Below are positions 1 through 46,899 of a stretch of DNA of 46,899 bases, piece by piece. Position 1 is the stretch's first letter, and each line of letters opens with the position of its first letter. The position numbers and the translations under genes are program-made. The notes beneath the pieces are model-generated. The model searched no databases. It saw nothing but the letters and a program-made list of their open reading frames with translations, and was not told the origin of the DNA. The stretch covers positions 1-46,899 of IMG/VR virus record IMGVR_UViG_3300036770_000424, one strand, 5' to 3'. The stretch is from a virus.

Positions 1-1
1 A

Positions 2-160
2 GACCAAATGAAATCCAGCGTAGATAGAGCCGTGAACAGAATGGCACCCCGTGAATGGGTTGGGCTGGACGATGACATACCCGGCTTGGGTTTAGTTACC
101 GAGGAGTTTTATAACGGGATGCTTTGTGCAGAAGACATCTTGAGAAAGAAAAACACATGA
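2..160 (+). CDS. Unknown protein, 5'-partial
   Basis: The frame is open from base 2 to the TGA at 158-160. A start codon lies at base 8, but the two preceding codons are in frame and no ribosome site is visible, so the gene probably continues upstream of the window. The visible part is about 52 residues, with an acidic stretch (GLDDDIPGLG) and a basic C-terminus. I do not recognise it. Its stop overlaps the next start (ATGA), which supports it being a translated member of the early operon. Confidence 0.6.
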   Translation, partial: DQMKSSVDRAVNRMAPREWVGLDDDIPGLGLVTEEFYNGMLCAEDILRKKNT

Positions 161-342
161 TCGACCCAAGAAAATTACAGTACTACACCATGGCGCACCG
201 ACTGCGTGGCTTTGCCGAGGGGCTTGACGAAGACCGAAACGAAGCGCTGATTGGAATGCTAATGAAAGCCGCATCGCTGTTAGAAGAAGCGTGGGATGAC
301 TATCAATCAACTCTGCCGCCTGACCAGCGAGTAGGAAGTTAA
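157..342 (+). CDS. Small unknown early protein (61 aa)
   Basis: The start chosen is the ATG at 157, which overlaps the previous stop as ATGA; the frame is open back to 124 but has no ribosome site there. The protein looks fully helical and amphipathic, with an acidic middle (EGLDEDRNE) and a run of Met, Leu and Ala (GMLMKAASLLEEAW). No known motif is visible. It sits second in the early operon, 10 bases before the next gene. Function unknown. Confidence 0.65.
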   Translation: MIDPRKLQYYTMAHRLRGFAEGLDEDRNEALIGMLMKAASLLEEAWDDYQSTLPPDQRVGS

Positions 343-352
343 GGAGAAGAGC

Positions 353-601
353 ATGAACGAAAAACAAGTTGGTAATTGGGCACTTGGGTTTACAGTTGGC
401 ATACTGACTGTGCTGGCATATCAGAAGGTGATGAGTGAACCGTTGATTCTTCCTGACAACGAAGCGACACGTGCGGAGGAACTCATTAGCATCTACAAGC
501 GTGGTATAAAAGATGCCTTGAGAACGAACCCTGTGTCGATGGACCTTGAGCAAGCATGTCTTGAGATATGGGCCAACAAACAACCCTTGGAGACAAAATG
601 A
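353..601 (+). CDS. Small membrane-anchored unknown protein (82 aa)
   Basis: A good ribosome site (AAGGAG) precedes the ATG. Residues about 7-24 (WALGFTVGILTVLAYQK) form one short hydrophobic segment near the N-terminus, so the protein may sit in the inner membrane with a soluble helical C-terminal part facing one side. The rest is mixed charge and shows no catalytic motif. The stop overlaps the next gene's ATG (ATGA at 598-601), indicating translational coupling. I do not recognise a family. Confidence 0.7.
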   Translation: MNEKQVGNWALGFTVGILTVLAYQKVMSEPLILPDNEATRAEELISIYKRGIKDALRTNPVSMDLEQACLEIWANKQPLETK

Positions 602-897
602 CTAGACCCGAAACGCTGAACGACGTAATCAAAGACACCATGCGTGTGAGCGGTGTGCCGTACTCTGTCGAAGTTGATGCAGTTAATCATCCACCACATT
701 ACAAAGTCGGTGGAATTGAGACGATTGAGTACATGAAGGCCAAGTCCACGCCTGAAGAATTTAAGGGCCATCTTAGGCTGACTGCGATCAAGTATCTTAG
801 CCGCACAGGTTACAAGGACGATGCGCTACAAGATCTGAAGAAGGCGCAGTGGTATCTCAACAGGCTAATCAAGGAGTGCGATGATGCGAACGGCTGA
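598..897 (+). CDS. DUF3310 family protein
   Basis: This 99-residue protein carries the signature of DUF3310, a small phage family sometimes labelled nucleotide kinase-like: residues 29-48 read VNHPPHYKVGGIETIEYMKA, followed by HLRLTAIKYLSRTGYKDD and a helical tail (LKKAQWYLNRL). The start at 598 is chosen because it overlaps the previous stop and keeps the usual family length; the frame extends to 568 without a ribosome site. In known phages the family lies among early DNA-metabolism genes, as here. The biochemical function is not established. The last 17 bases overlap the next gene. Confidence 0.85.
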   Translation: MTRPETLNDVIKDTMRVSGVPYSVEVDAVNHPPHYKVGGIETIEYMKAKSTPEEFKGHLRLTAIKYLSRTGYKDDALQDLKKAQWYLNRLIKECDDANG

Positions 898-1072
898 AGA
901 TCGTATCCTCGACTACATGAAGGAACATAAAAAGCCCGTGACGATTACTCAAATGGCGAAGTACTTTATTGTGAGCGAGTCAACGGCAAAAGGTTCGTTA
1001 GCGTCCTTGGTCAAAAAAGGCATCGCCGAAATTGTGCCAAAGAGCAAACCTTTCTTGTACAGGCTAAAATAA
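881..1072 (+). CDS. Small winged-helix DNA-binding protein (63 aa)
   Basis: The sequence reads as a minimal winged helix: helix 1 (EDRILDYMKEH), a helix-turn-helix with VTITQMAKYF then SESTAKGSLASLVKKG, and a short beta wing ending FLYRLK. The pattern resembles MarR/GntR-like recognition domains. AAGGAG lies 4 bases before the first ATG and 7 before the second (884), so translation may begin at 884. It is likely a small transcriptional regulator of early or late phage genes; the target is unknown. Confidence 0.75.
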   Translation: MMRTAEDRILDYMKEHKKPVTITQMAKYFIVSESTAKGSLASLVKKGIAEIVPKSKPFLYRLK

Positions 1073-1089
1073 AATTTTTGGAGGCAATC

Positions 1090-1395
1090 ATGCCCTACGT
1101 AAATAAGCCCAGGCCATACAAGAAAGAATACGAACAGTACGACGGTACCGAGAAGGTCAAAAAGAAACGCGCCGAGCGCAACAGGGCGCGGAGGATAATG
1201 GAGAAAGCTGGCAAGGTTAGTAAGGGTGACGGGAAAGACGTTCACCATAACAAGGCTTTATCAAAAGGCGGAACTCATAAAGATGGTCTATCGGTGATGG
1301 ACGCCTCAGCAAATCGATCCTTCAAGCGCAATTCCAAACGACAGTTGGTTGATGAAACCAGCACAAAGGAAAAGAAGAAACGTGCAAATAGTTGA
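1090..1395 (+). CDS. Small HNH-endonuclease-like protein (101 aa)
   Basis: The ATG at 1090 follows GGAGG at 1080-1084 with good spacing; the frame extends to a TTG at 1078 that lies on top of the ribosome site and is not used. The protein is very basic (EKVKKKRAERNRARR) and has an HNH-like core: DVHHNKALSKGG at residues 50-61 and Asn75 followed by a basic stretch. Such small phage HNH proteins nick or cut DNA, or assist packaging. The Cys pairs of longer HNH enzymes are missing, so activity is uncertain. It overlaps the frame of the next gene. Confidence 0.7.
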   Translation: MPYVNKPRPYKKEYEQYDGTEKVKKKRAERNRARRIMEKAGKVSKGDGKDVHHNKALSKGGTHKDGLSVMDASANRSFKRNSKRQLVDETSTKEKKKRANS

Positions 1396-2935
1396 TAACC
1401 AAACTCTAGTTGTACGGACTCGACATCCAGCAAGGATTATCGAGACGATTAAGGATAGTAAGGTATTACAAACAAATGGTGACGTAGCCGAGGTTGCCGT
1501 TAAGTGGGAACTTGCGGAAGCACAGACGCTACGCAAACTGAATTTAAAGAACGTGCCTTCCCCAATCGGGAGGGACTACAAATGGCCCGGACTGTATAAG
1601 CCGATGTCGCATCAGATCGATACGGCTTCGTTCCTGACGCTTCACAAACGAGCGTTTTGTTTTAATGAGCAGGGCACGGGTAAAACTGCTTCTGCCATCT
1701 GGGCATCAGACTACCTACTCGAGCAAAAAATTATTCGTCGGGTGTTGGTGGTGTGCCCACTGTCGATCATGCAGTCTGCGTGGCAAGCCGACTTGTTTAA
1801 GTTTGCACTTCATCGGACTGTAAGCGTTGCTTACGGCGACCGGAATAAACGCAAAGACATAATTAATTCCCTATCAGACTACGTAATCATAAACTTTGAC
1901 GGTCTTGAGATTGTTAAAGATGAGATAAAAAATGGTGGCTTTGATCTAATCATTATTGACGAGGCGAACGCTTACAAAAACGCTAGGACCAAACGGTTCA
2001 AAGCGATGAAGGAAGTCATGACACACAACACTTGGATGTGGATGATGACTGGAACTCCAGCCGCACAATCGCCATTGGATGCATACGGGCTGGCTAAGAT
2101 GTGCGTCCCCGACACGGCTCCTGTTTTGTTTGGTGGCTTCAGAGATTCTGTGATGTATCAGCTTACAAGATTCAAATGGATACCGAAGCCATCGGCAGAA
2201 GCAACCGTCCATAAAATGCTACAACCAGCGATACGGTTTACCAAGGAGGAGTGCTTGGATCTTCCTGAAGTTACGCACGTATCAAGATACGCACCGTTGT
2301 CGCCGCAACAGACTAAGTATTACAAGCAACTCAAAAAAGAAATGATGATCGAGGCTGCTGGAGAAGAAGTCTCCGCAGTTAACGCCGCCTCGAATTTAAC
2401 AAAGCTTCTTCAGATATCGTGTGGCGCTGTCTACACAGATATGGGTAACGTTGTGGAGTTTGACGTAGCCAGCCGACTATCTGCTGTGCTTGAAGTCATT
2501 GAAGAAGCTACCCACAAAGTACTAATCTTTGTGCCGTTCACACATACTCTTGCTATGCTCCATGAGTATCTGACAAAAAATGGCATTACCTCAGAGATCA
2601 TTGACGGAAGTGTGAATGTTAATAAACGTACCGATACGTTTAAACGGTTTCAAGAACAACAAGATCCTAAAGTCTTGCTTATTCAACCGCAAGCCGCCGC
2701 ACACGGGGTAACCCTAACTGCGGCAAACGTAGTCATCTGGTATGCTCCTGTGACTTCGATTGAGTCCTACCTACAAGCAAACGCACGAGTGCATAGGCAA
2801 GGACAGAAGAACCCTGTAACAGTCGTGCATATCGAGGGAAGTCCTGTTGAGACTAAGTTATACAGCATGCTTCAGAGCAAGCTAGATTTCCACACTCGAA
2901 TCATCGACCTATATAAAAACGAAATTAATACTTGA
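1382..2935 (+). CDS. SNF2-type DEAD-like helicase/ATPase
   Basis: A 517-residue superfamily 2 ATPase of the SNF2 class found in phage replication modules. Motif I is GTGKT (residues 98-102), motif II is DEAN (193-196) in IIIDEANAYKN, motif III is MTGTPAAQ, and motif VI is ARVHRQGQ near the C-terminus. It should use ATP to translocate on dsDNA and remodel protein-DNA complexes during replication or recombination. I prefer the GTG at 1382 (purine-rich AAAGGAAAAGAAG before it, and MQIVDNQTLVVRT reads as a natural start); ATG 1352 is the alternative. The stop codon lies inside a promoter -35 box for the next genes. Confidence 0.9.
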   Translation: MQIVDNQTLVVRTRHPARIIETIKDSKVLQTNGDVAEVAVKWELAEAQTLRKLNLKNVPSPIGRDYKWPGLYKPMSHQIDTASFLTLHKRAFCFNEQGTGKTASAIWASDYLLEQKIIRRVLVVCPLSIMQSAWQADLFKFALHRTVSVAYGDRNKRKDIINSLSDYVIINFDGLEIVKDEIKNGGFDLIIIDEANAYKNARTKRFKAMKEVMTHNTWMWMMTGTPAAQSPLDAYGLAKMCVPDTAPVLFGGFRDSVMYQLTRFKWIPKPSAEATVHKMLQPAIRFTKEECLDLPEVTHVSRYAPLSPQQTKYYKQLKKEMMIEAAGEEVSAVNAASNLTKLLQISCGAVYTDMGNVVEFDVASRLSAVLEVIEEATHKVLIFVPFTHTLAMLHEYLTKNGITSEIIDGSVNVNKRTDTFKRFQEQQDPKVLLIQPQAAAHGVTLTAANVVIWYAPVTSIESYLQANARVHRQGQKNPVTVVHIEGSPVETKLYSMLQSKLDFHTRIIDLYKNEINT

Positions 2936-2960
2936 CAGACTAAAGTTACAAGAGTAGAGT
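2932..2960 (+). promoter_or_regulatory. Sigma70-like promoter
   Basis: A perfect -35 hexamer TTGACA (2932-2937) is followed after exactly 17 bases by TAGAGT (2955-2960), a 4 of 6 match to the -10 consensus. The 38 bases after it lead to a strong ribosome site and the ATG at 2999. The -35 box contains the TGA stop of the SNF2 gene. It would drive the replication block from 2999 rightward using host RNA polymerase. Confidence 0.6.
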
Positions 2961-2998
2961 TATACAACGGACATTAGATCCGATATAGAAGGAGAGTT

Positions 2999-3388
2999 AT
3001 GGACGTACCTATTGAGAAAATCGTCGCCACTTATATTAAGATGCGCGACACGAAAGATGCACTCTACAAAGAGTACACTGCGAAGGCTTCTGAGATCGAA
3101 GAGCAGATGGCAATATTGAAGCACAAGCTAATCGAGATCTCAAAAGAGACTGGCGTTACAAGCTTTTCTACGCCCTATGGCGTGGCGTATCGCACAGTCA
3201 AAAGTCGCTACTGGACTAACGACTGGGACAGTTTTTACAGTTTCATGCGTGAGCACGGTACGATGGAATTACTTGAAAAGAGGATTCATCAGACTAACAT
3301 GAAGGAGTTTTTGGAGAACAAGCCTGATGTTCATCCTCCCGGTCTTAACATTGATAGTGAGTACGAAATCACCATTAGGAGAAAATAG
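2999..3388 (+). CDS. Unknown early protein with N-terminal coiled coil
   Basis: A 129-residue protein with a good ribosome site (GAAGGAGAGTT before ATG). Residues about 10-50 form a charged helical stretch (KDALYKEYTAKASEIEEQ) likely to be a coiled coil, followed by FSTPYGVAYRTVKSRYWTN and a C-terminal part that ends DSEYEITIRRK. The layout (helical spacer, then a small alpha/beta domain) resembles phage Gp157-like proteins, but this is only a resemblance. It is the first gene behind the 2932 promoter and directly precedes the zinc-binding protein, so a role in replication or recombination is plausible. Confidence 0.75.
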   Translation: MDVPIEKIVATYIKMRDTKDALYKEYTAKASEIEEQMAILKHKLIEISKETGVTSFSTPYGVAYRTVKSRYWTNDWDSFYSFMREHGTMELLEKRIHQTNMKEFLENKPDVHPPGLNIDSEYEITIRRK

Positions 3389-3390
3389 CC

Positions 3391-4248
3391 ATGAGTGAAA
3401 TTGCTTTGTTTAGTAAAAACGTTCCCGACTATTTGCGGGAAGTAGAACTTGATGATCTGACGAAGTCGCTGGCTGGCAACACGGGCCTTAAGCGTATTTC
3501 GATTCGGGGCGGTGTCTTTCGTTTGATGGTTAACGGCGAGGAGATTGCTAAGAACGAAAACCGTGCCATGAACATCGTTATCGTGAATGGTGCGCCGAAA
3601 GTATCTCGGCAGTACTACGCTGGTAAGTACGTGCCCGGTGAGACCGCACCACCCGATTGCTGGTCTAATGACGGTGAAACTCCCGACGCTAGTATCGAGA
3701 ATCCCCAAAGCAAAACTTGTGAGGGTTGCCCACAAAACATCAAAGGTTCGGGTCAAGGTGATTCACGCGCTTGCCGATTCCAGCAACGCCTAGCTGTATT
3801 GCTTGCCGACGATGTTGAGGCTGGCGATGTTTATCAGTTGACCCTTGCGGCTACTTCCATCTTTGGTCGTGGCGATGTCGATAAGATGCCGTTCCAGCAG
3901 TACGCTAAGTACGTTGGTTCGCAGGGTAAGAACATCAACACGCTTGTAACCGAGATGCGGCTCGACAGCGACAGTGCCACACCCAAACTTACATTCAAGC
4001 CCGTGCGTTTCTTGGAGCGTAATGAGTGGGAAGCGGCTCGTGAAAAGGGTAATAGCCCAGCGGCTAAAGCGGCTATTAGTCAGACTCCTGCACAGACCGA
4101 CACAAAGCCTAAAGCTATTTCAGCACCGAAAGTAGAAGAGCAATCGATTCCCGAACCTACTAAGCGTCCTAGCAAGAAGAACGCAGAACCCGCCCCCAAG
4201 AAAGACTTTGTGGACGTGTTAACTGAGTGGTCTACAGATGATGAGTAA
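3391..4248 (+). CDS. Zinc-binding protein, possible ssDNA-binding protein
   Basis: This 285-residue protein starts with MSEIALFSKNVPDYLREVEL and has beta-rich segments. Four cysteines (C90, C110, C113, C128) in TCEGCPQNIKGSG and nearby could bind one zinc ion. After residue 210 comes a Pro/Lys/Ala-rich linker and an acidic end (DFVDVLTEWSTDDE). A folded DNA-binding core, flexible linker and acidic tip is the architecture of single-strand DNA-binding proteins, and the position just before the primase-helicase fits. I recognise it as a recurrent phage protein of unassigned function; the ssDNA-binding role is inference. AGGAGAAAATAGCC precedes the ATG. Confidence 0.75.
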   Translation: MSEIALFSKNVPDYLREVELDDLTKSLAGNTGLKRISIRGGVFRLMVNGEEIAKNENRAMNIVIVNGAPKVSRQYYAGKYVPGETAPPDCWSNDGETPDASIENPQSKTCEGCPQNIKGSGQGDSRACRFQQRLAVLLADDVEAGDVYQLTLAATSIFGRGDVDKMPFQQYAKYVGSQGKNINTLVTEMRLDSDSATPKLTFKPVRFLERNEWEAAREKGNSPAAKAAISQTPAQTDTKPKAISAPKVEEQSIPEPTKRPSKKNAEPAPKKDFVDVLTEWSTDDE

Positions 4249-4250
4249 CC

Positions 4251-4496
4251 ATGGACAATCGCGGTTACACATCACGGATCATCAAGGCTAATTTAGAAGC
4301 AAGTACCGACAACCCCGGCGTATTGCTGGGGCGGTACTGCATATCTAAAGAGATTCCTGTTAATGACGTTTCCGAGCATCTGCAAGTAAGCCGGATGACC
4401 ATCTACAAATGGTTCATAGGTGAGTGGATGCCACGCAAACGACAAGCAGATAAGATCTTTGAAATACTGGAACAAGTTGGCTTTAGCGTAGACTAA
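4251..4496 (+). CDS. Helix-turn-helix DNA-binding protein (81 aa)
   Basis: Residues about 34-68 form a helix-turn-helix: PVNDVSEHLQVSRMTIYKW with the recognition helix VSRMTIYKWFIGEW, then a basic helix MPRKRQADKIFEIL. It resembles Cro/C1- or XRE-type domains. No integrase or lysogeny cassette is seen, so it is more likely a regulator of early transcription or an origin-binding accessory protein than a prophage repressor. It begins two bases after the previous stop with no clear ribosome site, so it may rely on re-initiation. Confidence 0.75.
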   Translation: MDNRGYTSRIIKANLEASTDNPGVLLGRYCISKEIPVNDVSEHLQVSRMTIYKWFIGEWMPRKRQADKIFEILEQVGFSVD

Positions 4497-4498
4497 AC

Positions 4499-4552
4499 GG
4501 GGCGTCTAGTTCGACGGAACGAAAAGGGGTACCGCCGCGCCCCCTGACGCCC
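4499..4552 (+). other. Structured GC-rich intergenic element
   Basis: The 88-base gap before the primase-helicase can fold compactly. An outer stem GGGCGTC (4500-4506) pairs exactly with GACGCCC (4546-4552). Inside it, GTTC-GACG-GAAC (4509-4520) and GGGG (4526-4529) with CCCC (4540-4543) form two further stems, giving a three-way-junction shape. CTTTTTAG follows at about 4556. It could be a leader structure, an attenuator for the primase-helicase gene, or part of a replication origin. The role is inference. Confidence 0.4.
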
Positions 4553-4584
4553 TACCTTTTTAGCGCGGTGCACAAAGGGCGGCT

Positions 4585-7431
4585 ATGGCGATGAAGGATT
4601 TATTGTCAGCAGTGCTATCCACAGAAGGATGGTATTGCGTAGTGGCACTAAAAAAGACAGGGATGCCGAAACAAGTTTTCGTGCAGACCTTAGAAGAAGT
4701 AGAAGAAGTTACAAACGATTTACTATCTAAGCATTACGATGTTTATTTTGCTTGTTCCAAATACGAAACCAACTCAACCCGCACAACAGATAACGTAAAA
4801 GCCATAAAAGCTTTTTGGCTTGACATCGATTGTGGTCCGGGTAAACCCTATGAAACCCAAGCGGAAGGACTGAGCGCATTCAAAGACTTTTGCGCTGAAG
4901 TCGGCTTACCAAAACCCACGCTAGTCAACTCAGGTCGAGGGATTCACGCTTACTGGGGGGTCAACAAAGAACTTACTAGACAAGAATGGAAGCCGATTGC
5001 AGATCAGCTTAAGCGCACATGCCATCTAAAAGGACTTGAAGCCGATCCTGCTCGAACATCTGATGCGGCCTCCATACTGCGCATACCGGGTACGAAGAAT
5101 TTTAAGGGTGATCCACCGCTTGACGTTACTCTAATGTGCGTATCCCCTGATGTGGACTTGGAAGCTTTTAAGTCTGCTGTTGGTGTAGGTGAAATTACTG
5201 ATACGCCCGATTACGCCAGTTCTAATCTCAACGAATTAACGAAATCGTTGATGGGCAATAAGCAGAATCGATTCTCCGTTCTGTGGGCCAAGGTTGAAAA
5301 CGGCAACGGCTGTGCGCAGATTGAGAAAGCAGTTAAAGAGCAAGCTAATGTTGAAGAACCGTTGTGGAGAGCCGCACTTTCCATAGCCTCGTATTGTGTC
5401 GATAGAGATACCGCGATTCACGAAGTCTCAAAGCATCATGACGAATATTCACCACAAGCCACAGAAGAAAAGGCCAGCAAAATCAAAGGCCCGTATACCT
5501 GCGATGCGATTGAAAAGTTGAACCCCGGTGGTTGTGATAACTGCCCCCACAAAGGCAAGCTGACTTCTCCGATTACTCTGGGTCAAGAAATACTCGAGTC
5601 TGAGGACGACCACATTGAGTACAAAGCCGAGGATGTTTCAAAGCCAGTCACGTACACGGTACCTGAATACCCTTTCCCGTACTTCAGAGGCAGAAATGGT
5701 GGGGTGTATCGGCGACCATTAGAAGAAGATGACGAACCAATACTAATCTACGAACATGATCTTTATGTTGTAAAACGTATGAAAGACCCGCAACACGGGG
5801 AAACAATATGGATGAGATTGCACACACCTAGAGATGGGGTCAGAGAGTTTGCCCTTCCAGCAGTTGATCTGCTAACCAGCGAAAAACTAAGAGATAAGTT
5901 GGCTTGGTTTGGAGTGGTCGGCGGCAAGAAGCAGATGGAAGGAATCATGTCCTACATCATTTCGTTTGTAAAAGAACTACAGTGCAAAGAAGGAGCAGAG
6001 ATTATGCGTATGCAGTTTGGATGGACCGAAAAGGATGGTTCGTTTGTGATTGGGGATGTTGAGATTTGCCCTGATGGGGATCGGTACAGCCCACCTTCTA
6101 GTTATACAGCGCAAGCCTCGCCATACTTTGAGCCGAAGGGATCGTTGGAAGAGTGGAAGAGCGTTATCAATACTTATGACGTGCCGGGGTTTGAACCACA
6201 TGCGTTTGGATTCTTTACGGCTTTTGGTGCGCCGCTACTAAAACACCTGAACCTCAAGGGCGCCATCATTAATCTAATCAACAACACATCCGGCACAGGT
6301 AAAACCACAACGCTAAAGGCTATGCACAGCGTATTTGGACACCCTGAAGAACTGATGCTGATTGAGCGGGACACGATGAATACCCGACTCCACCGCCTTG
6401 GGGTGATGAATAACCTTGGCTTAGGGTGCGATGAAATCACCAAGATGAAGCCTGACGAAGGGTCTGACTTTGCTTATGCAGTATCGCAAGGGCGAGGACG
6501 TGGACGTATGCAAGCTTCTCAAAATGCCGAGCGAATCAACCTGACCAAGTGGCAGACCATACTTTTGTGCTCATCAAATGCATCGCTGGTCGACAAGCTG
6601 AAGTCTCTTAAAGGCACACCTGATGGCGAGTTAATGCGGATCATCGAGTACAGCATTCCCGAAACAAAGTTACTAACCAAAGCCGAGGCTGACGATCTGT
6701 ATCCGAAGCTCTACACAAACTATGGGCATGCGGGGCGTATATACATCCGCGACTTGGTGTGCAATCTTGAAGAGCGTGTGGCTGAAGTTAAGGAAGTTCA
6801 GCGGGTCATCGATAAGAAGATCGGCTTTACCAGCCGTGAGCGATTCTGGTCTGCGATTGCTGCTTGCAACATAGCAGGAGCCTTATTTGCTAGGCGCCTG
6901 GGGATAATTGATATCGACGTTGGTCGGGTATTCAAATGGATGCTCAAAGAATTTAGTCAAATGCGGGAAGAAATTACGCCCCCCGTGTCTGACTTTGCCA
7001 GCGTAGTTGGTGACTTCTGGAACAAGAATCGGCAGAACACCTTGGTCATTAACGATGAGGTCGATAAGCGTACAGGGGTAGAGATGTTACCGATCCTTGA
7101 GCCGAGGGGGGAACTGATTCTGCGCATGGAGCCTGACACCATGAAGCTGTTTATCGTGGCGAAAGACTTTAGGAAGTACTGCACCGAGAACCAAATTACC
7201 TTGAAAGACGTACTTAACGGGCTAACTTCCGACGGCATTTACGGCGGCGTTAAGAAAAAGCGCATGTCCAAAGGCACTAAACTGAGCAGTGTTCCACCCG
7301 TTGATGCGTACGTTTTCGACTGTTCGAGGGGTGATTTCATTGACCCTGATGCTTACATCAACGCCGCACAGGCAGAAGTAACCGAAGAACCTGAGGTAGA
7401 AGAGCCAACCAATGAGGGTGAACCAGCTTAG
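4585..7431 (+). CDS. Primase-helicase (AEP primase plus DUF927-like helicase)
   Basis: A 948-residue replication protein. Residues 1-200 form a RepB/AEP-type primase: catalytic Asp pair in WLDID (D80, D82), SGRGIHAYW (H121) and the DAASILRIPGTKNF segment (160 on). A Cys cluster (GGCDNCPHKGK) near residue 310 may bind zinc. The C-terminal half is a DUF927/D5-like hexameric helicase, with Walker A GTGKTT at 570-575 and Walker B GCDEI (D616, E617). It should make primers and unwind DNA at the fork. A second in-frame ATG lies at 4591, and the ribosome site is weak. The gene has the normal layout for such fusions. Confidence 0.9.
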   Translation: MAMKDLLSAVLSTEGWYCVVALKKTGMPKQVFVQTLEEVEEVTNDLLSKHYDVYFACSKYETNSTRTTDNVKAIKAFWLDIDCGPGKPYETQAEGLSAFKDFCAEVGLPKPTLVNSGRGIHAYWGVNKELTRQEWKPIADQLKRTCHLKGLEADPARTSDAASILRIPGTKNFKGDPPLDVTLMCVSPDVDLEAFKSAVGVGEITDTPDYASSNLNELTKSLMGNKQNRFSVLWAKVENGNGCAQIEKAVKEQANVEEPLWRAALSIASYCVDRDTAIHEVSKHHDEYSPQATEEKASKIKGPYTCDAIEKLNPGGCDNCPHKGKLTSPITLGQEILESEDDHIEYKAEDVSKPVTYTVPEYPFPYFRGRNGGVYRRPLEEDDEPILIYEHDLYVVKRMKDPQHGETIWMRLHTPRDGVREFALPAVDLLTSEKLRDKLAWFGVVGGKKQMEGIMSYIISFVKELQCKEGAEIMRMQFGWTEKDGSFVIGDVEICPDGDRYSPPSSYTAQASPYFEPKGSLEEWKSVINTYDVPGFEPHAFGFFTAFGAPLLKHLNLKGAIINLINNTSGTGKTTTLKAMHSVFGHPEELMLIERDTMNTRLHRLGVMNNLGLGCDEITKMKPDEGSDFAYAVSQGRGRGRMQASQNAERINLTKWQTILLCSSNASLVDKLKSLKGTPDGELMRIIEYSIPETKLLTKAEADDLYPKLYTNYGHAGRIYIRDLVCNLEERVAEVKEVQRVIDKKIGFTSRERFWSAIAACNIAGALFARRLGIIDIDVGRVFKWMLKEFSQMREEITPPVSDFASVVGDFWNKNRQNTLVINDEVDKRTGVEMLPILEPRGELILRMEPDTMKLFIVAKDFRKYCTENQITLKDVLNGLTSDGIYGGVKKKRMSKGTKLSSVPPVDAYVFDCSRGDFIDPDAYINAAQAEVTEEPEVEEPTNEGEPA

Positions 7432-7609
7432 TTACGACGTAGACTGGACTAAGTTTAAAGTCGGTTGGTCTTTTTTCATTCCCTGTTTGCGCACGGAGGA
7501 AGGCAAACAAGAGGTATTAAAGGTCACTAATCGGTTTGGATACAAGGTTGCTATTAAGGTAGTAATTGAGGAGGGCATACGTGGGTTGCGTATATGGAGG
7601 GTGAGGTAG
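7412..7609 (+). CDS. Small unknown protein at end of early operon (65 aa)
   Basis: It starts at ATG 7412 inside the end of the primase-helicase gene (20-base overlap) and is the last gene before the terminator. The sequence YDVDWTKFKVGWSFFIPCL followed by VTNRFGYKVAIKVVIEEG reads as a compact alpha/beta protein; it resembles small DNA- or RNA-contacting phage proteins found next to primase genes, but no catalytic motif is present. Function unknown. Confidence 0.75.
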   Translation: MRVNQLSYDVDWTKFKVGWSFFIPCLRTEEGKQEVLKVTNRFGYKVAIKVVIEEGIRGLRIWRVR

Positions 7610-7663
7610 TACTATGGAGTCGTGATCTTTTACTCATGGTCACCTTTTCTCCTTCTTTCCCCA

Positions 7664-7688
7664 CCCCGCCTCGTGCGGGGCTTTTTTT
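7664..7688 (+). terminator. Rho-independent terminator of the early operon
   Basis: Stem CCCCGC (7664-7669) and GCGGGG (7675-7680) with the 5-base loop CTCGT, followed by seven T (7682-7688). It is oriented for rightward transcripts. The T-run contains the stop codon of the convergent giant gene; on the opposite strand the hairpin lacks a T-tract, so it should mainly stop + strand transcription. Confidence 0.85.
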
Positions 7689-10600
7689 ACTCTCTGCCGT
7701 ACCGCAACATCTGCAACGCTTCAGGTGTGAACCTCTTATCAAACTGCCCACCAATTGCCTCAGCCGTAGCCTGACCTTCCGCTCGACGCTCAAAAGAATC
7801 TGAAATCGTAGTGTCATCAATAGCGTAGTTTGGATACTTAGAATTAAATTCCATAATCCTTTCAAGCGTCTCATTAAACCCATCCGTGCTATCACGCTCT
7901 AACCATAGACGGTCAAGCAGAGTGTTTCTTCGATCTTTAACTTTTTGTTCGTAAGTCTTGGTCTCAATAGCTGATTTCTGTGCCTGAGCCAAGCGAGTTG
8001 GTTGTAATCCGATTGCCTGCATCGCCAATTCCCAAGCTGAAAAGTTTTCAGCAAGCTTAATCCCACTGGCAGTACGTGCATCTTCTTCGGCAATCCTAGC
8101 TGCGGTAACAGGTTTTGATACGAGTGCAGGTGCGCCCCTCTCGAACGCGCGTTGATACTGACCTTCTTGGAACAGTCGATAAGCATCAACCCAGTTAAAG
8201 CCAAGGCCAACAACAGGTCCCGCATTAGCAATTACGTCTTCAACTATGCTTTCACGGACATCCGGAGAATATCGACCCTCTCGGTACCACAAGTTTTTGG
8301 GGTCAAGACTGACACGACCCGCGAGTTCACCACCCGTTAACTCAGTAGCCAGACCGCGTTGCAGTGACCCGCCAACAAAGCGACCTGCGGCTTCGGCAGT
8401 CTCAGGATTCATACCCATCTCAGCAAACAGATCTCCCGCAGCACCGCCAAGTTCTTCTTCCATGTAGTTCTTCAACCAGTTCTCCCAGTCAAAGAATTCA
8501 TCATCGTCTTCGTCGGCAAGCAGTTTAACTATGGTGCCGAGTCCAATACTATAGAACGGAGATGCCTCATTACCACCCAATAGGTAAGTAACTGCCAAGA
8601 TGCCAGCCAGTCGGCGGCGCCCTTCTTTGTAGAGTTCTTTGCGCTGAGCTTCCGCTTCTGCAATACGCTGATCAATAACTTGTGGGCTTAACTTATCCCG
8701 CATCATCTGCTGTCGAAACTCTTCGATTTCTTTCTTACGGAACGGAGCGGCAACCGTAAAATAGAAGTTACGTGCGATAGCATAGGTTGCCAAGACAGAG
8801 TATTGCTTAAACTTCGTGATGACCGACAACAACGGAGGAGTGAAGTAGCGGGGTTTCATCTGCCGAGTGAAGTCACCCAAAGACAGACCCACAATGTCTT
8901 TTGCTTCTGCAATAGCAAGTTCAAATGCTTCTTCCGGCGTATTCATAATTGGGTTGCCTTGAGCATCCCGATCAATCACACCATGCAAGTCCTTCTTGGG
9001 TGATTTTGAAAACTTCTCGTACGCCAACTCGAACGTAGTAAGCAACGACACCTCACGTCCAAGTCTTTCGGATTGATGGAATAAACCCGAGAGCATTTTC
9101 TTAACCATGTTGTAGCGACCCGTATACAACTCAGAAGGCCGACCACTCATATCCATAAGGTCGTTGGTCAAGGAAATATTAATCTGACCCTCTTCGATCA
9201 GTCGATCTGCCGCTTGTTTAAGAACACCAGTTAGCTTGCCTCCCTCGACGATGGAAGGAAACTGCATCTGCATAATGCTACCCGTTGCTAAAGGTGCCAT
9301 TGTCCTCGATGGGGCCGTAGCCAAATAACGCCCAAAATTTTTGAGCATCAATGCGTTAGTTTTAACGTAGCCGTATCGCCCACCAATGTAAGGCATCGTA
9401 ATCTGCGCCACACCAATCACGTTAAGAAGCGCTGAGAAGGGTGCTGACAGCATGTAGAAGAACGTCAACTCTGATGCTTTACCCGCAGCTACCGCAGCGA
9501 GACTTGTATCCTCATTACTAAGAATGGTTGGGACACGCCTTTCTACTTCTGTAATGTAGTCACGATATACCGCAGCGCGATCACGATCCGCAAACTCGTC
9601 CACATACTCAACGGCATTGTTCAAGTTATTGAGGAAAGGTTCGGCAAACTTAAACCGAGACTGCTGATAAGCACTGTGCACTGCGCTCGTAGCAAACACA
9701 CGGAGCATGTCACCACTCGCACCTTGAATTGCTTTACGATTGATGAACATCTTACGCATACTCTGCTGCGGTAGAAGAATATAGATCAACTGGTTAAGGC
9801 TGTCTTTCATCTCCTTCTTAGCGTCACCGACTGTCGTAGCCGTCACGTTGTCGATAATGTCTTGGGCTTCTTTCAGCACCTGCGTCGTGGTTAGGTTCTG
9901 ACTAAATAGTTCTGAAAGCCCGTTACCTTTTCGAATCGTGCCAGCCAATGCCTGCTGTTGTGCATTACCTTTGCGTAGCTGAGCCTCACGAGTACGCATA
10001 GCCAGTTCTCGGCTGAGCGAATCTTCAAATTCATAGAACTCTTTGAAGTTACCCTTACCCACTTGGAACCAATACTTACCGAATCGGCGCAGGGGGAAGT
10101 ACGGCTGCACAAGCTTATCAGGACCAAACTTACTGTTGATCTCACGGATAGCCGCCTTCTTTTCGCTAAGTGTGCCGGGACTACGAGCTACTCGTAGTTT
10201 CATTTCCCGAACCATGTTGTTTACTGCTCGAGAATAGAAGTCACGAACCTCGCGGTAGATTTCTTTAAACTCAGGGTCAAGCCGATTCCACGCCTGCACC
10301 AACGCAGCGTTCATCGTTTTAGCACCGGGCTTGTCGGGGTCGATGCCGCGTATAGTGGCTTCAATCATGAGCCTGCCAAGTAGCTGACTCTGTTTTGGTT
10401 TCTTAGCCTGTGCCTTTGTCCACTTGGTAACAATCTCTTCCGCAGAATTCATTATGTTGCCTCGGTAGGCAAGCATCCGCTCAATCATACGGATTGCACC
10501 GCTGATCTGGGGAAACTTCGTTTTAGTTAGGTCATCGATCTGCCGCAAGTTAGCAAAACCCAGAACAACTCTGCGGTATACACCAGCACTTGTATCCCAC

Positions 10601-13600
10601 ATCGCGGGGCTAATAATCTTTAAGACTTCTTCCCATGACCGACGACCTTTTAAGGCATCGTTGAGCATTTCAATCGTGCTAGTGGTCTGTTCTTCCGCAG
10701 TTCGCCACGTCTGGGGGGTACTAATCGGACCTTTGATTCGTGGTCTTTTTGGCCCAGTTGCAGCAAATCGTGGCCCACGGGTAAGCGGATCCCTTGTACG
10801 CACTGCTGAGAATATCTTGGTTGCTTCAGCCATGGCGTTACCCGCCAAGTTATCAAGGCCGAATGTTTTAAGGATTGTTCGTACCAATCGCGTGAAGAAA
10901 GGTACCTTCTTAGGCTCGTACTTAAGATTTCTAAGAGTTTCTTGAAACTTCCTATTAGTAAAGACCTCGGCTATGAACTCGTAAATGTTGGTCATGCCAT
11001 AAGGCGTTTTGCCAATCTTCTCCACAGCAAAGTTGTACATGTCGGTTAGTTCTTTAACCGCATCACGCTGGGCAGCTGTCAAATCTTGTGGGCGTTTGCC
11101 GTAGGTATCTAAGGCGTATTCTGTCGCAGCATGCACAACCTCGTGCAGGAAAACCCTATAGCTCTTACCTGTCAAAGTATCGGTATCGAGAGCGATCTCA
11201 TCGAAGTCAGGGTAGTAAGCACCGGGAGAAGTCAGGCCCTCGATGTATTTCTTGTACGCCCCCGACACTGTGCCGAACTCGGCAATGACGGGACCAAGTT
11301 TGTAGTTTGGTTTCTGTAATTCAACTAAGCCCTGAGCCACAAGCTCTAGGGACTCGGAACGGTCATAATTCTTAAAGTACTTGTCGTAGACTTGTGGGTA
11401 GTGCATTTGCACGTACTTAAACAAGCGCTGTTGCTCAGGCTCCGACACATTATCAATAGACCGACGCACCAGTTCACGGCCCGTGTTAAAGCTTATGTTT
11501 GTCGGCAGGTTAAGCTCCGACAATGTTCTTGCTAGGTCAGCAGAGAAACCGCTTAGCTTCTGAGACGCAATGATCAACGCACCCTTGAGGTCGTTGTTTG
11601 CTATAGCCGACACCATCGTGGGATGGATGTCGTTACCCCCAAGACTTAGTTGGATTACCCTTTGTTCGAGTTCAGAGAGCGAAGCTTCGCCAGCATCGCG
11701 GGAACGCTCGCGCTCTTCTCCAATGTTTTCTGAGCGAAGGTCAATTCGTCTAGGAATTTCGGGTTCGCCCTCTCTTGCACCCCTAAATCCAGCGCCGCTG
11801 CTATCAACCCCTCCATCTCGGATTTGTTCTTCGCTAGAACTGGATAGGCGCTTTCCAATAGCTTTAAAGTTTCCATCTTTTAATTCCTTATTGAAGTACT
11901 CAAATACGTCCTTGTACCTAGTAAAAATTTGAGCGATGTTCTTTTTAATTTCGGGCCAGGTAGGATTTCCATCTAATACAGACGCCTCAAGCATCAAATT
12001 GATGTTTTGCATCTCGGCGGCAAAGTCATCGTCGTGGCTACGTTCCTGTACGTGCGCCAGTTCATGCACCATGGTATACCAAACACCGGAAGCTGCTCTA
12101 GAAGTATCTGTATATCGAGTCGCAAAAGGGTTTATAAATACGCCCTTGAAAGGGACTACGATGTTAACGCCCCTGTACTTTTCGTCTAAACTAACCCCAA
12201 CTGCTTGTTCAGGTAAGAGGACACTGTATTCCGGGTCTAAAGTCGCTACAAAATTGCGCAACTTTAAAAATTCATTACCAATATCAAATAAAAACCCATC
12301 AAACTTATCACCAAATTTTTCACGACCGACTTCGGTTATAGGCTTTACCTCGCCGGTTTCAGCCTTTTTAATTTGCTCTTCAATGTCATCAAGTAGGTTT
12401 CGGAACCTATTTCGCTCGGCCTCATCTGTAATGTTGGATAGTCTAGAAGTGAGGTGCTTATCCCACATCTCGTCTCTAATGACTTCTTTTTTATCTTTAA
12501 GCTCTTTAAGTTTTTGCTTATCTGCCTGCCCGATGTTAACGTTGATATGCAACATGACTTGGTCTTTATTAATCAAAGACTCGTCAATCTTTAAGTCATC
12601 TATTTCGATAGACGTTGCTTTTAGATCGTCGTCAGTAAGCTCAGGAACTTTTTTGTTTTTTACATAAAGAATTCCATCCTTAACTTCTATCTGATCCCCT
12701 TCAGAAATTTCAGACGCTCTAAAAATATCCGACTTTAAAGGAGGCGCTAATTGTATTGAGTCTGACGTTGTAACTTTTCCAGAAGGTTCTTTGTTTAAAT
12801 ACTGAATCGATCCAAAATCTTTTACGTCAGAAGCAAAATCAGCAGCTGCATAAGCAACTGATAAATACTTAAATATTTTATCGAAGCTATTACTTACAGC
12901 AGGAGAAAACCTTTGTCGGTTTAAGTCAAACGGGTAACGCGCATCCTCAGCTTTTACTTCCTTTTTAGGAGAAACGTCTACGTAAATCCGTCTTTGTATG
13001 GTTTGTTTGTTTGCTTTTATAGTCTCATTAAATTGCCATAAACCATTAGAAAGAACAGCTACGTTATCAGAGTAAAAATACGAGGTATTTTTAGATACAT
13101 AAATACGAGCAGTACCCCAATCAAAATTAACATTTGCAAATGTGGTGTAGTCTTCGTACGGGAACTTTGAGCCAATATCTACAGGCATTCCATTAAATTC
13201 AACGTCGATATCAGAAAACAACGGGCTTTCTCTCAAAACTTTGTAAGCGTTAGAGTGCCCACGTATTTCGATGTCTATATCTTTACCTGTTGCTGTATCC
13301 CTGTACGTTGCAGGCACTAATACTTCTGCGTAAGTACCATGCCCATCTGGAAACATACCTTTAATAGAACTAGGAATATTATCGCCGCGCCAAACAGTAA
13401 TATCTGGACTAAGGCTAGGATCTTCCATCGACTCTTCTAGCTGTGCCCCTGTGCTTACAAGTTCGCTGGCAACACCATCACGGAGGGTAATAACGCGAAT
13501 CGAATCGTTGTTAAACAAAAACTGCATCTTGGCAATACCCAAGCCACCCGAATCTCGTTCACCTTCTTTTTTAGTACCCGCAATCGTAAGGAACGTGGTC

Positions 13601-16062
13601 GACAAGGTTTCGGGACTCATCCCCGTGCCGTTATCTTTAACAGAAATTATTCTCGTAGTAGGGTCGACAGTGATATCGATTTTGCCTTTTACAAGCTGCC
13701 CCTTTTCCTGCATCGGCTTAATGGCATCAAAAGAGTTTTGCACCATCTCTTTAACCGACACAAACGGCATCTGCGAAGGTTCACCATAAAGCTTAGGCCC
13801 AAGCAGTTTACTTAACCGGCGTACGTTTGCACCAGCTTTAGCTTTAATCGTCTCGCCGTCTTCGTCATCCCGAGCAGGACGGACACCACCTTCATCGCCA
13901 GGAACACCACCGAGTTCAGCGGCAAGTTTGGCGATCTCTTCACTACGAGTTTGGGGTGTTGCAGTCGGCTCGGTCGGCTGTGCCGCAAAGAAGTCGTCCG
14001 ACTGCTTTTGAAGAGCATCAAGTTCTTGCTGCGTAATTAATCCAGCCTCAATTGCTTCTTGCAACCTAGCCGGATCTTGCGTTGCTGGGGTGTAAACAGG
14101 TGCCTTACGTTGCGCCTTGCTTAATCTTTCCGGTTCTCTACGAAGTAAATTAACAAATGCTGCAAGCTGCCTTTTCTTTGGTACTTCTGGAATAGCAGTA
14201 GCGACACCTTCTTCATAAGACTGTCGTAGGGCTTGCTTTTCCGCATCGCTAAGAGGAGGGGGTAGCGTTCCAAGAGCTTGCTCAAATTGATCCAGCGCAG
14301 TCTGCATCTCTTTGACTGCCCCATCAAACTGCGCTTGATTCGCCCGTTTGTAACCCTTATCCAGAGCCATCGCTTTTTGGACCAAGCGATTGGCTAAGCC
14401 ACCCGGCGCTAATTTACCTGCCTTTTGATACTCAGGCAGCATGGTTATCCTAGCCATCCCGACACGCGACATGCTGCCTTGAGGCTCGTCTAGGAATGGC
14501 TGATTACTTTGGCTAATGGCTTCGTTGTATCGAGCTAAAAGTTGATCAGCCCTCTGAAGCAACGGCATCGCAACCGCCGCCGCTTTTGGCATGTTTGCAA
14601 CGCCTGCCCCGTAATTGGTGCGGAAGTAGTTAATTAGATTTTCGTTATTGGTACCCGCAATATCGCGGATGATGAACGTATCGTCTGGGTTTACAGTCGG
14701 AGTTAATGGACCGAGCGTAGGCTCTTTTCGTGTTCCAGTGCTAACAACAGGCTCGACACCTGCGCCCAATCCTGTTGGTTCAATTCTTGTAGGTGCTCCG
14801 GCAGTTCCCGCAATGATCTCTTCTGCGCTAGACATTGGAACAGTAGGCTCACGTCCTCCGGACTCAGCTCGTAAACGTCTTGTTTTTTCGCTTTCGAAGT
14901 CATATAAAGCCCTTTCTACTTCTTCAGTAGTTGGGGCACGTCCCAACTGTTTCTTTAGATCTTTGTCGAGTTTCTTTAATTCTTCTAACGTAGCAGGAAC
15001 TGTATCTTCAGGCCGAATACGCCCAGCAGCTTCTTCAGCAAACAAATCTTCTTCGCTAACTAATTCTGTACCCGCAGCTTCTGCTTCTTCATCCGCAGCC
15101 AGCTTATCAAGATCGGCAATTGCTCGATCTTCTGGGGTATCAGATGCTTTTCTGCCTAAAACCTCTTTTGTGGTTTGTACTCCGGCACCTAAACCACCAC
15201 CAACAATAGCGCCTTCTAACCCAGCAAGAGCAGCTTCCTCAACATCAAAACCTCTTTTAGTGCCAGCAGTTTCTCCGGCGTAGGCGGCAACCTCTTCAGC
15301 AAACTCAGTCCCTGCCTGAATACCAGTTTCTTTTGCAATTCTTCCGGGTGCCGTTTTACCAGTGACACCTGCACCGGGCAACAACCTACCAGTAGCAAAC
15401 CTTTCAAACATTGCTTCAAACGTCGCAGCGGCAGCAGATGCCGCAACATCACCAACTGTGGCTTCTGCTAATGTTTTGTCGTCATTTTTTACCCGCTCTT
15501 TGAGGATCTCGTTAGTACGAGCCGCAACATAAGCAGGAGCCGCTACGTACGCCGCCGCCATATCTGGAACCGACGTAATAATACGTTCAGCAATAAATGG
15601 AAATATTGTCAAAGGGTTATCTGCAATATCCCCAAGTTGGGTACTAGGAGCGTAGCCTATATCCCTTTCGTAGTTTAAAGCGTTATCCGCAAAACTTTTA
15701 CCGACCGTGTCAACCGGAAGCTCAAATATCTGATCCTTGGGTAACCCCGTAAGATTAGACATCAGCTGAGCAAACGTGTCTGGTACTTCAGCAGCAGCAC
15801 CGCCTAACCCAGCAGCCCTAGCAACAAAACCTTTGAATGGGTTTTGCGTTTTTTCTATAAACGGTTCTTCAGGAGGAGTAAAGCGTTCCGGGGCTGGTTC
15901 TTCGAACGCAAGGGGTTGCGCGGGGGGTTGCGTTTTTTCTTCCTCCTCTTGCACACCACCGTATTGCTCAGCTAACGCCCTGTAATCAACAGCCGGAGTT
16001 GCGGTTTCAGGTTGAGGTTCTGCACGACCGCCAAACTCTTCGGCAAGTTTTCTGTAATCCAC
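7687..16062 (-). CDS. Giant polyvalent protein (GHKL ATPase, two zincin proteases)
   Basis: A 2791-residue multidomain protein of the polyvalent type, thought to be packed in the virion and injected with the DNA. The N-terminus has two copies of DYRxLAEEFGG (about 2-12 and 26-36), then Ala/Gly-rich helices and a disordered linker. Residues about 745-1000 hold a GHKL (Hsp90/MutL-like) ATPase: N-box EMVQNSFDA (E772), DNGTGMS (D810) and GGLGIAK (about 840). Two zinc-protease motifs follow, HELAH (1333-1337) and HEVVH (1640-1644). The C-terminal 1000 residues are mostly helical, with one hydrophobic stretch (about 2195-2225, FFYMLSAPFSALLNVIG). It is the last gene of the late operon, as expected for an ejection protein. 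Frame is intact throughout. Confidence 0.85.
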   Translation of the reverse strand: MDYRKLAEEFGGRAEPQPETATPAVDYRALAEQYGGVQEEEEKTQPPAQPLAFEEPAPERFTPPEEPFIEKTQNPFKGFVARAAGLGGAAAEVPDTFAQLMSNLTGLPKDQIFELPVDTVGKSFADNALNYERDIGYAPSTQLGDIADNPLTIFPFIAERIITSVPDMAAAYVAAPAYVAARTNEILKERVKNDDKTLAEATVGDVAASAAAATFEAMFERFATGRLLPGAGVTGKTAPGRIAKETGIQAGTEFAEEVAAYAGETAGTKRGFDVEEAALAGLEGAIVGGGLGAGVQTTKEVLGRKASDTPEDRAIADLDKLAADEEAEAAGTELVSEEDLFAEEAAGRIRPEDTVPATLEELKKLDKDLKKQLGRAPTTEEVERALYDFESEKTRRLRAESGGREPTVPMSSAEEIIAGTAGAPTRIEPTGLGAGVEPVVSTGTRKEPTLGPLTPTVNPDDTFIIRDIAGTNNENLINYFRTNYGAGVANMPKAAAVAMPLLQRADQLLARYNEAISQSNQPFLDEPQGSMSRVGMARITMLPEYQKAGKLAPGGLANRLVQKAMALDKGYKRANQAQFDGAVKEMQTALDQFEQALGTLPPPLSDAEKQALRQSYEEGVATAIPEVPKKRQLAAFVNLLRREPERLSKAQRKAPVYTPATQDPARLQEAIEAGLITQQELDALQKQSDDFFAAQPTEPTATPQTRSEEIAKLAAELGGVPGDEGGVRPARDDEDGETIKAKAGANVRRLSKLLGPKLYGEPSQMPFVSVKEMVQNSFDAIKPMQEKGQLVKGKIDITVDPTTRIISVKDNGTGMSPETLSTTFLTIAGTKKEGERDSGGLGIAKMQFLFNNDSIRVITLRDGVASELVSTGAQLEESMEDPSLSPDITVWRGDNIPSSIKGMFPDGHGTYAEVLVPATYRDTATGKDIDIEIRGHSNAYKVLRESPLFSDIDVEFNGMPVDIGSKFPYEDYTTFANVNFDWGTARIYVSKNTSYFYSDNVAVLSNGLWQFNETIKANKQTIQRRIYVDVSPKKEVKAEDARYPFDLNRQRFSPAVSNSFDKIFKYLSVAYAAADFASDVKDFGSIQYLNKEPSGKVTTSDSIQLAPPLKSDIFRASEISEGDQIEVKDGILYVKNKKVPELTDDDLKATSIEIDDLKIDESLINKDQVMLHINVNIGQADKQKLKELKDKKEVIRDEMWDKHLTSRLSNITDEAERNRFRNLLDDIEEQIKKAETGEVKPITEVGREKFGDKFDGFLFDIGNEFLKLRNFVATLDPEYSVLLPEQAVGVSLDEKYRGVNIVVPFKGVFINPFATRYTDTSRAASGVWYTMVHELAHVQERSHDDDFAAEMQNINLMLEASVLDGNPTWPEIKKNIAQIFTRYKDVFEYFNKELKDGNFKAIGKRLSSSSEEQIRDGGVDSSGAGFRGAREGEPEIPRRIDLRSENIGEERERSRDAGEASLSELEQRVIQLSLGGNDIHPTMVSAIANNDLKGALIIASQKLSGFSADLARTLSELNLPTNISFNTGRELVRRSIDNVSEPEQQRLFKYVQMHYPQVYDKYFKNYDRSESLELVAQGLVELQKPNYKLGPVIAEFGTVSGAYKKYIEGLTSPGAYYPDFDEIALDTDTLTGKSYRVFLHEVVHAATEYALDTYGKRPQDLTAAQRDAVKELTDMYNFAVEKIGKTPYGMTNIYEFIAEVFTNRKFQETLRNLKYEPKKVPFFTRLVRTILKTFGLDNLAGNAMAEATKIFSAVRTRDPLTRGPRFAATGPKRPRIKGPISTPQTWRTAEEQTTSTIEMLNDALKGRRSWEEVLKIISPAMWDTSAGVYRRVVLGFANLRQIDDLTKTKFPQISGAIRMIERMLAYRGNIMNSAEEIVTKWTKAQAKKPKQSQLLGRLMIEATIRGIDPDKPGAKTMNAALVQAWNRLDPEFKEIYREVRDFYSRAVNNMVREMKLRVARSPGTLSEKKAAIREINSKFGPDKLVQPYFPLRRFGKYWFQVGKGNFKEFYEFEDSLSRELAMRTREAQLRKGNAQQQALAGTIRKGNGLSELFSQNLTTTQVLKEAQDIIDNVTATTVGDAKKEMKDSLNQLIYILLPQQSMRKMFINRKAIQGASGDMLRVFATSAVHSAYQQSRFKFAEPFLNNLNNAVEYVDEFADRDRAAVYRDYITEVERRVPTILSNEDTSLAAVAAGKASELTFFYMLSAPFSALLNVIGVAQITMPYIGGRYGYVKTNALMLKNFGRYLATAPSRTMAPLATGSIMQMQFPSIVEGGKLTGVLKQAADRLIEEGQINISLTNDLMDMSGRPSELYTGRYNMVKKMLSGLFHQSERLGREVSLLTTFELAYEKFSKSPKKDLHGVIDRDAQGNPIMNTPEEAFELAIAEAKDIVGLSLGDFTRQMKPRYFTPPLLSVITKFKQYSVLATYAIARNFYFTVAAPFRKKEIEEFRQQMMRDKLSPQVIDQRIAEAEAQRKELYKEGRRRLAGILAVTYLLGGNEASPFYSIGLGTIVKLLADEDDDEFFDWENWLKNYMEEELGGAAGDLFAEMGMNPETAEAAGRFVGGSLQRGLATELTGGELAGRVSLDPKNLWYREGRYSPDVRESIVEDVIANAGPVVGLGFNWVDAYRLFQEGQYQRAFERGAPALVSKPVTAARIAEEDARTASGIKLAENFSAWELAMQAIGLQPTRLAQAQKSAIETKTYEQKVKDRRNTLLDRLWLERDSTDGFNETLERIMEFNSKYPNYAIDDTTISDSFERRAEGQATAEAIGGQFDKRFTPEALQMLRYGRE
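11655..11876 (-). CDS. Candidate overprinted gene inside the polyvalent gene (73 aa)
   Basis: In the +1 frame relative to the giant gene there is an ATG at 11876 preceded by AAGGA with 8-base spacing, then 73 codons ending TAA. The product (METLKLLESAYPVLAKNK start, KFLDELTFAQKTLEK middle) has the balanced composition of a real helical protein. In the same bases the giant protein reads as an R/E/S/G-rich, low-complexity linker. Either this is an overprinted small gene, or the ancestral frame here was this one and two compensating shifts changed it. Chance openness is possible because other +1 stretches of the giant gene are also open. Confidence 0.35.
   Translation of the reverse strand: METLKLLESAYPVLAKNKSEMEGLIAAALDLGVQERANPKFLDELTFAQKTLEKSASVPAMLAKLRSLNSNKG
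14703..14903 (-). CDS. Candidate overprinted gene inside the polyvalent gene (66 aa)
   Basis: A second +1-frame ORF in the giant gene, starting at ATG 14903 after GAAAGGG (6-base spacing). The product is protein-like and helical: YELSPEDVSLLFQCLAQ, then ELPEHLQELNQQDWAQ, ending LEHEKSLRSVH. In the giant frame the same bases encode a T/G/A/P/E-rich disordered linker (about residues 387-453), the kind of region that tolerates overprinting. It has no recognised motif. Confidence is limited because openness alone is not proof. Confidence 0.35.
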   Translation of the reverse strand: MTSKAKKQDVYELSPEDVSLLFQCLAQKRSLRELPEHLQELNQQDWAQVSSLLLALEHEKSLRSVH

Positions 16063-16076
16063 AGCAACCCCTTTAA

Positions 16077-18557
16077 CTATTTAATTCCAGCTCTACTTTT
16101 AAAATCATCCGCTGCTTTTTGATCCGGGAAGTAGAAAGTCTGACCGTCCGGCGTAGTAACAGGCACCCCAGCTGGAGTCGCAGGTTTAGGTGCAGCCCCT
16201 CTAGTTGGTGCTCCTTTGAGTTCAACTGCACCTTGGCTTAAGTTTACACCTTCAACTTGGTATTCCTTAAACACACGCTGCTCAACGCCGTTCCGTATTT
16301 CTTGATATTGTGCTTGGGCGGTCTTATCACCTTTAAGCGCTTTTTCCCTAAGCTTCCTAACTTCCGGATTCATAAGCTCTAAGTTCTTCATCTCTGCACC
16401 AACGGCATCAGCCGCTTTGGTTAGAGCGTTACGAGTCGAGTTGTACGTATCCTTCGGCGACAGGGCTTTAGCTGCTTTATCAACTGCATCAAGGTAAGAC
16501 AGGCTGGGGTCTTTAGCCATGAGTTGTTGAGCAAGTTGAATTTCTTTCGCAGGAATCCTAGCAATTGTTTCTCTAGAGGCACGATCTTTCTTGCCCTCTT
16601 CTGCCCTAGCAGCAATGTCTTTTGCAGATTCGGATGCTTTAAATTGCCGTTCAGCCTCAACCTCAGCTTTCTTACGCTGCTGACCAACAACGTCTTTGTA
16701 GATACCGGCTCTACGCTCGTAGTCAACACCCTCAAGCCCTACAAGTTGAGCTTGTCTATCGGCCTCGGCCTTTTTACGGGCAGCTTCCGCAGTTATGACT
16801 TTTTGAGCAGGCTCAATGTCGCCTTTTGTACGCTGGGCTTCGCCAGCAAATACCATCTGCGAACCACGCATGAGTCGGTCAAAGAAGGATTCTTGCCCTT
16901 GCTTTTCAAGTAGCTCTCTCATCTTTTGGGTTCGTGGGTCTGTTCCGAGGAACATCTCTTGCCGTTTTCTTTCGGCCTCAAGCATTTCTTGAGTGACTTC
17001 TGGTTCGCCTAATACTATTCCTTGGTTCTGAAACCGAGGTACCCCGCCGTCTGAAAACGCAATCATCCCACCACCAGCGACCCTAACAGGAGCCGCATCA
17101 ATACCCTCAAGCTGATTTGCTCGAGCCATAACTTGCTGGGCAATCGGAGGCTCACCTCCCATGTCAGGTGCAATACCCGACATCTTCATCCGTTCTGCCA
17201 TGTTTACTTTCTGCTCAAGCATAGGGATGCCTATGTACTCGGGCAGAGACTTGTTTTTAATAGACTGTTGCAACTGCGGAATAGACAGCATTTCAGCAAG
17301 ATCTTCGGTCTCAGCAATGCCGCCAGCGGCGTAAGATTTAACCTCACCGCCTTCTTTCTTACCCATACCAGCAATCGTTCCAATGCCAGCGGCAGTCATA
17401 CCCAGACCAGATAGCTGTTGCAGTCCAGTCGGCGCAGCTTGATACTGAGATACCGTCGTAGTCGGCGTAGCGTAACCTCGCAACAACCCACTGTAGCCAG
17501 CCAGTCTCTGCATCGGCATCTCTTGAGACAAGGCGTAATCTTGGATCGCTTGATTGATGATCTGTTGTTGCTGGGCTTGCTGCAAACCGCCAAGTTCTTG
17601 CTGGTAACCAAGACGAGCAAGGTTAGCCGCTTGTTCTGCGGCACCAATATCAGCCGCCTGCCTACCCATCTGACCAAGCATTCCGTATCCAGCTTGAGCG
17701 CCTTGGACTCCTTGAAGCCCCATTCCAGCACCAGAAATACCTGTTTGAGCGCCTTGAATGCCAGTCTGAAGACCCTGAAGTCCGGTCGTAACACCAAATT
17801 GCTGTGCTTGTCGAGCTTGATCAAACGCCGATTGAAGTCCTTGTGCTTGGATATCACCAAGCTGTTTCTCAAGGGCAGATTCACGTAAACCCTGAGCAAT
17901 TGCCTGACGAGCACCACCATAAGTACCTTGACGCGATGCAGCAAGATTAGCTCCCAAATTAGCACGTTGGGCATCTTCGATTGCAGCTGCTTTTTGCCGT
18001 TCAACAACTTGCTGCATATAGGGAGACATATAGCCCTGCATCGACATTGGATCAGTAGCCATACGCTCGTACATACCGCCCATACCAGCAGCTTGTTGCC
18101 CTAAAAATGCCCCTTGACCACCAAATCCAGCACCTTGTGCCCCATAACCAAGCGCCTGTTGTGTTGTACCAAGAGCACCCATACCAGCAGTGCCAGTCAT
18201 TCTTTGACCGGTTTGGAATCCTCCGGGGGTCTGCATACGAGCAGCCTCGCTAAATACATCTTGTTGCTGTCGGCTAAAAGGGGCAAAGTACGCAGACTTG
18301 TCTTCACTAAAAGGTTGATATGGTTTCGTACCAACAATATCGTACTGTCCAGTTTCAGGGTTAAATTCGGTATTAAAGTACTCTTGAGTAGCCGCACCTA
18401 AAAGAGCTTCCGTCTGAGGGCGTAGCCAGTCGGGAATGTTGGAAGTATAAGTAGTGCTTGTGGATGGACCACCGCCACCACCACCCATGTTGAGAACACG
18501 GCGCCCAGTATGATCGGCACCTTGGTATGTGTGGGCTAAATATTTAAAAAATATCAT
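16077..18557 (-). CDS. Large Gln/Gly-rich virion or ejection protein
   Basis: An 826-residue protein just upstream of the giant polyvalent gene. The middle (about 100-340) is Gln, Ala and Gly rich with degenerate LQxGxQGAQ-type repeats (GLQGLQTGIQGAQTGISG). Two short YAAGGI/FSDGG-type segments follow, and the last 300 residues are a charged coiled-coil-like region (EAARKKAEADRQAQ). The listed start overlaps the previous stop (ATGA at 18554-18557), but the ATG at 18488, which gives MGGGGGGPSTSTTYTSN, looks more like the family start. It is probably an internal or tail protein ejected with DNA; exact role unknown. Confidence 0.7.
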   Translation of the reverse strand: MIFFKYLAHTYQGADHTGRRVLNMGGGGGGPSTSTTYTSNIPDWLRPQTEALLGAATQEYFNTEFNPETGQYDIVGTKPYQPFSEDKSAYFAPFSRQQQDVFSEAARMQTPGGFQTGQRMTGTAGMGALGTTQQALGYGAQGAGFGGQGAFLGQQAAGMGGMYERMATDPMSMQGYMSPYMQQVVERQKAAAIEDAQRANLGANLAASRQGTYGGARQAIAQGLRESALEKQLGDIQAQGLQSAFDQARQAQQFGVTTGLQGLQTGIQGAQTGISGAGMGLQGVQGAQAGYGMLGQMGRQAADIGAAEQAANLARLGYQQELGGLQQAQQQQIINQAIQDYALSQEMPMQRLAGYSGLLRGYATPTTTVSQYQAAPTGLQQLSGLGMTAAGIGTIAGMGKKEGGEVKSYAAGGIAETEDLAEMLSIPQLQQSIKNKSLPEYIGIPMLEQKVNMAERMKMSGIAPDMGGEPPIAQQVMARANQLEGIDAAPVRVAGGGMIAFSDGGVPRFQNQGIVLGEPEVTQEMLEAERKRQEMFLGTDPRTQKMRELLEKQGQESFFDRLMRGSQMVFAGEAQRTKGDIEPAQKVITAEAARKKAEADRQAQLVGLEGVDYERRAGIYKDVVGQQRKKAEVEAERQFKASESAKDIAARAEEGKKDRASRETIARIPAKEIQLAQQLMAKDPSLSYLDAVDKAAKALSPKDTYNSTRNALTKAADAVGAEMKNLELMNPEVRKLREKALKGDKTAQAQYQEIRNGVEQRVFKEYQVEGVNLSQGAVELKGAPTRGAAPKPATPAGVPVTTPDGQTFYFPDQKAADDFKSRAGIK

Positions 18558-18985
18558 AATGTCAATTCCAATAAAGTCGTTTGCGGCTTAAATCCGTTGC
18601 GTCTTAGTAAACGCACCATGGACTCTCTGCCGTACGCTTGGACTTTTGTCGCCCCACGCTGTTTTAAAATCGACCACAGTTGCCTTAGCACATCTCCGTT
18701 AACAATAAACTGCCCACCAGCCAAAGTTATAAACGCAACTCTATGTATGGGGTAGTTTAAAAAAGATACCGTTGCTGCACCATGTATGTCGTTTTTTTCA
18801 TCTACTGCTACTAATAATAACCATGTACCGCTTGTAAGGAAAGTCTGCGCGTGATGGATGTTGTAGCAAGCATCTATACCTTCTTTTTCAGCGCCTTCTA
18901 CTAAAGCATCATTTAAATACTTTTCAACTAAAGGCCAAACTTGCGCAACATAATTAACATCAACGGGTTGAACTTTTAAGCTCAT
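18554..18985 (-). CDS. GNAT-like acetyltransferase/internal virion protein
   Basis: A 143-residue alpha/beta protein with the layout of a small GNAT fold: N-terminal helices (VWPLVEKYLNDALVEGAEKEG), strand TWLLLVAVDEKNDIHGAATVSFL (about 54-76), a second strand VAFITLAGGQF and a C-terminal YGRESMVRLLRRNGFKPQTTL resembling the end of acetyltransferases. Such proteins sit beside ejection or tail genes in podovirus-like phages, where T7-type gp13 and similar proteins are called acetyltransferase-like. Catalysis is unproven. It overlaps both neighbours by 4 bases. Confidence 0.65.
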   Translation of the reverse strand: MSLKVQPVDVNYVAQVWPLVEKYLNDALVEGAEKEGIDACYNIHHAQTFLTSGTWLLLVAVDEKNDIHGAATVSFLNYPIHRVAFITLAGGQFIVNGDVLRQLWSILKQRGATKVQAYGRESMVRLLRRNGFKPQTTLLELTL

Positions 18986-19932
18986 GCTGGCAAGTATTTT
19001 TCGGCGTCGATCTCCGGCGCTTGCCGCTCTCGGCCTGTCCTAGCCTCACGAACTCTATCCATCATCGCATAAAGTTCTCTTGCACCTGCTTCGGTAGATC
19101 CATTGCCAAGACCTGACACTACGTCAGCAGGGATAACAAATTCGCCATCGGCTAATCGCGCAGGTTGGGTATCGCCAATCGAGGCAGGAATATCATCGGA
19201 CATACCATCACCGGGACCTTTGAGCATCTGCCCACCGTCCGAGTAAGAACCAAGACCGCCAGCAGCCATGCGACGTGCGGGGGTTGTATCCATCAAACCA
19301 CCTGAGGCGGCTCTAAATGGGCGGTATCTGTCTGGATCATAATTAAATCGGCTAAGAGCGCCAGAGTAATCCTCTGCTCCCGGTATATTAGATCTGGGTC
19401 GGTCACCCACAAAACTGGCAAAAACACCCAAACCCGGGTAAAAGTAACCGGACTTAGACATCTCGGCAATTCGTGGGAACATGGGTGAACTAGCTGTTTG
19501 GGTTGCTATTTGCCCCGCTGTTTGTGCTGTTGGAGCAGTACTGGCTAAATTACTGTAAAACGGATTACTAAACCCCATTGTGGTCGTACCAGCTGTAGGG
19601 CCAGTGTAACTAGACAAAGCGGAAATATCCCCCGGAACCCCCGGCATCGTGGAAGGAAGTAGGACTGTCTGCCCAAGTCCTTGCTGCACAGCTTGATCCG
19701 TTGCCGCTTGAGCGACGGCTTGTTCAGCGGCTTGAGTACCTACGTTTGTACCTACATTTGTAGCAGCGCTACCAGCCGCGCCAGTACCAGCACCAGCCGC
19801 ACCAGCACCAAGGCCACCAGTGGCTGCGCCAAGCAAAGCGCCTTTTAGTGGATCACCACCCATAACCGCAGAAGTACCAGCGCCTGTAATAGCGCTGATG
19901 AGCATTGCTTCTCCAACTCCACCGGTAGCCAT
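18982..19932 (-). CDS. Ala/Gly-rich virion structural protein
   Basis: A 316-residue protein. The N-terminal 80 residues are Gly/Ala-rich (GALLGAATGGLGAGAAG) and weakly hydrophobic. The C-terminus carries a recurrent phage motif: DGEFVIPADVVSGLGNGS, then GARELYAMMDRVREARTG. This ending is common in aquatic podovirus-like structural proteins located near ejection genes. It overlaps the GNAT-like gene (ATGA) and is probably a virion component, possibly an internal or tail-tip protein. Function beyond that is unknown. Confidence 0.7.
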   Translation of the reverse strand: MATGGVGEAMLISAITGAGTSAVMGGDPLKGALLGAATGGLGAGAAGAGTGAAGSAATNVGTNVGTQAAEQAVAQAATDQAVQQGLGQTVLLPSTMPGVPGDISALSSYTGPTAGTTTMGFSNPFYSNLASTAPTAQTAGQIATQTASSPMFPRIAEMSKSGYFYPGLGVFASFVGDRPRSNIPGAEDYSGALSRFNYDPDRYRPFRAASGGLMDTTPARRMAAGGLGSYSDGGQMLKGPGDGMSDDIPASIGDTQPARLADGEFVIPADVVSGLGNGSTEAGARELYAMMDRVREARTGRERQAPEIDAEKYLPA

Positions 19933-19961
19933 ATAAATCTCCTAATCTTAATTAACGTATT

Positions 19962-20636
19962 TTAAGTCAAAGCCGATACCCAAACAATAGAGCCAATGAC
20001 AGACGGTATGGCGGGTCTGGCAAAGGGGGATGCTTGGGCTGCATCGTGAAATAACAAAATACCGTCTGCGGCAGGTGAAACGACGTTTGCCTTGTCAGTT
20101 GCCCAGTAAAGCTCAATCTCATCACCGACATTTACAGCAAAAGTTACTTCAGAATAAGCCGTGGTAAACCCTGGTATGGAGGCGCTTTTCCTTGCCGGGA
20201 CCGAAAACGAAGTGGCTGAGTTGGCTACATCTGCCGAATTTTTCTGGAGCCAAGCGGTTGCCGTGTGTTGCTGATTATCTGTGTTTGCAAGCTGAAGACT
20301 GTATCTTATGGTGTACACCCCAGCAACAGCCGCTGTAGCAGACCCCGGTGAATTAAGCGTCCAACCAAACCCAGAGTCTAACGTGTTGAAGTTAACTACC
20401 GTAGCGGTGTCGTCCGTGGTGTGCTGGTCGGTTGAGTCGGATGCCGCAATGTGGGGGAAAGTTATGGTATTCCCGCCCACACCCCCGTTTAAAGCATCAA
20501 GGATAGTGTCTACAAAGAACCGGTCCAGAAGGTTGAAGTACAGCCGCAAGACATTAGAAAACTGATCTTGGTCCATCCTGTTGTAAGCATTTTTAAACAG
20601 GGGGAGGTTTGGAGCGGCAAAGTTCTTCTGAATCAT
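19962..20636 (-). CDS. Possible C1q/TNF-like jelly-roll tail protein
   Basis: A 224-residue protein with a helical N-terminus (about 1-48, NAYNRMDQDQFSNVLRLYF) and a beta-rich C-terminal domain that alternates strands and turns: GVYTIRYSLQLANTD, NVGDEIELYWATDKAN. The GxYxIxxxLxxxN...VxxGDxIxL pattern resembles C1q/TNF-type jelly rolls that trimerise at phage fibre tips. It overlaps the stabilisation protein gene by 4 bases. It is likely a tail or head spike decoration; receptor binding is inference. Confidence 0.55.
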   Translation of the reverse strand: MIQKNFAAPNLPLFKNAYNRMDQDQFSNVLRLYFNLLDRFFVDTILDALNGGVGGNTITFPHIAASDSTDQHTTDDTATVVNFNTLDSGFGWTLNSPGSATAAVAGVYTIRYSLQLANTDNQQHTATAWLQKNSADVANSATSFSVPARKSASIPGFTTAYSEVTFAVNVGDEIELYWATDKANVVSPAADGILLFHDAAQASPFARPAIPSVIGSIVWVSALT

Positions 20637-22555
20637 CGCTTGCCATCCGGTCGGGCATCAAGCCTCAAGGTACCTAACTGCCACTGGGTTCCAAGCTGGT
20701 TAGACGATACTTTAATTGCTAACTGCCGTGCCCGTGCCCGCACAAAGATCTGGTCGGTAAAGATGTCAGCCGTTGTTTCAATAACATTCTGGGTGTCCGA
20801 CGGATCATTCTGATACTGAGAACCGGGGAAGTTACGTGGACGAACTGCAATATTGACCGTGGGGGTTGACGCTGTTACATCGGATTGATTGAAGTTAATG
20901 TCAGGAATGATCCTACGGGTCAGCATAAACTGCTCACCGTCTGCTATGTCAAAGTCAGCCGACTCAATGTAAGCCTCCATCGGAGCGCCAGCATCGTTAA
21001 CGCCCGTTTCGTGGCTAAACAGAATACCGTTAAGCTGGTCGTTTTCACCGGTTGTTGCGGCGGCAGGAACATTTCTCAGGGGGGTATCAAGCCAAGCTGT
21101 GCGCTCGATTGTGCCGTAGTACCAGTTTTGGTCAAGGTAGTTATAAATTACATACCGGTCGTTCCAAGTGGAGTTTAAACTGGGATAGAACCACCAGATT
21201 TCATTAAAGCCTTCGTTCGTACCAGCAATAATCTGGTCAACTTGAGAGAAGTTTAGGTCTTTATATACATACTCACGAAGCGTGGTGGGCAACGGTTGCA
21301 CCCGACCGTCATACATGTAGAACTTATCCTGCCCCATCCAAAACACCACATTAGCGGCAGTTGTAACCGCACGGGGAGAAATAACGGAAATGTTGTCTGA
21401 CAATTCTTGCAACGAGAAAACGTCCGTTGTTCCTGTGAACTGAAGGCTGTATGCGCTGGCATCTGTTAAAACGACAATTTCTTGCCGGGTCGCAACCGCC
21501 CGAACAATCTTTGAACCCTTTGAAACTCGTATAAAGCCTGCCGAATTTGTTACAAGCGGTGTCCACACTTCAGGCTGATCTTGACTAGCCCAACGAATGA
21601 GAAGGGGGTCAAATTCACCGGACGAGCCAGCATAAGGCTGACACCCAAATGCTAAAAGGTGCTTATCGTTCTGGGATACAAGAATTTGTGCTGCTGATTC
21701 AGGAACATCTGCTGCGCCGCCCAAAGAAGAAAGAAGAACAGCACGGGTGCCTAAAGACGTTGTGGGATTAACCGCCGAACCACGCTCCCAATAGTAAATA
21801 GGCCCACCAATCGGAGCGCCAGTAGTATCAGTAATAGCCCTAATATTGGCAACAAGGTCGTTATCAAAGTTATCTAAAAACCAGTCTTGCTGTGGGAGAT
21901 CCACGGGCACAGGAGAGGCAAGCCCCCAACCAAAAGCCCCATCCCAAGCCCCTGTGCCCCATCCATAACCAAGTGTTGGTGCAGCAAAACCAGGGTGAAT
22001 CTGGCACTCAATATCAATCGCTGTGCCACCGCCCGAAGTCGTTGAGGTTGCCGCTGTGGTTACAGTGAAGGTAAAGTTATCATCGTCAACCTTAGTAATG
22101 AGGTGTTCTGTGTTTATTTCAGCATCAGGCACTCCGCCCACATCGCCCGTCACCCCAGAGATCGTGACATAGTCTCCCGTTAAACAGCCGTGGGCTACGA
22201 CATTAATATTAATTGTTGTGGAACCGTTGGTTGTATCTACGCAGTTATCGGTGTCCGGTGTAGTTAAGGTAGCTCTTAACGGAGTAATGTCGTAGAAGTA
22301 ACCACCAACCTCGATATAGAGCTTGACGTTCGTGCCCATACCAAGGAAGTTGTCGTTATAAGACGTAATCCAGTTTTTCATCTGACGGCAGGTGCCAATA
22401 AACCGTTCAGACGTAGCTGCAATCCACCCGCCTATTTTCTGTGGATAACCTGAGAAGAAACGAATCTTGTCGCAATCCCACCAACCACCCTCGTTAGAGT
22501 AGTTCGTGGTATCTCGGTTAACACCGGGGCGAAAAGTCAGCTTCTGAAAAGGCAT
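20633..22555 (-). CDS. Phage stabilisation/tail nozzle protein (P22 gp10-like)
   Basis: A 640-residue beta-rich protein whose start, MPFQKLTFRPGVNRDTT then GGWWDCDKIRFFSG, is the signature of P22 gp10-type stabilisation proteins. Those proteins form the distal tail (nozzle) under the adaptor and keep DNA inside. A Thr/Val-rich insert at about 125-175 (HGCLTGDYVTISGVTGD) resembles an immunoglobulin-like or carbohydrate-binding domain. The later part holds propeller-like repeats (WYPSLNSTWNDRY-type). It follows the M15 endolysin by one base. Confidence 0.8.
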   Translation of the reverse strand: MPFQKLTFRPGVNRDTTNYSNEGGWWDCDKIRFFSGYPQKIGGWIAATSERFIGTCRQMKNWITSYNDNFLGMGTNVKLYIEVGGYFYDITPLRATLTTPDTDNCVDTTNGSTTININVVAHGCLTGDYVTISGVTGDVGGVPDAEINTEHLITKVDDDNFTFTVTTAATSTTSGGGTAIDIECQIHPGFAAPTLGYGWGTGAWDGAFGWGLASPVPVDLPQQDWFLDNFDNDLVANIRAITDTTGAPIGGPIYYWERGSAVNPTTSLGTRAVLLSSLGGAADVPESAAQILVSQNDKHLLAFGCQPYAGSSGEFDPLLIRWASQDQPEVWTPLVTNSAGFIRVSKGSKIVRAVATRQEIVVLTDASAYSLQFTGTTDVFSLQELSDNISVISPRAVTTAANVVFWMGQDKFYMYDGRVQPLPTTLREYVYKDLNFSQVDQIIAGTNEGFNEIWWFYPSLNSTWNDRYVIYNYLDQNWYYGTIERTAWLDTPLRNVPAAATTGENDQLNGILFSHETGVNDAGAPMEAYIESADFDIADGEQFMLTRRIIPDINFNQSDVTASTPTVNIAVRPRNFPGSQYQNDPSDTQNVIETTADIFTDQIFVRARARQLAIKVSSNQLGTQWQLGTLRLDARPDGKR

Positions 22556-22556
22556 T

Positions 22557-23021
22557 TTAGGCTACCAGTCCTTCAAGATAAACTGTTTTACCGTTTTGTT
22601 TCGTTGCGGTCAAGACCTGCTTTTTGTTATCCGCAGGGTTGTAGGAGACATGCACCCAGCCCGAGTCAGGCACACCGGGGGTGTAGAACTCAAGAATTAG
22701 TTGACGGAACTCGCAGTTGTCCTTAATCCACTGAGCCAGATCAGCGTTGGCAACCCCAGGAATCTCAATATCTGCGGCAAACCCCTTGCAATGGTCTGAT
22801 GTCGTACTGCCGCCCACCTTGGCGTTGACCAACGGATGCCTGAATCCACTGTTAACTTTGACCCCCATGCCGTAGTAATCACGGACTTTCTGGAGAACGT
22901 TTTCGCAGAGGATACGAAGGTTTTCAATTTCAGAACTAGAGGGGTCGTTTGCCATACCAAAGCGCAAGGCCGTCTCGGACTTGGTCATTTCAGAGAGGGT
23001 GAAGTTTTGAGTCAGATTCAT
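22557..23021 (-). CDS. M15-family peptidase endolysin
   Basis: A 154-residue D-Ala-D-Ala carboxypeptidase-like (Peptidase M15) enzyme that should cleave peptide cross-links of peptidoglycan at lysis. The zinc ligands are seen: H77 in TTSDHCKGFAADIE (SxHxxGxAxD pattern), D84, and H124 in GWVHVSY. The length suits a single catalytic domain without a wall-binding module or signal peptide, so it needs a holin to reach the wall. It lies directly after two membrane proteins, forming a lysis cassette, and overlaps the preceding one by 4 bases. Confidence 0.9.
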   Translation of the reverse strand: MNLTQNFTLSEMTKSETALRFGMANDPSSSEIENLRILCENVLQKVRDYYGMGVKVNSGFRHPLVNAKVGGSTTSDHCKGFAADIEIPGVANADLAQWIKDNCEFRQLILEFYTPGVPDSGWVHVSYNPADNKKQVLTATKQNGKTVYLEGLVA

Positions 23022-23458
23022 TTCTTCTTCTCCATAATCTCATCAAGCTGGGCGCTCTTTTCCTTGCTTCCTGCGCTCGATCCAAAATAGTATCCCAACA
23101 CCATTGTGACCGCAGAGGTCAGCGCACCCAAGACGTAAATCAAGATGTCTTTGGAATCGGCATCCACATCAACAAAGATAATCACGCCAAACAAAATAAA
23201 GGTTAACCCTACCGTACCAAGCGCAAGGATTGGAGTAACAATTTTATTAAGCGTGGGTGCGCTGGCGCTTGTGGCAATCTGCACCTCCCGATCACGGGCA
23301 GACTGCATCTCTTTAACGTGGGCTTCCAACTGGGCTAGTTCACCCTTTTGCGCCATCTCCATGAGACTGGCTTGGGCCTTTGCCTTGGCTTCAGGATCGG
23401 GTAGTACCTTGTCCAGAATCTTCTCCCCGATGTTTAGAATCGCTCCGATTGGCACCAT
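23018..23458 (-). CDS. Holin-like membrane protein (3TM-type)
   Basis: A 146-residue protein with a soluble helical N-terminal part, two strong transmembrane segments at about 75-96 (ILALGTVGLTFILFGVIIF) and 105-128 (IYVLGALTSAVTMVLGYYF), and a charged C-terminus (DEIMEKKK). The arrangement matches the holin-like 3TM family seen in gene-transfer-agent and phage lysis modules. It would form holes or depolarise the inner membrane to release the M15 endolysin encoded next. The start overlaps the previous stop (TAATG). Confidence 0.7.
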   Translation of the reverse strand: MVPIGAILNIGEKILDKVLPDPEAKAKAQASLMEMAQKGELAQLEAHVKEMQSARDREVQIATSASAPTLNKIVTPILALGTVGLTFILFGVIIFVDVDADSKDILIYVLGALTSAVTMVLGYYFGSSAGSKEKSAQLDEIMEKKK

Positions 23459-23730
23459 TATTCTTTCTCCTTCATGGCGTTAATGGCTGAATACGCACCT
23501 TTACGGCCTACGATTCCTCCGATGGCCCCAATGCATAGCAACATAATGTCTTTCATTATCCCAAGAAAGGCTTCATCAATAGGTGCAATCTTCTCCATGT
23601 CTTGGTCTACAAACATCACGGCAAACAGTATGCAAACGACGGAAATCGAAAGGATTGCCGCCAGGACAAGAACAATGGTCGCCCAGACACGTACTTCTAT
23701 TTGCTCTGTGGTTAAGTCTTTAAACAACAC
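23458..23730 (-). CDS. Small two-span membrane protein, possible second holin
   Basis: A 90-residue protein starting at GTG 23730. Two hydrophobic segments (about 16-41, VWATIVLVLAAILSISVVCI; and 56-78, FLGIMKDIMLLCIGAIGGIVG) are separated by an acidic loop, and the C-terminus is basic (MKEKE). It sits between the 52-residue secreted protein and the holin-like gene. A holin or antiholin partner role is plausible from context, not proven. Its start overlaps the small gene's end by 11 bases. Confidence 0.65.
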   Translation of the reverse strand: MLFKDLTTEQIEVRVWATIVLVLAAILSISVVCILFAVMFVDQDMEKIAPIDEAFLGIMKDIMLLCIGAIGGIVGRKGAYSAINAMKEKE

Positions 23731-23878
23731 CTTTGCTCTCCATACGAATGCACTGAGTGTTTAAACCGGGACTCTCAATACGAATGGCCTGCCTGCGGAT
23801 TTCACACTCTGCCTTGGTTGAGTAAGATTCAATCCCAACCCCATCTTGCAAAAAGACCACCAGTAGAAAGTAAATCAT
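23720..23878 (-). CDS. Small exported two-Cys protein in the lysis cassette (52 aa)
   Basis: ATG at 23878 overlaps the previous stop (ATGA) and the frame closes with TAA at 23720-23722. The product begins MIYFLLVVFLQDGVG, a short signal-like hydrophobic stretch, followed by a polar part with two cysteines (AECEIRRQ and LNTQCIRM) that could form a disulfide in the periplasm. Position among holin and endolysin genes suggests an outer-membrane or periplasmic lysis accessory, such as a spanin-like protein, but no lipobox is present. Function unknown. Confidence 0.6.
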   Translation of the reverse strand: MIYFLLVVFLQDGVGIESYSTKAECEIRRQAIRIESPGLNTQCIRMESKGVV

Positions 23879-24396
23879 TTTGCGTACCTGAAGATAAAGT
23901 CAATCGCCATGTATAGAACCAAGCACCCAACTACGACTACGGCTGAGACACCACCATAAAGAAACATGTCGTCCCAGAACTTCTTTTGCATCATCTCCTG
24001 CTCTTGCTTCATGCGGATGCGGTCTGCCCTGATTTTACGGCGCATCTCTAAAAACTTGCGGTACCCGTCTAGGCTTCCGTATCCACCCTCAAGGTTACAA
24101 AATGCCCCATACAAGAACTCGTGGCGTATTTCCTTCTCCATCTCCATGAGCTTATGCTCGGCTTCAAAGGCGTTAAAGGCTTCTTGCGTGTCGCTGCCAA
24201 AATCTAACTTACCGAACAGCTTAGGTTTCTGGGGCTTGTTCTTGGCATCTGTAATGTGTTGCTCAAGCTGGTCGGCTAAACCGACGTATTTAGAAAGTTG
24301 TGACCAAACACCTTCGGCCTCCTGAGCAAACTCGGAGGCTTTCTTGATGCCGTTCCATACCGCCGAGGCTGCTGCAAGAAGAGTAATTGGGTCCAT
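23875..24396 (-). CDS. Coiled-coil protein with C-terminal membrane anchor
   Basis: A 173-residue protein: helical N-terminus (LAAASAVWNGIKKASEFAQEAEGVW), a charged coiled-coil-like middle (about 80-140, EMEKEIRHEFLYG and MRRKIRADRIRMKQEQ), and one C-terminal transmembrane segment at about 147-169 (GGVSAVVVVGCLVLYMAIDF). It opens the lysis gene group. A soluble rod tethered by a C-terminal membrane helix could act in lysis or as a structural membrane contact. No catalytic motif and no firm family. Confidence 0.7.
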   Translation of the reverse strand: MDPITLLAAASAVWNGIKKASEFAQEAEGVWSQLSKYVGLADQLEQHITDAKNKPQKPKLFGKLDFGSDTQEAFNAFEAEHKLMEMEKEIRHEFLYGAFCNLEGGYGSLDGYRKFLEMRRKIRADRIRMKQEQEMMQKKFWDDMFLYGGVSAVVVVGCLVLYMAIDFIFRYAK

Positions 24397-24398
24397 GT

Positions 24399-24977
24399 CT
24401 ACTCAATAAGTGTGTACCACCCAGTTGCAATGTACTTGTCATGCGTGTAAACGGGGTTACCACGATGAACGTGTGTAAATGCTGCGGGCCAAAGCACACA
24501 ACGTCCAGCTTTAGGGTTCACTCTTATGCCCTGCCACAAGAACTCCGTTTCCCCTTCATTATAAGGAATGTCGTTTAAATAGATAGTCCACACCAAAACA
24601 CGACTTGCTTCTTTTACACAGTCCTGTTCGCAATGCCAGATGTGATAGCCGCCACGTGGGGGAGTTCGTTGTAGTTTAACCTCTAGGGATGCGGCTTTAA
24701 GACCCTTAAGAACAAAGTAATGCTCACAATAAAGGGCCAAACACCCATGCAGCCGATCACCAACCAACTGCTGTATTTCTGGTAGGTGGTGACTAGCATA
24801 AATTGCATAATCTTTTCGTTTTAGCTCCCCGTTGTGTATATGTTGGCTTGCCTCTACTTTTTCTTTTTCGTTCGCTTCAACATTATTAAAAGAATCAATA
24901 ACGTAATGACACTCCTCTTCAGAAAGAGCGTTGTCATAAATTCCAATGAAATCTTGATGGCTAACTATGTTTGGCAT
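24399..24977 (-). CDS. 2OG-Fe(II) oxygenase (prolyl-hydroxylase-like)
   Basis: A 192-residue 2-oxoglutarate/Fe(II) dioxygenase. The iron ligands are probably H115 and E117 in YHIWHCEQD (an HxE form of the usual HxD) and a distal His at 169 or 171 in FTHVHRGNP. GGYHIWHCE and the C-terminal DKYIATGWY match phage members of the family. It would hydroxylate a protein or other substrate using O2 and 2OG. It is the last gene of the accessory island before the lysis genes, adjacent by one base to the next oxygenase. Confidence 0.8.
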   Translation of the reverse strand: MPNIVSHQDFIGIYDNALSEEECHYVIDSFNNVEANEKEKVEASQHIHNGELKRKDYAIYASHHLPEIQQLVGDRLHGCLALYCEHYFVLKGLKAASLEVKLQRTPPRGGYHIWHCEQDCVKEASRVLVWTIYLNDIPYNEGETEFLWQGIRVNPKAGRCVLWPAAFTHVHRGNPVYTHDKYIATGWYTLIE

Positions 24978-25544
24978 TTATATGAACCAAGTAATGATTG
25001 AATACCGAACGCCTTTAGTGACGGGCATAATCTCGTGCGGGTACATAAAATTTGATGGAAAAAGTATTGCTGAACCTTTTGGTATCTTTGTAGCAACTTT
25101 ACGATCAAAGAAAGCAAACTCACCACCTTCGTAGTCATCGTTTAGAGCAAAAGAACAACTTAATATTCTTGGGTTTTGTAAATAATGATCTGTGTGTTGA
25201 CTGTAAAAACTTCCCTCGAAGTAACGCAACATACAATAACCAGAATCTCCTTGAACAGCCAAATCAGTAATATTGTAAGTTTCAAGGTAATCGCGCAAAA
25301 CATATGAAGCACTTGTATATAAATAATTATCTAATTCTTTTCTTGCTGTATTTTTATTAATAATATTTGGGTCTGATATATTTAACGAATCGCATTTACG
25401 TATTGTTTCATCAACACCTTTTGCTACTTGTGCTATAACAAATTCGTTACTATTAGAATATTCTTCTAAAATTTTTGAAATTAAATTATCTGTAATAGCA
25501 TTTGGAACTATATGAATATAATCTTCTAATTTATTATTTAACAT
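24978..25544 (-). CDS. 2OG-Fe(II) oxygenase (P4H-like)
   Basis: Start ATG 25544, preceded by TTGAGG six bases earlier; a TTG at 25556 extends the frame but is not supported. The 188-residue protein has a classic iron site H117-x-D119 (YSQHTDHYLQ), a distal H170 (FMYPHEIMPV) and a 2OG-binding Arg180 (GVRYSIITWF). This is the prolyl-4-hydroxylase pattern. The coding DNA is very AT-rich (11 G/C of 60 in 25441-25500). It overlaps the cupin end by 11 bases, in the same operon as the carbamoyltransferase. Confidence 0.85.
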   Translation of the reverse strand: MLNNKLEDYIHIVPNAITDNLISKILEEYSNSNEFVIAQVAKGVDETIRKCDSLNISDPNIINKNTARKELDNYLYTSASYVLRDYLETYNITDLAVQGDSGYCMLRYFEGSFYSQHTDHYLQNPRILSCSFALNDDYEGGEFAFFDRKVATKIPKGSAILFPSNFMYPHEIMPVTKGVRYSIITWFI

Positions 25545-25986
25545 AAAAAACCTCAATCTTGGGTATTTTTCCTGTAAATGAAGTTGGTGGGTTTTTAACT
25601 ACATTTAAATTATTACCATTATAATTTTCAGGTGGACTCCACCAATGCGACACGTCAAAAGGAACCATTGCACCATTTGGTATCATTGATGGATCAACAA
25701 TATCTTCTATTTTTTCACTTGTTCTCATAGCATGTATACAGTAAGCAACTGTGTTATCTTCTAAAGAAGTAAATGCGTGTTCCGTATCTTTATTAATATA
25801 AATCATATGAGGTGCTTTAAAAATAGTTTCCTCCCCATTTGCCACGCATTTAACCGAACCACTGGCTAATAAAGTTAAGTGGTCAAAACTATGTGTATGG
25901 GTATGCTCAGTATCACCAGTTTTTTCAAAATGCATCATTCTGCTATATAAATTAGCAACGCACCCTAATTTTACGCTAATTGCCAT
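25534..25986 (-). CDS. Cupin-domain protein
   Basis: A 150-residue single-domain cupin. The start at 25986 follows a strong AAGGAGG ribosome site; the frame is open further (26007) into the carbamoyltransferase end. Metal ligands are visible in cupin motif 1, TEHTHTHSFDHLTLLASGS (His at 28, 30, 32), and motif 2, KAPHMIYINKDTEHAFTS. It may bind iron or another metal and act as an oxygenase, isomerase or sugar-modifying enzyme. It overlaps the carbamoyltransferase gene by 11 bases, suggesting the two act together. Confidence 0.8.
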   Translation of the reverse strand: MAISVKLGCVANLYSRMMHFEKTGDTEHTHTHSFDHLTLLASGSVKCVANGEETIFKAPHMIYINKDTEHAFTSLEDNTVAYCIHAMRTSEKIEDIVDPSMIPNGAMVPFDVSHWWSPPENYNGNNLNVVKNPPTSFTGKIPKIEVFYVK

Positions 25987-27673
25987 TACAATCCTCCTTA
26001 TTAACATTCTTAACTATTAAATTTATTTCTGGTAAATATAAATAATTTATTTTTGACCGTTTTAGTGTATTTATAGCATCCTCTAAACTATCTACTATGG
26101 GTTCACCTGCTAGGTTAAATGAAGTGTTAAAAAGTAATGGGATAGACGTTAACTTATAAAATTCATTTATTACATCGTAAAAATTTTTATTTTGCGTCTC
26201 GTTTACAGTTTGTATTCGGCAAGTGCCATCAACATGTACCACAGACGGTACAACCTGCTTCTTTTCTTCTTTGCACTGTACAGCGTACATCATAAACGGA
26301 GAAGAAGTGAGTGATTTCATATGAAACCATTCATTGGCTTTGTGTTCTAAAACTGACGCAGCAAAAGGTCTAAACCACTCTCGACCCTTTACCGTGTTTA
26401 CAATTTCTTTACCGTTTGAAACTGAAGGATCAAAAAGAATACTACGATTTCCTAACGCTCGGGGGCCAGACTCTGCGCTTCCTTGATACAAAGCAACAAT
26501 GTTTCCGTTTTTTAATAATTGGGCCACATTTGCTGCGGTAGCAGTTTGACTTTCAATGTCTTTTGGAAGATCATAATTTGGTTTGCCTCCAAGATAAACA
26601 TGATTCTGCTTTCTGATCGTTGTGTCCTTAGTTTTCTTATGCCAAATATATTTAGCAGCGCCTATTGAAATCCCCGCATCGTTAGCCACCGGCTCAATGT
26701 ATAAAGAAATGCCAAAGGGAAGGTGATCTAAGTATTCATAATTGGCTACGCAATTTAAAGCGTATCCTCCCGATAGACAGACATTTTTTGCTCCAGTTTT
26801 TTCTACCGCATTTAATATAAATTTGATGGCCTGTTCTTTTACTTGATCTTGAACAACCTTTGCCAAATTAGCCAACTTTTGAAAGTTTTTATCTTTAAAG
26901 TATGCTAAGTGATCCCAACCAAAATCGGGAGCATTTTTAACCAACACAGGATTAATTTTACCCCTAACAAAAAGGTCTGGTACGTTTTTATCTGCTACTC
27001 CGTACGTAGACATTCCCATAACTTTTCCAGCATCTAATTCATCAAAACCACAAAGCAAAGACAAAACTTGGAAAGGATACCCAAAAGATTGACACACATC
27101 ATCAATATGAAAGTTTGTGCCATTTAAATTTTTATTAACTTTAAGTGAATCTCCGTACGAGTGACCCATTTTTGTAACGCAATCAATTTTATCGGGATAT
27201 TGAAATGTGTAAACCGAATGGGATTCTATACAACTATAGGAAATTTGATTTTCAATTACATTAAATTTAGATCCAGTTCCATCAAGAACTATGCAAACTG
27301 CTTCCTCAAACCCAGAATTATAAAATGCTTGAGATGCATGACACAAATGGTGGTAATCGTTTAGTAAAAAAGTTTCGTATTCTACGGATTTTAAATAATT
27401 TTTTATTATAATTAAGTCATACAAAGTGCAATTTTTGTAATCTTGATAATCATTAATTATAGTTGCTGGTAAGACTCCGGATATACATAAATTATTTATG
27501 TTCGTTGCATTTTTAGTAACTTTTGTTAACGAGCACAAAGGAATTCTATCTCTAACTTTTCTAGACAAACGCTCTTCTTGTAAATGTAGAATAAGATCAC
27601 CGTCAGATAGTAGGCAAGTAGATGCGTCGTGCCCATATGACACACCTATTGTATCGACTATTGTTTTTTGCAT
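25976..27673 (-). CDS. Carbamoyltransferase (NodU/CmcH-type)
   Basis: A complete 565-residue O-carbamoyltransferase. N-terminal domain: GHDAS (14-18), HHLCH (108-112), DGTGS (131-135), KVMGMSTYG (217-225), SGGYALNCVA (301-310). C-terminal YrdC-like part: ESGPRALGNR (401-410), GREWFRPF (430-437), HVDGTCRIQTV (480-490), LLFNTSFN (513-520). These match NodU/CmcH enzymes that carbamoylate sugars or small molecules using carbamoyl phosphate and ATP. All the motifs I recognise are intact, so it is likely active. The AT-rich composition and the cupin/oxygenase neighbours suggest acquisition as a unit. Substrate is unknown. Confidence 0.9.
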   Translation of the reverse strand: MQKTIVDTIGVSYGHDASTCLLSDGDLILHLQEERLSRKVRDRIPLCSLTKVTKNATNINNLCISGVLPATIINDYQDYKNCTLYDLIIIKNYLKSVEYETFLLNDYHHLCHASQAFYNSGFEEAVCIVLDGTGSKFNVIENQISYSCIESHSVYTFQYPDKIDCVTKMGHSYGDSLKVNKNLNGTNFHIDDVCQSFGYPFQVLSLLCGFDELDAGKVMGMSTYGVADKNVPDLFVRGKINPVLVKNAPDFGWDHLAYFKDKNFQKLANLAKVVQDQVKEQAIKFILNAVEKTGAKNVCLSGGYALNCVANYEYLDHLPFGISLYIEPVANDAGISIGAAKYIWHKKTKDTTIRKQNHVYLGGKPNYDLPKDIESQTATAANVAQLLKNGNIVALYQGSAESGPRALGNRSILFDPSVSNGKEIVNTVKGREWFRPFAASVLEHKANEWFHMKSLTSSPFMMYAVQCKEEKKQVVPSVVHVDGTCRIQTVNETQNKNFYDVINEFYKLTSIPLLFNTSFNLAGEPIVDSLEDAINTLKRSKINYLYLPEINLIVKNVNKEDCNGN

Positions 27674-27684
27674 TACTAACCTAG

Positions 27685-28224
27685 TTATTTTTGGATGTCA
27701 AAAAACGCATAAGAACGATGTCCGTTTGCAAGTACGTAATGAAAAAAAACCTGCACTTGGCTGTTTCCTTCGTAAGGTTTTCTCCAATGTTCTGCAACAC
27801 ACCCTAAATACATCATTGCGTCTCCGGGGTTTAACAAAACACTTACCTCTTCACCGCTAAGTTTTTGAATCCAAATAGGCCAATCTGTTTCGGTTTTTTG
27901 AAGGTTAACTGTAAGGCTAATCTCGCAAGCGTCTCGGTCCCGATGTCGGGCTAACATCTCACCCTTACTATAAATTCTACCGTATGTATATGTCGGCAAT
28001 ACATCTTCACCACACAACTGACTTACTTGAGGTATTTTTTTAACCAACATTTTAACGCATGGTAGAAAGTTGTATATGGCTGGAGAAGACGGACACTGAG
28101 AGTCTAAACCTAACTTTCCATCTCTTTGTGCAATAAAAAAAGCCTGTGCTAATTCGTCTGCTTCTTGAGTAGCTAAGAAGTTTGGTACGTAAAGAAAGTT
28201 GTTTTGCTTAAGACTGGGGTTCAT
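27685..28224 (-). CDS. 2OG-Fe(II) oxygenase-like protein
   Basis: Start ATG 28224 overlaps the previous stop (ATGA); the frame extends to a TTG at 28230 with no support. The 179-residue protein has H94-x-D96 (ARHRDRDACEISLT) and a distal His at 146 (VAEHWRKP), the facial triad of 2OG-Fe(II) oxygenases; the Arg for 2OG is not obvious. It starts the accessory island next to the tail-fibre chaperone. Sequence differs widely from the other two oxygenases, so the three are unlikely to be recent duplicates. Confidence 0.75.
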   Translation of the reverse strand: MNPSLKQNNFLYVPNFLATQEADELAQAFFIAQRDGKLGLDSQCPSSPAIYNFLPCVKMLVKKIPQVSQLCGEDVLPTYTYGRIYSKGEMLARHRDRDACEISLTVNLQKTETDWPIWIQKLSGEEVSVLLNPGDAMMYLGCVAEHWRKPYEGNSQVQVFFHYVLANGHRSYAFFDIQK

Positions 28225-28691
28225 TGCCAAATTGCTTCAGGTTTAATAGGCCACGAAGTAATTTCTTCCTGCGGTGGATTTAAAACAATTGCTCTAAGTG
28301 CGGCACGGTAAGCATCCCACTCGGTTTGGTTTTGCAGGTTTGTGTCGGGGAGTGCGGCCCAATCAGATTGTTGAAGCAAGTTCTTGGATTTATTTTCATT
28401 GATTGCAGCCCATTGTTCTGGCGTAGGTGGGGGCGGGTTTTTGTAGATGTAGTCAAAAGCATCAAACTTTTCTACACACTTGTTAACCCATTCTGGAAAG
28501 TTTGTACCGACAACCTGTTCATTTTCTCGGGAGTCTGTAAATTCAATCCAGCCTTCGCCGTTTTCCCATTGAAAAGCCCAGACATCCTCGGGTATTCCAC
28601 AATCAGAGAGGTCTAAATCAGAGTAACCCTCTGCGTTTTTGTAAACCGCTTTATCGGCAATAATCACTGTTAGTCTATAAAGTTCACTCAT
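28221..28691 (-). CDS. Tail-fibre assembly chaperone-like protein
   Basis: A 156-residue protein whose C-terminal half shows the pattern of tail-fibre assembly proteins: LLQQSDWAALPDTNLQ, then WDAYRAALRAIVLNPP. The N-terminal part (SELYRLTVIIADKAVYKN) is beta-rich. Such proteins help fold and trimerise fibres and lie beside fibre genes, as here. It overlaps the flanking genes on both sides (ATGA). Confidence 0.75.
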   Translation of the reverse strand: MSELYRLTVIIADKAVYKNAEGYSDLDLSDCGIPEDVWAFQWENGEGWIEFTDSRENEQVVGTNFPEWVNKCVEKFDAFDYIYKNPPPPTPEQWAAINENKSKNLLQQSDWAALPDTNLQNQTEWDAYRAALRAIVLNPPQEEITSWPIKPEAIWQ

Positions 28692-29029
28692 TTTTTACCT
28701 CTTACAAGTTTTGGTTTAGCAGGAGTAATATCAATCTGTTTTGCCGGTGGTGCGCTAGTTAAGGCTACCGCTTGTAGTAAAGTTTTCTGAGACTCTACTT
28801 GCGCCTTGACCATTTCATTTCTAAAACTTTCCACGGCAGCGCCCGTTTGTCTTTGTTGCCCAGAATTTTCAATCATCAATAAGGGCATCCAAGCAATGGC
28901 GCACTGCCACTCTTCTACTTCTTTACCTGTGTTCGTGTCATACCCAGCTACTTTTGTAAACCAAGCACACTGCAAACCCGCGCAGTTCTTTTTTATTAAA
29001 GGGCAAAACTCGCCGTTTTTAAGTTGCAT
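28688..29029 (-). CDS. Small Cys-rich phage protein, possible metal binding
   Basis: A 113-residue protein with four cysteines near the start (C9, C16, C21, C43) in EFCPLIKKNCAGLQCAWF and WQCAIAWM, suggesting a zinc or iron-sulfur site. The C-terminal half is a polar helix and a Pro/Lys-rich tail (ITPAKPKLVRGKK). The Cys arrangement is reminiscent of recurrent small phage proteins next to fibre genes; function unknown. It is placed between the fibre and chaperone genes, so fibre maturation is possible. Confidence 0.65.
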   Translation of the reverse strand: MQLKNGEFCPLIKKNCAGLQCAWFTKVAGYDTNTGKEVEEWQCAIAWMPLLMIENSGQQRQTGAAVESFRNEMVKAQVESQKTLLQAVALTSAPPAKQIDITPAKPKLVRGKK

Positions 29030-29031
29030 TA

Positions 29032-30048
29032 TTAAGCCTTAGTAGCGGTAATCACATCAAGGTACTTGACTGCTAGATTGATTGCAGAACCCGAAAAATT
29101 ACCCGAAGCTGGGTGAAGGTGATTACCACCTGAAGCGTTGTGGGTGTGAGGTGAGCCTGCAAAAGAAGCAGATGCTGGGTGAAAGTGATTGCCACCTGAA
29201 CCCGGGTGAGAGTGAGCGCCGCCACCGCCTGTGCTAGATGTAGCACTAGAAAGTATGAAACCGACGTTTGGAGCGCCGCCTCCGCCGGGACCGCCACCGC
29301 CATAAGCGTGAGAGTGGGATGGGATAGTTGGAACTGCTAGAGTTGTGTTGCCAACCGATACCGGCGCTGTTGCATTTCCTGTAGAGACTGAAATATTACC
29401 GCCCTGAGTTGCACCAACTACAGTCACAGGAACTGTGGCATTACCAGTAGAAACTGAGATGTTGCCTGTAGGAGTTTGGGAGGCAAAAGATGTCGTAAAA
29501 TCTACACTACCGCCCGTCGAAGCAGAGCCGGTGACAACACGGAGAGCATGGTTGTTGTAATTTGAAGTGTCTTTAGTCCATCCAGTAGGAGCGGTCGTCT
29601 GGGCAAAAATCATCCGAGTGCCAGCGTCAAAAGAAACCGAAGGAGTGACAGCATCAATAACATTTGTGCCGTCGTTGTACACAAAAGCCTTGGTTCCCGC
29701 CGCAACAACTGCGCCTGTGCCTGCGGTGTTCTTAACGGTCAGGTCATCAGCAAGGTCATTTTGGATTAAATAAAACTTCTCAATCTGGCACCCCGAGCCA
29801 AGAATCAAGTTACGAGCGCCGCCCGATGTTCCTGTGCAAACTAGCCTAAGGTTACGAGCCGTCTGAGAAGCGTTTGTGTTGGTAAGCGTTAGGGTTACGT
29901 CAGCACTTGCAAAAGTGACTGTTGCCGAGCCAGTAATGGCCTCTCCAATTGCTGTGCCAAGGTTTGTGTTGGTTGTAGTACCCCACGTACCAACCTGTTC
30001 GCCGGTACCAATCAGTTCGATTTTAAGGTCAGAATAAGTTGAGGCCAT
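29032..30048 (-). CDS. Tail fibre with collar-like domain and HxH tip
   Basis: A 338-residue fibre. The N-terminus (TYSDLKIELIGTGEQVGTWG) is a recurrent phage fibre start, the middle has Thr-rich strands, and residues 147-160 (IFAQTTAPTGWTKD) match the tail-collar domain. Two copies of QGGNISVSTGNAT-like units follow (about 199-232). The C-terminal 100 residues are Gly-rich with five HxH motifs (HSH, HSH, HFH, HTH, HLH), like the iron-binding tip of T4 gp37. It probably contacts the host receptor. GGAG precedes the start. Confidence 0.75.
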   Translation of the reverse strand: MASTYSDLKIELIGTGEQVGTWGTTTNTNLGTAIGEAITGSATVTFASADVTLTLTNTNASQTARNLRLVCTGTSGGARNLILGSGCQIEKFYLIQNDLADDLTVKNTAGTGAVVAAGTKAFVYNDGTNVIDAVTPSVSFDAGTRMIFAQTTAPTGWTKDTSNYNNHALRVVTGSASTGGSVDFTTSFASQTPTGNISVSTGNATVPVTVVGATQGGNISVSTGNATAPVSVGNTTLAVPTIPSHSHAYGGGGPGGGGAPNVGFILSSATSSTGGGGAHSHPGSGGNHFHPASASFAGSPHTHNASGGNHLHPASGNFSGSAINLAVKYLDVITATKA

Positions 30049-30089
30049 AATAAACTCCTAAATAATACAATAAATGTTAAACGATTTGG

Positions 30090-30102
30090 ATGACAGTGTC
30101 AT
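30090..30102. other. 13-base palindrome between fibre and repeat genes
   Basis: ATGACAGTGTCAT is a perfect 6-base inverted repeat with one central base. It overlaps the stop codon of the repeat protein and lies upstream of the tail-fibre gene (on the - strand). It may be an operator or a weak hairpin. No T-tract follows. Role unproven. Confidence 0.3.
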
Positions 30103-31241
30103 GGTGCGGTTGGTACGGTACTCCAATTTGCCGGTTGTGCGTTATTAATAACTTCCCATAACAACCTTGTAACAAATTCGTCAGCCGCATCAACACTTTC
30201 ATTAACCTGCGCTAAAAAGATTGCAGCAGCAATTACGGTGTCTAAACCTATTGTTCCTTCTACAACCGCAGCATTAAACTCACCCAAAGAAGCTATTTCA
30301 TCAGCGCCGTTTGCAGCTTCAACAATTTGGGCAATAAACTCAACCAGCGCTTCTACCTGATCTGAGCCTTGCGCTGTTTCTAAAACAGAAGATCCAAACT
30401 CAACGACCGCAAATATCTCAGCTGTCCCATCTGCGGCTTCGGATACTTCCGAGAAAAACTCGACCGCACCAAAAACAGTATCGGAGCCTTCCGCACCCTC
30501 AGAAACAGACACCGCAAAACTTCCTAAAGATGCTACTTGATCTGATGCCTCTGCCGCTTCAACAACAGACGTTAAGAAAGTAGCAAGCGCTTCTACTTGA
30601 TCCGCCCCGGTCGTTGCTTCACTAATCTGACAATTAAACTGGGCTAGTGCTTCTGTCTGATCTGCACCTGCTGCTGCTTCTAATATGTTGTTTAAACTGA
30701 AAAACCCACCATTGGTCTGATCTGCTCCATTTGCAGCTTCAGAAATTTCACAAGCAAAATCTTGGCGTGTTTGTACAGAGTCACTGCCCTGCGTGTTTTC
30801 AGCCATACTTGTCTGAAATGTTGCTTGTGCTACTGTTTCATCAGAACCCGTAGAAGCTTCTATAACGGCTGTCTGGAAAGTCACTAAAGTTACTATTTCG
30901 TCAGATCCATTAGCGCCCTCAGAAACCGCAGCGTTACTTTCTGCAAGTCTTGCAACTACCGCGTCACTGCCGTTTGCTACCTCTGAAGCTTCAGCAAAAA
31001 ACTCAACATCTCCAAATACTTGATCAGCCCCCTCCCCAGCCTCTGCAATATCACAGAAGTAGTTTGGTATAGAGGAGAACTGATCTGCCCCGCTTCCAGC
31101 TTCTACAACTGCTCGGCTGTAGGTATTACCTCCATCCATCTGGTCAGCGCCTGATGTGGCTTCAACAACAGCACGATCAAAAACAGAGCCGCCCCAACCG
31201 GCTTGGCCCCACGTACCGGATGACCAGCCGCCATCAGACAT
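30099..31241 (-). CDS. 17-repeat virion protein (20-residue units)
   Basis: A 380-residue protein with a Gly/Trp-rich N-terminus (22 residues, SGTWGQAGWGG), then 17 tandem units of 20 residues (one has 21) and a short tail. The consensus is about hxVxEaaxGaDqVxaLxxF; examples are TSVVEAAEASDQVASLGSFA and CQISEATTGADQVEALATFL. Conserved Glu, Gly, Asp and Phe at fixed places suggest a stacked beta structure such as a long thin fibre or solenoid. It lies next to the tail fibre, so a virion appendage or host-binding rod is likely. Function unknown. Confidence 0.75.
   Translation of the reverse strand: MSDGGWSSGTWGQAGWGGSVFDRAVVEATSGADQMDGGNTYSRAVVEAGSGADQFSSIPNYFCDIAEAGEGADQVFGDVEFFAEASEVANGSDAVVARLAESNAAVSEGANGSDEIVTLVTFQTAVIEASTGSDETVAQATFQTSMAENTQGSDSVQTRQDFACEISEAANGADQTNGGFFSLNNILEAAAGADQTEALAQFNCQISEATTGADQVEALATFLTSVVEAAEASDQVASLGSFAVSVSEGAEGSDTVFGAVEFFSEVSEAADGTAEIFAVVEFGSSVLETAQGSDQVEALVEFIAQIVEAANGADEIASLGEFNAAVVEGTIGLDTVIAAAIFLAQVNESVDAADEFVTRLLWEVINNAQPANWSTVPTAP
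30153..31175 (-). repeat. Tandem 60-base coding repeat array (17 units)
   Basis: The array encodes 17 units of 20 residues (unit 4 has 21) in the repeat protein. Units share spacing and key residues but are strongly diverged at the DNA level, so it is an old, selected array rather than a recent slippage product. Confidence 0.75.
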
Positions 31242-31243
31242 TT

Positions 31244-31423
31244 TTAAGCAGCCTCTAACTCAGACTCTGAAAACCAGCGAGATTTTTTTACACCATCAGC
31301 ATCAGTCCATTCGACCATATAAAAGAACTCTCCATCTTCCGTCATACGGAGAGCAACAACTGGGCCTTGTGGAATAACGCCTTTAAGGCGCACTTCTTGA
31401 TTTTTAACAAAAGTTGTAGCCAT
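31244..31423 (-). CDS. Small SH3-like/structural protein (59 aa)
   Basis: ATG 31423 follows TAAGGAGCAATC, a strong ribosome site, and the frame ends TAA at 31244-31246. The product MATTFVKNQEVRLKGVIPQG, then LRMTEDGEFFYMVEWTD, reads as a compact beta barrel of the KOW/SH3 kind (hydrophobic strands with VxLKGxxPxGxV turns). It sits between the repeat protein and a virion protein in the late operon, so a small structural or fibre accessory role is plausible. Confidence 0.7.
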   Translation of the reverse strand: MATTFVKNQEVRLKGVIPQGPVVALRMTEDGEFFYMVEWTDADGVKKSRWFSESELEAA

Positions 31424-31432
31424 GATTGCTCC

Positions 31433-31996
31433 TTATGCATCAGCTAAGCTAAAGGTGTACTTAACGTTGAGAATGTCACCACTTACAACAGCCCGGTCTC
31501 CAGGGGACTCAAACTCAGCCTCAGAGAACAAAACGCCGCTGGTGCCCGTGTCAACACTAGCTAAAAATGCTCCACTAACTGTTACCGTGGCGTTCATGGT
31601 GAACTGCGCTTGGCTGGCGTCATTGTCAATTACTGAAGGATCTGCGGTTGTAGCAGTACCAAATGTCGCTGTTTTACGATTACCTGCATAAGCGGTTGTT
31701 TCAGTCCAAGCTTTAGAAGCCAAAGTATCCGCAGCCGCCAAAGTTGGAGTAGTGCCAGAAATCAAGCCAATAAACCAAGCCGCAGTGTAAGTGCTGCCTT
31801 TAAAATACTTGGTGTTCATGTCCTGAAGACCTTCGTTAACTACTAAATTTTTGGCTTTAGATTCCCACTTTAAATTGCCATCTTTATCATGACAAGTTAG
31901 ATGGAACACACCACCACCTGCTGCGCTTTCGCCAGCATTGGTACCAGAAACAATCGCAGCAGACATTTTGTCAGTGCTTAGTGCTTTTGATTTCAT
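31433..31996 (-). CDS. Virion structural protein
   Basis: A 187-residue protein with a start supported by TTAAGGAG. The segment GGGVFHLTCHDKDGNLKWE then VNEGLQDMNTKYFKG is a recurrent motif of phage structural proteins, with Thr-rich beta strands after it and a late SPGDRAVVSGDILNVKYTF. It lies with the 135-residue protein next to it, and these two are often paired near the connectors. Probably a tail or decoration protein. Confidence 0.7.
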   Translation of the reverse strand: MKSKALSTDKMSAAIVSGTNAGESAAGGGVFHLTCHDKDGNLKWESKAKNLVVNEGLQDMNTKYFKGSTYTAAWFIGLISGTTPTLAAADTLASKAWTETTAYAGNRKTATFGTATTADPSVIDNDASQAQFTMNATVTVSGAFLASVDTGTSGVLFSEAEFESPGDRAVVSGDILNVKYTFSLADA

Positions 31997-32007
31997 TTTA
32001 AAACTCC

Positions 32008-32415
32008 TTAAGAAAGTCTAATTAAAGCATCCGTAGAAGACGCTACCGGAAAGTCAACCGAGAAGGTTGTTGTAGAGGTCTTATCTGACCCAAAGTCTAA
32101 TACACAAACAGCTAAACCGCTATCCTTGTAAATCAACGCACCACGAGCCGTAATAGCGGCAGACCACGAAGTGTCTGTAAATGTAATAAACGCCGTACCG
32201 CCTGTGATGCCCTTGGAGACTGTTAGGGTATTCCCACCAGCCGTGTAGCCTGAACCAACAACCTCACCACTTGTTGTATACGCAGCAGTCTCTGCGTTAA
32301 GCGATGCGCTGTTTGTGTATAACGCAATCTTGAACGTGTCCGTATCAAAATCAAAGTCTCCGTCAATCAAACCAGACTTGAACGAGTTGCAGGTGAAGTT
32401 GCCCGTGAATGCCAT
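32008..32415 (-). CDS. Virion structural protein
   Basis: A 135-residue beta-rich protein. The motif FDTDTFKIALYTNSASLNAE and ending STDALIRLS are typical of phage structural proteins that form tail or head decorations. It overlaps the adaptor gene by one base (ATG of this gene after its stop). No catalytic residue. Confidence 0.7.
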   Translation of the reverse strand: MAFTGNFTCNSFKSGLIDGDFDFDTDTFKIALYTNSASLNAETAAYTTSGEVVGSGYTAGGNTLTVSKGITGGTAFITFTDTSWSAAITARGALIYKDSGLAVCVLDFGSDKTSTTTFSVDFPVASSTDALIRLS

Positions 32416-33134
32416 TATTGGACATCCATCCTAAACTGCCCGGATCGGTAAGCATCCTGACGCTCCATCCCATCACCAAGGCGTTTAGCAAGAGCTAATG
32501 CTTCGTTGTAACGCTTCTCGTAATTAGCTATCACATCTGGCTCACCCTTCATAAAGGTGTAAGCCTCTAAGAGCGAACCGTAGAGAAGTAATGAATCGAA
32601 GTTATCCCCAAGCCAAGTAGTTGTTGCAGTGACAATAGACTCAGGGTAGTAATAGTAGTGAAGTTCAATGTTGTATGCAGCATCTGGTGTTGGGCCAAGA
32701 ATAAAAGTTAGCTCGTTAGTAATTACAGGGGGATTGGTATTTGTCGTTGTGGGACCAAACAGAGCGTAATAATAGGGTTTACCCGTAGCAGTAGGGTTAG
32801 GGTATGCGGCCCTGATAAAGTTTACGTCTTTGTTTAGCAAATACTCATAATCCCCCGTAACCGGATCAATTACCGCCATGGAATACACAGCAAGAAAGTC
32901 GGGTGGGCTTGAGAGGTACTTGTTGTTTATAGTTGTAGGACCAGTCACATTCTTTCGAATAGAAGGAAATTGGACCGAGTTGTAAATTCTCTGTTCGGCC
33001 TGTCGAATGAACGTGTTAATCTGTTCAGCAGACGTAAAAGTTTCCGTAGCAGCGGTGGGGTCACCATACTGCGTATTTGGGAAATCGTTCTCTGTGAAAC
33101 CTTTAATAGTTTCAAAGAGTTGTGTGTAATTCAC
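32415..33134 (-). CDS. Head-tail adaptor-like protein (gp4-like)
   Basis: A 239-residue mainly helical protein with the gp4-like adaptor pattern: INTFIRQAEQRIYNSVQFP, the segment LSSPPDFLAVYSMAVID, and a long final helical part (LLLYGSLLEAYTFMKGEPD, then YEKRYNEALALAKR). Such proteins form the ring between portal and tail and seal the packaged DNA. A second candidate of the same kind is at 34512-35444. It is next to structural proteins in the late operon. Confidence 0.7.
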   Translation of the reverse strand: MNYTQLFETIKGFTENDFPNTQYGDPTAATETFTSAEQINTFIRQAEQRIYNSVQFPSIRKNVTGPTTINNKYLSSPPDFLAVYSMAVIDPVTGDYEYLLNKDVNFIRAAYPNPTATGKPYYYALFGPTTTNTNPPVITNELTFILGPTPDAAYNIELHYYYYPESIVTATTTWLGDNFDSLLLYGSLLEAYTFMKGEPDVIANYEKRYNEALALAKRLGDGMERQDAYRSGQFRMDVQ

Positions 33135-33592
33135 AGCCTAGCTCCTTTGCTAGAATTAACTACTGCGGGTATAACCTGTATATTCCAAGGCACATGTAAT
33201 CCGGAAACTGTGTTGCCTTGTAACGGAACAATATGGTCTACATCCCACTGAAACCCAAACAGTTTAGTTCTTTTAACCGCAACCTCATACGCTTCTTCTA
33301 ACATCCAAAGATCGTCTTTAGAAAGCCATTTTGGCGTTCTTTGCATTTTAGCGGCTTGTCGCTTCCTTACATACGCTTGTGACTTATGTTTATTCCGTTC
33401 ACGCCAAACCTTGCGTATTTCTTTCATCTGCTCTTTGTTTTGTTCCATCCACGCTGCTACCCTCGCACGGCATGCTTCTTTATTGCTTTCAGCGTATTTT
33501 TGCTTCGCCGCTTTTACCTTTTTGGGGTTTGCAGCAGACCAAGCATTTACACGCTGTAGCTTACGAGGGTCTTTAGGGTCAGCGTAGGGCAT
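33131..33592 (-). CDS. HNH endonuclease-like protein
   Basis: Start ATG 33592 (MPYADPKDPRKLQRVN) directly follows the previous stop; the frame runs up to 33697 without a ribosome site. Of its 153 residues, the first 90 are a basic helical region (KKVKAAKQKYAES) and residues 116-153 have the HNH core: WDVDHIVPLQGN (D119, H120), GLHVPWNIQVIP (H133, N137) and VNSSKGARL (N146). It likely cuts or nicks DNA. It sits among structural genes, where homing or packaging-associated HNH genes are common. Confidence 0.8.
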   Translation of the reverse strand: MPYADPKDPRKLQRVNAWSAANPKKVKAAKQKYAESNKEACRARVAAWMEQNKEQMKEIRKVWRERNKHKSQAYVRKRQAAKMQRTPKWLSKDDLWMLEEAYEVAVKRTKLFGFQWDVDHIVPLQGNTVSGLHVPWNIQVIPAVVNSSKGARL

Positions 33593-33593
33593 T

Positions 33594-33884
33594 TTAAGCC
33601 ATCGGTCCTCGGCACATAATGCCTTTAGTAGCAGCCCCAACACCACGCATTTTGATCCCTGATGTTTTAACATCATCCCTACCGGGATCTCCAGCACTTA
33701 CGCGACCCGCAACAGTGTTGCAAGTCATTTGATTTGCTGCCAGTGTATTAGGATCAGGTGGGCGGCTTACAGCTTTCATGGCTTCTTTTTCACCAATGAA
33801 TTTACCTGTCATCGTGTGAGGAGGGGCATAAAGAGCGCCGTCACCGACCTCTTTTCCCATAACTTTTTTACTGTACTTAGCCAT
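33594..33884 (-). CDS. Small basic virion-associated protein
   Basis: A 96-residue protein whose end TSGIKMRGVGAATKGIMCRG is a recurrent signature in aquatic phages. It is basic and has no hydrophobic core motifs. It is one of a row of small Lys/Gly-rich proteins in the head-connector block, probably packaged in the virion or bound to DNA. Its start overlaps the preceding stop. Confidence 0.7.
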   Translation of the reverse strand: MAKYSKKVMGKEVGDGALYAPPHTMTGKFIGEKEAMKAVSRPPDPNTLAANQMTCNTVAGRVSAGDPGRDDVKTSGIKMRGVGAATKGIMCRGPMA

Positions 33885-34069
33885 TATCGACCCCTCGAAG
33901 AAGACCGCTGATTCATAGCCCGAGCAAGATTACGCCCATACTTCTTCATTTCCAGAGACGTAACTCCACCCTTTTTCATCTTTTTAGCACCATGCATGGA
34001 AGCCTCGTGTCCTTTCACGGCTTTACGAGCTTCGGTTTTTGCAACGCTGCGTACTTTATTCATAGTCAT
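33884..34069 (-). CDS. Small basic phage protein (61 aa)
   Basis: TAGGAGTAAGAAA precedes the ATG at 34069. The product is strongly basic; its second half, GGVTSLEMKKYGRNLARAM followed by NQRSSSRGR, is a motif found repeatedly in phage virion-gene clusters. A role in binding DNA or in assembly is likely but unproven. Confidence 0.7.
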   Translation of the reverse strand: MTMNKVRSVAKTEARKAVKGHEASMHGAKKMKKGGVTSLEMKKYGRNLARAMNQRSSSRGR

Positions 34070-34079
34070 TTTCTTACTC

Positions 34080-34508
34080 CTAAACGGTTACAACAGTGAC
34101 ATTACCTAGGGTAATCCCTAGCGCTAAATTGTTAGGCGTTAACCCGGCATCATCTGCCCTAGCACCCCCAACAGGCGCCCATCCCCATTGGATAATTCTA
34201 CTACCACCCTCTGAATAACCAAAGCCTAATGGCGCAGTACTATTAGTAAGTAAAATCTGCAACCCATTAGTACCAGAAACTTGATAGCTAACATCTGGCC
34301 TCGGATCTCTAACCGCTTGAGGGTCATTTACCGGATACATACCCAACTGCAACTGGGGTTGATCAGGGTCCCAACAAGTCGGACAAACTTTAATCTTAAA
34401 TGGTCGAGTCTTTACGATCTGTATTTTTAACTGCTTTAGCATGTACCGCTGTGCACACCGGTCACACTCTGCAATCGCATATTTACCAGAGGCAAACCGA
34501 TTAGGCAT
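34080..34508 (-). CDS. Zinc-ribbon virion protein
   Basis: A 142-residue protein with two CxxC pairs, C15/C18 (AECDRCAQRY) and C42/C45 (VCPTCWDPDQ), which form a rubredoxin-like zinc ribbon. The start PNRFASGKYAIAECDRC and the segment LGMYPVNDPQAVRDPRPD are recurrent in phages. The C-terminal part is Gly/Thr-rich and beta-like. It lies before a connector protein and may link structural parts. Confidence 0.75.
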   Translation of the reverse strand: MPNRFASGKYAIAECDRCAQRYMLKQLKIQIVKTRPFKIKVCPTCWDPDQPQLQLGMYPVNDPQAVRDPRPDVSYQVSGTNGLQILLTNSTAPLGFGYSEGGSRIIQWGWAPVGGARADDAGLTPNNLALGITLGNVTVVTV

Positions 34509-34511
34509 GGT

Positions 34512-35444
34512 TTACCCCGCGTAGAATAAATTACGTGGGACGATCCGAAGCGGAGCAGTCTCTCTATCTTCGGAGGAAGCCATTAACCAATGTTCTTCGT
34601 AGTCAGCCTTTAGCATCTGAATTCTTAGCGGATCAACTTCAGGTAGCTTCATACTTAGGTGTGCAGCAAGACCAGCCACAAGGCAAGGTAAAAGCCTGAA
34701 CGGAATATCCTGAGTATTGACGCCGTTGCCAGCATCTTGCATCCGGCGCATCCTCCAGTAAATAAAGGTGTACTGGTCGCCCGGAGCATTGGGGGTAGGC
34801 CAGAGGTTTACGCAAGGTAAATTTTGAACAGAGATGGCTGCTCCAGTAAGATGCGCGGCTGCGGTTGTGCCGTACTGTCCTCTAGCACAATTTAAGAGTT
34901 GGTTATTCGTAATGTCTACGTTAGGGTAGCTAATAGTCTCATTACCGATTTTTACAAAACCAGCGGCAGCAAGTTCTGACACGTTAGATACAGTAATTGT
35001 CGTATCTGTAGCAGAGATATTGCCAGATAGCGTCACAGTTGTTGGGTTAGTCTCCCCGGTCTGCCTGTTAAACCAATACTGAATTGGGCGTCCTTGGGTG
35101 AGTTTATTGGGTATCGAAGAATAAGTCGGCTCAGCAATATTGCTGATATTAATATCCGACTGGTTCAAAGTAGCGTTATTTTGTCGTATTACAGTATCCA
35201 AAAGCTGGATCGTATCGACTGGAACAGGATAAATAGCCTGACCAGTAACTAAAGGTATAGCACCCTGCTCAATTGTCCAGAGGTTAATACCTCGGTTCGC
35301 CCACTCAATCGTCAGAAGATTAAGACTTCGACGCGCAGTTCTGAACTCGTAACCAGTACGAAGTTCTTTCCCGCAACGCTCAAACGCCTCTTCAAATATA
35401 TTGCTGAGGTCAAGGTTAAAAGCGTGGGTGCCAGAAGTGGTCAC
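34512..35444 (-). CDS. Head-tail adaptor/tail protein (gp4-like)
   Basis: A 310-residue protein. The N-terminal pattern EEAFERCGKELRTGYEF, then RRSLNLLTIEWANRGINLW and AIYPVPVDTIQLLDTVIR, is typical of phage gp4-like tail adaptors. A Thr-rich insert (about 135-200, VTLSGNISATDTTITVSN) looks like a beta-domain insertion. The C-terminal LKADYEEHWLMASSEDRETA is helical. It probably forms the adaptor or nozzle ring under the portal. Confidence 0.75.
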   Translation of the reverse strand: MTTSGTHAFNLDLSNIFEEAFERCGKELRTGYEFRTARRSLNLLTIEWANRGINLWTIEQGAIPLVTGQAIYPVPVDTIQLLDTVIRQNNATLNQSDINISNIAEPTYSSIPNKLTQGRPIQYWFNRQTGETNPTTVTLSGNISATDTTITVSNVSELAAAGFVKIGNETISYPNVDITNNQLLNCARGQYGTTAAAHLTGAAISVQNLPCVNLWPTPNAPGDQYTFIYWRMRRMQDAGNGVNTQDIPFRLLPCLVAGLAAHLSMKLPEVDPLRIQMLKADYEEHWLMASSEDRETAPLRIVPRNLFYAG

Positions 35445-35710
35445 TTCTTAAGTCCTTTTAAAGTCTGCGCTAGACGAGCACGTTGACCCATCTTACCGGG
35501 CTTTTTAGCTGCTGCGGCAAGCTTTTTAGCCGGTATTGGTTTACCGGGCTTTGCCCCAAGCGAACTGCGTAACGCCCCAGGTTTTTTAATGGCGCCTTTA
35601 ATCCAGTTGGTACTACCACCTTTTTTCATACCCGGCACACCACGACCCTTTAGGATGTCAGCTTTAGTAACTTCACCGTCTTTATTTAGATCTGGAAAAC
35701 TTTTAGCCAT
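35441..35710 (-). CDS. Small basic protein with EF-hand-like loop (89 aa)
   Basis: An 89-residue protein: residues 7-18 DLNKDGEVTKAD match a calcium-binding EF-hand/dockerin loop, then GRGVPGMKKGGSTNWIKG and a very basic tail (PAKKLAAAAKKPGKMGQR, LKGLKK). The Lys-rich part is a recurrent phage virion motif. It overlaps the next connector gene by 4 bases. Calcium binding and virion location are inferred. Confidence 0.7.
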   Translation of the reverse strand: MAKSFPDLNKDGEVTKADILKGRGVPGMKKGGSTNWIKGAIKKPGALRSSLGAKPGKPIPAKKLAAAAKKPGKMGQRARLAQTLKGLKK

Positions 35711-35949
35711 TATCGAAACCTCGCTGTCTTCTTTGCAATTCCCTTAGGTTGAGCGACGAACTGCTTACCCTTAGCCTTACCTGCCCGTTTGGCCCTCGTA
35801 GTAGCTGCATATTCGGCGGGAGACAAAGCTTTGATAGCTGCGGAGGGCAAATATCGTTCACCAGTATCCGAAGAACGCTTACCACTTTTAGTTCTCCATT
35901 TCTGGTTTGTCCAATCTTTCAAGGACTGTTGCGGCTTCCTTAGCGGCAT
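35710..35949 (-). CDS. DUF5872-like small basic protein
   Basis: A 79-residue basic protein with the phage DUF5872 pattern: SLKDWTNQKWRTKSGKR, GERYLPSAAIKALSPAEYAA, then RAGKAKGKQFVAQPKGIA. No catalytic function known. It overlaps a small upstream gene by 62 bases and the EF-hand protein by one base. Probably virion-associated or DNA-binding. Confidence 0.7.
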   Translation of the reverse strand: MPLRKPQQSLKDWTNQKWRTKSGKRSSDTGERYLPSAAIKALSPAEYAATTRAKRAGKAKGKQFVAQPKGIAKKTARFR

Positions 35950-36052
35950 CTGTCTCTACCCTTCGCATCTCTCTATAAGTTTCAGAAGCGCCTAAGATCC
36001 ATTTAAAAACGTTTCCATCTTTCTTTGGATCGTAGACTGGCTTGCGAATCAC
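35888..36052 (-). CDS. Small overlapping helical protein (54 aa)
   Basis: A GTG at 36052 overlaps the previous stop (GTGA) and the frame ends TAA at 35888-35890. The product MIRKPVYDPKKDGNVFKW, ILGASETYREMRRVETDA, then KEAATVLERLDKPEMEN, is a plausible small helical protein. It overlaps the DUF5872-like gene by 62 bases, an unusually long overlap here. Function unknown. Confidence 0.55.
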   Translation of the reverse strand: MIRKPVYDPKKDGNVFKWILGASETYREMRRVETDAAKEAATVLERLDKPEMEN

Positions 36053-36333
36053 TTATAGCCACCACCAGCGGCTTTATACTTCTTAGCCAATAGTTGCGCT
36101 TTTCTTGCGGACCATTTTCCTGCTCCAGTACCTTGGGTACTTGAAGCTTTGATCTGCTCAAAAAGACGCTTACGCATACCGGGCTTGGTATAGGCATTTG
36201 ACTCGTTAACACGAGACTTGACCTTCCCACCCTCTTTATATTGGGTGAACTTGTCGCCATCCTTCCGCCTGCCAATCTTTGCTTTTGGCATTTTGGAAGG
36301 GCGGATTGCGCCCATACCTCGACTCGGCATCAT
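36049..36333 (-). CDS. Small basic virion-type protein (94 aa)
   Basis: The ATG at 36333 overlaps the preceding stop (TAATG). The protein is Lys-rich: TQYKEGGKVKSRVNES, PGMRKRLFEQIKASSTQG and ending WSARKAQLLAKKYKAAGG, a motif recurring in phage structural clusters. It is likely to bind DNA or other virion proteins. Unknown function. Confidence 0.7.
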   Translation of the reverse strand: MMPSRGMGAIRPSKMPKAKIGRRKDGDKFTQYKEGGKVKSRVNESNAYTKPGMRKRLFEQIKASSTQGTGAGKWSARKAQLLAKKYKAAGGGYK

Positions 36334-36770
36334 TAGCACTTACCGCCCATAGCCATTTTTTTCGCCATGCCGCCGTAAGCCATCTTAACTTCCGTACCTC
36401 GAGTTTTGCCTTTAACAGCAATACCATCAGCACGTTTGGAAGCAGAACCCATGTGGGGTTTACCTGTTTTGACTTTACCCATTTTAGAAGCCTTAACTGA
36501 ACCGCCAGACTTCATCTTTTTGATATCGCCAACAACACGCTTTTTCTCAGCGGCGAGGTTTTTCTTACCCTTGGGGGTGGTTGCTTTTTCGGAATCAATG
36601 CGACCAAGTTCCTCGAGACGGTTCATACGCTCAGTGTTTGCCATTTTGTTACCCTCTTTCTTAGTAAATTCACGACCCACGGACTGTGGGACCCCTACCT
36701 TCTTGGCAAACTTTGGATTGTTTGCCAATGCCTGCATAAACTTTTCCTGCTTTCTTGATACCGGGGGCAC
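36333..36770 (-). CDS. Small basic protein, DUF3008-like N-terminus (145 aa)
   Basis: A 145-residue protein. The start PVSRKQEKFMQALANNP resembles DUF3008 phage proteins, and the middle is strongly basic (KKNLAAEKKRVVGDIKKM). The C-terminus, SASKRADGIAVKGKTRGT then GGMAKKMAMGGKC, recurs in aquatic phage genomes. Role unknown; likely virion. Confidence 0.7.
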   Translation of the reverse strand: MPPVSRKQEKFMQALANNPKFAKKVGVPQSVGREFTKKEGNKMANTERMNRLEELGRIDSEKATTPKGKKNLAAEKKRVVGDIKKMKSGGSVKASKMGKVKTGKPHMGSASKRADGIAVKGKTRGTEVKMAYGGMAKKMAMGGKC

Positions 36771-36773
36771 TAT

Positions 36774-37019
36774 TTATCTCCTAGCGCTCAAGGCATCAAT
36801 TTTCTTCTCGAGTCGGTCAAAACCGCTATCGAAATGTTCACGAATCTTTTCCAAATCCTGCCGTACTTCAGCACGGGTAATGTGGTCACGGGCGACTTCC
36901 TCACGAGTACGGTTCAGCAAAATGCTGATCCGTTGGAGTTCATCGAACTTACCCTTAAGCATGAACACCATGACCCCCACAATTGCTGAGAGAACGACAT
37001 TCCATAGCATCATCTCCAT
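36774..37019 (-). CDS. Membrane-anchored coiled-coil protein (81 aa)
   Basis: An 81-residue protein: one N-terminal transmembrane helix (about 4-21, MLWNVVLSAIVGVMVFML) followed by a coiled-coil (LQRISILLNRTREEVARD, LEKIREHFDSGFDRLEK). Small proteins of this layout recur in similar phage clusters. It may anchor a virion or lysis component to the membrane. It abuts the neighbouring gene by one base. Confidence 0.7.
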   Translation of the reverse strand: MEMMLWNVVLSAIVGVMVFMLKGKFDELQRISILLNRTREEVARDHITRAEVRQDLEKIREHFDSGFDRLEKKIDALSARR

Positions 37020-37307
37020 TTAGCACTTCCATCGCTTTCTCGCTTGACGAATGCGGCTGTTTGGGTCTTTTGCGGCCTCAGGAAACTTCTTCATCTGCCC
37101 AAGCGATCTAGCGCAGAATGACTTACGTCGTGCTGCGCGCTTGCCTGTGGGCTTATCTTCGGTCACGGCGGTCTGGAGTTTTGACCCAGGATTGGCTTTG
37201 CGATATGCAGCCACCCCTTTTTTGGTCATGCCAGCACCCTGCTTAGTCGGACGAAAGTTGCCCGACTTCACGGATGTCTTAATCCCCATACCTTTAGAGT
37301 TAGGCAT
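37020..37307 (-). CDS. DUF6321-like small basic protein (95 aa)
   Basis: A 95-residue basic protein with the DUF6321-type pattern: AGMTKKGVAAYRKANPGSK, RRKSFCARSLGQMKKF and RIRQARKRWKC at the end. The two cysteines may be structural. Recurrent in aquatic phages, function unknown. It overlaps the next gene by 8 bases. Confidence 0.7.
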   Translation of the reverse strand: MPNSKGMGIKTSVKSGNFRPTKQGAGMTKKGVAAYRKANPGSKLQTAVTEDKPTGKRAARRKSFCARSLGQMKKFPEAAKDPNSRIRQARKRWKC

Positions 37308-37587
37308 AAAACACCGTTATAGAGGTAAGGTCCGTCACATCTGCATAGATATCCGTTTCGCAACGAATGCCTTGTCCCGGAACAACAACGTTAAACGGCG
37401 AAGGTTCAGTACTAGCAGGCCAACTAGATTGGAAAACTACATCTCCACCTGACCCACCATCCTTAAGTACTAAAGAACCCGCAGTAGCTGCCGGAGAAAT
37501 TAATATACCTTTAATCCGCGCAGGAGCACCAAAGATAGTGCCATCATTAATTCTGTACGTACTTTTTACATCAGTCTGCATGCCCAT
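37300..37587 (-). CDS. Small beta-rich virion protein (95 aa)
   Basis: A 95-residue beta-rich protein with the phage motif MQTDVKSTYRINDGTIFG and PARIKGILISPAATAGSL, ending TDIYADVTDLTSITVFYA. It resembles small decoration or tail proteins found beside capsid and connector genes. It overlaps a 52-residue coiled-coil gene by 17 bases. Confidence 0.7.
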   Translation of the reverse strand: MGMQTDVKSTYRINDGTIFGAPARIKGILISPAATAGSLVLKDGGSGGDVVFQSSWPASTEPSPFNVVVPGQGIRCETDIYADVTDLTSITVFYA

Positions 37588-37729
37588 CTTGGTTCTCCAG
37601 TTTCTCTAGCAAAGCCTTTAGCTCAGCTATTTGCTTAGCTTGTGCTGCTACGATACCCATGACATGGTCTCTTTGATTTTCCAGAAGCCCAAGCATGGCT
37701 TGGACCTCTGGGTCTTTATGAGTCAACAT
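37571..37729 (-). CDS. Small coiled-coil protein (52 aa)
   Basis: The ATG at 37729 overlaps the previous stop (TAATG) and the TGA is at 37571-37573. The product has EVQAMLGLLENQRDHV then GIVAAQAKQIAELKALLE, with heptad-like leucines, and ends KLENQDGHAD. It is likely a short coiled coil, perhaps an assembly chaperone or oligomerisation helper. No ribosome site needed because of coupling. Confidence 0.6.
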   Translation of the reverse strand: MLTHKDPEVQAMLGLLENQRDHVMGIVAAQAKQIAELKALLEKLENQDGHAD

Positions 37730-38457
37730 TAAACAGTTACTTCTTGCCAGTCGCCGCTTGAATCAACCACAAGCAGTTTGCCAGTCGTACTGTTAATACC
37801 AAGAGAACCGATACCAAGACCAGAAGCGGTGCCATCAGTAAAGTTACCAACTTTAATAACCACGGGATCGTCGTTAGCGTCATCAGCCAGACGGATCTCA
37901 GCAGTCTTGTAGGCTTGAACGCCCGAGGGGCCACCAGCATCAGCGACAGGATCTTGGATCTTGAGATCAAGACCGTAAGTGAAACCAGAAGCGGCTGTAG
38001 TTTGAGCCATTGCCACACCAAAAGCGGCACGGCAGGTAGTAGTACCAGCATCACCGTCCATGAACGCCATTACAGCAGCGTCACCAGACAGGGTGTTGGT
38101 GTTGATGATGCCCATCACACCAGCCATTAGGGCATCGTTGTTGTAGGTACCGATAACGGCAAACTCTCCTGCCACACCAGCCATATAGTTAAACGTGGTG
38201 GAGGGAACAGTTGCAAAAGGTGCGCCGGTCTGAACTCGACCAAAGACAGCAAGTGCTTCACCGGGAGATTGATAATCGCTTGAGCCAAATCCAACGGTCG
38301 GCATTACGCGAGTATAGAAACCAGAAGCTGCGGTACCTTGATCGACAGGGATCACGGAACCTGCATTAATAGTCGTGGGGGTAAGAGGTTGGTTAGCGCT
38401 TGCGTCTCCGCCCCTGTAGCCAGAACGAACTGGCCCTGAAAAAGTAGTACGTGCCAT
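37729..38457 (-). CDS. Virion decoration/structural protein (242 aa)
   Basis: The ATG at 38457 (MARTTFSGPVRSGYRGG) follows GAAAGGTCTATC; the frame is open to 38481 without support. The 242-residue product is beta-rich with Ala/Gly/Thr: PTTINAGSVIPVDQGTAASG, GEFAVIGTYNNDALMAG. Such proteins recur next to capsid genes as head decorations or minor head proteins. The gene is the first after the terminator downstream of the capsid gene. Confidence 0.7.
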   Translation of the reverse strand: MARTTFSGPVRSGYRGGDASANQPLTPTTINAGSVIPVDQGTAASGFYTRVMPTVGFGSSDYQSPGEALAVFGRVQTGAPFATVPSTTFNYMAGVAGEFAVIGTYNNDALMAGVMGIINTNTLSGDAAVMAFMDGDAGTTTCRAAFGVAMAQTTAASGFTYGLDLKIQDPVADAGGPSGVQAYKTAEIRLADDANDDPVVIKVGNFTDGTASGLGIGSLGINSTTGKLLVVDSSGDWQEVTV

Positions 38458-38558
38458 GATAGACCTTTCGTGTAGTAGCACATCCTCGCACCGTCTCTAC
38501 TAAGTCTGCTAGGTCAGTCGGTACGAGTAAAAATTCCTAGACTCAAACTGCAAAATAC
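38458..38558 (-). other. Gene-free gap before the decoration gene
   Basis: Apart from the ribosome site next to the decoration gene, I see no gene, repeat or convincing promoter here. A short inverted pair GAGT/ACTC on the - strand is present. If the terminator just upstream works, a late promoter would be expected in this gap, but none stands out. Confidence 0.4.
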
Positions 38559-38587
38559 ACCAAAAAGAAAGGGGGCACAAGGCCCCC
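38559..38587 (-). terminator. Terminator after the capsid gene
   Basis: On the - strand GGGGGC (complement of 38582-38587) pairs with GCCCCC (complement of 38571-38576) around a 5-base loop, and TTTCTTTTTGG follows. It lies just after the capsid stop at 38593, so it would reduce read-through from capsid genes and let the capsid transcript be more abundant. Confidence 0.8.
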
Positions 38588-38592
38588 TATTC

Positions 38593-39498
38593 TTATCCCT
38601 GAGAACCGTACATACCCAGAGGATCAGACCAGCCGAACGAATAACGCTCACGGCTCTTGTAACGAACGTTGCCCGTATCAAAGTCACCATCCATAGAATT
38701 CTGGAGGGGAACACGGATAAAGTGCTTCATACCGTTAGGTACGTCGGTCGTAAGGAACCAAGCGTTGGTATCCGTCAAGAAGTGGTTAATGGTGTATCCC
38801 TCAGAGATAGAACCATTGTTCTTGATGGCGTTGATGTCGTTATCAGCCGTTCCAACACGAAGCTCAGTCTCAAGGAGACGGGTAGCCACGAACTGGAGTG
38901 CGGGGGGAATAACGAGTTTCTTGGGTTTAGCGGCGATCAACAGGCCACGTTCGTCCGTCCAAGCAGCGATCTGAATAACGGCATTCTCAAGAGAAGTCTC
39001 ATTCAGGTCAGTGGGGGTCGTAGGAATGTTGCTGTTGGTTCCACCAGAAACCAAGGGGTGGGCGTTTGAGAACAGAGGCTGTCCGTCACCACCAGCATAG
39101 GCTGAATCGAAACCGTTGTTAAGAACGGCAGCGGCTTTAACCTGCTTGGTGTAAGACATGGCACGAGCCAGAGCCTTGGTGTAACGAGCAGACAAGCTGT
39201 CGTACAGGTTGTCCTCGATGGCCTCTTCGGTCAGCGAGAATCCAAGAGCAATAGTCTCGTGGTTGTAACGGGCGGTCCAAGCTTCCTGCGCATTGTCATA
39301 AGCAATTGCAGAGCCTTCGTTCTTCACCGGAGCGGCGGAGAAGCCAGACAGCTTGGTTTCCTCTTCAAAGGAGCGCTCAGAAGTCTCAGTTTCGTAGATT
39401 TCTTTGTGCTCTTCGCCATAACGAGCGTACTCAAGACCGAACAACGCGTTCAGGCCAGGGAGCAGCTCTTTCAGTAGTTGTGCGCGTGAAATAGCCAT
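38593..39498 (-). CDS. Major capsid protein (Mu gpT-like)
   Basis: A 301-residue HK97-fold capsid protein of the Mu gpT-like kind. The N-terminal LLPGLNALFGLEYARYGEEH and EIYETETSERSFEEETKL, the helix EAIEDNLYDSLSARYTKAL, and a C-terminal GNVRYKSRERYSFGWSDP fit the family. It should form the icosahedral shell. It follows a scaffold gene and small head proteins, and a strong terminator directly behind the gene limits downstream expression. Confidence 0.85.
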   Translation of the reverse strand: MAISRAQLLKELLPGLNALFGLEYARYGEEHKEIYETETSERSFEEETKLSGFSAAPVKNEGSAIAYDNAQEAWTARYNHETIALGFSLTEEAIEDNLYDSLSARYTKALARAMSYTKQVKAAAVLNNGFDSAYAGGDGQPLFSNAHPLVSGGTNSNIPTTPTDLNETSLENAVIQIAAWTDERGLLIAAKPKKLVIPPALQFVATRLLETELRVGTADNDINAIKNNGSISEGYTINHFLTDTNAWFLTTDVPNGMKHFIRVPLQNSMDGDFDTGNVRYKSRERYSFGWSDPLGMYGSQG

Positions 39499-39509
39499 TT
39501 AAGTGCTCC

Positions 39510-40151
39510 TTATTTACCAAGTACGTTGTTGTAGGACTGATAGCCAAAGTTAAATTTGACGATCACTTCGGGGTACACAACGTTACCGCCCGACACATAA
39601 GACGTATCAGGTACTAAATCAATAATACGGAACGGAAGTGCGGTGGTGGTATCACTGTAGTAAATACCAGTCTGGGCGTTGCCATACGTAGTATTTGGGT
39701 TGTTCAATACCAAGCCAACGTTTGTACCAAGAGCGGTCTGCTGCACGGGGGCAATTACCAGACCAGTTGTGTTAGCAGTATCACCAACAGAAGCAACTTG
39801 ATACAGTGCATCGGGATCATCACTGATGTAAGCAAACGCATCAGTAACGCCAGAGGCAAACCCAGGCCAGTACTGGCTATAGGTAGGCTGCTTAGTTACA
39901 GGGTTGGTGTAGCGGCATCCAAGGAATACACCCAGAACACCAGCCACTGCGGAGGTATCCGATGCCAACGCAGATGCAATCACAGTACCAGTGGTATCCA
40001 GCTGAACTACTTGCCCGTTATACAGCGCGGTGTTGTAGTTAACTGAAGCGGTAGTGATGGCAATCTGACGAGTAGCACCAGCGAATACCTGACCACCGAT
40101 CAGGTTGATCGGCTTCAAGCCGTAAGGCTTGCTAATCGTAGGATAAGCCAT
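39510..40151 (-). CDS. Head structural/decoration protein
   Basis: A 213-residue protein just upstream of the capsid gene. MAYPTISKPYGLKPINLIGG is a recurrent start of minor head proteins next to Mu gpT-like capsids. It is beta-rich (ASVNYNTALYNGQVVQLDT, GCRYTNPVTKQPTYSQYW) and has no enzyme motif. Most likely a capsid decoration or stabilising protein. Confidence 0.75.
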   Translation of the reverse strand: MAYPTISKPYGLKPINLIGGQVFAGATRQIAITTASVNYNTALYNGQVVQLDTTGTVIASALASDTSAVAGVLGVFLGCRYTNPVTKQPTYSQYWPGFASGVTDAFAYISDDPDALYQVASVGDTANTTGLVIAPVQQTALGTNVGLVLNNPNTTYGNAQTGIYYSDTTTALPFRIIDLVPDTSYVSGGNVVYPEVIVKFNFGYQSYNNVLGK

Positions 40152-40167
40152 TGTTAACTCCTAAAAA

Positions 40168-40620
40168 TTAAGTTCCAGTACCAAAGCTAGACGAAGATTT
40201 ACGCTCTTTAAAGATCGGCATCCTCGGGTCACTTTGACGCATTAAGTTGTTGTCTACAGCTTCCGTCTGAGCGGCTGTCTGTTTGGCGTAATAGTTCTTA
40301 CGCTGATCGACAAACTCAGCAGGAGTCTTGCAAAGCAACAATCCTCCGATCTCGATACCGTCTTTAAAACGAGTATTTGGATCGGTTAGCAGTTGAAATT
40401 GAGGTTGTTCTGTAAGTGAGACGGGTTCCCAACCTTCTCGGAGCTTTGTCGAGACGTTTCTACCATCGTCTTTACCTAACATTGAAACCCTAATCCAGCG
40501 ATACTCGTACCCAGCTTGCTTGTCAGGCTCAGGGAGCAATTCAGGCGGCATCCACTGCTTAGGACGCTCTGTTAATGCTCGGGACTCTAACTCTCGCTTT
40601 AATCTATTTTGCTCAGCCAT
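40168..40620 (-). CDS. Conserved small head-region protein (150 aa)
   Basis: The ATG at 40620 follows GGAGTCACAAA and overlaps the scaffold end; the frame is open to 40647 without support. The 150-residue product contains KQWMPPELLPEPDKQAGYEY, RWIRVSMLGKDDGRNVSTKL and GLLLCKTPAEFVDQRKNYY, a pattern recurring in phages with this capsid arrangement. It is helical at the ends, with no catalytic motif. Probably a head or assembly accessory. Confidence 0.75.
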   Translation of the reverse strand: MAEQNRLKRELESRALTERPKQWMPPELLPEPDKQAGYEYRWIRVSMLGKDDGRNVSTKLREGWEPVSLTEQPQFQLLTDPNTRFKDGIEIGGLLLCKTPAEFVDQRKNYYAKQTAAQTEAVDNNLMRQSDPRMPIFKERKSSSSFGTGT

Positions 40621-41563
40621 TTTGTGACTCCAATCTACGTAGTTCAAGGGCGTACTGCTCGGCGGTTAATCCCAACCTTTTAGCCAAATTAACTTGGCTC
40701 GCTTTCAGCTTTATTTTGTTGGAAGCTGTACTGCGTACTGCTGGGGCTACCACGGTACTCGGTTTTGGCCGAGTTTCAGGCTTCGCCTTTGTCTCGGTTT
40801 CCTCTGTATCAAAATACTCGGGATACCGTCTGCGCATTGTTCTGTCCAAAATCGCAAAATATCTTTCGGACCCAACTACTGCTTCACCAGATTTTTCAAT
40901 CTTTTTGTGAACGCCTAAAGCCGTTGCAGTCATTTCATCATCCTGCCCATACCACTCGTTTTTTTGTAGCCAAGTGTTTAATAATGGGCTAGAGGGACGT
41001 GAAACTTGAGTCTCTTGTGCATTTTGTACTACAAAATTTTCTTCTTGTAAAGTAGGCGCTTTAAAATTATTAGCCTGCATTACTTTCAGATTAGCGGTTT
41101 GGAGAACCTGACTGGCCTCCATAATCTGATCAGAATCTCCAGAATCGTAAGCTTCTTTATATTTACGCTTAGCCATCTCGAGTTCTAAATTAGCAGCATT
41201 TTGAAGGGTGGTAGCGTATTCCTTTGTACCGCTCTCAATATATTGCTTGTACCGCTTGTTCTCTTCCATTAGCTTCTGGGCAAGAGCAATCGCTTCCTGC
41301 TGTTCTCTAGCGGCGCGTTCCTTCTCCCGGCGCTCATCGTGCCAGACCTTCTTCATCTGCTTAAGCTTTTGCTTTACGTTGTCGTCGTATTGGTCAAGCT
41401 CATCTTTCTCTAGCTCTTCCAAAAGAGACTTCGGCATTGGCTCACGACCCCTATCCTCTGGGGGCGTATCGTCTTCGACCTCGATCTCAAACTCGACAGA
41501 AGGTTTTTCCTCCGCCTGTGTCTCATCGGGAAACTTAAATTCTTCTACATTCATCTCAGGCAT
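40613..41563 (-). CDS. Capsid scaffolding protein
   Basis: A 316-residue protein with acidic N-terminus (EFEIEVEDDTPPEDRG), a long coiled-coil (LKQMKKVWHDERREKERAAR, LAQKLMEENKRYKQ), a disordered middle and a basic C-terminal tail (SNKIKLKASQVNLAKRLGL). This charge and coiled-coil layout and the position before the capsid gene fit an internal scaffold that is released after assembly. Confidence 0.8.
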   Translation of the reverse strand: MPEMNVEEFKFPDETQAEEKPSVEFEIEVEDDTPPEDRGREPMPKSLLEELEKDELDQYDDNVKQKLKQMKKVWHDERREKERAAREQQEAIALAQKLMEENKRYKQYIESGTKEYATTLQNAANLELEMAKRKYKEAYDSGDSDQIMEASQVLQTANLKVMQANNFKAPTLQEENFVVQNAQETQVSRPSSPLLNTWLQKNEWYGQDDEMTATALGVHKKIEKSGEAVVGSERYFAILDRTMRRRYPEYFDTEETETKAKPETRPKPSTVVAPAVRSTASNKIKLKASQVNLAKRLGLTAEQYALELRRLESQNG

Positions 41564-41575
41564 TTTGTGCTCCTG

Positions 41576-41992
41576 TTATTTACGTTTAATACCACGAGGA
41601 TCTTGAACAACAGCCTCGACTGAATCGTCATTAATTAATCTGAACTCGCGTCCGTGAATTAATAAACGTGAACCAGCGTTTGGTCTGACTAATATAAAGT
41701 CGCCTTTTTTACACCACGGGCCGCTCGGAAACCGGGAGGTGTCCTTATAGCAGTCCGGACCTAAATCAACTACCCAAAGCACTGTGGTTAATAGCTCTTC
41801 GTATTGGATCGTGGCGTCTGCTTTAACGATTCCGCTGTCGAACTCTTTTTCCACTTCTGGAATAGCGCACAAGATGTGGTATCCAGACGGTTTGGGAAGT
41901 TGGCTGGCTTTTTCTTCGGCTGTCGCTTCAAAATTAAATACTCCTACTACTTCTGGGCTATCGGGGTTTGAGCCGATAAGGATTTCACTCAT
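41576..41992 (-). CDS. GroES-like co-chaperonin (Cpn10)
   Basis: A 138-residue protein resembling the Cpn10 (GroES) fold: LPKPSGYHILCAIPEVEKE (about 32-50), a segment likely to be the mobile loop (FDSGIVKADATIQYEELL), the strand LWVVDLGPDCYKDT, then KKGDFILVRPNAGSRLLIHG and FRLINDDSVEAVV at the C-terminus. In T4 the analogous gp31 replaces host GroES to fold the capsid protein. It lies between portal and scaffold genes, so it probably assists capsid folding with host GroEL. Basic end DPRGIKRK. Confidence 0.75.
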   Translation of the reverse strand: MSEILIGSNPDSPEVVGVFNFEATAEEKASQLPKPSGYHILCAIPEVEKEFDSGIVKADATIQYEELLTTVLWVVDLGPDCYKDTSRFPSGPWCKKGDFILVRPNAGSRLLIHGREFRLINDDSVEAVVQDPRGIKRK

Positions 41993-42173
41993 CAGAGTTC
42001 TCCATTCGTTGTTGCAGGTCTAATGTGTACCCCCTCGCAGTGAGCAGACCCTTTATCTCACCGCAAGTTTTCTTGTAATCCTCAAAATTCTCAGACCTTC
42101 CTTCGGACAGAAAATCTTTGAGCTGAGTAACCTTCTCGTCGATTTGTTGGACGATCACTTCAAACGCTGTCAT
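41985..42173 (-). CDS. Small helical protein (62 aa)
   Basis: A 62-residue helical protein, MTAFEVIVQQIDEKVTQLKD then RSENFEDYKKTCGEIKGLLT, of a type seen between portal and scaffold genes in aquatic phages. Charged and amphipathic; possibly a coiled-coil assembly helper. It overlaps the portal gene and the GroES-like gene by a few bases. Confidence 0.7.
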   Translation of the reverse strand: MTAFEVIVQQIDEKVTQLKDFLSEGRSENFEDYKKTCGEIKGLLTARGYTLDLQQRMENSDE

Positions 42174-44698
42174 TTACTTTCCTTTTTTGGAGGTTCAGGC
42201 TTCTGGTTCTGCATTTCTTTTTGGTGGGCTTGGGCGGACAACTGTTTCATTAGGTCCATACCGATCTTAATCGTCTCGCGCTCACGCCCATCCCGCATCT
42301 CAGCGGCGGTGCGAATAGCTTCCATTTGTTTGTCGGCAGCGAGTTTTTCCCTCTCAATCTCAAGTTGAGACATGATGCGACCAGCTTCGATCTGCTGTTG
42401 TTTTGCCTTAAGCTCTGCATCTACTTGATCCTTAGCGGCCTTGCGCTGTTGTTCAGCTTGTTTGATAGCCATCTCCTGCTGCTGTAGCTGGACCATCGGA
42501 TCTTGCTGCATCTGTTGCGCTTGTTGTTGCGCGGCTTCTGCTTGATTCTGCTGGAGTAGCCGTTGTGCGGCCTGAGCCAACATCGGAGCCAGACGGGCCT
42601 CCACTTCGGGGTTCATATTGATCTCTTCGCCAGTCTCGTCCTTGTTAGGCGGCAAGTTGAACCCAAGCTGAATCTCGATCTGCTTCCTATACTCCATACC
42701 CAAGTGCTCGTTGATGTGGTTCATCATGGCAGCTTGCATCTGCTGGGCCATGGGGTTGTTCTGCAACAATTGGAGGATCTTGGGATCTTGCATAGCGCTC
42801 ATGTGGACTGTGATGTGCGCCTTGTGGTCTTGGTACTCAAACGCTTTGACAGGTTTGCCCATCAGGACGCTCTGGTTCTCAGTCACCGGATCTTCCGGCT
42901 TCTGATCCTCAGGCATCGGGACAAGCTTATCGGCATCTTTAATATTAAGCACCTCTAGCATCTGACGATGGAGAAGCGGTAGGTTATAGAGCTGTGGACT
43001 CGTCTGTGCCAACTGCAAGACCGCCTGATACTGGACGATCTTCTGCGCCATCGTGGATGCATTTGGGTCGGATACGGGGATAACATCAACGTCGTCATAG
43101 TCTGCTTTTTTCGCTCTGCGATGCCCCTCAATAGGCTCGTAGGAATATTCATCCGGGGTGTACGCAGCAATAATTTCTTTTAGAAGCCCCAACTCCTGCT
43201 TCATGGAGTAGTGGACGCGAGCCTGAACTGCACTCATTGTCTTAAGTGTCCGCTCCAAAATAGCCAGTGTTGTTCCTACGGGGGCTTGGGCTGACATGTC
43301 GGAGATCTGAAGATCTGCCGTATTAGCAAATCGACGACCTTCTTCAATGATCGTCTGGAATAATTGAAACAGTGTTTGACTCGGCTCCTTGTAGGGAAGC
43401 GCCATCAGGTTGTCTTTGATAGACCCACTCGGCACGTCCACGTCTCTGAACTCACCCGGAGCGATGGGAGTGTCATCACCCTTGACTCGTAACCCACGAG
43501 CCTTAAAGCCACCCGGCAGGTTTGCCAGCGTACCTGCGTCTACAAGCTGGCGGATAATGGAAGTCCCTGACTTGGCAAACGCTCCAACCAAGTGGATTAA
43601 GCCAAAGTAGTAGAACCCAAACCCCGGCACGTAGCCGTAATGCACGAAGTGCTGACGTTTCTGATAAGTGTCATCCTCGGGGTCCCAGTTGCGGCGGATC
43701 GCCAAAACAGTGTTTGACCCCTTCTCAATAGTGACGACGTAGGGCAACGCAATCCCGGTCAACTCACCTTTCTCGTCCCTATGCTCGTAGCCCAAAAGGT
43801 CAATCTCGACGTGCATCTCCAATATTTTGTAGCGCGTGTCCGTCGATGCCTTGAACCCAAGCTTCTCGGCGATTTTCTTCTCGACCTCATCCAGCACGTT
43901 GTCCGGTGGACCTAAGTCAATATCCCGGTAAAAGCCAGACACCTGCAAGCGGCGAAGCTCGTTCTCCGTCTTACGCATGACATGCGTAACCCGCTCCGCA
44001 GACTCAAGGTCTGAGGCGCCATACGGCACCACGATGTCCTCGGCTGGCACAAATATCGAGACTTGCCGCCCCAAACCGGGGTCGTAATAGACCTTTTTAA
44101 ACGCATTACCTGAAAGACCTAAACCCCAAAGCATCCTCTCGTGCTCGGGTCGGTACTCTTTCATCACGTCCATCAGCTGATAGTTCATATCCTCCTGAAC
44201 TCGCTGTGCAGCGTCTTTCTTCTCAGGAGTTTCTCTACCAATAATCTGCGTCCTCACAGGCCCTGCGGCTGGGAACGTAGACATCATCGTCTCGGACTGG
44301 AACTTAACCAAGGCTTCTGAGAGCAGTGGGTGGTACACCCCACACGCCCCTTCCCAAGGCTCGGCCCGCTCTTCGATCTTCAGGCCAAGAAGCTCAAGAC
44401 CATCAACGTAGGTCTGTATCCAATCTTTTCTTGAAGCTATGTCGTCGTCATAGTCTCCTACTAGCTCGGTAGCAATCCCAATAAGCTCTTCGTCGGGGAT
44501 AAACTCAGCAAGGTTGGCGTTGAAATCTTCAGCTGTTTCTTTGCGTGGTTCAATCTCAATCTCTATATCCCCTGCTCTAATCGATACCTCCTCGGGATCC
44601 TCGATCTCAATCTCGATGTCTGGTTCACCCAGCATAGCTGTTACGTCTTGTGAAGACATCCCAAGAGGGGCCTGATTAAGCGCTTTATCAATTGCCAT
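42170..44698 (-). CDS. Portal protein
   Basis: An 842-residue dodecameric portal subunit through which DNA is packaged and ejected. The N-terminal 50 residues are acidic (DIEIEIEDPEEVSIRAGD); the core contains WEGACGVYHPLLSEALVKF, MLWGLGLSGNAFKKVYYD and FVPAEDIVVPYGASDLES, usual for large podovirus-like portals. The last 150 residues are Gln-rich coiled coil (QAEAAQQQAQQMQQDPM, REKLAADKQMEAI), possibly a long barrel. It lies 9 bases after the large terminase gene. Confidence 0.85.
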   Translation of the reverse strand: MAIDKALNQAPLGMSSQDVTAMLGEPDIEIEIEDPEEVSIRAGDIEIEIEPRKETAEDFNANLAEFIPDEELIGIATELVGDYDDDIASRKDWIQTYVDGLELLGLKIEERAEPWEGACGVYHPLLSEALVKFQSETMMSTFPAAGPVRTQIIGRETPEKKDAAQRVQEDMNYQLMDVMKEYRPEHERMLWGLGLSGNAFKKVYYDPGLGRQVSIFVPAEDIVVPYGASDLESAERVTHVMRKTENELRRLQVSGFYRDIDLGPPDNVLDEVEKKIAEKLGFKASTDTRYKILEMHVEIDLLGYEHRDEKGELTGIALPYVVTIEKGSNTVLAIRRNWDPEDDTYQKRQHFVHYGYVPGFGFYYFGLIHLVGAFAKSGTSIIRQLVDAGTLANLPGGFKARGLRVKGDDTPIAPGEFRDVDVPSGSIKDNLMALPYKEPSQTLFQLFQTIIEEGRRFANTADLQISDMSAQAPVGTTLAILERTLKTMSAVQARVHYSMKQELGLLKEIIAAYTPDEYSYEPIEGHRRAKKADYDDVDVIPVSDPNASTMAQKIVQYQAVLQLAQTSPQLYNLPLLHRQMLEVLNIKDADKLVPMPEDQKPEDPVTENQSVLMGKPVKAFEYQDHKAHITVHMSAMQDPKILQLLQNNPMAQQMQAAMMNHINEHLGMEYRKQIEIQLGFNLPPNKDETGEEINMNPEVEARLAPMLAQAAQRLLQQNQAEAAQQQAQQMQQDPMVQLQQQEMAIKQAEQQRKAAKDQVDAELKAKQQQIEAGRIMSQLEIEREKLAADKQMEAIRTAAEMRDGRERETIKIGMDLMKQLSAQAHQKEMQNQKPEPPKKESK

Positions 44699-44707
44699 TT
44701 TTTATCC

Positions 44708-46222
44708 TTAGTAATACGCAGATTGTCTGCGTCTGAAATATTCCGGTTCTTCTTCCTCATCTAAGAGGGTGCGGACATAACCACCTCTACGGAACCGCAT
44801 CATCGCAAGCGATACAGAGTCGACATAGTCATCATGCTCCCCAGCAGGGAAACTTGCAACCTCATCAATAACTTCCTCCGCCCACTGCGTATTCGGCGCC
44901 CATACCCTTCCAGATGCAAATAAATCAGAAACTGCATTAAGTCTGGAAATCTTGTCATTACCACGACTTGGTGTGAACTCTTGCACTGGAATACCCATGG
45001 CACGTAGCTCATATATTAGAGGAGCACCTGAAGCTTTCTTCTCAATAATAACCGAGTCGGGTTCCCACTCATTATATTGTTCGATTGCTCTTTGTTTTAG
45101 CTCTGGAAACTCCATGCGATCTCGAAATGCGTTAAGCAAGATAATATTTGCTTGAGATTTACCCGTATCGTCGTCCTGATAGAACACACCCCACAACGTA
45201 CAGGCAGAATAGTCAGCACGATTGCTCTTTTCAAACGCCGTGTCCCATGCCATCAGGGTGAAATCGCAATAAGGTGGGTCATCCCCCTCCCAAATCTGCC
45301 ACCATTCACGTTTTACGATGGCAGAAGACTCTGAAACAGGGTTTTGTTGGTACTGAGCCTGCCATTTTCCGTTCGGAAGCTCGTTTTTAAGGGCATCAAG
45401 CTCTTCTTGCGACCAAAATTCGGGCCAAAGCGGGTTCCCAGAGGGCAAAATCGCAGGAAATTCAATAACTTCCCAGCCTTCTCCCCCTCTTTGGGCTTCT
45501 GCTTTCAGTACTTGCCCAGTTAAATCCTTTTTCGACCACCTCGTCATCACGATAACGATGGATCCACCCGGTTGCAGACGCTGTCTTGGCCCTGATGTGT
45601 ACCACTCGTAGGTCTTATCGTAAATTTCGGGGTTTATTTCCGCGAGGGCGGCTTCTTGTTCCGAGTGCGGGTCGTCAATAATGAGGAGATCCGCGCCCTT
45701 ACCCGTGACGGCACCTCCCACACCGATAGCAAAATAGTCTCCACCCGCGTTAGTCGCCCACCGCCCAGCAGCCTTAGAGTCCGCTTGTAGGCCAACTCCC
45801 GGAAATACTGATGTATAGATGTCCTGATCGACAAGATTTCGTACCTTTCTACCAAAACCAACGGCTAGTTCTGCCGTATGGGAGGTTTGAATGACTTTCT
45901 TATTAGGGTATTTACCTAGAAACCATGCCGGTAATAGGTAAGAAGCAAATTCAGACTTGGTATGCCGTGGAGGCATATTAATAATTAGGCGTTTTAGCTT
46001 GCCCTGCGCCACCCTCTCGAATGCCCTAGCCATCTTCTTGTGGTGGGCACCCTCAATAAAATGAGGCCACACTTTCTTTACAAAGTGCATAAAGTTATTT
46101 TTGGCGTCCTCGCGCTCCTTAATTACCTCATGCTGTGCCAGATCGGCATACAGCGCACGTAAATGTGCCTCAGGTAGATTGGGGAGTTTGCTCAGCAGTG
46201 CCTGTAATTGCTGTGGACTCAT
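44708..46222 (-). CDS. terL: Terminase large subunit
   Basis: A 504-residue packaging motor. The ATPase has a Walker A variant in NMPPRHTKSEFAS (about 83-94) and Walker B LLIIDD (179-184); IVIVMTRWS is a coupling-like motif. The C-terminal nuclease has LMAWDTAFEKSNRADYSAC with Asp327 as a metal ligand, and VIIEKKASGAPL and DDYVDSVSLAMM near the end. It cuts concatemers and pumps DNA through the portal. The gene overlaps the small terminase by 53 bases. Confidence 0.9.
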   Translation of the reverse strand: MSPQQLQALLSKLPNLPEAHLRALYADLAQHEVIKEREDAKNNFMHFVKKVWPHFIEGAHHKKMARAFERVAQGKLKRLIINMPPRHTKSEFASYLLPAWFLGKYPNKKVIQTSHTAELAVGFGRKVRNLVDQDIYTSVFPGVGLQADSKAAGRWATNAGGDYFAIGVGGAVTGKGADLLIIDDPHSEQEAALAEINPEIYDKTYEWYTSGPRQRLQPGGSIVIVMTRWSKKDLTGQVLKAEAQRGGEGWEVIEFPAILPSGNPLWPEFWSQEELDALKNELPNGKWQAQYQQNPVSESSAIVKREWWQIWEGDDPPYCDFTLMAWDTAFEKSNRADYSACTLWGVFYQDDDTGKSQANIILLNAFRDRMEFPELKQRAIEQYNEWEPDSVIIEKKASGAPLIYELRAMGIPVQEFTPSRGNDKISRLNAVSDLFASGRVWAPNTQWAEEVIDEVASFPAGEHDDYVDSVSLAMMRFRRGGYVRTLLDEEEEPEYFRRRQSAYY

Positions 46223-46793
46223 CTATTCCTAGTTCTTCTTCCAGAGATCTGGCTTCTACATCGACCACATCCATATCCAGCAGTCGCTGAATCTTGTCTT
46301 GGATGGCTTTTCGTAAATCATCGGACGTTTTGTGGGTAATCGTAATCTCAGATTTCTCTGTGAATGCACCCACGTCGGACAGCTTACCTAGTAGTTCAAT
46401 TGCACGAAGTTCGTATTTAACGTCGCCACACTGGCTAATTTCGAGCAATCTGTTGGTTATGTAGTTCCTCGCTTGGACTGCATCGTTAATGACTTGTCCA
46501 TCGTAGGCATCCAGAAGGGCGCCAAGCTTAATGGCAACCGAGCCTTTATATAGCTCGGGAGGATTATAGGATGAAGTAGGAGAACCTTTTTTCTTCTCCA
46601 CATCTACAGAATTAAATAGCTTCCTTGCTTCTTCTTGGTCTTCTTCTGTCATTTCAAACGGCATACCTAACTCAGCCATAAGCGATGCAGTCGAAGCAGC
46701 AATTCGAGAATTTTCTTTCAGAGAATCTCCAACTTCATCATTGAGATTATCTGGGTGCGGATGCTTGTTATCCGGAACAATATTTATGCCCAT
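46170..46793 (-). CDS. terS: Terminase small subunit-like protein
   Basis: A 207-residue protein directly before the large terminase. It is helical and charged: ELGMPFEMTEEDQEEARK, YDGQVINDAVQARNYITN, LSDVGAFTEKSEITITHK. The length and position fit the DNA-recognition subunit; the usual helix-turn-helix is not obvious. The overlap of 53 bases with terL indicates translational coupling. The ribosome site is poor, with GGAG 13 bases before ATG 46793. Confidence 0.7.
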   Translation of the reverse strand: MGINIVPDNKHPHPDNLNDEVGDSLKENSRIAASTASLMAELGMPFEMTEEDQEEARKLFNSVDVEKKKGSPTSSYNPPELYKGSVAIKLGALLDAYDGQVINDAVQARNYITNRLLEISQCGDVKYELRAIELLGKLSDVGAFTEKSEITITHKTSDDLRKAIQDKIQRLLDMDVVDVEARSLEEELGIDESTAITGTAEQTPQST

Positions 46794-46899
46794 AAAGGAA
46801 ACGGGACTCCAAAAAATGGAAGGGGGGCGTTTCTATGTTTGGGAATATAACACTATGTGGGAAAAAATGAAGGGGGGGGGGGGGCCGATTTTCTTTGCG
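46794..46899. other. Right-end gap with 13-G homopolymer
   Basis: There is no gene here. A run of 13 G (46872-46884) and a second GGGGGG run at 46823-46828 lie upstream of the terminase gene. On the - strand TATATT, a possible -10 box for the late operon, is visible, but no good -35. The homopolymer may be a sequencing or assembly artefact at the contig end. Confidence 0.5.

Follow-up and report, generated by a model that had tools for sequence, protein, structure and literature searches.

Predicted prolyl-4-hydroxylase-type oxygenases as partners of a phage tail-fibre tip: a candidate fibre-maturation cassette

Two oxygenase genes, here called OG_a and OG_b, are standard partners of one type of phage tail-fibre tip, and, as a co-variation between tip prolines and OG_a and the predicted prolyl-4-hydroxylase (P4H) folds of both products suggest, these enzymes most likely act on prolines of that tip. 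Both genes lie in a five-gene block (OG_a, CT, cupin, OG_b and OG_c) on the minus strand of an aquatic phage, the virus record IMGVR_UViG_3300036770_000424, whose whole analysed stretch of 46,899 nt is called the window below. It is probable (roughly 0.6) that the block belongs to a tail-fibre maturation cassette, in which OG_a and OG_b would hydroxylate prolines of the fibre tip, perhaps followed, in part of the phages, by capping through the carbamoyltransferase CT. The proposal is built on gene order, on a partnership kept across relatives, on the folds predicted for the enzymes, on their conserved catalytic residues and on the proline/OG_a co-variation. The features concerned are the following.

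22557..24396, minus strand: downstream flank with g173, o52, tm90, a holin and an M15 endolysin (Pfam and PHROGs matches)
24399..24977, minus strand: OG_c, a 2-oxoglutarate (2OG) oxygenase that belongs to the older backbone (PF13640 at 4e-10, identity to the relative L012, GC content)
24978..25556, minus strand: OG_b, a P4H-like 2OG oxygenase (PF13640 at 1e-15, P4H profile match, fold model), starting with TTG at 25556 or ATG at 25544
25534..26007, minus strand: cupin-like protein (Cupin_2 at 9.7e-6, below the cut-off)
25976..27673, minus strand: CT, a NodU/TobZ-type O-carbamoyltransferase of 565 aa (PF02543 and PF16861; phrog_1601 at 4e-149)
27685..28224, minus strand: OG_a, a 2OG-Fe(II) oxygenase with a predicted P4H fold (phrog_2954 at 5e-51, invariant triad, fold model), with ATG at 28224 and an upstream TTG at 28230 as starts
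28221..28691, minus strand: tail-fibre assembly chaperone (Phage_tail_APC, PF16778 at 2.7e-9)
28688..29029, minus strand: g113, a small Cys-containing protein that is regularly part of the fibre/OG_a module (found in 53 of 78 OG_a loci)
29032..30048, minus strand: tail-fibre protein of 338 aa whose C-terminal tip carries HxH motifs; proposed oxygenase substrate (sequence comparison)
29203..29205, minus strand: codon of fibre Pro282 (context G-G-G-G-A-H-S-H-P), in the other proline column that is associated with OG_a
29329..29331, minus strand: codon of fibre Pro240 (context V-P-T-I-P-S-H-S-H), in the proline column whose association with OG_a is strongest

In OG_a, residues H96, D98 and H148 (numbered from the TTG) are invariant over 33 sequences, and an AlphaFold2 model (pLDDT 95), built from an alignment that excluded the two sequences of named phage records, finds its best PDB folds in the P4H structures 4j25 and 4iw3. 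OG_a has no Pfam match, no NCBIfam family and no significant sequence match to PDB structures; its membership in the 2OG oxygenases therefore rests on the triad and the fold model, and the match of the model to prolyl-4-hydroxylases bears out the family named in an earlier note on this DNA. We predict OG_a to be a 2OG-Fe(II) oxygenase of the P4H type. The label "ferrochelatase", given to phrog_2954 in PHROGs and also used in GenBank, was rejected, because there is no such Pfam match and the predicted fold is that of a 2OG oxygenase. In OG_b, H121, H174 and R184 are invariant and D123 nearly so over 28 sequences (again numbered from the TTG), so that the HxD...H iron triad and the distal Arg/Lys for 2OG are present. 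Its profile matches the P4H structures 3itq and 5hv0 by sequence at 1e-9, and the best folds of its model (pLDDT 94.8) are 6f0w, 4iw3, 3gze and PHD2, which are PHD and P4H enzymes; a P4H-type fold, a double-stranded beta-helix, is predicted. The PF13640 matches of OG_b and OG_c agree with the families assigned to them earlier; in OG_c, HCE was seen by eye where HxD is expected. The best PDB folds of the OG_a and OG_b models are P4H/PHD enzymes that act on protein prolines. The P4H fold leaves the substrate unfixed, as the closest fold, the Pseudomonas putida P4H, acts on EF-Tu.

CT consists of Carbam_trans_N (5e-21) and Carbam_trans_C (2e-60), which confirms the earlier carbamoyltransferase call, with a Kae1-like N domain and a YrdC-like C domain (PF02543, PF16861), and its sequence relatives in the PDB are 7xb6, GdmN and TobZ. 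Over ten phage CTs, H108, H112, D131, D332, R405, K429, R435, R486, N516 and S518 are invariant; these residues presumably form the metal and carbamoyl-phosphate site, with roles known from TobZ. Aspartate carbamoyltransferase (PyrB), a label from the literature, was rejected for CT, which matched just the Carbam_trans families and, weakly, HypF-type ones. CT is found repeatedly beside OG_a, in no fewer than four sequence types, and falls in a virus branch, being ~30% identical to most cellular homologues. Its viral matches reach 44%, whereas cellular ones stay at ~34-35% at most, except for one marine MAG (39%), which argues against a recent host origin. The cupin call is weak: the Cupin_2 score of 25.7 bits is below the cut-off of 27.2, although AraC_binding, at 21.9, slightly exceeds its cut-off of 21.1.

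All five open reading frames were found where the earlier note had placed them, with the Phage_tail_APC chaperone at one end and the lysis genes (holin, M15 endolysin) at the opposite end. They are closely packed, with overlaps of 4 bp (chaperone/OG_a), 32 bp (CT/cupin) and 11 bp (cupin/OG_b) and gaps of 11 bp (OG_a/CT), 0 bp (OG_b/OG_c) and 2 bp (OG_c/next gene), and the number of promoter and terminator sites within the block does not exceed that in shuffled sequences. The GC content is 35.8% in the block, against 46.7% in the genome, and 33.5% at 24978-27673, where segments of the same size elsewhere in the record average 47.8 (sd 1.8, minimum 42.8); the local counts quoted earlier, 11 G/C of 60 at 25441-25500 and 27 of 60 at 22561-22620, are exact. 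The idea drawn from them, an AT-rich island gained as one block, did not survive comparison with related loci. In 96% of 132 loci OG_a has a lower GC content than its fibre and chaperone neighbours, and at most loci having the fibre-tip type partnered by OG_a and OG_b the 2OG genes are AT-rich; composition is thus no evidence for a single acquisition. GC is also uneven within the block, with OG_b, the cupin and CT alone at 30-34% and OG_c (43.2%) close to the chaperone (43.5%). OG_c shows 89% identity to its counterpart in the close relative L012, against ~50% for OG_a and OG_b, and belongs to the older backbone. CT is less common and was added to the module on several occasions, from different branches. 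The block is not a single recently acquired island. No DNA-level relatives were found among phage isolates.

The partnership of the oxygenases with the fibre is general. Among 78 non-redundant OG_a loci, a fibre-family gene lies near OG_a in 70, a fibre chaperone in 54 (at a median distance of 19 bp), a further 2OG oxygenase in 51, a cupin in 20 and a carbamoyltransferase in 11. Conversely, a search started from nothing but the fibre tip gave 52 non-redundant loci, and in 40 of these a 2OG gene follows within 4.5 kb on the downstream side. The module order is fibre, g113, chaperone, OG_a and OG_b, and many lineages carry OG_a and OG_b as a fusion; g113 has no match in Pfam, PHROG or NCBIfam. 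The search of related phages proposed in the earlier note thus shows that these genes are not confined to separate occurrence, and the joint function and fibre link suggested there gain support. The same fibre-side site also hosts 2OG oxygenases of several other subfamilies. A glycine-rich or collagen-like adhesin, an idea that came from five loci (L018, L020, L041, L054 and L105) and from cyanomyoviruses, was considered as a general OG_a partner; such a gene is upstream of 27 of 71 OG_a genes versus 23% of same-locus control ORFs, and the partnership was therefore abandoned as a rule.

The fibre shares its N-terminal part with relatives, and its HxH motifs lie at residues 245-247, 279-281, 288-290, 301-303 and 310-312. 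The proline of P-x-[IM]-P-x-H is present in 36 of 37 tips with OG_a and in 2 of 34 tips without it (non-redundant loci), and the Pagel test on the two proline columns gave LR values of 43.7 and 38.0. Among the exceptions are L286, a tip with OG_a that lacks the proline, and L316, which has the proline but no OG_a; one of the two OG_a-lacking proline tips adjoins an OG_a with an internal stop. Two isolates outside the set follow the same rule: CRP-361, without OG_a or a PF13640 gene, has Ala/Gly at the two sites, with Ala at the first, and S-SCSM2R, with OG_a, has the first-site Pro in two tip genes, SSCSM2R_232 and SSCSM2R_233, as the first Pro of STPQIPSH and TTPEIPKH. In replication loci, the test chosen beforehand, which counted every 2OG gene, gave 2/5 versus 0/15 (p = 0.053), and OG_a alone, a restriction chosen afterwards, gave 2/2 versus 0/18 (p = 0.005). 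The idea that the proline content of the loop marks the presence of any 2OG gene was dropped, because it failed in a second tip set (n = 5 vs 12). A literature search on hydroxylated receptor-binding proteins found nothing.

In the model that we consider probable, the fibre, chaperone and oxygenases would be expressed late in infection from one gene run, and OG_a and OG_b, as predicted Fe(II)/2-oxoglutarate prolyl hydroxylases on protein prolines, would modify the fibre tip. The target prolines would be those flanking HxH (P-x-I-P-S-H-x-H and H-x-H-P) and those of a variable receptor-facing loop. We infer a benefit in that hydroxylation may tune tip stability, metal-binding geometry or binding chemistry. 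In the window phage and a minority of relatives, the TobZ-type CT would draw on carbamoyl phosphate and ATP for the capping of a hydroxyl, most simply the oxygenase product, although this carbamoylation step is more tentative, and we would put it somewhat short of an even chance. Among the substrates offered by the earlier note, the fibre, specifically its tip prolines, is thus favoured, and a glycan or the host surface less so.

The best-surviving alternative, itself unlikely, is that the late target of the oxygenases and CT is a surface molecule of the host or a glycan (O-antigen, capsule), whose modification might, for instance, release progeny or block re-adsorption, and that the tip prolines just track the receptor type. 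O-carbamoyl sugars occur in bacterial surface glycans, in cyanomyoviruses the homologues of CT have heptose-sugar and GT9-like genes around them, in a stretch bounded by fibre genes, and a GT9-like gene (a resemblance judged by eye) is present at 69 of 80 viral CT loci. However, scans of the window recognised no sugar-pathway or glycosyltransferase gene, OG_a and OG_b resemble protein prolyl hydroxylases, and the association lands on fibre prolines.

Next, and likewise improbable, is linkage only, in which tip and 2OG genes are swapped jointly as a host-range cassette, the prolines are a neutral clade marker and the enzymes have a late target elsewhere, such as a host protein; the EF-Tu-modifying enzyme that best matches the OG_a fold would suit this view. 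Because the 3' end of the fibre gene adjoins the OG genes, the association may partly be co-inheritance by recombination, and further tip columns are also associated with OG_a (down to 1e-10). Yet the two prolines rank first and second of 126 tip columns, in the Fisher test as well as in tree-aware LR (40.7 and 35.0; next column 19.9, median 4.3), above columns that are closer to the OG genes, and 34 disjoint nearest pairs divide 31 to 0 with 3 ties. Tips beside fused OG_a are also proline-rich (9% Pro, against 3% without), and these lineages are distant ones; in S-SCSM2R the proline is present though OG_a is ~39 kb away from the tip genes.

The DNA-base and pyrimidine readings are disfavoured. 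It is very improbable that CT feeds pyrimidine synthesis and the 2OG enzymes tune 2-oxoglutarate, as proposed for cyanophages (PMC3037559; PMC9146016; PMC10436341), since CT is outside the aspartate carbamoyltransferase families and the genes adjoin fibre genes rather than metabolic ones. Least probable of all is DNA hypermodification, with the oxygenases supplying a hydroxyl and CT carbamoylating hydroxymethylcytosine like the MetaGPA enzyme: CT is in the same superfamily as that proven phage 5hmC carbamoyltransferase (PMC8670742) and adjoins thymidylate synthase in S-RIM44, but the record, which may be incomplete, has no thymidylate synthase (PF00303) match, the oxygenases are P4H-like, the genes sit in a structural gene run, and the window CT has G408 and R410 at the TobZ G421/R423 positions, where the 5hmC enzyme has C and T.

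The fibre-maturation reading has partial counterparts in known systems. vCPH, the collagen prolyl hydroxylase of Chlorella virus PBCV-1 (PDB 5c5t), is a viral 2OG enzyme with a P4H fold that both OG_a and OG_b match in structure, but it comes from an algal virus, shows no fibre-chaperone pairing or tandem fusion and has no established fibre role. The P. putida P4H (4j25/4iw3) is of similar size and is the best fold match of OG_a and the second of OG_b, but it is cellular, targets EF-Tu and has no phage or fibre link. CT shares the two-domain NodU-type architecture and conserved active-site positions with the TobZ/GdmN/NovN-type O-carbamoyltransferases; those enzymes act on small molecules, and the window CT lies in a virus branch. 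The phage 5hmC enzyme belongs to this family too and acts by capping a hydroxyl placed on a phage polymer, but it adjoins thymidylate synthase and differs at the two specificity positions. In the cyanomyoviruses S-SSM5, S-MS29 and P-RSM4, OG_a, other 2OG genes and CT also adjoin fibre genes; however, these are an unrelated phage type with CT on the opposite strand and a glycine-rich adhesin (32-34% Gly) instead of the HxH tip.

In marine phages, 2OG-Fe(II) oxygenases rank among the commonest auxiliary metabolic genes; S-SZBM1 has nine copies (PMC9146016). The roles proposed for them are DNA repair and 2-oxoglutarate signalling, and viral use of prolyl 4-hydroxylase was called cryptic in a study of the Baltic Sea (PMC9301287). 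One large subset of them now gains a candidate substrate and candidate positions. It is tempting to speculate, doubtful as this still is, that many aquatic phages possess dedicated post-translational modification of fibres, in which P4H-type hydroxylation would provide hydroxyls elaborated by interchangeable CT or GT25-type glycosyltransferases, giving the tips chemical diversity. If the fibre-maturation proposal is true, many phage records would call for correction of their carbamoyltransferase and "ferrochelatase" labels, and host recognition by phages would use modified amino acids that a genome sequence does not reveal, with consequences for host-range prediction.

The record is viral and 46,899 bases long, and its relatives include pelagiphages of the HTVC027P/HTVC023P type, DSL-LC04 and Pag-Yong1 (terminase identity 48-57%). 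ORFs were called mechanically. Genes at the upstream end of the region concerned include the following:

30099-31241, minus strand: repeat protein of 380 aa, with short repeats (EAxxGADQ...), directly upstream of the fibre
29032-30048, minus strand: tail fibre
28688-29029, minus strand: g113, a 113-aa, Cys-containing protein (CPLIKKxCxxxxC)
27685-28230, minus strand: OG_a, a 2OG-Fe(II) oxygenase, labelled 'ferrochelatase' in PHROGs

Transcription on the minus strand runs through the repeat protein, fibre, g113, fibre chaperone, OG_a, a carbamoyltransferase (CT), a cupin, and two further 2OG oxygenases, OG_b and OG_c; downstream of OG_c lie g173, two small ORFs, a holin, an M15 endolysin and a 640-aa structural protein. 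The slot of the repeat protein is filled by other repeat proteins in relatives. Elsewhere, a 2791-aa ORF (7687-16062) has DarB-like and virion-RNA-polymerase-like PHROG matches, and GC falls to 38-39% within it, at 12,000-13,500.

From OG_a to OG_c, neighbouring genes overlap or nearly abut, as the earlier note had described. Its characterization of this block as AT-rich is correct overall, the GC content being 35.8% (46.7% in the record) and far outside that of same-sized windows elsewhere, but composition is uneven across the genes (OG_b 30%, cupin 33%, CT 34%, OG_a 40%, OG_c 43%; chaperone 44%). Low GC is common to OG_a genes generally and not peculiar to the window: OG_a lies below the fibre, chaperone and g113 of its own locus in 96% of 132 loci. 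When the fibre-to-lysis interval was compared among relatives retrieved via the 640-aa protein and the endolysin, it proved to be a hotspot, containing OG_a, OG_b and cupins in many relatives and, in their place, another large adhesin, 533 to 1555 aa long, in others. In the related locus L012, the interval carries a cupin, OG_a, another 2OG-like gene, OG_b and OG_c, of which OG_c is 89% identical to that of the window and OG_a and OG_b about 50% each, and CT is not present. Thus, the block was not acquired as one unit, as had been supposed; rather, OG_c is a backbone gene, OG_a, OG_b and the cupin have been swapped repeatedly, and CT was added. Glycine-rich or collagen-like (GPP) fibre proteins lie beside 2OG oxygenases in the hotspots of L018, L054, L105, L020 and L041.

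OG_b belongs to PF13640, and its profile matches PDB entries for prolyl 4-hydroxylases (P4Hs; 1e-9) and PHD2 (1e-6). Its AlphaFold2 model (pLDDT 94.8) has as top Foldseek matches a PHD, the complex of Pseudomonas putida P4H and EF-Tu, algal P4H carrying a (Ser-Pro)5 peptide, and HIF-peptide-bound PHD2. OG_a has no Pfam match; its model (pLDDT 95) is closest to P. putida P4H, SnoN and PHD2, and H96, D98 and H148 are invariant. These findings lead us to predict that both are protein-type prolyl hydroxylases. The 'ferrochelatase' label (phrog_2954, phrog_3531, T4-GC 615), borne by NC_015289 SSSM5_043 and found in numerous further phage records, sits on a family modelled as P4H-type 2OG oxygenases.

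A profile search with OG_a yielded 78 non-redundant loci, which contained a fibre-family gene (70), the fibre chaperone (54, median distance 19 bp), g113 (53; no family match), a further 2OG gene (51) and a cupin (20). In many lineages OG_a and OG_b are fused into a single polypeptide about 370-410 aa long. Conversely, when loci were retrieved by the fibre tip alone (the C-terminal, HxH-bearing part), 40 of 52 non-redundant ones carried a 2OG gene no more than 4.5 kb downstream.

Fibre tips followed by a 2OG gene were compared with tips lacking one by scanning 2920 short patterns, with no prior hypothesis. The top pattern, P-x-x-P, occurred in 37/40 tips with the gene and 0/12 without, the motifs being (S/T)-P-x-I-P-S-H-x-H and (S/T)-(A/S/T)-x-(I/M)-P-S-H-x-H, respectively. 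A second scan, with a tip that lacks 2OG genes as the query, added 21 independent tips. In this new set, the preset test for any 2OG gene found the proline in 2/5 versus 0/15 (p = 0.053), and the result for loop proline content was not reproduced. Split by OG_a, a restriction chosen post hoc, the counts were 2/2 and 0/18; the pattern tracks OG_a, not any 2OG gene. In the pooled sets, the proline occurs in 36 of 37 tips with OG_a and 2 of 34 without, where absence of OG_a means absence within the fragment, because most loci are metagenome fragments. OG_a was nowhere in the record for 25 of 27 records checked, the other two being L263 and L286 (an OG_a-containing record). One proline-bearing exception, L263, has an OG_a copy with one internal stop codon; in the other, L316, the part of the tip upstream of the motif shares 99% identity with its counterpart in L288, an OG_a-containing locus. 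The interrupted copy in L263 (record G025, 1449-1991), beside a proline-retaining tip, reflects recent decay or a sequencing error. The window fibre carries both prolines, P240 and P282.

Among 34 disjoint nearest pairs, the proline was confined to the member with OG_a in 31 and to the member without it in 0. On a tree built without the proline columns, dependent evolution was favoured for the first (LR 43.7, p 7e-9) and second (LR 38.0, p 1e-7) prolines. To control for effects of clade or linkage, 126 tip columns were tested: the two prolines took first and second place under both Fisher's test (1.7e-15, 2.1e-14) and tree-aware LR (40.7, 35.0; next 19.9; median 4.3). Recombination that moves fibre ends together with adjacent genes may account for part of the association, although columns closer to the OG genes score worse than the two prolines. 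Proline makes up 9% of distant tips beside fused OG_a and 3% of tips that lack a 2OG gene (p 3e-14). Two isolates outside the tip set agree with the association: CRP-361, whose whole genome is free of matches to OG_a and PF13640, carries Ala and Gly at the two sites, and S-SCSM2R has a fused OG_a about 39 kb from its two tip genes, both of which have Pro at the first site and one of which also has it at the second.

CT adjoins OG_a in 11 loci and in several forms: the window type, a cyanomyovirus type (opposite strand), the L175, L210 and L231 types, and a split form of 189 + 354 aa (L207, L215, L218). In a tree whose deep supports are mixed, the window CT and that of L467 fall in a virus branch, L231-type CTs form a separate clade and the L175 CT groups with cellular sequences; CT thus entered the module on more than one occasion. 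GT25-like glycosyltransferases (weak Pfam match) follow fused OG_a in several loci and in S-SCSM2R, and would be a second kind of enzyme acting on hydroxyl groups beside OG_a. In L231 (930-13588), where the set lies beside fibre genes and CT, and in S-SCSM2R (L546, 6300-14001), fused OG_a is accompanied by radical SAM enzymes as well as GT25-like glycosyltransferases, possibly a richer modification pathway.

CT belongs to the TobZ/GdmN/NovN family, with conserved active-site positions, and needs a hydroxyl acceptor. Its repeated arrival beside OG_a suggests that the acceptor hydroxyl would be made by the module, at the OG_a locus. A sugar acceptor is also possible, since the cyanomyovirus CT branch lies among heptose-sugar genes between fibre genes; in L167, L168, L169 and L170, CT occurs there with a heptose kinase, an isomerase, an epimerase and a GT9-like protein, and in S-SSM7 the group also includes a tryptophan halogenase. 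A phage CT has been proven to carbamoylate 5hmC (PMC8670742), but this activity is disfavoured for the window CT, which differs from that enzyme at two specificity residues and whose record lacks its partner gene. The assignments in cyanophage papers of CT to pyrimidine synthesis and of 2OG enzymes to DNA repair or 2OG signalling find no support in the family to which CT belongs or in the gene neighbourhoods. In open-licence papers, no account of hydroxylation of phage receptor-binding proteins was found, and viral use of prolyl 4-hydroxylase has been called cryptic (PMC9301287).

The module is most simply read as a fibre-maturation cassette, whose oxygenases OG_a and OG_b would hydroxylate prolines of the fibre tip. 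The targets would be the prolines in the variable loop and those adjoining the HxH motifs; in T4, such motifs bind iron at the tip of the long tail fibre.
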